Below are positions 1 through 36,493 of a stretch of 36,493 nt of DNA, piece by piece; the stretch's first letter is position 1; the number at the start of each line of letters is the position of its first letter. The notes under the pieces are model-generated. The model was not told the DNA's origin and searched no databases. It worked only from the letters and a program-made list of their open reading frames with translations. The DNA lies in the IMG/VR virus record IMGVR_UViG_3300047392_000269, positions 1 to 36,493 of that record, one strand, 5' to 3'. The position numbers and the translations under genes were made by a program. The DNA is from a virus.

Positions 1-751
1 CAATTTGAGAATATTTTGTTTCCTTATACCCAGCTAAATAATGTTTTAAAATTTTTGAGCTTTCTAGCTCATAGTTATATATTGCAATTGAATCAACAAT
101 AAACTTTTTGGCTGCATTTGCTGGACCAATATTAATAGTCAATGTGGTATTGCTAAATTTAAAACCACTAGAAATAAATTTTTCGTTTACTATAATGCCA
201 TTAATATATAATGATATTTTGTCTTTAGAAAAAATGCCAACAATATGCATTACTTTATTTTTAGTTGTTTTATACCAAATTTCTTCAGAACTTCCACATC
301 TAAATATCACATTTTCATTTTTATAGAATATGCCAATTTGGTTTGTATGATCACCTAAAACCATATGCTCTTCATTATCTGAGTTATCTGGACTGAACCA
401 AACTTCAAAAGAAAATGGGCTATCTGGGTTTTTATTTGTAGCTATACCAGATGCTTTAAGCTCTATCTCAATGCTATCATTAATCTCTGTGCCCCTTATG
501 CCACCGCCAATAATTGGCATTACTTCAAGATCCGAGGAATTAATTGCATATCCGTCCATTGCGTTTCCAGAGTAATCTAAAATTGGTAATCCGCTAATTG
601 CAGCATAAGAAATGCCATTATCTTTTAGGTCTTGATATGTTGCAAATAACGACTGTAGATTTGTGTATGAGCTAGCGCCACCAGATTTTACTTCATCTAG
701 CAAAAAAAATGCTAGTGGGTTATCTTGCAAGACAGTGTATTTATATGACAT
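1..751 (-). CDS. LamG-like tail/adhesin protein (partial, C-terminus beyond window)
   Basis: The frame stays open for 250 codons from an ATG at 751 to the left edge, so the C-terminus is missing. The N-terminal part (MSYKYTVLQDNPLAFFLLDE) and the later segments around SPFSFEVWFSP, HMVLGDHTNQIGIFYKN, KISLYINGIIV and FIVDSIAIYNYELESSKI are typical of concanavalin-like LamG beta-sandwiches that bind sugars. The start lies 3 nt after the stop of the collagen-like fibre gene, and AGAAG at the end of that gene can serve as its ribosome binding site. It is probably a tail-associated carbohydrate-binding protein. The fold is judged by eye and the ligand is unknown. Confidence 0.75.
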   Translation of the reverse strand, partial: MSYKYTVLQDNPLAFFLLDEVKSGGASSYTNLQSLFATYQDLKDNGISYAAISGLPILDYSGNAMDGYAINSSDLEVMPIIGGGIRGTEINDSIEIELKASGIATNKNPDSPFSFEVWFSPDNSDNEEHMVLGDHTNQIGIFYKNENVIFRCGSSEEIWYKTTKNKVMHIVGIFSKDKISLYINGIIVNEKFISSGFKFSNTTLTINIGPANAAKKFIVDSIAIYNYELESSKILKHYLAGYKETKYSQI

Positions 752-754
752 GCC

Positions 755-1864
755 TTACTTCTCTTCTAGTGCTTTAACTCTCGCTGTAAGCTCTTGTACT
801 GCTTTAATTAATGGAGAAACAAACTCTTCGTATCTTAATGCTTGTTCTGAATCTGGGTCTTCTTTATCTAATAAAACCCATCCAGCAAAATCTACTCCAG
901 CCTCATCAACAACAGATTTAACTTCTTGTGCAATAAGACCCCAATGGGTTCTAGTTCCAGGAACTGGCTGTCCGTCTTGATCTTTAGACCCTTCTATAAA
1001 CTTATAACTTACTGGTCGCAATTCATTAATAAAGTTTAACCCTAGTGAAGAATTTTCAATATCTGTTTTTAATCTTTGATCTGAAGTATTGATTGTTCCA
1101 GTATTTGAATAAATTGTTTTAAAGAATCTATTGCCTGTAATTCCAAGCACTGCATCTGGTGGCTGACCTAATGAAACAAAGTTATTAAATTGAGGGTACC
1201 AGTTTGTCGAAACACCATAAGTATTACCAGAAGCAGTTACTGGATCTTTTAATCCAATTAAATCTGTAACTGGATTGATAGTTGCACTGCTTCCCTGTAT
1301 TCCCTGTGGCCCCTGTGGACCAGTTGCTCCTGTTGCACCCCTTGGAATAGTAAATGCAAAAACAGCATTTGTAGATGTTCCAGTGTTAACTACTGACGCA
1401 TTTGTTCCTGCTGCTCCAGTAGTAGTTGTTCCAACAGCAAGGGTGGTTGGGCCTGCGGGTCCTTGAGGCCCAGTTGGGCCTGCGGGTCCTTGAGGCAATA
1501 CTAAGTTTAATGTTTGTGTTGGAGAAGTTCCAGTAATTGTTGCATCAGCATTAGTGCCAGAAACTACTGTTCCAATGCTTAAAACATTTGATGGGCCAGG
1601 GCCACCAACAACTCCGTCAACCCCTCTTGGTAATGTTAAATTTAATATAGCAGCAGAAGAAGTTCCAACATTTACAACTGAAGCTGGAGTTGAAGCGCTA
1701 ACAGTTGTTATGGAGCCTATCTCTATGGTGCCTGCTGGGCCTTGTGGGCCTGGATGAGCATCTAAGTAGGCATCTACATCGGCAGCCAGGTATGCAAGGT
1801 CTCTAGGGACGTCTGGGGTGTCTGTATAGACTGGATATCTAAATCCTTTTCCTGTTGTACTCAT
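755..1864 (-). CDS. Collagen-like tail fibre with C-terminal S74 intramolecular chaperone
   Basis: 369 aa. Short Gly-X-Y blocks (GPQGPAG, GPAGPTGPQGPAG, GATGATGPQGPQG) alternate with beta-rich linkers, giving a trimeric collagen-like shaft. The last 110 residues begin TSDQRLKTDI and run through LRPVSYKFI, HWGLIAQEV and a final coiled coil, which matches the peptidase S74 chaperone of phage fibres and endosialidases. In that family the conserved Ser-Asp dipeptide marks the self-cleavage point, so the chaperone is expected to be released after trimerisation. A TATAAT lies exactly 6 nt before the ATG, so the mRNA is probably leaderless. The gene directly downstream of the oxygenase cluster is a plausible hydroxylation target because of its Gly-Pro tracts (inference). 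Confidence 0.9.
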   Translation of the reverse strand: MSTTGKGFRYPVYTDTPDVPRDLAYLAADVDAYLDAHPGPQGPAGTIEIGSITTVSASTPASVVNVGTSSAAILNLTLPRGVDGVVGGPGPSNVLSIGTVVSGTNADATITGTSPTQTLNLVLPQGPAGPTGPQGPAGPTTLAVGTTTTGAAGTNASVVNTGTSTNAVFAFTIPRGATGATGPQGPQGIQGSSATINPVTDLIGLKDPVTASGNTYGVSTNWYPQFNNFVSLGQPPDAVLGITGNRFFKTIYSNTGTINTSDQRLKTDIENSSLGLNFINELRPVSYKFIEGSKDQDGQPVPGTRTHWGLIAQEVKSVVDEAGVDFAGWVLLDKEDPDSEQALRYEEFVSPLIKAVQELTARVKALEEK

Positions 1865-1870
1865 TTTTTT

Positions 1871-1876
1871 ATTATA
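1871..1876 (-). promoter_or_regulatory. Extended -10 promoter of the collagen-like fibre gene (leaderless)
   Basis: On the minus strand TGG precedes TATAAT, and six A residues separate the hexamer from the ATG at 1864. No good -35 hexamer is visible 17 nt upstream, so recognition would depend on the extended -10. Transcription would start at or next to the ATG. Confidence 0.6.
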
Positions 1877-1884
1877 CCACCTAT

Positions 1885-2535
1885 TTATTTAATATATACG
1901 TGAGCTGGGCTCATGTATCTTATACCAGAAGCTATTGGCTTGACCTCATGGATATAAGGTTCTTGTGAAGGAAACATAATAAGGCTTCCAGCTTTTGGCT
2001 TTATTGTTATATTGTGATTTGGAAAACTAATTTCTCCACCTTCATAGTCATCGTTAATATAAGCTACTAAAGAAAATGCAAGATCTTTATTGCCATCTTG
2101 GCCGTCAAAATGTGGACCCATAGATTGTCCTTCATTCCAGGCTTTAATAGTTATTCGATCTAGATTTAAATCATAATCATTTTTGTCAAGGCCTCTGCCA
2201 GCCAAATATCTATCTGTACACATTTGAAATGCCATTATAAAACTGTTAGCAATATACAAAGTTTTTTTATCTATAATGTCTGATCCAGTAGTTGTTTTTA
2301 AACTAGATTTATTTATAACCTTAGTTTTGCCATATACTAAATTTGAGTCATTACTAGCTGTCCAATTTTCCCATTTTGAAATCCTAGAATAAGATTCTAG
2401 TTCTTCATCTATTTTATCTATAAATGTTTTTAGGTGCTCTGGGAAACTTAATGTATTTTCCCAATACCAAATTTCTGGAGAAAGCATTTTTAAATCAAAC
2501 ATTATAAATTGCTTAAACTCAATAGTATCTTTCAT
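1885..2535 (-). CDS. 2-oxoglutarate/Fe(II)-dependent oxygenase (prolyl-hydroxylase type) 1
   Basis: 216 aa. The C-terminal half shows the double-stranded beta-helix signature. The iron ligands are H142-x-D144 (PHFDGQDG) and H196 (YIHEVKP), and R206 (SGIRY) is the expected 2-oxoglutarate ligand. NDDYEGGEI at 161-169 is typical of the prolyl 4-hydroxylase-like group. The family hydroxylates a C-H bond while converting 2-oxoglutarate and O2 to succinate and CO2. The N-terminal 100 residues are unlike those of the neighbouring oxygenases and may set substrate choice. It is separated by 1 nt from the next oxygenase gene upstream. The substrate is unknown. Confidence 0.9.
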   Translation of the reverse strand: MKDTIEFKQFIMFDLKMLSPEIWYWENTLSFPEHLKTFIDKIDEELESYSRISKWENWTASNDSNLVYGKTKVINKSSLKTTTGSDIIDKKTLYIANSFIMAFQMCTDRYLAGRGLDKNDYDLNLDRITIKAWNEGQSMGPHFDGQDGNKDLAFSLVAYINDDYEGGEISFPNHNITIKPKAGSLIMFPSQEPYIHEVKPIASGIRYMSPAHVYIK

Positions 2536-2536
2536 T

Positions 2537-3289
2537 TTATTTTTCCACTTCTGATGCTGGGTATGTCATTCCTTGTGGTGTAACTCTTAAGCCTTTATTC
2601 CTATAGTCTTCCCACTCTACGGCTTCATCAGCCTGAATGGCTCTAACTTGCTTAAGTTCTTCAGCCCAAGCATCTCTTACTTCTTGTGGATAATCGCTTT
2701 CTTCTCTATCATCCCAGAATGAACCAAGCGTGTAACGTATTGATTTCTTGACTGTTGTGACCTCATGCATATTATCAAACCCACCAGCAAATGTTACAAG
2801 GGTGCCTGTTTTTGGCACAATAGTTAAACCATGTTTAAAGTTTAAAATACCATCTTCAAAATCATCATTTAAATATATAAAGGTTGCATATCTACTTCTA
2901 GTAAATGCACCTGAAACTCCGTCATTAGATGTATTATCAGAGTGCATATTTGCAAAAGCTCCTGGTGCCCATCTTTGAGAATGCCAACTAATTTGAGACA
3001 TCTGTTCTGATTTTTTACCAGCCATATCAGCTGTAACATCTATAACTCTTTGTCTAAGGTTTTGAAAAAAATCTCCTGGAAGACCAGCAGCAATTACATC
3101 TGGATCATTTAATTCTGGAGTTCCCGACGAGTATGACTCATAAAATGAAATTGGCATCCATTTAAGTTGTTCTTTATCCATTTTAATTGCTAAGATGTCA
3201 ATAATAGCTTTGCATTCTTTGGGAGTTAAAAAGTTATCATATTGAATAATATCGGGCTTATGCTTTGTTATTGTCATATCTCTATCCAT
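2537..3289 (-). CDS. 2-oxoglutarate/Fe(II)-dependent oxygenase 2
   Basis: 250 aa. The iron-binding triad is H116-x-D118 (NMHSDNTS) and H175 (NMHEVTT), with R185 (SIRYTLGSFW) for 2-oxoglutarate. FIYLNDDFEDGILNF is the usual strand-turn motif, here with D-G replacing G-G. The family catalyses oxidative hydroxylation. A C-terminal tail of about 50 charged residues follows the catalytic core and is not shared by the neighbours. It sits in the minus-strand oxygenase run, 1 nt from each neighbour, so it is co-translated with them. The substrate is unknown. Confidence 0.9.
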   Translation of the reverse strand: MDRDMTITKHKPDIIQYDNFLTPKECKAIIDILAIKMDKEQLKWMPISFYESYSSGTPELNDPDVIAAGLPGDFFQNLRQRVIDVTADMAGKKSEQMSQISWHSQRWAPGAFANMHSDNTSNDGVSGAFTRSRYATFIYLNDDFEDGILNFKHGLTIVPKTGTLVTFAGGFDNMHEVTTVKKSIRYTLGSFWDDREESDYPQEVRDAWAEELKQVRAIQADEAVEWEDYRNKGLRVTPQGMTYPASEVEK

Positions 3290-3290
3290 A

Positions 3291-4112
3291 TTAATTCATT
3301 GCCCCCATATCTTTTTTACCATCGTATTCTTCATACGAAACTTCTACTCCATTTTGGAAATAAACCATATTTCTCTTATCTTCGTAGTCTATTCTTTCTG
3401 CTTCCATTTTAGCCCATCGATAAGCGCCATATCTTCTTTGATTGGCAAGCCATTCGTCTGTTCCATTATGGGGGGTCATAATAAAGTTTCTAACAAAAAA
3501 CTTTTCATTAGTGTTAATAGTTTTAACCCCATGGAAGTAAGGTTCAGTAGATGGAAACACTAAAATGTCCCCTGCTTTTGGCTTGTGATTTATAAATTTA
3601 CCATCAACATAAAATTCAATGTCCCCGCCATCGTAATCATCATTTATATACATTGTGCATGTAATAAAAAATTTATCTCCAGGCATATCCTTTTGAGATG
3701 TAATATGGTCAGTATGGTATTGCATGGTCATATTGTTTTGAAGTGTATCAATTTTTGCATGATACTTAGAGTAAGAACAACCACTAAAATGCCAGCCTTC
3801 TGGCAAATCTATATTGTGTCTTGCTACATAGTCTAAAATTACTTTATTGTATGCTGCCTCTACTTCTTCAACAAACTGCTTTTCTTTAATAAACATTTCT
3901 GAATCTGTTATACTATCTGGATATTCACCCGCAGTTTTTTTCTGAGTATAAGTACCAAAATGTGCCCAGGGATCCCATGTCTTTAAGAAATATTCTCCAT
4001 TTGATGTTTTTTCTGATTTGTTCATGATCTCGTACAGCTCTTGTGGGTTTGCCAAAACATTTCTATAAACATCAATTTTTGGATAAAGCTCTACATAATT
4101 TAATTCGCTCAT
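3291..4112 (-). CDS. 2-oxoglutarate/Fe(II)-dependent oxygenase 3
   Basis: 273 aa from the ATG at 4112. A start 36 nt further upstream is open, but 4112 is preferred. It overlaps the TGA of the upstream oxygenase as ATGA and has AGGAG nine nt upstream. The iron ligands are H133-x-D135 (YHTDHIT) and H194 (YFHGVKT), with R208 (FFVRNF) as the likely 2-oxoglutarate ligand. MYINDDYDGGDIEF is the family strand motif. The N-terminal 120 residues are distinct, and a basic/aromatic tail follows the core. Translational coupling to oxygenase 4 suggests joint expression. Confidence 0.9.
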   Translation of the reverse strand: MSELNYVELYPKIDVYRNVLANPQELYEIMNKSEKTSNGEYFLKTWDPWAHFGTYTQKKTAGEYPDSITDSEMFIKEKQFVEEVEAAYNKVILDYVARHNIDLPEGWHFSGCSYSKYHAKIDTLQNNMTMQYHTDHITSQKDMPGDKFFITCTMYINDDYDGGDIEFYVDGKFINHKPKAGDILVFPSTEPYFHGVKTINTNEKFFVRNFIMTPHNGTDEWLANQRRYGAYRWAKMEAERIDYEDKRNMVYFQNGVEVSYEEYDGKKDMGAMN

Positions 4113-4783
4113 GGTTGTTTTTCTCCTGTATGTTTTTGTATCGTCCAAAAGAATGGAGATGTAAATCTATTTCCAGATGTAACTGGTCTTACCCCATGTG
4201 TGTAATGCATATCACCTGGGAAAAAATATGCGGCTCCTGCTACTGGCTGAAACTCAATTCCATGTTGTGGAAAATATAATTCTCCGCCTTCATAATCATC
4301 ATTAAAATAAAAAAGTCCAGCTAAATCATACCATGGGAAATCATTCGGTCTTCCTTTTTCTGGGCCAGAATGAAATTCTTTGTCAGCATGTGGTTCTTGT
4401 CTTGAACCTACTGGCCAACGAACAATTGCTGGGCCAGTTTCTTTTGCATCAACATTAAAAAATGCGTCTACTTCTATCTTGAGTCTATTAATCATGCTGT
4501 AGATTAGATCAAGTATTGACGGGTCTGATGCCATTAAAGAATTATATGTGCATACACGATCTTCCCAGACCTTGTGATCATATAAAACAAGACCATCTTC
4601 ATCTCTATGAGTTTCTGTTACATCCCAAATTTTATTGTTTAATGCAAAATCCATCAGTCGCTTCCGCTCATCAATAGAGAGGAAGTTTTTAATTTCAACA
4701 ATATTATCAATAGAATCTCCAAAAAAACCAGATGGAGTTATTGATTTGGGTGGCTGATGAGAAAAGCTATTTTCTAGTTTCAT
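4109..4783 (-). CDS. 2-oxoglutarate/Fe(II)-dependent oxygenase 4
   Basis: 224 aa. The triad is H132-x-D134 (EPHADKEF) and H196 (YTHGVRP), with R206 (SGNRFTSPFFW). FYFNDDYEGGELYFP at 158-172 closely matches the prolyl 4-hydroxylase-like family. Its start overlaps the TGA of the upstream gene as ATGA, yet a TATAAT also lies exactly 6 nt before the ATG (4790-4795). The gene could therefore be made both by coupling and from its own leaderless transcript. The substrate is unknown. Confidence 0.9.
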   Translation of the reverse strand: MKLENSFSHQPPKSITPSGFFGDSIDNIVEIKNFLSIDERKRLMDFALNNKIWDVTETHRDEDGLVLYDHKVWEDRVCTYNSLMASDPSILDLIYSMINRLKIEVDAFFNVDAKETGPAIVRWPVGSRQEPHADKEFHSGPEKGRPNDFPWYDLAGLFYFNDDYEGGELYFPQHGIEFQPVAGAAYFFPGDMHYTHGVRPVTSGNRFTSPFFWTIQKHTGEKQP

Positions 4784-5505
4784 TTATCTATTATATCATT
4801 TCTAGTATTTAATTCGTTAACCTTAAGTCTAATAGCCTTTACTTGATGTTTTCCAATAGTATTTTTTAAATGATCTACTGCATCTCTATAAAAATTTGAC
4901 CATATAGCTTTGCGATTTAACTCATAAATAGTATTAGAGTATTCAGTAGAGTCAAATGTAGGCTCTGGTAAAGAATCCATACTCTCAAAATTAATCTCTG
5001 AATTCTGAAGCCTACCTAAATCTATTGGTAATATTGCAATGATCGGTGTTCCAGCTTTAATAGTAATAATCTCATTAGGCTTAGTTATCATCCAAGCACA
5101 TGGTAGTTCGCCTCTAAAAAATGATGTGCTTATCAATGTTGTAAATGGGACTGCTCCATCAATAAAAAGATTTGGTACGGGCATTGATAATAAACTAAGA
5201 TTTTCATCAGTTGCAAACATTAGGCCAGTATTAAAGCTGATTGTTCCATTTGCTCTTCCAGGATAAGCGTATTTTTCTCCAGACAATACAGTAACATGCT
5301 CTGGACTACTATCTGACATGCCATCCCATTTAAAAGATATATCTTCTGGAAATGAAATTCCCCAACCTAACTGATTAGTTAAACCAACTGGAAAGCATTT
5401 ATATGCATGTGCTTCCCAAGTACTATCCATCCAATCTCTTTTAATAGAAAGTGGTGTTACTTCCCCGTAACCTTCTCTTATAGTGTAAGCTTTAATATTA
5501 TGCAT
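4780..5505 (-). CDS. Hypothetical protein resembling DUF6065
   Basis: 241 aa, beta-rich, with no iron triad. The segment CFPVGLTNQLGWGISFPEDI and the later GTPIIAILPIDL recall the DUF6065 family, a group of unknown function often found beside oxygenases and sugar-modifying enzymes. It is the only non-oxygenase gene inside the oxygenase run. Its start overlaps the upstream oxygenase by 8 nt and its stop overlaps the downstream start by 4 nt, so it belongs to the same operon. The family match is from memory of the motif and is tentative. Confidence 0.6.
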   Translation of the reverse strand: MHNIKAYTIREGYGEVTPLSIKRDWMDSTWEAHAYKCFPVGLTNQLGWGISFPEDISFKWDGMSDSSPEHVTVLSGEKYAYPGRANGTISFNTGLMFATDENLSLLSMPVPNLFIDGAVPFTTLISTSFFRGELPCAWMITKPNEIITIKAGTPIIAILPIDLGRLQNSEINFESMDSLPEPTFDSTEYSNTIYELNRKAIWSNFYRDAVDHLKNTIGKHQVKAIRLKVNELNTRNDIIDK

Positions 5506-6211
5506 AAGAGTTTTTACCAGTTAAGGAATCTTCTTGGATCCATTTATTTCTCATCTCAATAAACTCTTGTCTATGGGCATGGTCATTATAGTCTAACATA
5601 GTTACAATAGAAAACTTCATACCCTCTGTAACTGGCATTGCTCTATGAGAAAACAAATATGTTGATGGGAAAATATATAGGTCTCCAGCTCTTGGCTTTA
5701 TATCTAATCCAAGCTTTGGGAAAAATAAATTACCGCCTTCGTAGTCGTCATTTACATAAGCAACAAGGGAGACTGTTGCGCTATATGAAAACCCATGATC
5801 CGCATGTTCTTGAAAGTGTTGGCCCTTCCCATATCTAATGCAATTCATTACTTCCCAATAATTCATTTTTACATTATATTTTGAGCAATAGTCTTGAACT
5901 GCTACATCTTGAGCTTTTTTTAAATCAGTCCATAGCTCTCCAACTAATTTTTGGGTATCTGTATATGGTGTTTGAATCTCTGCAATTTTAATATCTTCGC
6001 AATCTCTGTATGAAGGTCTTTTTTCACTATAGCCTACATAACCAAATGTCCAATCAAATCTAGGCTCATTATCTTTAACAGCCGCCTCACCAATTTTATT
6101 TAACCTATTAACTACGTCCATGTTTTTTTTAATTACATCTCTATACACCCATACACCTGGGAAAAGCTCTTCTTTTGAAGAAAATCCATATTGGTTATCT
6201 ATAGTATTCAT
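5498..6211 (-). CDS. 2-oxoglutarate/Fe(II)-dependent oxygenase 5
   Basis: 237 aa from the ATG at 6211. An upstream ATG at 6244 is open but falls inside the -35 element of the promoter described below, so it is rejected. The iron ligands are H136-x-D138 (QEHADHG) and H189 (FSHRAMP). The usual Arg is replaced by K199 (EGMKFSIV), which is seen in some lysyl-hydroxylase-like and divergent members. AYVNDDYEGGNLFFP is the family strand motif. This is the first gene of the minus-strand oxygenase operon. Confidence 0.9.
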   Translation of the reverse strand: MNTIDNQYGFSSKEELFPGVWVYRDVIKKNMDVVNRLNKIGEAAVKDNEPRFDWTFGYVGYSEKRPSYRDCEDIKIAEIQTPYTDTQKLVGELWTDLKKAQDVAVQDYCSKYNVKMNYWEVMNCIRYGKGQHFQEHADHGFSYSATVSLVAYVNDDYEGGNLFFPKLGLDIKPRAGDLYIFPSTYLFSHRAMPVTEGMKFSIVTMLDYNDHAHRQEFIEMRNKWIQEDSLTGKNSYA

Positions 6212-6217
6212 ATCCTC

Positions 6218-6246
6218 ATTGTAGCATTTTGAATTTACAAACACAA
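6218..6246 (-). promoter_or_regulatory. Promoter of the oxygenase operon (TTGTGT-N17-TACAAT, leaderless)
   Basis: On the minus strand TTGTGT (6246-6241) is separated by exactly 17 nt from TACAAT (6223-6218), which is 6 nt from the ATG at 6211. It lies directly after the terminator of the Hint gene, as expected for an independent operon start. Confidence 0.75.
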
Positions 6247-6250
6247 TAGA

Positions 6251-6283
6251 AAAAGAGGGGCAGCTTATGGCTACCCCTCTTTT
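6251..6283 (-). terminator. Rho-independent terminator after Hint protein 1
   Basis: AAAAGAGGGG at 6251-6260 pairs with CCCCTCTTTT at 6274-6283, with extra pairing inside (AGC/GCT and a U-G wobble on the minus strand). The minus-strand 3' side ends in a run of T. It lies 9 nt past the stop of the gene at 6292-7569. Confidence 0.85.
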
Positions 6284-6291
6284 TATTTAAT

Positions 6292-7569
6292 TTAAGCTAT
6301 TGCTATGAATGAGTTAACAATAAACCAAGGTTCTGGTGATGTTCTAACATCATAAACAGTGGATTCTTCGTCATCTCTTTCAATCGAAGTTACTGGAACT
6401 TCTGTTATTGACCCATCTGGACTTACGCTCAAGATGATGTCCCCTACTTCTATATCTCCAGCATTTTTGTAGGTAATGCCGTTAGCATCATTTACAAATA
6501 TTGGCTGTGTTACTGAGTAGTCTTTGCCTCTATAGTTAAATCCAATTAGCGTTGAAGTTTTTGTTTCTACTGAAACAACCTTTGCTGTTGTAAATTTAAT
6601 TATATCTGCTAATTTACCAGAAGTCTTGCTTGAAGATATTGATTCTAGATCAATGTTGGAAGAATCAATAGTAATTACTTCATCTCCAACCTTAATATCT
6701 TTTGCCGCTACCCAACCAGTATTTGTAAATATTACTGAATCTGGAGCCAAACACTTTGCCTTAAAGCTTGGTGGCGCAAAGAAGCTTGGTGGGAAGAACG
6801 GTGGCGCAAAGAACGCTGGTGGCGCAAAGAACGTTGGTGGGAAGAACGGTGGCGCAAAGAACGCTGGTGGGAAGAACGGTGGCGCAAAGAAGCTTGGTGG
6901 CGCAAAGAAGCTTGGTGGCGCAAAGAAGCTTGGTGGGAAAAACGGTGGGAAGAACGGTGGGAAGAACGGTGCCTGTGTAGTAATAGTAGCTGTATTTGCT
7001 GAAGCTGCTGATCTACCATTGGCATTGTCTGCATAAACATTATAATACTGAGATGTATTTGCTGTATCTGCAATCACAACTGATAGTCCAGTTGAACTTC
7101 CGTATGTTCCGTCATTTCCAGTTACATAGTAACCAGTAATTGTTTTTCCTCCATTTGATGGAGCTGTCCATGAAATGGTATTTTGATTAACTCCCGCAGT
7201 TGCTGCAGGGCTACCTGGAGCATCTGGAACAGTTGTAGCTGTTACAGCTGAAGCTGCTACAGCATTTGAATTGTTATCAAGATATGAATCATAAGATGCT
7301 ACTGAAAGCGTATATGATGTTCCTCCTGAAAGTCCAGTTATTGTGGCTGTATTAGTGCCGTAAGCAACAGTAGCTTTAACTGTTGCTCCATCATAAACCT
7401 TGTAGCCTGTTGGGGTATTACCCCCAACAGGTGCGGTCCAGGATACAATTATAGCTCCGTCATTGAAAGCTCTATTTGTTCCAATATCAGATGCTGTGAC
7501 ACCTGTTACTGGATTTGGACCAATAAAGTTATCTTGGGCTGAGGCTTTTCTACCTATATTTTTTGACAT
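6292..7569 (-). CDS. FN3 - Phe/Pro-rich repeat - Hint domain tail protein 1
   Basis: 425 aa. Two fibronectin type III-like domains occupy about residues 15-200 (VSWTAPVGG, ISWTAPSNGGKTITGY). A low-complexity tract of FFPP and FFAPPS/A units follows to about residue 270. After KAK comes a Hint (intein/hedgehog-type) domain beginning CLAPDSVIF with GWVAAKDIKVGDEVITID, the N-terminal block with Cys1. The block that normally carries TxxH reads YSVTQPIF, so His is replaced by Gln. The chain ends FIVNSFIAIA exactly where inteins end in His-Asn, and no extein follows. Splicing is therefore unlikely. RBS AGGAG; a terminator follows. It is probably a fibre or adhesin. Confidence 0.8.
   Translation of the reverse strand: MSKNIGRKASAQDNFIGPNPVTGVTASDIGTNRAFNDGAIIVSWTAPVGGNTPTGYKVYDGATVKATVAYGTNTATITGLSGGTSYTLSVASYDSYLDNNSNAVAASAVTATTVPDAPGSPAATAGVNQNTISWTAPSNGGKTITGYYVTGNDGTYGSSTGLSVVIADTANTSQYYNVYADNANGRSAASANTATITTQAPFFPPFFPPFFPPSFFAPPSFFAPPSFFAPPFFPPAFFAPPFFPPTFFAPPAFFAPPFFPPSFFAPPSFKAKCLAPDSVIFTNTGWVAAKDIKVGDEVITIDSSNIDLESISSSKTSGKLADIIKFTTAKVVSVETKTSTLIGFNYRGKDYSVTQPIFVNDANGITYKNAGDIEVGDIILSVSPDGSITEVPVTSIERDDEESTVYDVRTSPEPWFIVNSFIAIA
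6768..6972 (-). repeat. Tandem 12-15 bp repeats encoding FFPP/FFAPP(S) units
   Basis: On the plus strand the tract reads as repeats of aagcttggtggcgca, aagaacggtggcgca and aagaacggtggg. They encode roughly 16 FFAPPS, FFAPPA or FFPP units on the minus strand. The near-identical units favour slippage or recombination, so the tract length is likely variable. Confidence 0.85.
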
Positions 7570-7589
7570 GTTATTCTCCTATTTCCCAA

Positions 7590-10055
7590 TTATGCCTTTA
7601 AGTCTCCAGCTAACAACCAAGTTGTTGCTGCAATCTTAGTGGCTGTTACTGATGAATATGTTGTTCTTAAAGTTGATCCTGGAGTTGAAAGAATTGTTAT
7701 TCCATTTCCAGTTATATTTGCACCAGTACCTGATGACTGGTAGAAGTTAATTGAAGAACCGATTGCATATTTTGCATTTCCTGTTGCTTCAAAGCTAACA
7801 TTTACTGCGCCAGATAGTGGAACTAATGAATCACGAACTGCTGCGTCTGTTCCAAGAGCATCAAGTGTTGTGCTTGTTGAAACCGCTGTTGCAATTGCTG
7901 TAAGTGATGGAACACCAGCCTTTGTCTGTGTTTTATCAGAGAATACAATTCCTGCTGAAGGAGTTATTGTTGTAGCTTCAAGGGCTCCAACTGCTAATGA
8001 ATCAAGTGATCCCTGTGCAAAATTGACAGTGGTTGTTGGCTCATCTGTGACTCCCTTAAATAACTTCCACTTATTGTCAGATGAATCCTTGACAAGTCCC
8101 TGGTGAGCATATGTTCCATCATTATAAGAACCTACAAAACCAATATCTACAAGGTTTGCGGAATTGCCTTCACCAAGGTAGATAACTGGGTCTGAAGTTG
8201 TAAAGTTTGTAGTATTTACAGTTGTTGTTGTTCCAGAAACTGTTAGGTTTCCAGAAATTGTTACATCTGCTGCTGTAAGCGTACCAGTAAATGTTGGTGC
8301 TGCTTTTGGAGCCTTTAAATCAAGTGCTGTCTGTGTAGCAGTTGAAACTGGCTTATTCGCATCTGATGTATTATCAACATTTGCAAGACCGACCATTGAT
8401 TTAGTAATACCAGCAACTGTTCCAGTGAATGTTGGATTAGCTAGTGGTGCCTTTAAATTAATTGATGATGTAAGTGTTGCATCTGCTGTATCGACATATG
8501 TCTTTGTAGCAAGAGCTGCTGTGTCTGCAATTCCATGAATATTTGTTGTTGCTCCTGTGTGAGCTGTAACTATTGATGAAGCTGCTTTGGCATCTAACTG
8601 TGTTTGAATTGATGAAGTAACTCCATCGACATATCCAATTTCAGTTGATGAAACTGTACCAATTGATGTTGTTGCTGGAAGTGTTACTGTTCCTGTAAAT
8701 GTTGGTGCTGCTTTTGGAGCAAGCAAATCTAGTGAAGCTCCAAGTCCATCAATTTTGCTTTGAGCAATTGCTGCTGTATTGCTAATATCTGCATTTACTA
8801 CCGTTCCAGCCGCAATCTTGCCTGCTACAACTGCATTATCTGCAATCTTATTTTGTGTAACTGATGCGTTTGTAATCTTTGCTTCTGTTACAGCGTTATT
8901 TGCAATTTTTGCTTCTGTTACTGAATCCGATTGTAGTTTAGCAGCTGTAATTGAATCATCTGCAATTTTTACTGTGGTTACTGCATCTGCAGCAAGCTTT
9001 GCTGCTATTACTGCATTATCTGCAAGCTTTGCTGATGTTACTGCTGAGTCTGCAAGCTTGGTAGTTGCTACTGCACCAGTCTTAATGTTTTGGTTATCCA
9101 CAGAATTAACTGCAATTTTTGCTTCTGTAACAGCGCCATCAAGAATTGCTGAAGTTACTATAGATGATGCTGGTAATGTAACGAAACCATTTACTGTAAG
9201 ATCTCCAGTTGTTACAGCTTCTGCATCTAAGTAATTAACAAGTAGGTCATCTAGGCTTCCTTGTGCAAAATTAACTGTAGTTGTTGGCTCGTCTGTAACA
9301 CCCTTAAATAGTTTCCATTTACCAACAGATGCATCTCTAACAAGACCAGTATGGTTATATGTGCCATCATCATGTGATGCTACAAAACCTAGGTCTAATT
9401 GATTTGAGTGATTATCTTCACCAATATAAATCATTGGGTCCGCCACTGTATAATTTTGTGTATTTAAAGTTACTGTTGTTCCGTTTACAATTAAATCGCC
9501 AGCAACAGTAATATCGTCTGCGCTAATATGTCCACTAGTTGTAATAGATGTTGTTAGGCCTACAAGCTGTAACTCGCTCTCTGGAACTTTTCCGCTTCCA
9601 TTTAGTGACGCTACTCCGTTTGCTACGCCTCTGTCTGCAACAGGTAGGTAGTCTGTAAGTGAACTGTTAACTCCATTTACAGCTGTATCTGTATAGTCAT
9701 TTGCTGCAGCTTCTGCTGCATTTGCTTTATTTGTAGCCTCTGATGTAGCAAATGTTTTAGTTGCAACAACGTCTGTATCAACGTTAATTGTAATTGTATT
9801 TGCACCATCATCGTAGGTTTTTGTTAATCCTGAGCCCATTGAAAGGGCAGTATTAATGGCATCCTGAGAAATTTCACCAATTGAAGCTGAATCTGCTGCA
9901 GCATATGAAAGAGATGACCATGCATCTGTGCCATTACCAAATTTAAATTTATTAGTGTTTGTTTCAACACCCATTTCACCTGCAGCCAAAATTGGATTTG
10001 CTGTGGTCCATTCAGAGGCTGTACCTCTTCTTACTTGAATTCTTACTGTTGACAT
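7590..10055 (-). CDS. Large tail fibre protein with duplicated beta-module and decapeptide repeats
   Basis: 821 aa. The N-terminus (IQVRRGTASEWTTANPILAAGEMGVETNTNKFKFGNG) resembles the major-tropism-determinant N-terminal domain of phage fibres, which docks to the baseplate. About residues 180-290 and 590-700 hold two copies of a module with NGTTVTLNTQNYT / SDPVIYLGEGN / GLVKDSSDNKWKLFKGVTDE. Between them lie about twelve ten-residue repeats of the type AVTxAKIAD, then PTFTGTV beta repeats. The start has RBS AAAGGGG, and an extended -10 (TGCTATAAT) lies at 10086-10091. It is inferred to be a receptor-binding or connector fibre. Confidence 0.85.
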   Translation of the reverse strand: MSTVRIQVRRGTASEWTTANPILAAGEMGVETNTNKFKFGNGTDAWSSLSYAAADSASIGEISQDAINTALSMGSGLTKTYDDGANTITINVDTDVVATKTFATSEATNKANAAEAAANDYTDTAVNGVNSSLTDYLPVADRGVANGVASLNGSGKVPESELQLVGLTTSITTSGHISADDITVAGDLIVNGTTVTLNTQNYTVADPMIYIGEDNHSNQLDLGFVASHDDGTYNHTGLVRDASVGKWKLFKGVTDEPTTTVNFAQGSLDDLLVNYLDAEAVTTGDLTVNGFVTLPASSIVTSAILDGAVTEAKIAVNSVDNQNIKTGAVATTKLADSAVTSAKLADNAVIAAKLAADAVTTVKIADDSITAAKLQSDSVTEAKIANNAVTEAKITNASVTQNKIADNAVVAGKIAAGTVVNADISNTAAIAQSKIDGLGASLDLLAPKAAPTFTGTVTLPATTSIGTVSSTEIGYVDGVTSSIQTQLDAKAASSIVTAHTGATTNIHGIADTAALATKTYVDTADATLTSSINLKAPLANPTFTGTVAGITKSMVGLANVDNTSDANKPVSTATQTALDLKAPKAAPTFTGTLTAADVTISGNLTVSGTTTTVNTTNFTTSDPVIYLGEGNSANLVDIGFVGSYNDGTYAHQGLVKDSSDNKWKLFKGVTDEPTTTVNFAQGSLDSLAVGALEATTITPSAGIVFSDKTQTKAGVPSLTAIATAVSTSTTLDALGTDAAVRDSLVPLSGAVNVSFEATGNAKYAIGSSINFYQSSGTGANITGNGITILSTPGSTLRTTYSSVTATKIAATTWLLAGDLKA
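8770..9160 (-). repeat. Decapeptide-coding repeats (AVTxAKIAD type) in the large fibre
   Basis: About twelve consecutive 30-bp units encode variants of AVTEAKIADN, AVTSAKLADN and SITAAKLQSD. Such units build beta-helical or coiled shafts in phage fibres. The DNA units have diverged more than the FFAPP repeats, so this tract looks older. Confidence 0.75.
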
Positions 10056-10085
10056 TATGCCACCCCTTTAATTTGATCTATTGAA

Positions 10086-10091
10086 ATTATA
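10086..10091 (-). promoter_or_regulatory. Extended -10 promoter of the 821-aa fibre
   Basis: TGCTATAAT on the minus strand, 30 nt before the ATG at 10055, with RBS AAAGGGG between. No convincing -35 is present. Confidence 0.5.
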
Positions 10092-10116
10092 GCATTTAAA
10101 CGATTATGCTTTAGCA

Positions 10117-10479
10117 TTATGCTACCAATGCTCCTGAATCGAAAACAATTCCAAACTCTGAAGTAGTTGGATCCCCACCAGATATGAACTTATTAGTTCC
10201 TGATGGCGTTACTCCGTTTGCCTGAATTATATAGGTTGGTTGACCATTGTAATCAATAGCCAACCCAACATCCATAAATGTAAGCATGCTAGCTTCATTT
10301 GGAATCTCTGAATATAAAGCAATAGGCTGCCAAGTTCCATCTATCTGAACCTTGAGCCTATTTGTTTGTGTATCAAATGATATCGGGGCTGTCCCTAAAA
10401 CTATGTCTGTGCTAAAAGTTGCTGTTCCAGCTACATTTAGTCCATTCTTTACTTTAAAATTTTTATCTACTGTTGCCAT
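10117..10479 (-). CDS. Short fibre-related protein sharing its N-terminus with the 486-aa fibre
   Basis: 120 aa. The first residues (MATVDKNFKVKNGLNVAGTA) are nearly the same as those of the gene at 10552-12012 (MATVDKNFRIKNGLVVEGSV). Both probably use the same N-terminal attachment motif on the tail. The rest is beta-rich (WQPIALYSEIP, FGIVFDSGALVA) without a recognised domain. It looks like a truncated paralogue or an accessory fibre subunit. The RBS is weak (GGGGATAAG). Confidence 0.75.
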   Translation of the reverse strand: MATVDKNFKVKNGLNVAGTATFSTDIVLGTAPISFDTQTNRLKVQIDGTWQPIALYSEIPNEASMLTFMDVGLAIDYNGQPTYIIQANGVTPSGTNKFISGGDPTTSEFGIVFDSGALVA

Positions 10480-10503
10480 TTAAGTTCACTTATCCCCTAA
10501 TTG

Positions 10504-10537
10504 TTTTGGTGGGGGATTTTTAAGGAATCCCCCAAAA
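10504..10537. terminator. Hairpin between two fibre genes
   Basis: GGGGGATT (10511-10518) pairs with AATCCCCC (10526-10533), flanked by TTTT/AAAA. On the minus strand it lies just after the stop of the gene at 10552-12012. A clear U-run is missing, so it may be a weak terminator or an RNA-processing hairpin. Confidence 0.55.
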
Positions 10538-10551
10538 CCTTTATTTAATTA

Positions 10552-12012
10552 TTAGTCGTTGTACGCCAACAATGTGCCAGAGATGATAACTTCTGATGAT
10601 GCATATGTTGGAGTTACAAGTATTCTAATGTTTCCACCAGATACATCTGCTGTAATATCTCCCATATTGCCATTTGTAGTTACAATACCATATTCTGTAA
10701 TTGCTACGTTTCCAGCACCATCTCTTGTTACCAAAAGCTTTGAAAGCTGTGAATGTTGGTGTCCTGATGTATTGCTCATAACTCTAACTAGGAATTCTGC
10801 TGAACCCCAACCTGATGAGTATGCATAAGCAGCAATTTGTGTACCTGCTGTTGCAGCTTGTGCCCATGATCCAACCTGACGAGTATACCCAGCAACATTT
10901 AGTTCTGTAAATGCTGTAGAACCAGCTACAAGGTTATTAACAAGTCCATCTGCGTAACTTTCAGCATTGCCCTGTGCTGTTGCTGCAGTACCTGCTGCAT
11001 CATAATTTGATGCTAAACCATCTGCATAATTTTGTGCATTAGTTTGTGCTGTTGAAGCAGAACCTGCTGCATCGTAATTACCCGCAAGACCATCTGCATA
11101 ACTTTTAGCATTATTTTCTGCTGTAGTTGCATATCCTTGTGCTGCTGTGTTAAGATCAGAAATTTCTGAATTTACATAGGTAGTATCAGCTTTTGTTGCA
11201 ACCAAGTTAGCAACATCTGAAGCATAATTTGGATTATCAGCAATTGCTGCAGCTAATTCATTAAGTGTATCGAGAAGTGCTGGTGCTGAATCTACAAGAG
11301 CCGCTACTTCCTGGTCTGTATATGCCTTAGAATCTGTAAGAGCCTGTGAGGCTGCGCTTGATGCTGCACCGTATGGATCATATGTGCTTCCAAGGTTAAG
11401 ATTTGTTATTGCTGTATCTGTATAGTTTTCTGCATCTAAAAGAGCTTGTCCAGCTGCTTGATCTGCATATCCTTCTGCAGACTGCAATGCTGTATTTGCT
11501 GCACCTGCTGGGTCATAATTTCCCGCAAGTCCGTCTGCGTAACTTTTAGCATTATTTTCTGCTGTAGTTGCAGAACCTGCTGCATCGTAATTTGAAGCTA
11601 AGCCATCTGCGTAACTTTTAGCGTTTTGCTCTGCTGAATTTGCTTTATTTGTAGCATCTGTTGCTGCTGTTGAAATTGCATTATTTACATTTGTTGTCGT
11701 TGCAATTCCAAATGAGCCAATAAGGTCATCTGCGACGCCTTCTACATCAACATTAATGCTTGAACCATTTGCGTAGAGTCTAGTCCCTGCAATATTTGAT
11801 GAAATACCTGCAAGATCGAGTGAGAGTTGTCCAGCATTATCTACTGAAAGGTTTGTGCCTACTGATTTTACAAGAGTTGCTCCGCCAACAAGGTTGAGGA
11901 TATAAGAATCACCAGCTTGTTCTGAAAGGATATTATTGCCATTAAGGGTTGCGACTGAACCTTCAACGACTAAACCATTTTTAATTCTAAAATTTTTATC
12001 TACTGTTGCCAT
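10552..12012 (-). CDS. Repeat-rich tail fibre (YADGLAGNYDAAG repeats)
   Basis: 486 aa. The N-terminus MATVDKNFRIKNGLVVEG is shared with the 120-aa gene downstream. The middle carries at least six repeats of the type NAKSYADGLAGNYDAAGSA separated by alanine-rich segments, suggesting an elongated trimeric shaft. The C-terminal 120 residues (TAFTELNVAGYTRQVGSW to VIISGTLLAYND) form a beta-rich knob and are the likely tip. RBS AGGGAGTC. The function as a fibre is inferred from its composition and its position among fibre genes. Confidence 0.8.
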   Translation of the reverse strand: MATVDKNFRIKNGLVVEGSVATLNGNNILSEQAGDSYILNLVGGATLVKSVGTNLSVDNAGQLSLDLAGISSNIAGTRLYANGSSINVDVEGVADDLIGSFGIATTTNVNNAISTAATDATNKANSAEQNAKSYADGLASNYDAAGSATTAENNAKSYADGLAGNYDPAGAANTALQSAEGYADQAAGQALLDAENYTDTAITNLNLGSTYDPYGAASSAASQALTDSKAYTDQEVAALVDSAPALLDTLNELAAAIADNPNYASDVANLVATKADTTYVNSEISDLNTAAQGYATTAENNAKSYADGLAGNYDAAGSASTAQTNAQNYADGLASNYDAAGTAATAQGNAESYADGLVNNLVAGSTAFTELNVAGYTRQVGSWAQAATAGTQIAAYAYSSGWGSAEFLVRVMSNTSGHQHSQLSKLLVTRDGAGNVAITEYGIVTTNGNMGDITADVSGGNIRILVTPTYASSEVIISGTLLAYND

Positions 12013-12046
12013 ATTTTATGACTCCCTATACTGCTTTATTTTTTGA

Positions 12047-12604
12047 CTATGCCTTAACTGCTGTGCGAATAAATCTTACTGAGATTTCGCCAGAAGTAGG
12101 GGTGATTCTTAAACTAATTATACCTGAATTTTCTTCAAAGGTATAGCTAAATAAACTTGTATTTGTGTTTGACATGATGTTAGTTTCTGATATCATTATA
12201 TCAGTTCCATCGTGTGCTGCAAGAATCTCTGAAGTGTAAACCTCTGATCCTTTTGTTACTTGAAGATTATATCTTACTGTTCTCCATATTGTTTTTGAAA
12301 ATGAATCTACATTTGTAGGATTTTCAATGCCATAAACTGTAAGGTCATTATTGCCTTCTAGCCCAAGTAATTCTATGGTTGAATCACTGCTGCTGCTTAC
12401 ATTATTGAGTAATGTTTCAATTGTTGAAACTTTATATGTCAATGAATTTGAATCTTGTGAACCATCTGCGCCAACTTTGATTTGAAGAGCTTCAATTGCA
12501 TCGTTAGCATTTGAATGTTGCTCAGAATGCGATGGTGCTGAAAGCTGATCCGATCCGTTTGGATTTATGAATTCATCTATATTATTTGGATAACTGGTGG
12601 CCAT
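12047..12604 (-). CDS. Tail fibre/baseplate-associated protein
   Basis: 185 aa. The N-terminus (SYPNNIDEFINPNGSDQL, HSEQHSNANDAIEALQIKVG) is a motif repeatedly found at the start of phage tail-tip and fibre proteins. The C-terminal half is a beta domain (YNLQVTKGSEVYTSEILAAHD, ISLRITPTSGEISVRFIRTAVKA) resembling the knob of the neighbouring fibre. RBS AAGGGGG. A TATAAT lies at 12641-12646, upstream of the RBS and just downstream of the oxygenase 6 stop. Confidence 0.75.
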   Translation of the reverse strand: MATSYPNNIDEFINPNGSDQLSAPSHSEQHSNANDAIEALQIKVGADGSQDSNSLTYKVSTIETLLNNVSSSSDSTIELLGLEGNNDLTVYGIENPTNVDSFSKTIWRTVRYNLQVTKGSEVYTSEILAAHDGTDIMISETNIMSNTNTSLFSYTFEENSGIISLRITPTSGEISVRFIRTAVKA

Positions 12605-12658
12605 TGGCTACCCCCTTATGTGTTGCTTATTGCTTAGATAATTATATCGTAATAATAT

Positions 12659-13360
12659 TTATAATACAGATATTTTATCCCTATACTCAATATCTTCCCA
12701 AAACAATGACACTGTATATCTTATACCGTTTTGTACCTTTTTAACTCCATGCAAGGTGTGCTCGTCTCCTTTAAAGCATATGAGAGTACCAGCTTCTGGT
12801 TTAATTGAAAAATTATGTTCTGGGAAATATAGCTCTCCCCCTTCATAGTTTTCATTAAGGTAAATAAGAGATGAATAGTGTTTTGTTTGGAACATTTTAC
12901 CAAATGTATCTAGGAATGATTTTGGTATATTATTTTTAGCTAGCTTTTCATAATCGTGGCCAGGCTCTTCTTCATAAAAATAATCTAAATGTGGTGTTTG
13001 CTCTCTTCCTACCCTCCACCTATTAATTAAATATTGTTCTGGCCTTAATGTATCAACATTAAATCTTGAAGATATATAAGGTTTAATTTTATCGGATAGA
13101 TCTTTATAGTATTCTGTACTTAGTCCGTATCTTTCTGCAAAACCTTCGTGTGTTACATTTATACACATCCCATCCCATTGAGAAACGGAGTATTGTAAAT
13201 TAGATGCAACATTTTCTGATTTTGGATAATTTAACTTATAGTCTATTGCCCATAAGTCTTCAGGCATATCTTTTACTTTTAAAATTTCATCACAATCTTC
13301 TTTAGATAAAAAATTTTTGACTATTCTAATATTTGGATAATCCAGGTCTATTATTTCCAT
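12659..13360 (-). CDS. 2-oxoglutarate/Fe(II)-dependent oxygenase 6
   Basis: 233 aa. The iron triad is H124-x-D126 (TPHLDYF) and H204 (TLHGVKK), with R214 (NGIRYTVSLFW). IYLNENYEGGELYFP is the strand motif, with N-E in place of the usual N-D-D. It is separated from the oxygenase cluster and lies two genes downstream of the second Hint/FFAPP protein, so each Hint protein has an oxygenase nearby. It is 1 nt from the zinc-ribbon gene upstream, consistent with one operon. Confidence 0.9.
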   Translation of the reverse strand: MEIIDLDYPNIRIVKNFLSKEDCDEILKVKDMPEDLWAIDYKLNYPKSENVASNLQYSVSQWDGMCINVTHEGFAERYGLSTEYYKDLSDKIKPYISSRFNVDTLRPEQYLINRWRVGREQTPHLDYFYEEEPGHDYEKLAKNNIPKSFLDTFGKMFQTKHYSSLIYLNENYEGGELYFPEHNFSIKPEAGTLICFKGDEHTLHGVKKVQNGIRYTVSLFWEDIEYRDKISVL

Positions 13361-13361
13361 A

Positions 13362-13601
13362 TTACCATTTACCTATTGGGCAAGTGGCTTGGGCCATCCT
13401 TGTTTTAATTTTCATAATGCACCCACATTGCTTGCACTGTGTTGTTGCAGACAAAAACTCTGGGCATTTTTTGCAAATATTGTATCTAAAATTTTTAACT
13501 TCATCTGTAGCCCATTCGGTTTCTGGGTTAATGATATCCCACGGTTTCACTGAATTTGGATCAGATAAATTTTCTTTTATGGTCTGCCACCTTGACTTCA
13601 T
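13362..13601 (-). CDS. Small zinc-ribbon protein (DUF6171-like)
   Basis: 79 aa. Cysteines are arranged as CKKCPEF then CKQCGCIM and a final ATCPIGKW. This pattern, a zinc ribbon ending CPxGKW, matches the DUF6171 type of phage proteins as I recall them. Proteins of this type are often encoded near tail fibre genes. The start overlaps the upstream gene by 4 nt. The function is unknown; a role in fibre assembly or protein contacts is possible. Confidence 0.7.
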   Translation of the reverse strand: MKSRWQTIKENLSDPNSVKPWDIINPETEWATDEVKNFRYNICKKCPEFLSATTQCKQCGCIMKIKTRMAQATCPIGKW

Positions 13602-13834
13602 TCTTCATCTTTCTTAAAAGATTGCCCATCCCATTTCCAGCCACCTGCTTGGTCTGGTAAATCAGGTATGTCTATCGATAAATCTGATAAATTTATAATT
13701 GATGGATTACTAGACAATGCTGCTCTCAATATTTCTGTGCTTTTATTGCCTGATGGTATATTAAACCATCCAGCAAATTCATTGTCTACTAATACAATAA
13801 AAACTTCGCCGTCTAAATCAGTTTTTCTAATCAT
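13598..13834 (-). CDS. Small hypothetical protein in fibre operon
   Basis: 78 aa, acidic. The C-terminus AGGWKWDGQSFKKDEE has the GWxWDGxxF ending common in small proteins encoded beside tail fibre genes. RBS AAAGGATAAG. A TGCTATAAT at 13853-13861, just past the stop of the Hint protein 2 gene, may act as its promoter. No domain is recognised. Confidence 0.6.
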   Translation of the reverse strand: MIRKTDLDGEVFIVLVDNEFAGWFNIPSGNKSTEILRAALSSNPSIINLSDLSIDIPDLPDQAGGWKWDGQSFKKDEE

Positions 13835-13852
13835 GTCTTATCCTTTTTTTAA

Positions 13853-13858
13853 ATTATA
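13853..13858 (-). promoter_or_regulatory. Extended -10 promoter before the 78-aa gene
   Basis: TGCTATAAT on the minus strand, placed between the stop of the Hint protein 2 gene and the ATG at 13834. It is identical to the hexamer and extension at 10086-10094. No good -35 is seen. Confidence 0.45.
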
Positions 13859-13867
13859 GCATAAAAG

Positions 13868-16546
13868 TTAAGCTATAACCAGAAGAGAATCAACAATAAA
13901 CCATGGATGAGGAGAAGTTCTAATGTCATAGACATCTGATTCATTTTCATCAATTTGAATTGATTCTATCTTTAAATAAGAGGCATTGCCATTAATATCA
14001 ATGCTAATTATTTCATCGTCTATATTAATTTCTCCCGCATTTACATATTTAATTCCATTTTTTGTTTTAATAAATAATGGTTGCGTAATAGAATAGTTTT
14101 TACTAATATTGTTAAATCCTATTAGTATGGACTTTTTGACATCGATAGAAATAACTTCAGCCTCAATAAATTTAACAGTATTTGGCAAATAGTCTGATGT
14201 GTTTTCATTTACTATTGAATTAATATTTATATTATCAATAGTTAAAACTTTGTCACCAACTTTAATATCTTTTGCTTTGACTAAACCGTTAACTGCAAAA
14301 ATATTAGCATTGGGGGACAAGCATTTTGCTTTAAAGCTTGGCGGTGCAAAGAAGCTTGGTGGTGCAAAGAAGCTTGGCGGTGCAAAGAAGCTTGGTGGTG
14401 CAAAGAAGCTTGGTGGTGCAAATACTGCATTTCCACAGCATTGTTGACCAGTGCTAATTGCATAGCTTGAAGGTCCACCTAAATAAGTCAACCCAAGTTC
14501 AGCACAAGTTGCGGAAACTGCCCTAGTTATAGAACCAGGGCAAGATGGTAATGACGCTGGTGGTGTTGCTGGTGGAGTAGCAGGTGGTGTAGCTGGGCCA
14601 GTTGATTGACATGCTGGGTAGTCTGAGGTTGAGCAAGAACGTGAGTAACCGCTTCCAGATCCAGAGTTATTGTATGTAGCTGTTGAGTAACCACAGTTTC
14701 CAACGCCTCCACCTGGATAGCTTTCTGTACAATACCAAGTTGTAGTTACTGGTGGAGTTGCAGGTGCAGTAGACATACATGCTGGGTAGTCTGAGGTTGA
14801 GCAAGCACGTGAATAGCCGCTTCCAGATCCAGAGTTATTGTATGTAGCTGTTGAGTAACCACAGTTTCCAACGCCTCCACCTGGATAGCTTTCTGTACAA
14901 TACCAAGTTGTAGTTACTGGTGGAGTTGCAGGTGGTGTAGCTGGTGGGGCACAGGCTGCTTGCTCTGCTGCAGTAAGAGCTTCAGAGTATGTAGCCCTAT
15001 AAACTGTTTTTGTTCTTGAAGATGATGCGCCAGTTGTAGTGTCGCTAGATCCAGTAAGACTATAAGTGCCAACAGCTGCTGTATATGGCCCATTTGCAGA
15101 TGGAGCGGAAGAATAAGGATAACCATTTAAAGCGTTACATGTAGAAGTTCCAATATAGTAAGTCATTTGAGGAATACTTGGTATAACTGAATTACTGCTA
15201 TATGCTTTATCAGTTGTATTTAAATCTGTTGTCAAAACTTGTACTGAAGATGTTACGCTTGTACCATCATATGTTCTATCTGAAGACAAATCTAAAGTTG
15301 ACCCTGTAGCCCACCAAATTGGTGTTCCGTTTGAATACCATTCGTACATGTATGAATAAATTGATGATGAATTACTCCAGGTTCCAGTACTTGAGCTAAA
15401 AGATGTACCAGACCCTGAAACAGTTGGTGCAACCTGATTAACTGGGCGAGGAACTGCTGGATAGGTTATAGTTAAAGCTGGTGATGAAGTCCAGGAAGTT
15501 TCTGTAAATCTTGGTGCGGTTCCAATAACTGTTACTGTAAATGAACCATAAGTGGTTCCGCCTGCACCAAACTGATTTATATCATATGAGGTTTGTGTTG
15601 GGCTTCCAGAAGTAACATAGCTAGCAACAACTGTTCCGCCATCATATATTGTCCATCCAGTTTGTGTAATTCCAGTGTTTACCCAACTTAATGTTCCTCC
15701 CCAAGAAGCTGAGGTCATTGTTGCAGTTACAGATGGTTTATTAGGCTTTAAATCATAAACAGATGCATTTTTGCCATACCCAGTAATAGTTTGGTTAGAA
15801 GCATTGAGCGTACTCTTTGGGTTTATCAATATACCTAATGTACCGCCAGCAGATCCAGTATCAATTACAAACTTTGCAGTACTTCCACTTGTGCTATATA
15901 CACCTTTTGTTGCATCAGTATTAGATACCATACTTGAAACTTCAGTAAATGCAACTTGTGGGCCTTGGTATTGAATATAGTAATCAGTTGCGCCTTTTGT
16001 TTTTTGCCAAGTTAGCTCTACTACGCCATTCGACACAACATTAACTGTAATATTACCTAGTTTTTCTGGGCCAACAACAGCGCTTTCATTTGTATAAACT
16101 GGAGTTTTATTATTCCCGCTAGAATTAGTTGCAGTAACCTTACACCTCAATTTATATCCTACATATTTTAGTCCAGCTGCTATTGGATACTGATCCCATA
16201 AATCTTCGTTTATGTATAAGCTATTTTGTGTTGCACCAACAATATCTGTCCAATTTGCTGATCCAGTTGCTGGTGTTTTTTGCCATTGATATGAATAAGA
16301 TGTTGGTGAATTTGTCCATTCGCCAGTAGAAACATTTAAAGTTTCTTGTGCACCATAAAATACTGCATTGTTTGCCAAAGTAATTACAGGTAATGATATA
16401 TTTGAAGGGACTAAGTCTATTAAAGTTTTCCATTCAGACCCATTCCATATATATGCCGCTTTTGATTCATTCCAGGTAGAACCATCATGAATCTGTATTT
16501 TTTTTAGAGGATTCCAGCTGGAACCGTCAAAAATATTTAGCGGCAT
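13868..16546 (-). CDS. Ig/FN3 - Cys-rich repeats - FFAPPS repeats - Hint tail protein 2
   Basis: 892 aa. The N-terminus repeats an FDGSSWNPLKKIQIHDGSTWN motif. An Ig-like domain (YSYQWQKTP, LRCKVTATN) and several FN3-like domains follow. Two nearly identical 56-residue Cys-rich repeats (WYCTESYPGGGVGNCGYST) come next. Five FFAPPS units and KAK lead into a Hint domain starting CLSPNANIF. As in Hint protein 1, the TxxH-type block reads YSITQPLF and the chain ends FIVDSLLVIA with no His-Asn and no extein. RBS AAGGAG. It is probably a surface adhesin or tail tip, paralogous in its C-terminal third to the gene at 6292-7569. Confidence 0.8.
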   Translation of the reverse strand: MPLNIFDGSSWNPLKKIQIHDGSTWNESKAAYIWNGSEWKTLIDLVPSNISLPVITLANNAVFYGAQETLNVSTGEWTNSPTSYSYQWQKTPATGSANWTDIVGATQNSLYINEDLWDQYPIAAGLKYVGYKLRCKVTATNSSGNNKTPVYTNESAVVGPEKLGNITVNVVSNGVVELTWQKTKGATDYYIQYQGPQVAFTEVSSMVSNTDATKGVYSTSGSTAKFVIDTGSAGGTLGILINPKSTLNASNQTITGYGKNASVYDLKPNKPSVTATMTSASWGGTLSWVNTGITQTGWTIYDGGTVVASYVTSGSPTQTSYDINQFGAGGTTYGSFTVTVIGTAPRFTETSWTSSPALTITYPAVPRPVNQVAPTVSGSGTSFSSSTGTWSNSSSIYSYMYEWYSNGTPIWWATGSTLDLSSDRTYDGTSVTSSVQVLTTDLNTTDKAYSSNSVIPSIPQMTYYIGTSTCNALNGYPYSSAPSANGPYTAAVGTYSLTGSSDTTTGASSSRTKTVYRATYSEALTAAEQAACAPPATPPATPPVTTTWYCTESYPGGGVGNCGYSTATYNNSGSGSGYSRACSTSDYPACMSTAPATPPVTTTWYCTESYPGGGVGNCGYSTATYNNSGSGSGYSRSCSTSDYPACQSTGPATPPATPPATPPASLPSCPGSITRAVSATCAELGLTYLGGPSSYAISTGQQCCGNAVFAPPSFFAPPSFFAPPSFFAPPSFFAPPSFKAKCLSPNANIFAVNGLVKAKDIKVGDKVLTIDNININSIVNENTSDYLPNTVKFIEAEVISIDVKKSILIGFNNISKNYSITQPLFIKTKNGIKYVNAGEINIDDEIISIDINGNASYLKIESIQIDENESDVYDIRTSPHPWFIVDSLLVIA
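14332..14420 (-). repeat. FFAPPS-coding 18-bp tandem repeats
   Basis: Five near-identical units of aagcttggtggtgcaaag on the plus strand encode FFAPPS. The same unit appears at 6768-6972, so the two Hint genes share both the repeat DNA and the domain that follows. Confidence 0.85.
14610..14935 (-). repeat. Two 168-bp near-identical direct repeats (Cys-rich module)
   Basis: Copies start at 14610 and 14778 and differ at only a few bases. Each encodes a 56-residue unit with WYCTESYPGGGVGNCGYS and CSTSDYPAC, plus a PATPP linker. Such identity suggests recent duplication. The four Cys per unit could form disulphides outside the cell. Confidence 0.85.
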
Positions 16547-16555
16547 TTGGTCTCC

Positions 16556-18298
16556 TTAGTATTGAATGTAAATATCTCCAGCAGAATTTCCGCTTGAAGG
16601 TGGTGTGGCATTTGTTCCATAAGTAATTTTATTTAAACTTGTAGAAGAATTACCATTTGTATAAGTTCCATTAATATTAGCAGCTGCTAAATTAGCAGCG
16701 TCTGTAATTGCCAAAGTTATTGATGAAGGGATAGTAGACAATAATATCTTACCGTCAATATCTAGGCCAGCATACCCTCCTGCCATATTTCTATCTGCAG
16801 TTAAAGCATACAAATCAAGGGAGCTTGTCAAACCATTAACTGTGCTGTCTGTATAAGCTTTAGCATCAGCTAAAGCATCCGAAAGAGCAATGGTAGTTGC
16901 GTAAGTTGATGTTATATTATTAAATTGAGATTGTATGCCAGAAGTAACTCCTGCTAATCTTTGTATTTCAACATTTGTTACAGAGCCTATTGATGCTGAT
17001 GAGGCCTCTAAAGAACCAAGCTTTAATGTATCGTAAGTGGCTAAAGTAAAATCAATAGTCGATGATGGCTCTGTAGTGACACCTGAAAAAAGTTTCCATT
17101 TGCCATCAGACGCATCTCTAACTATTCCTGAATGCTGATAAGTGCCATTATTAAAATGTCCAACAATACCTAGGTCACTTGAATTGCCAACATTGCCAGA
17201 TCCAATATAAACCAAAGGGTCAGTGACTTCAAGGTTAGTAGAATTAACTGTTGTCGTTGTACCAGTTACAGTTAAATTGCCAGAAATATTTAAATTTTCT
17301 GCATGTGCGTCACCTGTAATTGTAGGGGATGCAGATCTTAAAATAGTGTCTGGAATAAATGATTCTTGCAGTTTGCTGCTAGAGTCTAGACCTGCAATTC
17401 CTCCAGCTGAATTAATACTAGAAGACAAAACATAATTTGTTAAATCATTTTGTATTTCAGCTCTTAAATCATCAACAGAAGATAAAGCAGATTGAAGAAC
17501 TGCAATTCTACCTGGATTAGTTGCTGAAATAGCTCTTGCATTTGTAAAATATAAATTAGAACCTTCTGGTACATCTGAAGTTGATGTAATCGCTGCAGCT
17601 GGATCAAATGAGGCAAGTGCTGAATCTACGTAGCTTATCGCCCCAGCAACCTCTTGGTCAACATACCCTCTTGTTTCTGAAATAAGTGGACCAACAATAT
17701 TTTCAACTCTTGATGTATTAAAATAAAGTCTAGATCCTTCTTCTATATCTGATGTAGTTAAAAGATTAATTGCATTTATTATATAGCCTTCAGAGTCAGC
17801 TACAGAATTTAAATAAGCCTCAGTTGCTTTTGCATCAGCATCTTGTGAAGCTAAAACTAGTGCATCATTTATTTTATTTGTAGTATTTATTTTGGCATCT
17901 TCTAATGCATCAGCTGCAGAACCTACAGTATCAAATAAACCATCTACTGCAGCAACTGCTCTTTGATTTGAAAAGTAAAGATTTGTTCCTTCTGGTACTC
18001 CAGAAGTACTAATTTCGCTAAGCGCAGTTTGTATTGCAGTTGAAACTTCTGCGTCAAGTGATATCTGATCTGGTAATTGACTTACTGGTATTTTTCCATC
18101 TGAATTAAGTGTTGCAACTCCATTTGGCTGACCTGGTTTAAATGCATAGTTAGGCAAACTATTCCATCTTTGTGCACCATTACCTATTTTAAATTTAAGG
18201 GTATCTGTTTCTATACCAATTTCACCATTTAACAAAAGTGGGTTATTGATTGTCCAGTTTGCTGCTATATCTCTTCTTAATTGAATTTTTAGTGCCAT
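16556..18298 (-). CDS. Tail fibre protein with shared beta-module
   Basis: 580 aa. The N-terminus (IQLRRDIAANWTINNPLLLNGEIGIETDTLKFKIGNG) is the same docking domain as in the 821-aa fibre. Coiled-coil-like segments with repeated EGxxLYF follow: GTNLYFSNQRAV, GSRLYFNTSRVE, GSNLYFTNARAI. These are typical of T4-like and cyanophage fibre shafts. The module at about 16930-17300 (TGTTTTVNSTN, DPLVYIGSGN, KWKLFSGVTTEP) is shared with the 821-aa protein. RBS GGAGG. The stop codon region abuts the 892-aa gene. Confidence 0.8.
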   Translation of the reverse strand: MALKIQLRRDIAANWTINNPLLLNGEIGIETDTLKFKIGNGAQRWNSLPNYAFKPGQPNGVATLNSDGKIPVSQLPDQISLDAEVSTAIQTALSEISTSGVPEGTNLYFSNQRAVAAVDGLFDTVGSAADALEDAKINTTNKINDALVLASQDADAKATEAYLNSVADSEGYIINAINLLTTSDIEEGSRLYFNTSRVENIVGPLISETRGYVDQEVAGAISYVDSALASFDPAAAITSTSDVPEGSNLYFTNARAISATNPGRIAVLQSALSSVDDLRAEIQNDLTNYVLSSSINSAGGIAGLDSSSKLQESFIPDTILRSASPTITGDAHAENLNISGNLTVTGTTTTVNSTNLEVTDPLVYIGSGNVGNSSDLGIVGHFNNGTYQHSGIVRDASDGKWKLFSGVTTEPSSTIDFTLATYDTLKLGSLEASSASIGSVTNVEIQRLAGVTSGIQSQFNNITSTYATTIALSDALADAKAYTDSTVNGLTSSLDLYALTADRNMAGGYAGLDIDGKILLSTIPSSITLAITDAANLAAANINGTYTNGNSSTSLNKITYGTNATPPSSGNSAGDIYIQY

Positions 18299-18753
18299 TA
18301 TGAATTTCCTCCGTCAAGTGACGGGGCATCAAAATCTTCTGATCCTCCACCACCTGTTGCTGTATCTGGTAATGTTTCTGATCCATCAAATAATCCTGCA
18401 TCGTATAGTGTTTCATTTACAAAAGAAGGGTTATTTAGATTGTCAGTAGGGCTTCCACCATCATAACCAATAATCTCTGGCAATATTTTACCTGGAGTAT
18501 TTGGGTTAGACAAAGACTTAAAATCAATCTGATTTTGTATATCAATTGTATGTACATCACCATCAAATGTATGAGTATGCATATAAAATGGTGTTGGATC
18601 TGTGCTTGGTGGGGTAAGCTCTATCCATGTAGTTCCGTTATGAACACGCAAATTTTTTGTTGTTGTATTGATATATACTTCACCAACTTGACCAAATTCT
18701 GGGTCTGTTGATAAAGCTAATAATCTTAAAGGAACTAACATTTGTCTAGACAT
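18298..18753 (-). CDS. Tail-associated protein, function unknown
   Basis: 151 aa. The N-terminus (LLALSTDPEFGQVGEVYINTTTKNLRVHNGTTWIELTPP) is the common fibre motif in which the sample text DxYxNTxTKxLxxHNGxxW recurs. The middle has MHTHTFDGDVHTIDIQNQI, rich in His, and the end is acidic and Gly-rich. It overlaps the next gene by 1 nt, so it belongs to the fibre operon. No enzymatic motif is seen. Confidence 0.65.
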   Translation of the reverse strand: MSRQMLVPLRLLALSTDPEFGQVGEVYINTTTKNLRVHNGTTWIELTPPSTDPTPFYMHTHTFDGDVHTIDIQNQIDFKSLSNPNTPGKILPEIIGYDGGSPTDNLNNPSFVNETLYDAGLFDGSETLPDTATGGGGSEDFDAPSLDGGNS

Positions 18754-18754
18754 T

Positions 18755-19726
18755 TTAGCCTACTATTACTACTCTGTATTCTCCAGCAGATGGCGCTGAA
18801 GCAAAATTAACTACTACTGAGTTAGGATTTAACCTTTGAACATCAGCTTCTACCTGTGCATAAGGGGTAGCTGCTTCAAAAATTTGAACAGTAACATCTG
18901 TAGTTCCTAAATTATGATTTATAGAATAAGATGTTGAAGATGAGCCTAATGTCTCTGCATACTTTCTAGCAATTGAATGGTAATTAACTCCATTATTAGT
19001 TAATGTCCATTTATCAGTTCCTTCGTTCCAAAGGATCTCTACATCGGCTTCATTACCACGTTCTACTAGTATTCCAGCATCAGTTGTTGGGGTTCCAGTA
19101 AAATTGCTGTTAAGCTTAACTTTATTATCTTCAATATTTATCTGTGTTGTGTTTACAGAATTAACAGTTCCTATAACATTTAAGTTGCCTCCAACTTGAA
19201 GGTTTCCAGTAATCTCAACATCATCTGGGAGGCCAATTGTTACTGCTGCGTTATGTCCACTATTTGGAGAAACTGTAATTTCATTTGCAGTCCCAACAAT
19301 TGTTGCAACATAATCACCTGTTGTTTGTGTACTAAGAGGGATAATTAAATCTACTTCACCAGCATCAGTCAATCTACCTTGCTGATCTACTGTAAATGTA
19401 GGTACCTTAGTTGTTGAACCATAATCTCCAGCATTAACTGCTGTATTATCTAAATCTATTGTTGTTATGCCAGTTGTATCGTCATAGGATTTTGTTAATC
19501 CGACTCCACCTTCTACATATGAGCCAACGGCATCTTGAATAACTTCTAGTGAACCAGATGTAGATATCCACTCTGTTCCATTCCAGAAGTACATAATATT
19601 ATCTTGAGAATTGTAGTAAATCTGACCAGATACTGGATTTGATGGTGCTGAACCTAAGTTTTGAATTCTAGCATTAAGAAGCTCATTCTTATTGAGATCA
19701 ATGCTTACTAAATATTTTTTTGCCAT
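18755..19726 (-). CDS. Tail fibre protein with divergent copy of the shared beta-module
   Basis: 323 aa. The N-terminus has the NxNELLNARIQNLGSAPSNP opening and VSGQIYYNSQDNIMYFWNGTEW, typical of structural fibre proteins. Residues around 180-250 (NLNVIGTVNSVNTTQINIED, DAGILVERGNEADVEILWNE) are a diverged copy of the module in the two larger fibres. The C-terminus (YSINHNLGTTDVTVQIFEA, FASAPSAGEYRVVIVG) is a beta domain also found in the adjacent 148-aa gene. RBS AAGGGAG. Confidence 0.8.
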   Translation of the reverse strand: MAKKYLVSIDLNKNELLNARIQNLGSAPSNPVSGQIYYNSQDNIMYFWNGTEWISTSGSLEVIQDAVGSYVEGGVGLTKSYDDTTGITTIDLDNTAVNAGDYGSTTKVPTFTVDQQGRLTDAGEVDLIIPLSTQTTGDYVATIVGTANEITVSPNSGHNAAVTIGLPDDVEITGNLQVGGNLNVIGTVNSVNTTQINIEDNKVKLNSNFTGTPTTDAGILVERGNEADVEILWNEGTDKWTLTNNGVNYHSIARKYAETLGSSSTSYSINHNLGTTDVTVQIFEAATPYAQVEADVQRLNPNSVVVNFASAPSAGEYRVVIVG

Positions 19727-19740
19727 TTGCTATCTCCCTT

Positions 19741-20187
19741 TTAAGACAGGTATGCTGTCCCTGAAAATGGTTGTGCCATTGTCAATGTTAGTCTATTGTT
19801 ACTATTATAGTCTATACCTGTTTCAAGTATATCCCCTGCGCTTGATTTTATTGTTACGTTTGGATTGAAGCCTAGATTGTGGTTTATAACAACAGAATAG
19901 ACACCGTCCAGTGGACCAGATATCTGACTCATTTCCCAAGAGTATGAAAAATTTTCTGGTGCTGAAGCCAAGAGTATCACTCCAGCTCCTACCCATGTTG
20001 AATCATCTAGCTTTGGGCCATAAAAATCTGATGTTGATGAGTTAAAATAAAAATCACCAGCTAAACCTAAATTATTAGCTGGTGCGACTGTACCACTAAG
20101 GATAGTTCTTCCTCTAGGTCCTTGTGGCCCTGGAGTTGATATTACTACCTTGTTTTTGTTTTCTACTACTTTTACTGATTCGGCCAT
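19741..20187 (-). CDS. Tail/baseplate protein with short collagen-like motif
   Basis: 148 aa. A short GPQGPRG stretch (residues 20-26) is followed by DFYFNSSTSDFYGPKL and a C-terminal beta domain (VVINHNLGFNPNVTIKSSAGD, TMAQPFSGTAYLS) of the tail-fibre type. The start codon overlaps the stop of the upstream gene by 1 nt. It is probably a small fibre or baseplate subunit. Confidence 0.7.
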   Translation of the reverse strand: MAESVKVVENKNKVVISTPGPQGPRGRTILSGTVAPANNLGLAGDFYFNSSTSDFYGPKLDDSTWVGAGVILLASAPENFSYSWEMSQISGPLDGVYSVVINHNLGFNPNVTIKSSAGDILETGIDYNSNNRLTLTMAQPFSGTAYLS

Positions 20188-20537
20188 TATATAGTTACCG
20201 ATCTGCTAAGAGTCATAAAACCCTCAAGGAGTTTTATTTTATTCCCATTAGAATCGATAACCATGATGTCGTAAGATGACTTAGGATAAAAAAGTTTGTT
20301 TGTTTGGGTTGGGGTCATTTTAATATTTAAAATGCCTTCTGGTCCATCAATTGTTATGCCACCAGATGGAGATGTTAAAGTGACTGCTAATTTACTGCCA
20401 CCTTTAGTATCACGTACCTGCATCTTTGCAGATGCACCAGTAAGATCAATAGGGGTTACTTCATCTTCTTCGGTATAAGTTACCTGAAAGCTGAAAGTAG
20501 CATTTTGATCTACTTCAAAATTCTTTTGTCCTGCCAT
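20187..20537 (-). CDS. Baseplate-type beta-sandwich protein
   Basis: 116 aa. The pattern NATFSFQVTYTEED, PIDLTGASAKMQVRDTKGG, GITIDGPEGILNIKMTPTQT and SYDIMVID, then a terminal SVTI, resembles the immunoglobulin-like N-terminal domain of phage baseplate upper proteins. It follows an 18-bp hairpin and is the first gene of the fibre block. RBS AGGAG, 12 nt from the start. Confidence 0.7.
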   Translation of the reverse strand: MAGQKNFEVDQNATFSFQVTYTEEDEVTPIDLTGASAKMQVRDTKGGSKLAVTLTSPSGGITIDGPEGILNIKMTPTQTNKLFYPKSSYDIMVIDSNGNKIKLLEGFMTLSRSVTI

Positions 20538-20555
20538 TTGCCATAGTCTCCTAAA

Positions 20556-20597
20556 TAGGAATACTCCTGTACTAATTTTAGCACAAGAGTATTCCTA
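20556..20597 (-). terminator. Long perfect hairpin between holin-like gene and fibre operon
   Basis: TAGGAATACTC (20556-20566) pairs with GAGTATTCCTA (20587-20597). The inside arms also pair with two G-U wobbles, giving about 18 bp around the 6-nt loop AAAATT. There is no long U-run (TTTAGG follows). It may therefore be a terminator, an RNase-processing site or a 5' stabiliser for the fibre mRNA. Confidence 0.65.
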
Positions 20598-20609
20598 ATT
20601 GACTAGTAA

Positions 20610-20852
20610 TTACTTGCTTTTAAATCCAAAGCTGTGATCGCTTGGGCTAAGAGCCTTAAGGACAACTGGTGCAATTGCTGCAAAGCCAGCCGCTACCAAA
20701 TCCTTTGGATTTGTATTTCCAGTCATATAAAGAGCTGTAGCAGCTGCTAAAAATGCTCGCCCGTAAGTACCTAGTGCTGAAAGAATTTGTTCTTGCATTG
20801 TTACTTTCCCATCTTTATTTAAATCAGCTTTATCAAATTTTTTGATAGCCAT
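20610..20852 (-). CDS. Holin-like membrane protein with an EF-hand motif
   Basis: 80 aa. Residues 10-21 (DLNKDGKVTMQE) form a complete EF-hand calcium loop with D10, N12, D14, G15 and E21. Two hydrophobic helices follow (ALGTYGRAFLAAATALYM and DLVAAGFAAIAPVVLKAL), then a short tail starting SPSD. The pair of helices with the LxAAGxAAIxPVxLKxLxPxD pattern resembles small holins of actinobacteriophages. It is therefore a candidate holin, perhaps responsive to calcium (inference). RBS GGAG. Confidence 0.6.
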   Translation of the reverse strand: MAIKKFDKADLNKDGKVTMQEQILSALGTYGRAFLAAATALYMTGNTNPKDLVAAGFAAIAPVVLKALSPSDHSFGFKSK

Positions 20853-20919
20853 ATTATCATCTCCATTTGGACCCTGTTGTCCATGAATTTTGGTTTAACC
20901 CAATACTATAATTTTACCA

Positions 20920-22854
20920 TTATGCAGATATATCTACAAGCTCGCAGTTGCCATCTGAGCTACATGCAAGGGTGGCGGTTGGAGAAGTTCCATCTTCTGT
21001 TTCATAGAATGATAAATCTTCCCATCGAATATTTTTTGGCATCTTAGAAAGAAGCTCATCATATTCTTCTTTTGAAACTTCCTGATAAGGAGCTTGCTTA
21101 TATGTGTGATCTGAATGAGGTAGGAATGAAATTCCAGAAACTTCATCAAAATTCTTGTAAACCCAAGCTCCAACTTCCATCCATTCATCTTCTTTTACGG
21201 AAACAGTAATTGATGGCTTGTGCTCACACCATGCACGTTGGTAAACAAGCCAAATATTCAAATGATCAATAGCGGTTAGGTCATTCCTAACAATTGCACC
21301 TTCTGGTGCTTTTACTGGAAATGAAAAAACATATGTTTCATTTGGCTTCATTACATCATCTTCTACTGGAATTCCAACTTCCTTTAAGAAAACTGAAATA
21401 GGATCATTTTTTGATCCACGTACAGTGCGAATGTAATATGGTGAATGCCATGGATGCATTCCTGAAGATACCCCGACCAATTGGGATACTGTTCCAGAAG
21501 GCTTTACACAAGTAATAGCTGCAGACTCAGGAATCCCAATTTTCCCTGCCTCTTCTTTATTAACTTCTCTTGCCCTATCACGCATAGACATTAGAAATGC
21601 TTCTAGTGCAACAATGTCCTGTTTACCAGACATAAATTTATGACCAAACTGCCCAGTCAAAGAAACTCCAAGAAGTCTTTCTTCTTCTGTGTTATCTTTC
21701 CAAATTTTACGAAGATACTTAAAGTCTGTAAGTGTTGATTGCCAAGTTCCAAGGATAGTTGCTAGCTCTACTTTTCTTTGGATATCTTTCTTTGTATCCT
21801 CTTCACGCAAAACAACTTCTGAAAGGTTGCAGAACTGATAGGGACGAAGAATAATTTCAGAGCATGGGTTCGTTCCATAATGAATCTCTGGGTCTCTGCG
21901 ACCAAATTTTGCTGCTTGTGCTTGTGCTGCAGCTACATTGTAAATACCACGTTCTCCAGACTTAGAATCATAAAGCGATTTCCATTCTGCAATAAACTGT
22001 TCCATTTCTGGTTTGCGAGAATAAGCAACTGAGTTATTAGACAAAGCACGTTGTGTATTGCCTTCCCACCAATTACCAGCTTTCGCCTGAGCCATTTCAA
22101 TATCATTAATATTGGAAAGTGAAATCATTGCAGAACGTCTAACTCCACCAACAACAACTACTTCACCAATCTTACACATAATATCATGACATTCAATTGG
22201 CTTTAAATTTCTTCCTGCTGCACCTTTAAATTTAGCAATAGTGAAATCAAAAAGATTTACAAGTGGCTGAGGACCAGAAGATCTTCCTCCCATTGTCTTA
22301 AGTCTTGCTCCAGCTGGTCTAACTTTTGTAACATCAATTGCTGGAATGTGTCCAGTCCAAAGTAATGCAAGTAGTTCACGATAAGCTTTTGCCCATCCTT
22401 GTTTAGAATCTTCTACAACAATAACTGTGTCTGATTTTTCAAGTTTTTCTGGGACGGCGGGAAGCTTATTAATATACTTGTATTCAACTGAAAATCCCAC
22501 ACCTGTTCCGCACATCAAAACATACATTGTCTCATCAAAAGAACGTGGGGAATCTACTGGCAAAAAAGCACAGTTATAGCCTGCTACATTATCTCTTTCA
22601 AGTGCAGCGCCAGATGTCATTACAGATCTCATTGATGGCATTACATTTCGTTGAAAGACAAACTCTTTTAATTCCGCAACTAGCTTTTCATTTGGAATGT
22701 AATTATGATTTTTTTCTAGGTGATCAGTCATGAAAGAAAAATATCTATCTACTGTCTCTCCCCATGTTTCTCTGCGTCCTTCTGCTTCTACCCATTTAGC
22801 GTATCTTGATAGTGCAATAAAGTTTTCATAAGGATTTTCAATAGTATTTTTCAT
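20920..22854 (-). CDS. nrdJ: Adenosylcobalamin-dependent ribonucleotide reductase (class II, RTPR type)
   Basis: 644 aa. It reduces ribonucleotides to deoxyribonucleotides for phage DNA synthesis using coenzyme B12 and needs no separate small subunit. The active-site residues are in place. C95 (AGYNCAFLP) and C342 (YQFCNL) are the redox pair. C331 (NPCSEI) is the thiyl radical site, with E333 two residues on and an 11-residue C-to-C spacing as in the Lactobacillus enzyme. C631 and C637 in the tail (ACSSDGNCEL) are the reductant pair. The stretch between C95 and C331 is about 50 residues shorter than in the bacterial enzyme. RBS AAGG. Confidence 0.95.
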   Translation of the reverse strand: MKNTIENPYENFIALSRYAKWVEAEGRRETWGETVDRYFSFMTDHLEKNHNYIPNEKLVAELKEFVFQRNVMPSMRSVMTSGAALERDNVAGYNCAFLPVDSPRSFDETMYVLMCGTGVGFSVEYKYINKLPAVPEKLEKSDTVIVVEDSKQGWAKAYRELLALLWTGHIPAIDVTKVRPAGARLKTMGGRSSGPQPLVNLFDFTIAKFKGAAGRNLKPIECHDIMCKIGEVVVVGGVRRSAMISLSNINDIEMAQAKAGNWWEGNTQRALSNNSVAYSRKPEMEQFIAEWKSLYDSKSGERGIYNVAAAQAQAAKFGRRDPEIHYGTNPCSEIILRPYQFCNLSEVVLREEDTKKDIQRKVELATILGTWQSTLTDFKYLRKIWKDNTEEERLLGVSLTGQFGHKFMSGKQDIVALEAFLMSMRDRAREVNKEEAGKIGIPESAAITCVKPSGTVSQLVGVSSGMHPWHSPYYIRTVRGSKNDPISVFLKEVGIPVEDDVMKPNETYVFSFPVKAPEGAIVRNDLTAIDHLNIWLVYQRAWCEHKPSITVSVKEDEWMEVGAWVYKNFDEVSGISFLPHSDHTYKQAPYQEVSKEEYDELLSKMPKNIRWEDLSFYETEDGTSPTATLACSSDGNCELVDISA

Positions 22855-23157
22855 TTGTCGCCTTTTCTTCCGCCTAACGGATTGATTGTTTTTTATATGA
22901 AGTCTAAGTGTATCAAACTTTTTTATAAAAGAAAAGGTAAATAATTTTTATTCTTGTTTTTTAGTTAACTATAATATATAATACTTTTTACTACATATAT
23001 ATTATATATATCATATAAGTTGATTTGCTGACCCCCCGACCCCCCTAGAAAAGTATAACATTAATATTTTCGATGTCAATAGTGCAAAAATGATTTGACA
23101 TGAGTTTAAATCAAATGGTATGATTGTAGTTCGCTATCTCTAAAGGAGGAAATGCCA
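22855..23157. other. AT-rich divergent intergenic region
   Basis: About 300 bp between nrdJ (minus) and the lysozyme gene (plus). It has long A/T tracts, ATATATAT segments at 22976-23015 and a CCCCCCGACCCCCC block at 23033-23047. A promoter for the plus-strand gene lies at 23095-23124. A possible nrdJ promoter near 22910-22940 is weak. I saw no cobalamin riboswitch fold or gene. Confidence 0.6.
23095..23124 (+). promoter_or_regulatory. Promoter of the lysozyme gene (TTGACA-N18-TATGAT)
   Basis: TTGACA at 23095-23100 is a perfect -35, and TATGAT at 23119-23124 is a near-consensus -10 with an 18-nt spacer. It is followed by a leader with RBS AAAGGAGG (23142-23149). Confidence 0.75.
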
Positions 23158-23706
23158 ATGGAGAATATAAAGAAAAGCTTAAGCGATGTTGTTCATCAAT
23201 ATGCTGCGATTGCAATTACAGTAATGTTTTTGTTTTCAAATACAGTAGGAGTAACAGAAGCGCAAGCTCTAATAGTAAAACCAAAGACAGAAGTACAACT
23301 TAAGAAAGAAACCTTAGTGAAGTACAGCAATACTGTTTACAAGCCTTCTGAGGCTTTGTCTGGAGAAGAATTAAAAGATCTTCTATGGGCAGCAGGCTTC
23401 GAAGGAAAAGCACTTAAAACTGCTTGGGCCATTGCTATGAGGGAGTCACACGGACGACCAATGGCGTACAATGGCAACAGGAAAACTGGAGACAGTTCCT
23501 ATGGAATTTTTCAGATCAACATGTTGGGTAATCTCGGCGATGTTCGTAAAGAAAAATTTAATTTAAAGTCAAACGTACTATTATTTGACCCAACTATAAA
23601 TGCAGAGATAGCGTATTATATGACTAATGGCGGCACTGATTGGTCAGCTTGGAAGGGGTTAACCCCAAGAGCAAAGGAATTTTATTTGAAATTCCCAAAT
23701 AAGTAG
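23158..23706 (+). CDS. Secreted lysozyme/lytic transglycosylase-like protein
   Basis: 182 aa from the ATG at 23158. The earlier ATG at 23152 is only 2 nt from the RBS AAAGGAGG, so 23158 (8-nt spacing) is favoured. A hydrophobic segment at about 15-36 (AAIAITVMFLFSNTVGVTEA) with an A-x-A end is a signal sequence or anchor. The domain from about residue 70 has AIAMRESHGR with a candidate catalytic E96, GDSSYGIFQINM at 111-122 and a helix AEIAYYMTNGG, the lysozyme-like fold. It probably cleaves host peptidoglycan at release or entry. Confidence 0.85.
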   Translation: MENIKKSLSDVVHQYAAIAITVMFLFSNTVGVTEAQALIVKPKTEVQLKKETLVKYSNTVYKPSEALSGEELKDLLWAAGFEGKALKTAWAIAMRESHGRPMAYNGNRKTGDSSYGIFQINMLGNLGDVRKEKFNLKSNVLLFDPTINAEIAYYMTNGGTDWSAWKGLTPRAKEFYLKFPNK

Positions 23707-23718
23707 AAAGGAAGTGTA

Positions 23719-23934
23719 ATGAAGATACAGTACGTGTCTACATACATTAAACTTTCTGAAGAGGGCCTTGTTCCTAAGCTTTTATGCCCACAGGATCAAG
23801 GTCCTCTTTTATGTAATGGCGACGGAGAATCATTAATTTATTTATACTGCCTAGAGTGTGATTATAAAAACACTATGGGCCTTCAAAGATATGAAAGTAT
23901 AGTAAAATTAGTAAATGAGCAAAAAAGAATTTGA
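23719..23934 (+). CDS. Small zinc-ribbon-like protein
   Basis: 71 aa. Cysteines occur as LLCPQDQGPLLC and YCLECDYKN, a possible zinc ribbon. RBS AAAGGAAG. It is followed by a small gene that overlaps its end by 20 nt. The function is not recognised. Confidence 0.65.
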   Translation: MKIQYVSTYIKLSEEGLVPKLLCPQDQGPLLCNGDGESLIYLYCLECDYKNTMGLQRYESIVKLVNEQKRI

Positions 23935-24025
23935 ATTTGAGTCGGACATAATATCCCCTACGGATGCTATGGGTAGAGAAATTTGGTGGGAAGATGCAGG
24001 AAGACCAGAAGGCAGAGACAAGTAA
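23915..24025 (+). CDS. Tiny acidic protein
   Basis: 36 aa: a Lys/Glu-rich start, then DIISPTDAMGREIWWED and a charged end. It overlaps the upstream gene by 20 nt and the downstream one by about 30 nt, as in a tightly packed operon. No RBS stands out. Function unknown. Confidence 0.5.
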   Translation: MSKKEFEFESDIISPTDAMGREIWWEDAGRPEGRDK

Positions 24026-24218
24026 TTTAGAAGATAACCTTTCAATGGTTAGCTACATAATGTTGCATAGAATTTATGATTTGCTTACATTGATAGCAGA
24101 TAAAGTTGCTGGATCAGAAAATACTCAAAAAATGATTTCATATCACGAAGCAGGATATTTACTAGGACCAGTTCCTGCATTTTCTCCAGCAGAAAATGAA
24201 GATGATATCCAGAACTAA
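23994..24218 (+). CDS. Small helical protein
   Basis: 74 aa from the ATG at 23994 (GGTGGGAAG upstream). A start 30 nt earlier is possible. It contains LSMVSYIMLHRIYDLLTLIADKVAG, an amphipathic helix of a type often seen in small actinophage proteins, and an acidic C-terminus. The gene ends 22 nt into the methyltransferase gene. Function unknown. Confidence 0.6.
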   Translation: MQEDQKAETSNLEDNLSMVSYIMLHRIYDLLTLIADKVAGSENTQKMISYHEAGYLLGPVPAFSPAENEDDIQN

Positions 24219-24831
24219 TGTTTGGGCAAATGACGAAGCCTTTAAAAAAACTTTTAAAGATTTTATGTCAATAGATGGCTTTGACAATTCAATAGAAGAT
24301 CCAATAAATGAAAGGCTGTACTTGCTACAACAATTTGCAAAAAGACAAACATCTTTAGATTCAAATTTTGTTGAAATTGGAGTATATGCAGGAATGTCAA
24401 TGTTTTTTATGGCAGACTATTGCACACAATCTTTTATTGGCATTGATTCTTTTGAAGGCGTGTCAGAGCCAACTCCAGGGGTAGACACCGATTACTTTAA
24501 AAAAGGTTTGCTTGCTTGTGATAAATCAACTGCAGACAGGTACTTGTCTAGATTCAACAATATAGATTTAATAAAAGGATGGGTCCCAGATATCCTTGAG
24601 ACTTTACCAGATATTAAATATTCTTTAGTGCATATAGATGTAGATCTTTATCAGCCTACCAAGGAATGTATAGAATATTTTTGGGATAAGCTTTTGCCAA
24701 ACGGAGTTTTAGTATGTGATGATTTTGGATCAAGTAAAACAGTTGGGGCTAAAAAAGCAATGGTAGATTTTTTTGGTAGAGACAATATAATTGAATTTAG
24801 TACGCAACAAGCTTTTGTAATAAAGTATTGA
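24196..24831 (+). CDS. TylF-like SAM-dependent methyltransferase 1
   Basis: 211 aa. The Rossmann motif I is FVEIGVYAGMS (58-68). IGIDSFEGVSEP follows, then HIDVDLYQPT (146-155) and GVLVCDDFG (170-178), which bind the metal and SAM in the macrocin O-methyltransferase (TylF) family. Members methylate hydroxyl groups of sugars and of glycan chain ends. It partly resembles the second methyltransferase at 26437. Its start overlaps the preceding gene. It may cap a surface glycan or modify a phage component. Confidence 0.85.
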   Translation: MKMISRTNVWANDEAFKKTFKDFMSIDGFDNSIEDPINERLYLLQQFAKRQTSLDSNFVEIGVYAGMSMFFMADYCTQSFIGIDSFEGVSEPTPGVDTDYFKKGLLACDKSTADRYLSRFNNIDLIKGWVPDILETLPDIKYSLVHIDVDLYQPTKECIEYFWDKLLPNGVLVCDDFGSSKTVGAKKAMVDFFGRDNIIEFSTQQAFVIKY

Positions 24832-24856
24832 CTTGAGTAGTCATATATATTATAAT
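24828..24856 (+). promoter_or_regulatory. Strong promoter TTGACT-N17-TATAAT overlapping a stop codon
   Basis: TTGACT at 24828-24833 overlaps the TGA of the methyltransferase. The spacer is exactly 17 nt and TATAAT is at 24851-24856. The next gene starts at 24962, beyond a terminator, so the only product is the short RNA listed below. Confidence 0.8.
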
Positions 24857-24862
24857 TAATAG

Positions 24863-24944
24863 TCAGGTTGAGATTTAATTATTTCCCTGATTGCATGAAG
24901 ATGCACATAACCCCTACGGATCCGCCTCCGTGGGGGTTTTGCAT
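24863..24944 (+). ncRNA. Candidate ~80-nt small RNA between promoter and terminator
   Basis: Transcription from the promoter at 24828-24856 would start near 24863 and stop at the terminator ending about 24944. Two further hairpins can form. AGTCAGG pairs with CCTGATT around an AU-rich loop, and TGCAT pairs with ATGCA around GAAG. No convincing ORF is present. Candidate only. Confidence 0.55.
24909..24944 (+). terminator. Rho-independent terminator
   Basis: ACCCCTACGGA pairs with TCCGTGGGGGT around the loop TCCGCC, followed by TTTT. It is a strong 10-11 bp stem. Confidence 0.9.
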
Positions 24945-24961
24945 GATATAATATAATTACT

Positions 24962-25099
24962 ATGGCTAGAGATCACTTTGCAAAGTTTATGGCAAGCCCA
25001 CAGTTTAATCATAACTGTGATGGAAGCTGTAAAGTTGATGGCCATCAGAAAAAAGAATCAATTTTAGAAAAACTATTTAAGAGGGTTGGTAAAAAATAA
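24962..25099 (+). CDS. 45-aa hypothetical protein
   Basis: 45 aa with a small Cys/His cluster (FNHNCDGSCKVDGH) and a basic C-terminus. An extended -10 (TGATATAAT) directly after the upstream terminator puts the start of transcription at or a few nt before the ATG. The stop overlaps the next start as TAATG. It is too short for a fold assignment; metal binding is possible. Confidence 0.6.
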   Translation: MARDHFAKFMASPQFNHNCDGSCKVDGHQKKESILEKLFKRVGKK

Positions 25100-25947
25100 T
25101 GTTCTATGACAGAGAAGATTGCATCAAAGCTTCATTTTTCCCAGATGACTACGGGACACCTAGCGGAGTTTTTATTTTTAAAGGATTTTTTACTGACGAA
25201 GAATGCAAGATGGTCGAAGATGCTTTGGCGGACTATGATTTTAAAGATAAATATAAAGATACACTTATTAGCTGGTATGCAAATAAAGTTAGCCCACCAT
25301 TGCAGCCAATTCACCAGCTTTGGGAAAAAGCAAGCGAGCTTTTATACCCAGAGTATGTAATGCACCCACAGGCTAACGTTCTTATTATAACTCCAGAGAT
25401 GAATGAAGGAATGTTTACTCATTCAGATTCTCCTGGAAAAGGCGAATGCCATAGATTGTCACAGGTTGACGTATGGAAAACATGCTGCGAGCTTGACTAT
25501 GGCCTAGTGGGCTATTTTGGAGATTTTGAAGGCGGAGAAATCTTTTATGTAAATATTGACAAAAATGGAAATAAAGTAGATGCTGTTTCAGAAGACAATC
25601 GTTTAACAATTAAGCCAGAACGAGGAGATCTTGTCATCCATGGTGCATTTTCTCCACATGCTCATGGAGTAAAGCCAGTAACTTCTGGAAAACGATATGC
25701 GTTCTCTAACTTTGTATTAAAGGCAGAAGATAATCCAGGAACATTCTATAATTATAAGACTCCTGAATATTATGAGCAGATTAAAGATAAGGATAAATTA
25801 ACTCTTAGAGAGTTTGTCAATATCTGGATGCAGCCTCTAAAAGAAAACCCTCAGTTTACTAGAGAGCTAATTGACCTATATCAGGCATCTGGATTAGAAG
25901 GCGAAGAATTATCCGAAAAATTTATGCACAACTTTAAAGAGCATTAA
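25099..25947 (+). CDS. 2-oxoglutarate/Fe(II)-dependent oxygenase 7
   Basis: 282 aa. The iron triad is H108-x-D110 (FTHSDSP) and H189 (PHAHGVKP), with R199 (SGKRYAFSNF). GYFGDFEGGEIFY is the strand motif, and the insert DKNGNKVDAVSEDN before LTIKPERGD is distinctive. It is on the opposite strand to the other six and lies with methyltransferase genes. It is coupled to the 45-aa gene upstream by TAATG. It probably hydroxylates a protein or small molecule; the substrate is unknown. Confidence 0.9.
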   Translation: MFYDREDCIKASFFPDDYGTPSGVFIFKGFFTDEECKMVEDALADYDFKDKYKDTLISWYANKVSPPLQPIHQLWEKASELLYPEYVMHPQANVLIITPEMNEGMFTHSDSPGKGECHRLSQVDVWKTCCELDYGLVGYFGDFEGGEIFYVNIDKNGNKVDAVSEDNRLTIKPERGDLVIHGAFSPHAHGVKPVTSGKRYAFSNFVLKAEDNPGTFYNYKTPEYYEQIKDKDKLTLREFVNIWMQPLKENPQFTRELIDLYQASGLEGEELSEKFMHNFKEH

Positions 25948-26227
25948 TTATTATATAGTGCGAAAAAGTGCGCCGCCGAGAGAAGGACATTCTAGTCAAC
26001 TGGGATATATGGATTCATATGCGATCCATTTCCATAGAAATACCCCTGATAAAGCCTCTAGAGGCTCTCTAAGCCCTTTTGGGCTCTTTTGCCTACCCAA
26101 GGGCGGGGAAGGGCCAAAAAGACCCTTTACGGCAATATTCTAAATTTTCCCAGAGGCAAGTAATACAATATATAGACTCATAAGGAACAAGGAAGCTTTG
26201 ACGAGAAAGATATATGCCTTAGATGTC
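25948..26227. other. Gene-free stretch with terminator-like hairpins
   Basis: Two hairpins lie close together: AGCCTCTAGAGGCT at 26053-26066 and AGCCC-TTTT-GGGCT at 26072-26085 followed by CTTTT. The rest has no supportable gene. Confidence 0.6.
26053..26090 (+). terminator. Double terminator after oxygenase 7
   Basis: Two adjacent hairpins (26053-26066 and 26072-26085), the second ending in CTTTT. They lie about 105 nt past the stop of the plus-strand oxygenase. Confidence 0.65.
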
Positions 26228-26374
26228 TTATAATTCATCGGTTTCGTCCTCTATGTCAAAGAGATCTTTAATCCCCGCCAATTTTTTAAGTTCATACATA
26301 AAATATATTACTGGAGAAAGCATTGCAACAAATATCAATGTAGCTTGTATATATTTTTTCTTTAATAAGTCCAT
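26228..26374 (-). CDS. Small single-pass membrane protein
   Basis: 48 aa. Basic MDLLKKKYIQ is followed by one hydrophobic helix (ATLIFVAMLSPVIYFMY) and an acidic tail ending EDETDEL. A TATAAT lies 6 nt from the ATG, which suggests a leaderless mRNA divergent from the methyltransferase gene. Function unknown. Confidence 0.55.
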   Translation of the reverse strand: MDLLKKKYIQATLIFVAMLSPVIYFMYELKKLAGIKDLFDIEDETDEL

Positions 26375-26380
26375 ATAGTA

Positions 26381-26386
26381 ATTATA
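26381..26386 (-). promoter_or_regulatory. -10 of the small membrane protein gene (leaderless)
   Basis: TATAAT on the minus strand is 6 nt from the ATG at 26374. The near-palindrome CTAGTTGACTAG at 26399-26410 sits between this promoter and the divergent one and may serve both as a shared upstream element. Confidence 0.55.
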
Positions 26387-26402
26387 CTATAGTAATATTC
26401 TA

Positions 26403-26430
26403 GTTGACTAGTATTTTACTGATGTATAAT
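26403..26430 (+). promoter_or_regulatory. Leaderless promoter of methyltransferase 2 (TTGACT-N15-TATAAT)
   Basis: TTGACT (26404-26409), a 15-nt spacer, then TATAAT (26425-26430). AAATAC separates it from the ATG at 26437. The short spacer is unusual. Confidence 0.6.
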
Positions 26431-26436
26431 AAATAC

Positions 26437-27078
26437 ATGAACTATGAAACTGAGCCTTGGCAAATAAAATTACTAGATAAAGAGTTTATTGACATTAGAA
26501 AAGAAATAGCTAGTCTAAATTTAGATTTAAATGCCAATCACCCTATTGATGGATCTGGTACATTTGAAAGATATTACATCCTATGGGAAGCATTGAAGCA
26601 AGTAGCTCATATTCAAGGTGATTTAGTTCAATGTGGAGTCTATAAAGGAGAACAAGCATTCTTTATGGCTAAGCTTTCTGATAAGACCGTCCGATTATTT
26701 GATTCGTTTGAAGGAGCAACAGATTTTGATGAATCAGATAACGATTTTTACAAAGAGTCTCCATTTAAGTGCTCTGTAGAAGATTGTGAAAAAACATTAG
26801 CTCAGTTTGATAACGTATTGATCAATGTAGGCAGAGTACCTTACGGATTTGAAACCGTAGATAAGATTTCACTGCTATACCTAGATCTAGATGTTTATCT
26901 GCCGACAAAAATTTCACTAGATAGCTTATGGGATAAAATTGTCGACAATGGTATATTAATGGTAGATACACATGATAATGTTTCTACTGGAGTTACTAAA
27001 GCAATTACAGAATTTGCTGCAGCAATAGGTAGAGAAGTTCAAATGCTACCTACAGGCATTGCAGTAATTACTAAATAG
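26437..27078 (+). CDS. TylF-like SAM-dependent methyltransferase 2
   Basis: 213 aa from the ATG at 26437, which is 6 nt after a TATAAT. A longer frame exists only through a TTG inside the promoter and is rejected. LVQCGVYKGEQAFFMA (63-78) is motif I. LFDSFEGATDF, YLDLDVYLPT (138-147) and ILMVDTHDN complete the TylF O-methyltransferase pattern. It is related to methyltransferase 1 and converges with the SGNH-like gene, overlapping by 8 nt. Sugar or polyketide O-methylation is the known chemistry of the family. Confidence 0.85.
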   Translation: MNYETEPWQIKLLDKEFIDIRKEIASLNLDLNANHPIDGSGTFERYYILWEALKQVAHIQGDLVQCGVYKGEQAFFMAKLSDKTVRLFDSFEGATDFDESDNDFYKESPFKCSVEDCEKTLAQFDNVLINVGRVPYGFETVDKISLLYLDLDVYLPTKISLDSLWDKIVDNGILMVDTHDNVSTGVTKAITEFAAAIGREVQMLPTGIAVITK

Positions 27079-27733
27079 CTAAAGAACCTAGTTTTTCGGC
27101 AAATAGATCCCATATCTTAGCAGTATGCTCAGGCTTTAATCCATCTACTGGATGAGGAGCATCTGAATGTGTCATAGATGGAGTTAGCTCAGGTACGCCA
27201 AGAGCATTTAAAATATCTTGCTGAGTAATTACTACTTCGTATCCCGCTTCTTTTCCATATTTGTGTAGTGCGTTAACAACTTCTCGATTTTGCTCAAGTC
27301 TTTGCTCATGTGTGTAGTACGGACTAATACCTTCAAACTTTAAAAGCATCTCAGTAAACTGTGGCAATGGCTCTATAAGGACAACACAAGAATTAGGAAA
27401 GTTCTTTTTAACATTGTCGATAAAATCTTTAACTATCTGATCGCCATTTTTATATTTAGACAAGAATGTTCTAATGTCGACATATCCCATCCATAAAGCT
27501 AAAACTCCATCATCTTTAATGATTGAAAATGGTTCACCCTTATGATCAATGGTTCTTGCAATTTCAACACCAGATGAAATTTCATCATTTTCTCTCAAAG
27601 TCTCTATGCTAAACCCATGTAGCTTAAGTCCAGCTTTAGGCCATGGAATAAAATTTACATCATACTTTTCTGGATAAAAATTCTCAATAACTCTTGATAA
27701 GTGACAGTCTCCGACTATATAAATATTTTTCAT
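27071..27733 (-). CDS. SGNH/GDSL-like hydrolase with Cys in place of Ser
   Basis: 220 aa. The N-terminal IYIVGDCHLSR looks like block I of the SGNH family (GDSxxx) with Cys at the nucleophile position. SDAPHPVDGLKPEH near the C-terminus corresponds to block V (DxxH). LALWMGYVDIR is a plausible oxyanion block. SGNH enzymes add or remove acyl groups on sugars. The Ser-to-Cys change could keep a nucleophile or reflect another function. It overlaps methyltransferase 2 tail-to-tail and lies 1 nt from the sulfotransferase-like gene. Confidence 0.6.
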   Translation of the reverse strand: MKNIYIVGDCHLSRVIENFYPEKYDVNFIPWPKAGLKLHGFSIETLRENDEISSGVEIARTIDHKGEPFSIIKDDGVLALWMGYVDIRTFLSKYKNGDQIVKDFIDNVKKNFPNSCVVLIEPLPQFTEMLLKFEGISPYYTHEQRLEQNREVVNALHKYGKEAGYEVVITQQDILNALGVPELTPSMTHSDAPHPVDGLKPEHTAKIWDLFAEKLGSLAI

Positions 27734-28354
27734 TTATAACCCTTCTGAATCTAGCTTTTTCTTTAGCTCAGAATAAATTTCCCAAGCCTCCCAAGTTTCC
27801 TTTGGGTACATCTCTAATAAAATACTGTTAACCAATTCTCTACTTTTAGTTTTTTCATGTGGCACTCTATTTTCATTGCCGCTGCGTACGACTTCATCTA
27901 TTACCATATCAGCTGAGATATTAAAAACTTTTTTCTTTAAATCAAAAGCTTTTGTAACTTTTTCTATGAATAGGTCAGGATTTTGAGTCAATAGCTCAAA
28001 GCTAAAAAGTTTAGCGTGATCTAGCTTATCTATATCTTTAAAAAATTCTATGTATCTTTCTGTTTCCCACCCAATTACTTCTTTAATCATATCCACATTA
28101 AAGTAATTTTCTTCAGTGATCAATTTTTCATTATTTACAAATGACTCATGTTCAGATACAGCAAACCATCTTTCAGTTCCAGACGCTATTGTGCTGTAAG
28201 GATCTCTTACTATTACAATTTGTGGCTTTAATACTTCAACATGTCGTCTCTCGTGTCCAATAGCAGCAAATGCACGATTGAAAGATAGTCGAAGCAGTGT
28301 ACCTGCAAAATTCATCCCCGAACCAGCTGGACATGATATAAATACTTCTTTCAT
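27734..28354 (-). CDS. Sulfotransferase-like P-loop protein
   Basis: 206 aa. The N-terminal motif FISCPAGSGMNFAGTLL has the position and shape of the 5'-phosphosulfate loop. PQIVIVRDPYSTIASG matches the 3'-phosphate motif (RDP plus Ser) of sulfotransferases that use PAPS. The length is short for the family. A TATACT lies 6 nt from the ATG, so a leaderless start is likely. It is co-transcribed with the SGNH-like gene. Sulfation of a glycan or protein is the predicted chemistry, and the acceptor is unknown. Confidence 0.65.
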   Translation of the reverse strand: MKEVFISCPAGSGMNFAGTLLRLSFNRAFAAIGHERRHVEVLKPQIVIVRDPYSTIASGTERWFAVSEHESFVNNEKLITEENYFNVDMIKEVIGWETERYIEFFKDIDKLDHAKLFSFELLTQNPDLFIEKVTKAFDLKKKVFNISADMVIDEVVRSGNENRVPHEKTKSRELVNSILLEMYPKETWEAWEIYSELKKKLDSEGL

Positions 28355-28360
28355 AACTTT

Positions 28361-28366
28361 AGTATA
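28361..28366 (-). promoter_or_regulatory. -10 of the sulfotransferase-like gene (leaderless)
   Basis: TATACT on the minus strand, 6 nt (AAAGTT) before the ATG at 28354, between the gene and the 3' end of the tRNA. No -35 is evident. Confidence 0.5.
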
Positions 28367-28380
28367 CCGTGTTTAATTTG

Positions 28381-28455
28381 TAGGAGCACTGAGATTTGAA
28401 CTCAGGATCTTTTGTATATAAGACAAATGCTTTCACCAGACTAAGCTATACTCCC
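28381..28455 (-). tRNA. tRNA-Ile (anticodon UAU)
   Basis: The 75-nt cloverleaf folds by hand. Acceptor GGGAGTA pairs with TGCTCCT with a G-U first pair. D stem is GCTT/AAGC, anticodon stem TTTGT/ACAAA with loop CTTATAT, and T stem CTGAG/CTCAG with TTCAAAT. No CCA is encoded. It reads AUA, a codon common in this AT-rich phage. Confidence 0.85.
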
Positions 28456-28461
28456 AAGGAG

Positions 28462-28581
28462 CTAGCGTATTCGATTCCCGCCGATCAATTTTGTAATGCA
28501 ATCTGTGCAAAAGTTTTCAAGTACGCCTTTAGCATTAATACGCTCTACGTATTTTGAGTTTTCGCAAAAATTGCATTTCAT
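28462..28581 (-). CDS. Mini zinc-ribbon protein
   Basis: 39 aa with CNFC and CTDC pairs, a four-Cys zinc-ribbon layout, and a basic end. The ATG is 6 nt after TATACT (28588-28593), and the AAATACATGAA sequence there also occurs before methyltransferase 2. The gene ends just before the tRNA. Confidence 0.6.
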   Translation of the reverse strand: MKCNFCENSKYVERINAKGVLENFCTDCITKLIGGNRIR

Positions 28582-28587
28582 GTATTT

Positions 28588-28593
28588 AGTATA
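28588..28593 (-). promoter_or_regulatory. -10 of the mini zinc-ribbon gene (leaderless)
   Basis: TATACT on the minus strand, 6 nt (AAATAC) before the ATG at 28581. ACTAGTTGACTA lies just upstream, as at 26400, but too close to serve as a standard -35. Confidence 0.55.
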
Positions 28594-28724
28594 TCATATT
28601 TTAGTCAACTAGTATTTCAAATTTCTAAAAATGTTAATAAATTTTTAATTTGTATGATACACACATTCTAGAGAAACGGACATTTAGGATAGTCCGCACA
28701 TATTGAGCATGAGAGCCTAGAGAA

Positions 28725-28740
28725 TGTGATGAGCATCACA
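28725..28740. promoter_or_regulatory. CRP-type palindrome
   Basis: TGTGATGAGCATCACA matches TGTGA-N6-TCACA perfectly. It lies 63 nt upstream (start to start) of the TTGTCA of the promoter at 28788, the same distance as the pair at 29972/30035. Confidence 0.75.
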
Positions 28741-28787
28741 AACTATTTTTTTAATATGTCCGACATGTCCGTTTTGCGACTTGATAT

Positions 28788-28810
28788 TTGTCAGACCCCT
28801 GTGTTAATCT
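28788..28810 (+). promoter_or_regulatory. TTGTCA-N11 type promoter
   Basis: TTGTCA at 28788-28793, spacer GACCCCTGTGT, -10 TAATCT at 28805-28810. It precedes the gene at 28843. Confidence 0.65.
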
Positions 28811-28842
28811 TTATATATAAAGTTAAAGAGAAAGGAATTCAA

Positions 28843-28983
28843 ATGAATTCAATTTTTGAAGGTGGCACAATGAGTGCCGATGAGTATGCTCGATTCGTAG
28901 AGCGCATGGGCGATGCTCGATGCGCTGAGTGTGGATGGTGTGGCTATATCCATAATCCTTACACTTGCTCTAAGTCTAAGTGA
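28843..28983 (+). CDS. Small Cys-rich protein
   Basis: 46 aa from the ATG at 28843 (RBS AGAAAGG). A 39-codon extension upstream is open but covers the promoter. CAECGWCGY and a late CSK form a Cys cluster, possibly metal binding. The next CRP-type palindrome overlaps its stop codon. Confidence 0.65.
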   Translation: MNSIFEGGTMSADEYARFVERMGDARCAECGWCGYIHNPYTCSKSK

Positions 28984-28994
28984 TAGACATCACA
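28979..28994. promoter_or_regulatory. CRP-type palindrome overlapping a stop codon
   Basis: AGTGATAGACATCACA matches the consensus at every half-site base but the first. It overlaps the TGA at 28981-28983 and starts 32 nt upstream of the TTGTCA at 29011. Confidence 0.65.
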
Positions 28995-29010
28995 TCAAAT
29001 AGCCTTGTAA

Positions 29011-29033
29011 TTGTCACCCTAGTGTGATACCTT
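29011..29033 (+). promoter_or_regulatory. TTGTCA-N11 type promoter (weak -10)
   Basis: TTGTCA at 29011-29016, then CCCTAGTGTGA and TACCTT. The -10 is poor, but the position matches the family. It drives the operon starting at 29069. Confidence 0.45.
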
Positions 29034-29068
29034 AATCTTATTGAACTACTAACGAAAGAAGAAAGCAA

Positions 29069-29278
29069 ATGACATACGCAAGCGATTCAATCTATGGACA
29101 CGGCTACTCTAAGTATGACACTATTCAAGATGATGTAGCAGATATGTACATCGAAGATGTAGAAGATGTAGTAGATGAAGATGATGACATCTTCGGTTTC
29201 TCTAAGTCTATTGAGATTGACCACCTCACAGATGAAGAAGTTGATACAGTACTAGCAATGTTTGGAGATAATAACTAA
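29069..29278 (+). CDS. Acidic 69-aa protein, first gene of a six-gene micro-operon
   Basis: 69 aa, strongly acidic (DVEDVVDEDDDIFGF). RBS AAAGAAGAAAG. The stop overlaps the next start as TAATG. This coupling recurs five times down to 29873. An acidic DNA-mimic role is conceivable but not supported directly. Confidence 0.65.
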   Translation: MTYASDSIYGHGYSKYDTIQDDVADMYIEDVEDVVDEDDDIFGFSKSIEIDHLTDEEVDTVLAMFGDNN

Positions 29279-29343
29279 TGGCACTACTACTAACTACCGC
29301 CACCCTAATATTCACAGTAGCACAAATGAAAGCAGGTAAGTAA
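29278..29343 (+). CDS. 21-aa hydrophobic peptide
   Basis: 21 aa: a short hydrophobic stretch (MALLLTTATLIFTVAQ) ending MKAGK, like a membrane micropeptide. It is coupled on both sides by TAATG. Confidence 0.5.
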   Translation: MALLLTTATLIFTVAQMKAGK

Positions 29344-29465
29344 TGGGATATATTGAATTTGCTCGTATAGATAATAATGGTGTAGAGTGGGTGCCACTAG
29401 ATAAGGCAACACCTAGCGAACTGCTAGACTTTGAAATAGCACTACTACAAGAAGGAGCAATCTAA
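29343..29465 (+). CDS. 40-aa hypothetical protein
   Basis: 40 aa with IEFARIDNNGVEWVPLDKAT and a short helix. TAATG coupling on both sides. Function unknown. Confidence 0.55.
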   Translation: MGYIEFARIDNNGVEWVPLDKATPSELLDFEIALLQEGAI

Positions 29466-29620
29466 TGACTATCACTTACTCACTATGGCAAGGTAGCCAA
29501 TTACTAAGCGTTAATAATAAGGCTAATAAGCCCGAAGAAATCTTAGCCGTAATCGAAGAATTAAATAAACTAGGTAAGGGATTTTCTTTTATTGTTAGAG
29601 AAGTAGAGGTAAATAAGTAA
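29465..29620 (+). CDS. 51-aa hypothetical protein
   Basis: 51 aa, alpha/beta looking (TYSLWQGSQLL, PEEILAVIEELNKLGKGFSF). TAATG coupling. Function unknown. Confidence 0.55.
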   Translation: MTITYSLWQGSQLLSVNNKANKPEEILAVIEELNKLGKGFSFIVREVEVNK

Positions 29621-29754
29621 TGACTACATGCAAGGTAATCGGATGCGATTCAACAGAACTAGTATATAGCGGAGTAGATGCGTTTCTACTAGGATGTAAT
29701 ACAGAAGAGATTTGCTACACACATGCTAACCAATACTCTAGGGAGAATGCATAA
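29620..29754 (+). CDS. 44-aa Cys-rich protein
   Basis: 44 aa with four Cys and one His (TTCKVIGC, LLGCNTEEICYTH), a candidate small zinc finger. TAATG coupling. Confidence 0.6.
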   Translation: MTTCKVIGCDSTELVYSGVDAFLLGCNTEEICYTHANQYSRENA

Positions 29755-29873
29755 TGAACCGACTACTTACTAGCCTAGTACAGATTGCTATTGGTATTCC
29801 CGCCCTATACATGGGGCGCCTTATGTGGCGGGAGATCGTAGCCGATTTCCGAGAGTGGGATAAATCACACTAG
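29754..29873 (+). CDS. 39-aa membrane micropeptide
   Basis: 39 aa. The hydrophobic helix LLTSLVQIAIGIPALYMG is followed by a charged amphipathic tail. Last gene of the micro-operon. Confidence 0.55.
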   Translation: MNRLLTSLVQIAIGIPALYMGRLMWREIVADFREWDKSH

Positions 29874-29890
29874 CCTAGCGGCGTGTAGCC

Positions 29891-29919
29891 TTGACAGATC
29901 AGGGCGGCACGCCCACATA
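29891..29919 (+). promoter_or_regulatory. TTGACA-N17-CACATA element 1
   Basis: TTGACA at 29891-29896 and CACATA at 29914-29919. It is 81 nt upstream of the CRP-type palindrome at 29972. CACGCCC and GGGCGTG nearby can pair, overlapping a likely terminator at 29908-29937. Confidence 0.5.
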
Positions 29920-29937
29920 GCTACGGGGTCGGGCGTG
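29908..29937 (+). terminator. Possible hairpin terminator after the micro-operon
   Basis: CACGCCC pairs with GGGCGTG across a 16-nt loop. There is no strong U-run, so the call is weak. Confidence 0.4.
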
Positions 29938-29971
29938 TCGTTATGAAAGAGTTATAAAACCCCTGGAATTT

Positions 29972-29987
29972 TGTGATATTAATCACA
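29972..29987. promoter_or_regulatory. CRP-type palindrome
   Basis: TGTGATATTAATCACA, a perfect TGTGA-N6-TCACA, preceded by CCCCTGGAATTT. It starts 63 nt upstream of the TTGTCA at 30035. Confidence 0.8.
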
Positions 29988-30034
29988 TGGCACACGCTCC
30001 ACATATTGAGACAAATGCGTGTCGGATTAACACT

Positions 30035-30057
30035 TTGTCAGCCCTATCCGCTATAAT
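30035..30057 (+). promoter_or_regulatory. TTGTCA-N11-TATAAT promoter
   Basis: TTGTCA 30035-30040 and TATAAT 30052-30057. It drives the gene at 30089. Confidence 0.75.
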
Positions 30058-30088
30058 ATCACCATAACCAAACGAAAGGTGACAACTC

Positions 30089-30283
30089 ATGTCAGCAAAT
30101 GCATACTCTATCGAATCCCTACTAGTGGGAACACAATACTACTCTAACACTTTGCAGGGAGAAATTATCTCAGCAGAGAAGCACCCTCATGCCGTATGGT
30201 ATGACGGCGCAGAGGCTTACCTTGTAGAGGTACGCAAGCCAATGGGTGGCTATGCGTTCCGTACAGTAGCGGTCAATTCATAA
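30089..30283 (+). CDS. 64-aa hypothetical protein
   Basis: 64 aa, beta-rich (IISAEKHPHAVWYDGAEAYLVEVRK). RBS CGAAAGG. It stands alone behind its own promoter, with the next promoter starting right after its stop. Function unknown. Confidence 0.65.
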   Translation: MSANAYSIESLLVGTQYYSNTLQGEIISAEKHPHAVWYDGAEAYLVEVRKPMGGYAFRTVAVNS

Positions 30284-30284
30284 C

Positions 30285-30307
30285 TTGTCAGACCCCTACG
30301 CTATACT
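30285..30307 (+). promoter_or_regulatory. TTGTCA-N11-TATACT promoter
   Basis: TTGTCA 30285-30290 and TATACT 30302-30307, beginning 2 nt after the upstream stop. No CRP-type site is seen here. Confidence 0.7.
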
Positions 30308-30338
30308 ATCCCTATAACCAACTAACGGAAGGTCAAAA

Positions 30339-30434
30339 ATGACACTTGAAGAATTCAAGGCTTATGTTGAAGCCCGCCAAAAAATCTCTTTAGAAGAGGC
30401 ACTTGCAAAACTAACACCACGAAAGGAAAACTAA
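30339..30434 (+). CDS. 31-aa hypothetical peptide
   Basis: 31 aa, helical and charged (LEEFKAYVEARQKISLEEAL). RBS GGAAGG. TAATG coupling to the next gene. Confidence 0.55.
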   Translation: MTLEEFKAYVEARQKISLEEALAKLTPRKEN

Positions 30435-30643
30435 TGTATAAAATAACTTTATCTTATGACGGAAATGCCCCACATTGGCAACAAGATTATTCCAACGAGT
30501 TTGACGCTTGGAAAGATTTTTTTGCTTTTGTTGATTGGGGATTTGCTAACGAATACTCAACTGTAAATCTTTATAATTCAGAAATGAAATGTTTTACTCG
30601 CCACTTTTATCGTGAAGAAAGAAAGGTCGTAACTGTAAAATGA
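30434..30643 (+). CDS. 69-aa hypothetical protein
   Basis: 69 aa, aromatic-rich (YSNEFDAWKDFFAFVDWGF). TAATG overlap upstream and ATGA overlap downstream. Function unknown. Confidence 0.65.
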   Translation: MYKITLSYDGNAPHWQQDYSNEFDAWKDFFAFVDWGFANEYSTVNLYNSEMKCFTRHFYREERKVVTVK

Positions 30644-30834
30644 TGACACGAAAAGACTATGTAGCAACTGCAGAAATTTTAAAGTATGCAAGCAATAAAA
30701 CGCACCCTGCGTTATTTTCTAAAATTGTAAATGATTTTGCAGAAATGTTTGCAAAAGATAACCCTCGCTTTGATGTTGTAAGGTTTCATGAAGCAAGTAA
30801 CTACACAACAATTTTTGGAAAGGTTGAAAAATGA
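30640..30834 (+). CDS. 64-aa hypothetical protein
   Basis: 64 aa; the start may be Met1 or Met2 (ATGATG). It contains RKDYVATAEILKYASNKTHP, a pattern I have seen in phage proteins, with no assigned function. ATGA overlap on both sides. Confidence 0.65.
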   Translation: MMTRKDYVATAEILKYASNKTHPALFSKIVNDFAEMFAKDNPRFDVVRFHEASNYTTIFGKVEK

Positions 30835-30974
30835 TTTTAGAAATGTCTGCAATTTATTGCGAAGCATGCCAAGACTCTGCGTTTATCGTACAACATGAAG
30901 ATATGATAGAAATTTCTGCGTGTTCATGCGAGCAAGATTTACAAGAATTAGCGGAGTGGATAAATGAGCCTTAA
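30831..30974 (+). CDS. 47-aa zinc-ribbon-like protein
   Basis: 47 aa with CEAC and CSC motifs separated by about 20 residues, and an acidic tail. It overlaps both neighbours. Confidence 0.6.
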   Translation: MILEMSAIYCEACQDSAFIVQHEDMIEISACSCEQDLQELAEWINEP

Positions 30975-31086
30975 AGATAAAGTAAAACGCATACAGGAAT
31001 TGCGCCGTAGCAATGCGGCGCAACCTGTACGTAATAAAAAGAAATATAGGCGCAAGGTTAAACACAAGGGGAAAGATTATTTATAA
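30964..31086 (+). CDS. 40-aa highly basic protein
   Basis: 40 aa, rich in Lys/Arg (RIQELRRSNAAQPV, KKKYRRKVKHKGK). It looks like a nucleic-acid-binding or RNA-binding peptide. It overlaps the upstream gene by 11 nt. Confidence 0.6.
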   Translation: MSLKDKVKRIQELRRSNAAQPVRNKKKYRRKVKHKGKDYL

Positions 31087-31174
31087 TTTAATTGGGTCCA
31101 TTGGTGGATCATTAATAATTATTATTGCGTTGACTCCAATTGCTGTTGCATTTTATATCTTTTCAAAAATGTAG
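31076..31174 (+). CDS. Possible membrane micropeptide with non-ATG start
   Basis: An open frame of 32 codons with one hydrophobic helix (LIIIIALTPIAVAFYIF) ends at TAG 31172-31174. No ATG/GTG/TTG start is in frame. ATT at 31076 behind AAGGGG is the only candidate, so it is tentative. Confidence 0.3.
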   Translation: MIYNLIGSIGGSLIIIIALTPIAVAFYIFSKM

Positions 31175-31186
31175 CTGCGTGTCGAT

Positions 31187-31215
31187 TTGACAAGATCTAG
31201 GCAATCCCGCACATA
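31187..31215 (+). promoter_or_regulatory. TTGACA-N17-CACATA element 2
   Basis: TTGACA 31187-31192 and CACATA 31210-31215. CCCGCACA pairs with TGTGTGGG here (31207-31222). It is 80 nt upstream of the palindrome at 31267. Confidence 0.5.
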
Positions 31216-31266
31216 TGTGTGGGGGCAAAACCTGGTTTAAGTCAAGCTTTGACACACCCTGGAATT

Positions 31267-31282
31267 TGTGAAGTTTATCACA
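31267..31282. promoter_or_regulatory. CRP-type palindrome
   Basis: TGTGAAGTTTATCACA, preceded by CCCTGGAATT. It starts 53 nt upstream of the TTGTCG at 31320. Confidence 0.8.
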
Positions 31283-31319
31283 TAAAAACACTTGCGACAC
31301 GCCGATAATGGATTGGTTA

Positions 31320-31342
31320 TTGTCGGTGCAACACGCTATAAT
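31320..31342 (+). promoter_or_regulatory. TTGTCG-N11-TATAAT promoter
   Basis: TTGTCG 31320-31325 and TATAAT 31337-31342, then ACTCTC. It drives the genes at 31372 and 31629. Confidence 0.75.
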
Positions 31343-31371
31343 ACTCTCATACCAACAACGAAAGGCTAAAA

Positions 31372-31626
31372 ATGTCAGATACACTTCAGTTTACTTTATT
31401 TCCGTTTACATATCAGGGAGTTAATTTTGTGTCCCGTATTTCTCAGGACTCCCGTTTCTATCCACAAATTATGTCTATGGGTCAAGCGTTTATTGATATG
31501 AATATTGCAGCGATTAACGATTGCATGCCCGACCTAGCGTCACTTACTATTGATGAATTAAATGAGCAACTTGCTTTCATTAACGACGGCGGAACAGAAA
31601 TGTTTCTAGAATTGGCAGGTGAATAA
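31372..31626 (+). CDS. 84-aa hypothetical protein
   Basis: 84 aa (LFPFTYQGVNFVSRISQDSR, then acidic helices). RBS CGAAAGG. It precedes the 97-aa gene by 2 nt. Function unknown. Confidence 0.65.
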   Translation: MSDTLQFTLFPFTYQGVNFVSRISQDSRFYPQIMSMGQAFIDMNIAAINDCMPDLASLTIDELNEQLAFINDGGTEMFLELAGE

Positions 31627-31628
31627 TA

Positions 31629-31922
31629 ATGGGACTTACTACTGCGCTAGACCTTGAAGAAAACCTATCACTAGATGCTGGACTTGCTTATCACTTACAG
31701 GCTAATCATTACCCACCCGTCCCCGTTGCTATGGTTCAGCCTTGCATAGATGCTATTGATGCATACTATGATGAAGACTATGACCGCTTGATCGAATTGC
31801 CTGGTGACATTACCTGGCGAGGTCAGTCCTCTGCTCCAGCATCGGCTATTGCAGAAGCTCACCATCTTGAAGCGTGGCTACCTCACGCTCATTACTGCGA
31901 CTGCGAAGATTGTGTGATTTAA
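31629..31922 (+). CDS. 97-aa acidic protein
   Basis: 97 aa, ending HAHYCDCEDCVI, a Cys/His-rich tail that could bind metal. The CRP-type palindrome at 31913-31928 overlaps its last codons and stop. Function unknown. Confidence 0.65.
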   Translation: MGLTTALDLEENLSLDAGLAYHLQANHYPPVPVAMVQPCIDAIDAYYDEDYDRLIELPGDITWRGQSSAPASAIAEAHHLEAWLPHAHYCDCEDCVI

Positions 31923-31928
31923 TTCACA
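31913..31928. promoter_or_regulatory. CRP-type palindrome overlapping a stop codon
   Basis: TGTGATTTAATTCACA is a perfect TGTGA-N6-TCACA. It contains the TAA of the upstream gene and starts 33 nt before the ATGTCA at 31946. Confidence 0.75.
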
Positions 31929-31945
31929 CACACAGGGCTAGACAA

Positions 31946-31968
31946 ATGTCAGACCCCACTGCTATAAT
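31946..31968 (+). promoter_or_regulatory. ATGTCA-N11-TATAAT promoter
   Basis: ATGTCA 31946-31951 with GACCCC following, TATAAT 31963-31968. Confidence 0.75.
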
Positions 31969-31999
31969 ACTCCAATAACAACTAGAAAGAAGGAAGCAA

Positions 32000-32176
32000 A
32001 TGACACTAAATGGATACACATACAAGGTCGGAGATTTATTCACAACCTTGAAGTCAAAGAAGACAGGCGTAATCAAAGAGATTATTCCAAACGCATCTGG
32101 CTCGGTGCGTGTATTGCTAGAAATGCCAACAAAGGAAACTCGTTGGACAACAGTTAGCAACGAAGCCCTAGTATAA
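32000..32176 (+). CDS. 58-aa hypothetical protein
   Basis: 58 aa, SH3/KOW-like beta pattern (YKVGDLFTTLKSKKTGVIKEI, VRVLLEMPTKETRWTTVSN). Such small barrel proteins often contact RNA or DNA. RBS AGAAGGAAG. Fold inferred by eye. Confidence 0.6.
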   Translation: MTLNGYTYKVGDLFTTLKSKKTGVIKEIIPNASGSVRVLLEMPTKETRWTTVSNEALV

Positions 32177-32196
32177 ATAAATGCAGGGCTCACCGC

Positions 32197-32219
32197 TTGT
32201 CGGTGGGCTCTGCTACAAT
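32197..32219 (+). promoter_or_regulatory. TTGTCG-N11-TACAAT promoter
   Basis: TTGTCG 32197-32202 and TACAAT 32214-32219. The hexamer lies in the loop of a CACCG/CGGTG inverted repeat. No CRP-type site is seen. Confidence 0.7.
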
Positions 32220-32254
32220 ACTCATAACATCAACCAACCAACGAAAGAGGAAAA

Positions 32255-32656
32255 ATGTCAAGAGCGTTATCAGTTAAGGTAGCAACACCAAAGGTCATCA
32301 AGGCACTTGAGGCAAAGTTAGAGGCTGGCACAAAGGCTATCGCTAACAATGAAAAAAAGCGCAAGGAATACGAGAAGACAGAAAAGGTTTGGGCTAAAGA
32401 AGTTGCAGACCTAGTAATCAAGCAGATTGCAAAGGCAGAAGTTTCTGCTAATGAAAACTGGCGTGGTGAAGTTTCAGTTAATTTCTCAGTTCCAGCAGGT
32501 GCAATTAAGTTGCCCGAGAAGCCAAGCATTGACTTGGAGCAGGAACTTGGTCGCTATGAAGTTCAAGAGATTGAGAACGCAATTCGTATTCTCAAGATGA
32601 CAGATGAGGAAACAGTAAATGCCTCAACCTTCAAGTCAATCGCACAGTATCTCTAA
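32255..32656 (+). CDS. Coiled-coil protein of 133 aa
   Basis: 133 aa. The Lys/Glu-rich helix at about 15-60 (VIKALEAKLEAGTKAIANNE) is followed by a beta segment (GEVSVNFSVPAGAIKLP) and a helical end. RBS AAAGAGG. Function unknown. Confidence 0.7.
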   Translation: MSRALSVKVATPKVIKALEAKLEAGTKAIANNEKKRKEYEKTEKVWAKEVADLVIKQIAKAEVSANENWRGEVSVNFSVPAGAIKLPEKPSIDLEQELGRYEVQEIENAIRILKMTDEETVNASTFKSIAQYL

Positions 32657-32672
32657 ATAAATACAACGACCT

Positions 32673-32707
32673 GAGCAAGTCGCCAAACTGCTCACACCTT
32701 CGGGTGT
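32673..32707 (+). other. Paired hairpins: GAGCA/TGCTC and a UUCG tetraloop
   Basis: GAGCA (32673-32677) and TGCTC (32689-32693) can pair. ACACC-TTCG-GGTGT (32694-32707) is a stable UUCG hairpin. The first hairpin recurs at 34201-34221 with identical spacing. It lies 17 nt after the upstream stop. Confidence 0.55.
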
Positions 32708-32729
32708 CCCTACTAACAAAGGCAACAAA

Positions 32730-32957
32730 ATGCGTTTCAAGATTGAAATGTACGACGAAGTAAAAGCAAATGATTTAACAATCTATTCAGATGAAGGCTA
32801 TGACAATGAAAGTCTTAAGCAATTAGTTTTCTCTAACCTCAAGCGGTTTGATGGAAATGTTAAAGCGTTTGTATATGATAGAGAGAATAAGAAAAAAACA
32901 TCAGCTGCTTTCTTTCCGATGGAAACAGTTAACTTTGTAAAATCTTTAACAAAGTAA
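32730..32957 (+). CDS. 75-aa hypothetical protein
   Basis: 75 aa, alpha/beta (RFKIEMYDEVKANDLTIYSD, VKAFVYDRENKKK). No clear promoter of the TTGTCA type lies in front. It is probably cotranscribed with the coiled-coil gene. Function unknown. Confidence 0.6.
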   Translation: MRFKIEMYDEVKANDLTIYSDEGYDNESLKQLVFSNLKRFDGNVKAFVYDRENKKKTSAAFFPMETVNFVKSLTK

Positions 32958-32962
32958 AACTT

Positions 32963-32986
32963 GGGGCGGGATCTGAATCCCGCCCC
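32963..32986 (+). terminator. Rho-independent-like terminator
   Basis: GGGGCGGGAT pairs perfectly with ATCCCGCCCC around CTGA. The following sequence is only weakly T-rich. It lies 5 nt past the 75-aa gene. Confidence 0.8.
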
Positions 32987-33021
32987 ATCTTAAAATTTGA
33001 GATGCCCGTAGAGGTGCGGGG

Positions 33022-33051
33022 TTTTCCACAGGTTTAAGAGGGTTATCCACA
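33022..33051. other. Two DnaA-box-like sequences 21 bp apart
   Basis: TTTTCCACA at 33022-33030 and TTATCCACA at 33043-33051. The second matches the DnaA-box consensus TTATNCACA. They lie in a gene-free 200-bp gap after a terminator. With only two boxes, an origin is a hypothesis. Confidence 0.45.
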
Positions 33052-33064
33052 ACCCCTGAAATTT

Positions 33065-33080
33065 TGTGAGATTGATCACA
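33065..33080. promoter_or_regulatory. CRP-type palindrome
   Basis: TGTGAGATTGATCACA, preceded by CCCCTGAAATTT. It starts 53 nt upstream of the ATGTCA at 33118, the same distance as at 31267/31320. Confidence 0.8.
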
Positions 33081-33117
33081 TGGATCAATTCGGACATATT
33101 GCGTTTAATCCTTTACA

Positions 33118-33140
33118 ATGTCAGACCACCCTGCTATACT
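33118..33140 (+). promoter_or_regulatory. ATGTCA-N11-TATACT promoter of the DUF932 gene
   Basis: ATGTCA 33118-33123 and TATACT 33135-33140, then an RBS CGAAAGG for the gene at 33168. Confidence 0.75.
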
Positions 33141-33167
33141 TACAACTAATCTAACGAAAGGTAAAAA

Positions 33168-34175
33168 ATGGCTCACAATCTCGAAGTTGAAAATGGCGAA
33201 GTTGCTTTCGCTCTCCGTGGTGCTCCTGCTTGGCATAACCTTGCAAATCGCATCTTCACACAAGATGAGGAAGTTACAACTGCAACAATGCTTGAAGAAG
33301 CAAAGTTAGCAAATTGGAATGTTCGTCTTTCTCCAATCGCTGAGCATATTCCAGATACGTGGAACGATGTATCTACTGCATCCCTTGTGTTGCGTGACAA
33401 TCCATTCAGTGGCGGAACTGATGTTCTTGCTACTGTTGGTAAGCGCTACAAGCCTGTGCAAAATGAAGAATTGTTTGCATTTGCTGATGCAATTCACGAT
33501 GCAGACCCTAACTGCCGTTGGGAATCTGCTGGTTCTCTTAAGAAAGGCAAAGTTGTGTTTGGAACTGTTGATATTCCTCGCACAATGGTTCTTGACCCAC
33601 AAGGTGCAAATGATGAGACAAAACTTTATCTTATCGTTTGGACGTCACACGATGGTTCTGTTGCTGTTCAAGCAGCGGTTACTCCTGTTCGTGTTGTATG
33701 CCAAAACACTTTGAATCTTGCAATGCGTAATGCAAAGCAATCTTTCAAAATTCGTCATACGCAATCTGTTGATGGTCGCATCCAAGTTGCTCGTGAGACT
33801 CTTGGCCTTGCTCTTGGTTACTTTGACCAATTCGAAATTGAAGCAAAAGCAATGTTTGAACAATCAATCACTGATGCTGAATTTTCAAAGTTGATTCAGA
33901 CAATTTATCCAAAGCCTGACAAGGATGCTGCAAAAGTTGCGCTGACTAAATGGGAAAATAAAGTTGTCCTATTGGATGACCTTTACCATAACTCACCAAC
34001 TAATGCTACAATCAAGGGCACAAAGTGGGGTGCATTCAATGCACTTACTGAGCGCCTAGATTATTATCGTTCAGGGCGTGGAAACTCTGAAACACTCATG
34101 GCGGGTGCATCAGGGTTTGACCCAATTCTTACCGCTGAAAAAAATAAAATTATGAAGTTGGTTAAAGCCTTCTAA
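33168..34175 (+). CDS. DUF932 phage/plasmid-like protein (TIGR03299-like)
   Basis: 335 aa. The start AHNLEVENGEVAFALRGAPAWHNLA followed by VGKRYKPVQNEELFAFADA and TPVRVVCQNTLNLAMRNAK matches the DUF932 family of phage and plasmid proteins. Members occur in many mobile elements and have unknown biochemistry. The gene is the longest in this region and has its own CRP-type site and promoter, which suggests high or controlled expression. RBS CGAAAGG. A tRNA-Asp follows. Confidence 0.9.
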   Translation: MAHNLEVENGEVAFALRGAPAWHNLANRIFTQDEEVTTATMLEEAKLANWNVRLSPIAEHIPDTWNDVSTASLVLRDNPFSGGTDVLATVGKRYKPVQNEELFAFADAIHDADPNCRWESAGSLKKGKVVFGTVDIPRTMVLDPQGANDETKLYLIVWTSHDGSVAVQAAVTPVRVVCQNTLNLAMRNAKQSFKIRHTQSVDGRIQVARETLGLALGYFDQFEIEAKAMFEQSITDAEFSKLIQTIYPKPDKDAAKVALTKWENKVVLLDDLYHNSPTNATIKGTKWGAFNALTERLDYYRSGRGNSETLMAGASGFDPILTAEKNKIMKLVKAF

Positions 34176-34200
34176 ATAATAAATAAAACTAAATAATCCT

Positions 34201-34221
34201 GAGCATGATGTAAAACTGCTC
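34201..34221 (+). other. GAGCA/TGCTC hairpin before the tRNA
   Basis: GAGCA (34201-34205) and TGCTC (34217-34221) pair with the same spacing as the copy at 32673-32693. It lies between the DUF932 gene and tRNA-Asp and might mark a processing site. Confidence 0.5.
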
Positions 34222-34226
34222 ACCAT

Positions 34227-34303
34227 GATCTCTTAGCTCAATTGGTTAGAGCGCTACCCTGTCACGGTAGAGGTTGCGAGTTCAAGTCTCGTAGGGATCG
34301 CCA
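34227..34303 (+). tRNA. tRNA-Asp (anticodon GUC)
   Basis: The cloverleaf folds by hand. Acceptor GATCTCT pairs with AGGGATC. D stem is GCTC/GAGC, anticodon stem CTACC/GGTAG with loop CTGTCAC, and T stem GCGAG/CTCGT with TTCAAGT. The discriminator is G, as usual for Asp. The next three bases are CCA, so the 3' end is probably encoded. Confidence 0.95.
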
Positions 34304-34313
34304 GCGTGTCGGC

Positions 34314-34342
34314 TTGACAAAATTGATCGGATGCCCGCATAT
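34314..34342 (+). promoter_or_regulatory. TTGACA-N17-GCATAT element 3
   Basis: TTGACA 34314-34319 and GCATAT 34337-34342, just after the tRNA. Third member of the set. Confidence 0.45.
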
Positions 34343-34349
34343 TTGAGGG

Positions 34350-34365
34350 TATGAGATATATCATA
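34350..34365. promoter_or_regulatory. Variant palindrome TATGA-N6-TCATA
   Basis: TATGAGATATATCATA replaces the TGTGA-N6-TCACA site, at 52 nt (start to start) from the TTGTCA at 34402. Others lie at 53. It could be a lower-affinity or altered-specificity site. Confidence 0.45.
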
Positions 34366-34401
34366 CGACACGACAAAAAAAGCCCTGGAATCTGTAGACA
34401 T

Positions 34402-34424
34402 TTGTCAGTGGGGTCCGCTATAAT
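34402..34424 (+). promoter_or_regulatory. TTGTCA-N11-TATAAT promoter (leaderless)
   Basis: TTGTCA 34402-34407 and TATAAT 34419-34424; ACTCTC then gives ATG at 34431, exactly 6 nt later. Confidence 0.75.
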
Positions 34425-34430
34425 ACTCTC

Positions 34431-35054
34431 ATGCAAACAACCAACGGAACTAAATATACATTTGTCTGTGACCCAGATGAATGCGACACATTGATCGAAG
34501 TAACTTGTGTTTCAGGATTCGATTTTCCAAATGGTGTGATTAAACACACATGCCCCTGTGGTAGAGAAATGTCATACATCTCTGCTACAATACTCTCATC
34601 AGAACAACCAACGAAAGAGGAAAACATGGAAACAAATACACCGCAGGTCATGACACTTGATTGGGTCGAAAACGATGTAGTTACAAGCAAAACTTATACT
34701 GAATCAGATGTTCGTCATATGGTTTGGGTTAATAAGAATTTAACAAATAAGCAGAACGAGTGGTTTAAGAAAGAATCACAACTTCGCACATTTATTCATG
34801 ACAACTTTGAGAATTCAGAAGACCAAGAAGCGCTTACTGAAATCGCAGAGATGTTTGACATTCCTTTAACTAAGGAGATTGAAGTAACTGTTTGGGTTCG
34901 TGTTGATGCAACTGTTGAGGTTGAACTATCAGGCGGAGATTCATTTGATGCGGTTGAAGATTTTATTTCTCAGAACTTGACTGTTGATTCATATGGTTCA
35001 GAGATGTCTGTAAATAACTTTGAAATTGAGCGATGCGAAGAAGGTGCATACTAA
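34431..35054 (+). CDS. 207-aa protein whose reading frame runs through an internal promoter
   Basis: 207 aa if read from the leaderless ATG at 34431. Residues 1-50 hold a Cys-rich part (FVCDPDECDTL, HTCPCGREMSY), a possible zinc ribbon. Residues 51-65 are the translation of a complete TTGTCA-type promoter and RBS (CGAAAGAGG), with an in-frame ATG at 34626. Residues 66-207 form a second, acidic domain (VTVWVRVDATVEVELSGGDSF). It may be a fusion of two genes that lost the stop between them, and two products are likely. Function unknown. Confidence 0.7.
   Translation: MQTTNGTKYTFVCDPDECDTLIEVTCVSGFDFPNGVIKHTCPCGREMSYISATILSSEQPTKEENMETNTPQVMTLDWVENDVVTSKTYTESDVRHMVWVNKNLTNKQNEWFKKESQLRTFIHDNFENSEDQEALTEIAEMFDIPLTKEIEVTVWVRVDATVEVELSGGDSFDAVEDFISQNLTVDSYGSEMSVNNFEIERCEEGAY
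34535..34550. promoter_or_regulatory. CRP-type palindrome inside coding sequence
   Basis: TGTGATTAAACACACA differs from TGTGA-N6-TCACA at one half-site base. It lies 34 nt upstream of the ATGTCA at 34569, close to the 32- and 33-nt cases. Confidence 0.55.
34569..34591 (+). promoter_or_regulatory. ATGTCA-N11-TACAAT promoter inside coding sequence
   Basis: ATGTCA 34569-34574 and TACAAT 34586-34591, then ACTCTC and an RBS before the in-frame ATG at 34626. The downstream layout is nearly identical to the promoter at 32197-32219. Confidence 0.7.
34626..35054 (+). CDS. 142-aa in-frame internal product
   Basis: This is the C-terminal part of the 207-aa frame, from an ATG with RBS CGAAAGAGG and its own promoter. 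It begins METNTPQVMTLDWVEND and holds a helical then beta-rich domain. This may be the original gene. It overlaps the next gene as TAATG. Confidence 0.65.
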   Translation: METNTPQVMTLDWVENDVVTSKTYTESDVRHMVWVNKNLTNKQNEWFKKESQLRTFIHDNFENSEDQEALTEIAEMFDIPLTKEIEVTVWVRVDATVEVELSGGDSFDAVEDFISQNLTVDSYGSEMSVNNFEIERCEEGAY

Positions 35055-35257
35055 TGTATTTCGAACTCACCGCTCCCTCTCAGTTAGCCTTTGCACGGGC
35101 TACCTGGGAGGCTGAGATGATTGGGCTAGACCCACAGAGAATTGCACCATTGACTTTCAACATTGGAACTGGTAGTATTGAGAAAGTGAGTCGTATTCGT
35201 GATAAGTATAATCTAACAGAATCATACGTATCAGAATATGAGCCAACAGGTTACTAG
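35054..35257 (+). CDS. 67-aa hypothetical protein
   Basis: 67 aa from the ATG at 35054 (TAATG overlap). A 7-codon upstream extension exists but is less likely. It has LAFARATWEAEMIGLDPQRI and a GTGSIEKVSRI segment. Function unknown. Confidence 0.6.
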   Translation: MYFELTAPSQLAFARATWEAEMIGLDPQRIAPLTFNIGTGSIEKVSRIRDKYNLTESYVSEYEPTGY

Positions 35258-35265
35258 GAGATAAT

Positions 35266-35412
35266 ATGTCAGATTATAAAGATGGTTTTGATGACGGGTA
35301 TAGATTTGCTCGTGAAGAGATGATGGAGAAGCTTTCAGAGATTGATATTGCTGATATCGACTCTTGGATTCTTGACCGTCTTTCTGAAATGATTGAAGGT
35401 GGGTCGCTATGA
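35266..35412 (+). CDS. 48-aa acidic helical protein
   Basis: 48 aa, starting SDYKDGFDDGYRFAREEMMEK. Short acidic proteins of this kind are common in phages. RBS TAGGAG. ATGA overlap with the next gene. Confidence 0.6.
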   Translation: MSDYKDGFDDGYRFAREEMMEKLSEIDIADIDSWILDRLSEMIEGGSL

Positions 35413-35606
35413 CAGAATGGATCGGCTGTGATAAATGTAATTCAGTAGTACCTGCAATGTATCTTGTTAAGATGGTTAGCGGCGAGCTTGCATTCTGCGG
35501 GCACCATTTTAATAAGTTCAAGCCAAGCCTTGACAAGATAGCCTATGAAGTAGTAGAATTAAACAAAAAAGAAGAGACACCTCAACTAGTAGAAATGGCG
35601 GAATAA
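35409..35606 (+). CDS. DUF7455-like zinc-ribbon protein
   Basis: 65 aa. CDKCNSVVPAMYLVKMVSGELAFCGHH resembles the DUF7455 family of actinobacterial and actinophage proteins (CDxC, then CxHH as metal ligands). The end is acidic. The family match supports an actinobacterial host. Role unknown. Confidence 0.65.
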   Translation: MTEWIGCDKCNSVVPAMYLVKMVSGELAFCGHHFNKFKPSLDKIAYEVVELNKKEETPQLVEMAE

Positions 35607-35608
35607 AC

Positions 35609-36010
35609 ATGGGAGACCGTGCTAACTTTGGATTCACACAATCTAATGGAGAAACAATTGTAGTATATGGACACTGGGCTGGAGCAGGCATGCTGGACCT
35701 TCTAGCACGTGCAGTCGACAAAGCCCGTCCTCGTTGGAACGATGAATCATATGCAACACGTATTGCTATCTCTAATCTAATTCAAGACGAGTGGACCAGC
35801 GAAACAGGTTGGGGCCTGCAGGTAAATCAACGTTCAGATAATGAGCACAAAATTCCTATCATTAATTTTGATAAGAATGAATTTAGTCTTCATGAAGAAG
35901 CACCATTTAGCGATGAGAATCGAATTAAAGGTGTACAGGATGAAGCGCTATTCACAATGGACCTTGAGGCATTCATTCAAAAGTATGCTAGGGAACTAAT
36001 ACTAAACTAA
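35609..36010 (+). CDS. 133-aa conserved phage protein (MGDRANFGF start)
   Basis: 133 aa. The start MGDRANFGF followed by VVYGHWAGAG is a motif I recognise from many phage and bacterial proteins of unknown function with an MGDRANxxxx start and a later YxHWxG. It lies 2 nt after the zinc-ribbon gene. The next gene is behind a 300-bp gap. Confidence 0.75.
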   Translation: MGDRANFGFTQSNGETIVVYGHWAGAGMLDLLARAVDKARPRWNDESYATRIAISNLIQDEWTSETGWGLQVNQRSDNEHKIPIINFDKNEFSLHEEAPFSDENRIKGVQDEALFTMDLEAFIQKYARELILN

Positions 36011-36114
36011 TTAATAACTATGGTGCCCCTAAAGAGTTGCACAACGCAGCAAGGGGTTAAATAATGCAGGGTTTTTTACTTTCGTTGGTTAATCCCTAGC
36101 AGCCTTAGCAAAGC

Positions 36115-36143
36115 TTGACAAATGCCGATCTATGGCCCACAAA
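36115..36143 (+). promoter_or_regulatory. TTGACA-N17-CACAAA element 4
   Basis: TTGACA 36115-36120 and CACAAA 36138-36143. It lies 83 nt upstream of the palindrome at 36198, compared with 81 and 80 for elements 1 and 2. Confidence 0.45.
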
Positions 36144-36197
36144 AAATAAGGGTAATATATTTTGTTTAAGAAGTCAATATAAATTCGCCTGAAATTC

Positions 36198-36213
36198 TGT
36201 GATATTGATCACA
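36198..36213. promoter_or_regulatory. CRP-type palindrome
   Basis: TGTGATATTGATCACA, preceded by GCCTGAAATT. It starts 82 nt upstream of the ATGTCA at 36280. The inverted repeat AAGGTGC/GCACCTT lies just after it. Confidence 0.8.
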
Positions 36214-36218
36214 TTCTA

Positions 36219-36237
36219 AGGTGCTACAGCACCTTAA
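36219..36237. repeat. Inverted repeat AAGGTGC-TACA-GCACCTT
   Basis: TAAGGTGC and GCACCTTA are perfect inverted copies around TACA, between the palindrome and the promoter. It could be a second operator or an RNA hairpin. Confidence 0.55.
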
Positions 36238-36279
36238 GATGATCAATGTGGCGGGAATCACAAGAGCTTTCTATTCCAA

Positions 36280-36302
36280 ATGTCAGTGGTCTCATATATA
36301 AT
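36280..36302 (+). promoter_or_regulatory. ATGTCA-N11-TATAAT promoter (leaderless)
   Basis: ATGTCA 36280-36285 and TATAAT 36297-36302; ATG follows after TCTCAT at 36309, again 6 nt. Confidence 0.7.
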
Positions 36303-36308
36303 TCTCAT

Positions 36309-36437
36309 ATGACAACAAGATGCAATATGTGTATGGAAGAATTGGACTATAGCGATTATGTCCATGTATGTCCTGAATGTTTAACTGATGATTACTTAAT
36401 GGATTTGTCAGTCCCCTCTGATACAATAACTCTCTAA
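36309..36437 (+). CDS. 42-aa zinc-ribbon peptide overlapping the next promoter
   Basis: 42 aa with CNMC and CPEC pairs, a four-Cys ribbon. Codons for the last ten residues (LSVPSDTITL) are the next TTGTCA-N11-TACAAT promoter, so promoter and protein share sequence. Leaderless start; a longer frame to 36246 would cover the promoter and is rejected. Confidence 0.65.
   Translation: MTTRCNMCMEELDYSDYVHVCPECLTDDYLMDLSVPSDTITL
36405..36427 (+). promoter_or_regulatory. TTGTCA-N11-TACAAT promoter inside coding sequence
   Basis: TTGTCA 36405-36410 and TACAAT 36422-36427, inside the end of the 42-aa gene. It precedes the gene at 36451 with RBS CGAAAGG. Confidence 0.7.
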
Positions 36438-36450
36438 CGAAAGGTAACAA

Positions 36451-36493
36451 ATGCCAAATTGGGTATATAACACATTGACTATTCAAGGACCTA
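36451..36493 (+). CDS. Start of an Api92/YubB-like protein (partial)
   Basis: Only 14 residues are visible (MPNWVYNTLTIQGP). The MxNWxxNxLxIxG start is typical of the ferredoxin-like Api92/YubB family found on phages and plasmids. RBS CGAAAGG; the rest lies beyond the window. Confidence 0.55.
   Translation, partial: MPNWVYNTLTIQGP

Follow-up and report, generated by a model that had tools for sequence, protein, structure and literature searches.

Do the repeated TGTGA-N6-TCACA palindromes of a phage genome arm place its promoters under a CRP/GlxR-family regulator of the host? The question is raised by viral record IMGVR_UViG_3300047392_000269, which was analyzed over a stretch of 36,493 nucleotides (36.5 kb; hereafter the window). 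The leftward arm of the record contains structural genes and a ribonucleotide reductase gene, and the rightward arm, from ~28.8 kb, contains small genes. The sequence patterns described below make it probable, at roughly three chances in four, that the palindromes are sites of a host CRP/GlxR-family regulator that would act from upstream to switch on a set of clustered early-gene promoters.

Palindromes in the rightward arm

An earlier note, made from the letters of the window, listed nine palindromes, and all nine are present at the positions it gave (Table 1). Six are exact, those at 28979 and 34535 have one mismatch, and the one at 34350 has two; homologues of the latter have TGTGATTTTAATCATA at 69 bp. 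In the right arm (28600–36493) the six exact copies compare with 0.015 expected and a maximum of 1 in 200 first-order Markov simulations. With up to one mismatch, nine sites were found versus 0.38 expected (simulation maximum 3), the ninth of which, at 36247–36262, had been missing from the list. With up to two mismatches the whole window contains 26 sites versus 20.8 expected, an unremarkable and not significant number, and the signal therefore lies in the exact sites and their placement. The phage palindrome fits the GlxR consensus TGTGANNTANNTCACA; GlxR is described as mostly an activator (PMC4254451).

Table 1. Palindromes, promoters, DnaA boxes and the DUF932 gene in the rightward arm of the window. 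Distances of palindromes are to the −10 element.
Feature	Position	Strand	Sequence	Remarks
Palindrome	28725–28740		TGTGATGAGCATCACA	exact; 80 bp 5′ of weak −10 TAATCT (28805)
Palindrome	28979–28994		AGTGATAGACATCACA	one mismatch; 49 bp 5′ of weak −10-like TACCTT (29028)
Palindrome	29972–29987			exact; 80 bp 5′ of −10
Promoter	30036–30057	+	TGTCAGCCCTATCCGCTATAAT	TGTCAG-N10-TATAAT
Promoter	30286–30307	+	TGTCAGACCCCTACGCTATACT	without palindrome
Palindrome	31267–31282			exact; 70 bp 5′ of −10
Promoter	31321–31342	+	TGTCGGTGCAACACGCTATAAT	
Palindrome	31913–31928			exact; 50 bp 5′ of −10
Promoter	31947–31968	+	TGTCAGACCCCACTGCTATAAT	
Promoter	32198–32219	+	TGTCGGTGGGCTCTGCTACAAT	without palindrome
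DnaA-box-like, distal	33023–33031	+	TTTTCCACA	
DnaA box	33043–33051	+	TTATCCACA	exact consensus; 22 bp upstream of palindrome start
Palindrome	33065–33080			exact; 70 bp 5′ of −10
Promoter	33119–33140	+	TGTCAGACCACCCTGCTATACT	promoter of the DUF932 gene
DUF932 gene	33168–34175	+		PF06067, E 1.3e-55; 3′ of best conserved promoter
Degenerate palindrome	34350–34365		TATGAGATATATCATA	two mismatches; 69 bp 5′ of −10
Promoter	34403–34424	+	TGTCAGTGGGGTCCGCTATAAT	only the two-mismatch palindrome variant upstream
Palindrome	34535–34550			one mismatch; 51 bp 5′ of −10
Promoter	34570–34591	+	TGTCATACATCTCTGCTACAAT	
Palindrome	36198–36213			exact; 99 bp 5′ of −10
Promoter	36281–36302	+	TGTCAGTGGTCTCATATATAAT	
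Promoter	36406–36427	+	TGTCAGTCCCCTCTGATACAAT	without palindrome

A rigid promoter unit

The promoters are built as a rigid unit, (A/T)TGTCAG-N10-TA(T/C)AAT, usually with TGC directly before the −10. Among relatives sharing DUF932, TGTCAG and the −10 are separated by a gap of 10 in 902 occurrences, versus 80 for the next commonest gap, and nearly all gap-10 units lie on the same strand. At several sites in the window the hexamer reads ATGTCA or TTGTCG. The nine palindrome-to-hexamer distances reported earlier (63, 32, 63, 53, 33, 53, 52, 34 and 82 nt) are all correct when measured to (T/A)TGTC(A/G). The hexamer itself, which had been read as TTGTCA, is not a −35 box but a fixed spacer element 10–11 bp 5′ of the −10, with TGTCAG at about −28 to −23 from the inferred start.

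The −10 is a σ70-type TATAAT. When TTGACA was sought as a −35 at 16–19 bp, the mean best match was 3.67 of 6 positions for promoters with a palindrome and 2.74 for those without (controls, 2.78 and 2.61). Promoters of the σ54 class need GG-N10-GC, and this class was ruled out from the logo, in which TATAAT is dominant. In relatives of complete length these promoters form one cluster of ~10 kb with 12–16 members. The weakest promoter of the set in the window is the one downstream of the palindrome at 28979.

Helical phase in related phages

The whole-turn spacing seen in the window recurs in related phages, mostly at 50, 60, 70 and 80 bp ±1 and with a period of ~10.5 bp. Across 80 related viral contigs a palindrome with at most one mismatch, counted when located 40–140 bp 5′ of the −10, is present upstream of 609 of 984 promoters, and palindrome-to-(−10) distances peak at 50, 59–61, 69–71 and 79–81 bp. 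Most of the 839 sites of this quality in 1.34 Mb of relatives belong to these 609 promoters. Two findings count against activation by host CRP: ~38% of promoters in relatives have no palindrome at this threshold, and a 65-bp class, half a turn out of phase, is maintained in two to three gene groups.

After similar upstream regions were removed, which leaves ancestry still partly common, the spacing of 80 among the 91 exact sites deviates by no more than 1 bp from a multiple of 10, in agreement with the earlier proposal that the sites share one face of the helix; a period of ~10.5 bp fits best (R 0.82). Because of the residual common ancestry, the sites were recounted with each combination of orthologue group and turn entered once (n = 25), giving a phase coherence of 0.73, a value equalled by none of 20,000 random draws. 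Scans run independently over the entire viral collection revealed identical distance peaks, with palindrome and promoter together in at least 119 viral contigs versus none for a control palindrome of equal composition. Of the 169 loci that these scans yielded, at least 166 have proteins in common with the window; the loci therefore represent one lineage, not many. The composite was also scanned for in 84,980 bacterial and archaeal genomes; the single match, in Planctobacterium marinum, was taken as chance.

Among pentamer palindromes with gaps of 2–12, TGTGA-N6-TCACA ranks first, occurring in 89 of 267 non-redundant upstream regions (shuffled mean, 0.03). The runner-up, largely the same site shifted, occurs in 25 of them. 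Conservation is 94–100% in the half-sites, 59–83% in the N6 spacer and 66–84% in the flanks.

At orthologues of individual promoters, the palindrome precedes the DUF932 promoter (33065 site) at 69–70 bp in 80 of 80 cases, and the promoter of the 29972 site at 79–81 bp in 65 of 72. Orthologues of the 31913 promoter have it at 50, 59–60 or 69–70 bp; elsewhere it is found at 60, 71 or 81 bp before one gene and at 60 or 70 bp before another. The promoter at 32198 is without a palindrome in all 78 orthologues. Since turns differ among orthologous promoters on otherwise different surrounding DNA, phase itself looks selected. The pattern looks functional, and would be expected if selection had favoured an activator bound on one fixed face of the helix.

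These data also bear on the view that the palindrome has no role, and is either carried along in recombined intergenic cassettes or part of terminator RNA hairpins. Upstream cassettes are visibly common to several promoters, and hairpins are present 5′ of some of them. However, conservation of the half-sites is much higher than that of spacer and flanks, the site is found at the same turn within unrelated flanks, and whole-turn DNA spacing is not predicted by RNA folding, so that this view has a negligible probability; its RNA hairpin/terminator version is ruled out by phase and half-site conservation.

DnaA boxes behind the palindromes

Phased DnaA boxes behind CRP-type sites are a new observation, missed by the earlier note. 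The commonest 9-mer 5′ of the palindromes, the box sequence at 33043 in Table 1, matches the DnaA-box consensus exactly. It has 383 copies in 1.33 Mb versus ~16 expected, and 313 of these copies are followed by an exact palindrome within the next 120 bp downstream. In non-redundant regions exact boxes are found behind 59 of 106 palindromes. They lie 20–23 and 41–44 bp before the palindrome, i.e., about two and four turns, with the proximal box in either orientation. Paired boxes are 21 bp apart if direct and 23 bp apart if opposed, and direct pairs are unable to form a mutual hairpin. All seven non-redundant 65-bp promoters have DnaA boxes, versus 1 of 17 at 59–61 bp. In the window the DnaA-CRP array occupies 33023–33140, before the DUF932 gene. 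A further enriched 9-mer, GGCGTGTCG, has no single register with the palindrome.

No match to the DnaA C-terminal domain was found in the window or in 15 relatives; host DnaA would therefore be needed. Tentatively, and at somewhat less than even odds, we suggest from this arrangement that the upstream regions are composite enhancers reading host DnaA and CRP, both in helical register with the phage promoter class. Early transcription would then be tied to the replication state of the host as well as to its energy state.

The DnaA boxes may have an origin function. That palindromes and boxes together are replication-origin or packaging sequences, and not transcription regulators, would fit both the frequency with which the two occur together and the correspondence of the cluster to the terminal-repeat region of Streptomyces relatives. 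Yet the arrays are found at several promoters per genome, in register with each −10, and a DnaA box is missing beside many palindromes, which makes such a role very improbable.

Source of the regulator and the likely host

The earlier note saw no CRP-family gene in the window, and the search it called for agrees: the profiles cNMP_binding (PF00027) and HTH_Crp_2 (PF13545) found no match in 15 relatives of 105–120 kb, nor did PF00027 in the window, while control genomes were positive (10 and 14 of 14). A class III cyclase was not found in the same 15 relatives. With no CRP-type HTH, cyclic-nucleotide-binding domain or class III cyclase detectable in the relatives, the host would have to supply the regulator.

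A phage-encoded regulator outside the CRP family could bind the palindromes instead. Most phage genes are of no known function, and a sub-threshold, 50-residue σ region 4-like HTH occurs in 7 of the 15 relatives; this HTH, however, is not universal. The palindrome has the exact CRP/GlxR consensus and 16-bp layout, the neighbouring box is an exact DnaA consensus, CRP and DnaA both being host factors, and a CRP-family gene is present in 0 of 15 relatives. We therefore regard a phage regulator as unlikely.

WhiB is an actinobacterial marker and a candidate for the factor that would read TGTCAG. A WhiB gene is present in all 15 relatives but in only 1 of 14 control genomes, that of C. glutamicum, and an actinobacterial host is therefore likely. 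The DUF932 protein is ~50%, and the ribonucleotide reductase ~65%, identical to Streptomyces phage proteins, which places the phage near the Stanwilliamsviridae of Streptomyces; a search of annotated phages gave no near DNA match to the window. The lineage is a widespread one of freshwater phages that probably infect actinobacteria. Habitat and low GC, together with general freshwater-actinophage literature, lead us to guess at Ca. Nanopelagicales as the host; a paper that described the first complete acI genomes makes no mention of CRP.

A possible activation mechanism

In the mechanism that we propose for activation by host CRP/GlxR, host RNA polymerase would read the TGTCAG-N10-TATAAT promoters, and a CRP dimer, supplied by the host and bound whole turns further upstream, would stabilise the polymerase. 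The simplest contact would be with the α-subunit C-terminal domain, as in class-I activation. We infer the presence of CRP/GlxR in the host, its binding and activation, tuning by cAMP and the early timing of the cluster.

Class-I activation by E. coli CRP has a periodicity of 10.5 bp with optima at −61.5, −71.5 and −82.5 and is weak at −64.5 (PMC6301791). The phage sites have the upstream position and helical periodicity of this class (50/60/70/80 bp, period 10.5 bp). If the start is assumed to lie 12 bp from the first base of the −10, the site centres would be at about −54.5, −64.5, −74.5 and −84.5. With this assumed start they do not coincide with the E. coli centres. The register appears, with some uncertainty, to be 2–3 bp off the optima, and the −54.5 centre is nearer than any class-I position measured in the same work; both points count against activation by host CRP. 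The earlier description of the locus as having the layout of CRP-type activation is thus borne out for CRP/GlxR-type palindromes placed at promoters at whole turns, and fits less well in the 65-bp class and the shifted register.

Host CRP might alternatively bind the sites and repress early genes, linking infection to host metabolism. Precedent exists in phage T1, whose pir, dam and recE promoters are repressed by cAMP-CRP (PMC6737242), and looping repression can be phase-dependent too. In our set, though, the sites are 50–100 bp 5′ of the −10 and do not cover the promoter, and whole-turn phase is an activator pattern; repression is accordingly considered improbable.

Discussion

If activation by host CRP/GlxR is true, these freshwater phages, a dominant group, would tie host takeover to regulators of host energy (CRP) and perhaps replication (DnaA). 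The onset of infection would then be subject to the physiology of hosts that are among the most abundant bacteria in fresh water. The geometry of CRP activation is less well known in actinobacteria than in E. coli, and orthologous promoters with sites at 50, 60, 65, 70 and 80 bp make a natural test set for helical-phase rules in actinobacteria.

Yaboi, a member of the Stanwilliamsviridae, has the related DUF932 and ribonucleotide reductase, and its DUF932 gene, annotated there as DUF945, is located within the terminal-repeat cluster. It differs from the phage studied here in having neither an exact palindrome nor a TGTCAG-N10-TATAAT cluster.

Middle promoters of phage T4 consist of a MotA box near −30 plus a −10. 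They resemble the promoters described here in that a fixed phage-specific element near the −10 replaces or supplements the −35, and differ in the element, here TGTCAG at N10, for which no MotA-like protein was identified.

In the open-licence literature on CRP sites in phage early promoters, T1 was the only matching precedent found. In the T1 pir circuit host cAMP-CRP is read directly by the phage, as the sites suggest here. CRP represses in T1; in our phages, with about ten such promoters in each genome, the placement and phase of the sites point to activation.

With the GlxR/CRP regulons of actinobacteria (GlxR of C. glutamicum, CRP of M. tuberculosis) the phage has in common the consensus and a likely actinobacterial host. 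In contrast to these regulons, its sites are phage-borne, recur at many promoters within a single cluster and are set at fixed turns. Finally, class-I promoters of E. coli (lac type) likewise have TGTGA-N6-TCACA upstream, at several whole-turn positions with a period of ~10.5 bp. Compared to them, the phage register appears shifted by 2–3 bp, with an extra close position near −54.5, and a fixed TGTCAG spacer element accompanies a −35 box that is weak or absent.

DnaA boxes behind the CRP palindromes

The element TTATCCACA, an exact match to the DnaA-box consensus, is present at 33023-33051 of the window and in the related viral loci L124-L202, and in both the boxes form paired, phased arrays about two and about four turns 5′ of the putative CRP palindromes. 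Palindromes located exactly 65 bp from the -10 box constitute a half-turn class, which was found in two to three gene groups of relatives (examples are loci L134, L146, L147, L124 and L132). DnaA boxes were present in 7 of the 7 non-redundant examples of this class. Several TGTGACGG-type palindromes adjoining DnaA boxes were also observed in L283, a virus contig without proteins of the window lineage.

Another motif, the 9-mer GGCGTGTCG/CGACACGCC, is enriched in upstream regions of the relatives (448 copies in 1.33 Mb); no single register relative to the palindrome was found for it in these regions.

Promoters and neighboring features

Phage promoters of the TGTCAG-N10-TATAAT class were found at 30036-36427 of the window and in all relatives. 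The gap between the two elements is strictly constant, and no clear -35 box was found in these promoters in either set. One promoter, at 34403, lies immediately downstream of the tRNA-Asp(GTC) gene. Of 15 relatives, 7 have open frames, each about 50 residues long, with a sub-threshold match to a sigma region-4-like HTH.

Features of the window and selected features of related phage genomes (G-numbers)
Feature	Source	Position	Strand
Ribonucleotide reductase gene	window	20920-22854	
Methyltransferase (TylF-like) gene	window	24196-24831	
2OG-Fe(II) oxygenase-like gene	window	25099-25947	
tRNA-Ile(TAT) gene	window	28380-28455	-
tRNA-Asp(GTC) gene	window	34227-34303	+
Sigma region-4-like HTH, sub-threshold (among others)	G001	23258	
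Sigma region-4-like HTH, sub-threshold (among others)	G003	9574	
Sigma region-4-like HTH, sub-threshold (among others)	G004	59011	
DnaA-box pair	G001	55080/55092	
DnaA-box pair	G002	19198/19210	
DnaA-box pair	G009	30008/30020	

About 1.5 kb past the promoter cluster, three of the related genomes carry a conserved DnaA-box pair with a spacing of 12 bp. This pair is possibly a replication origin.
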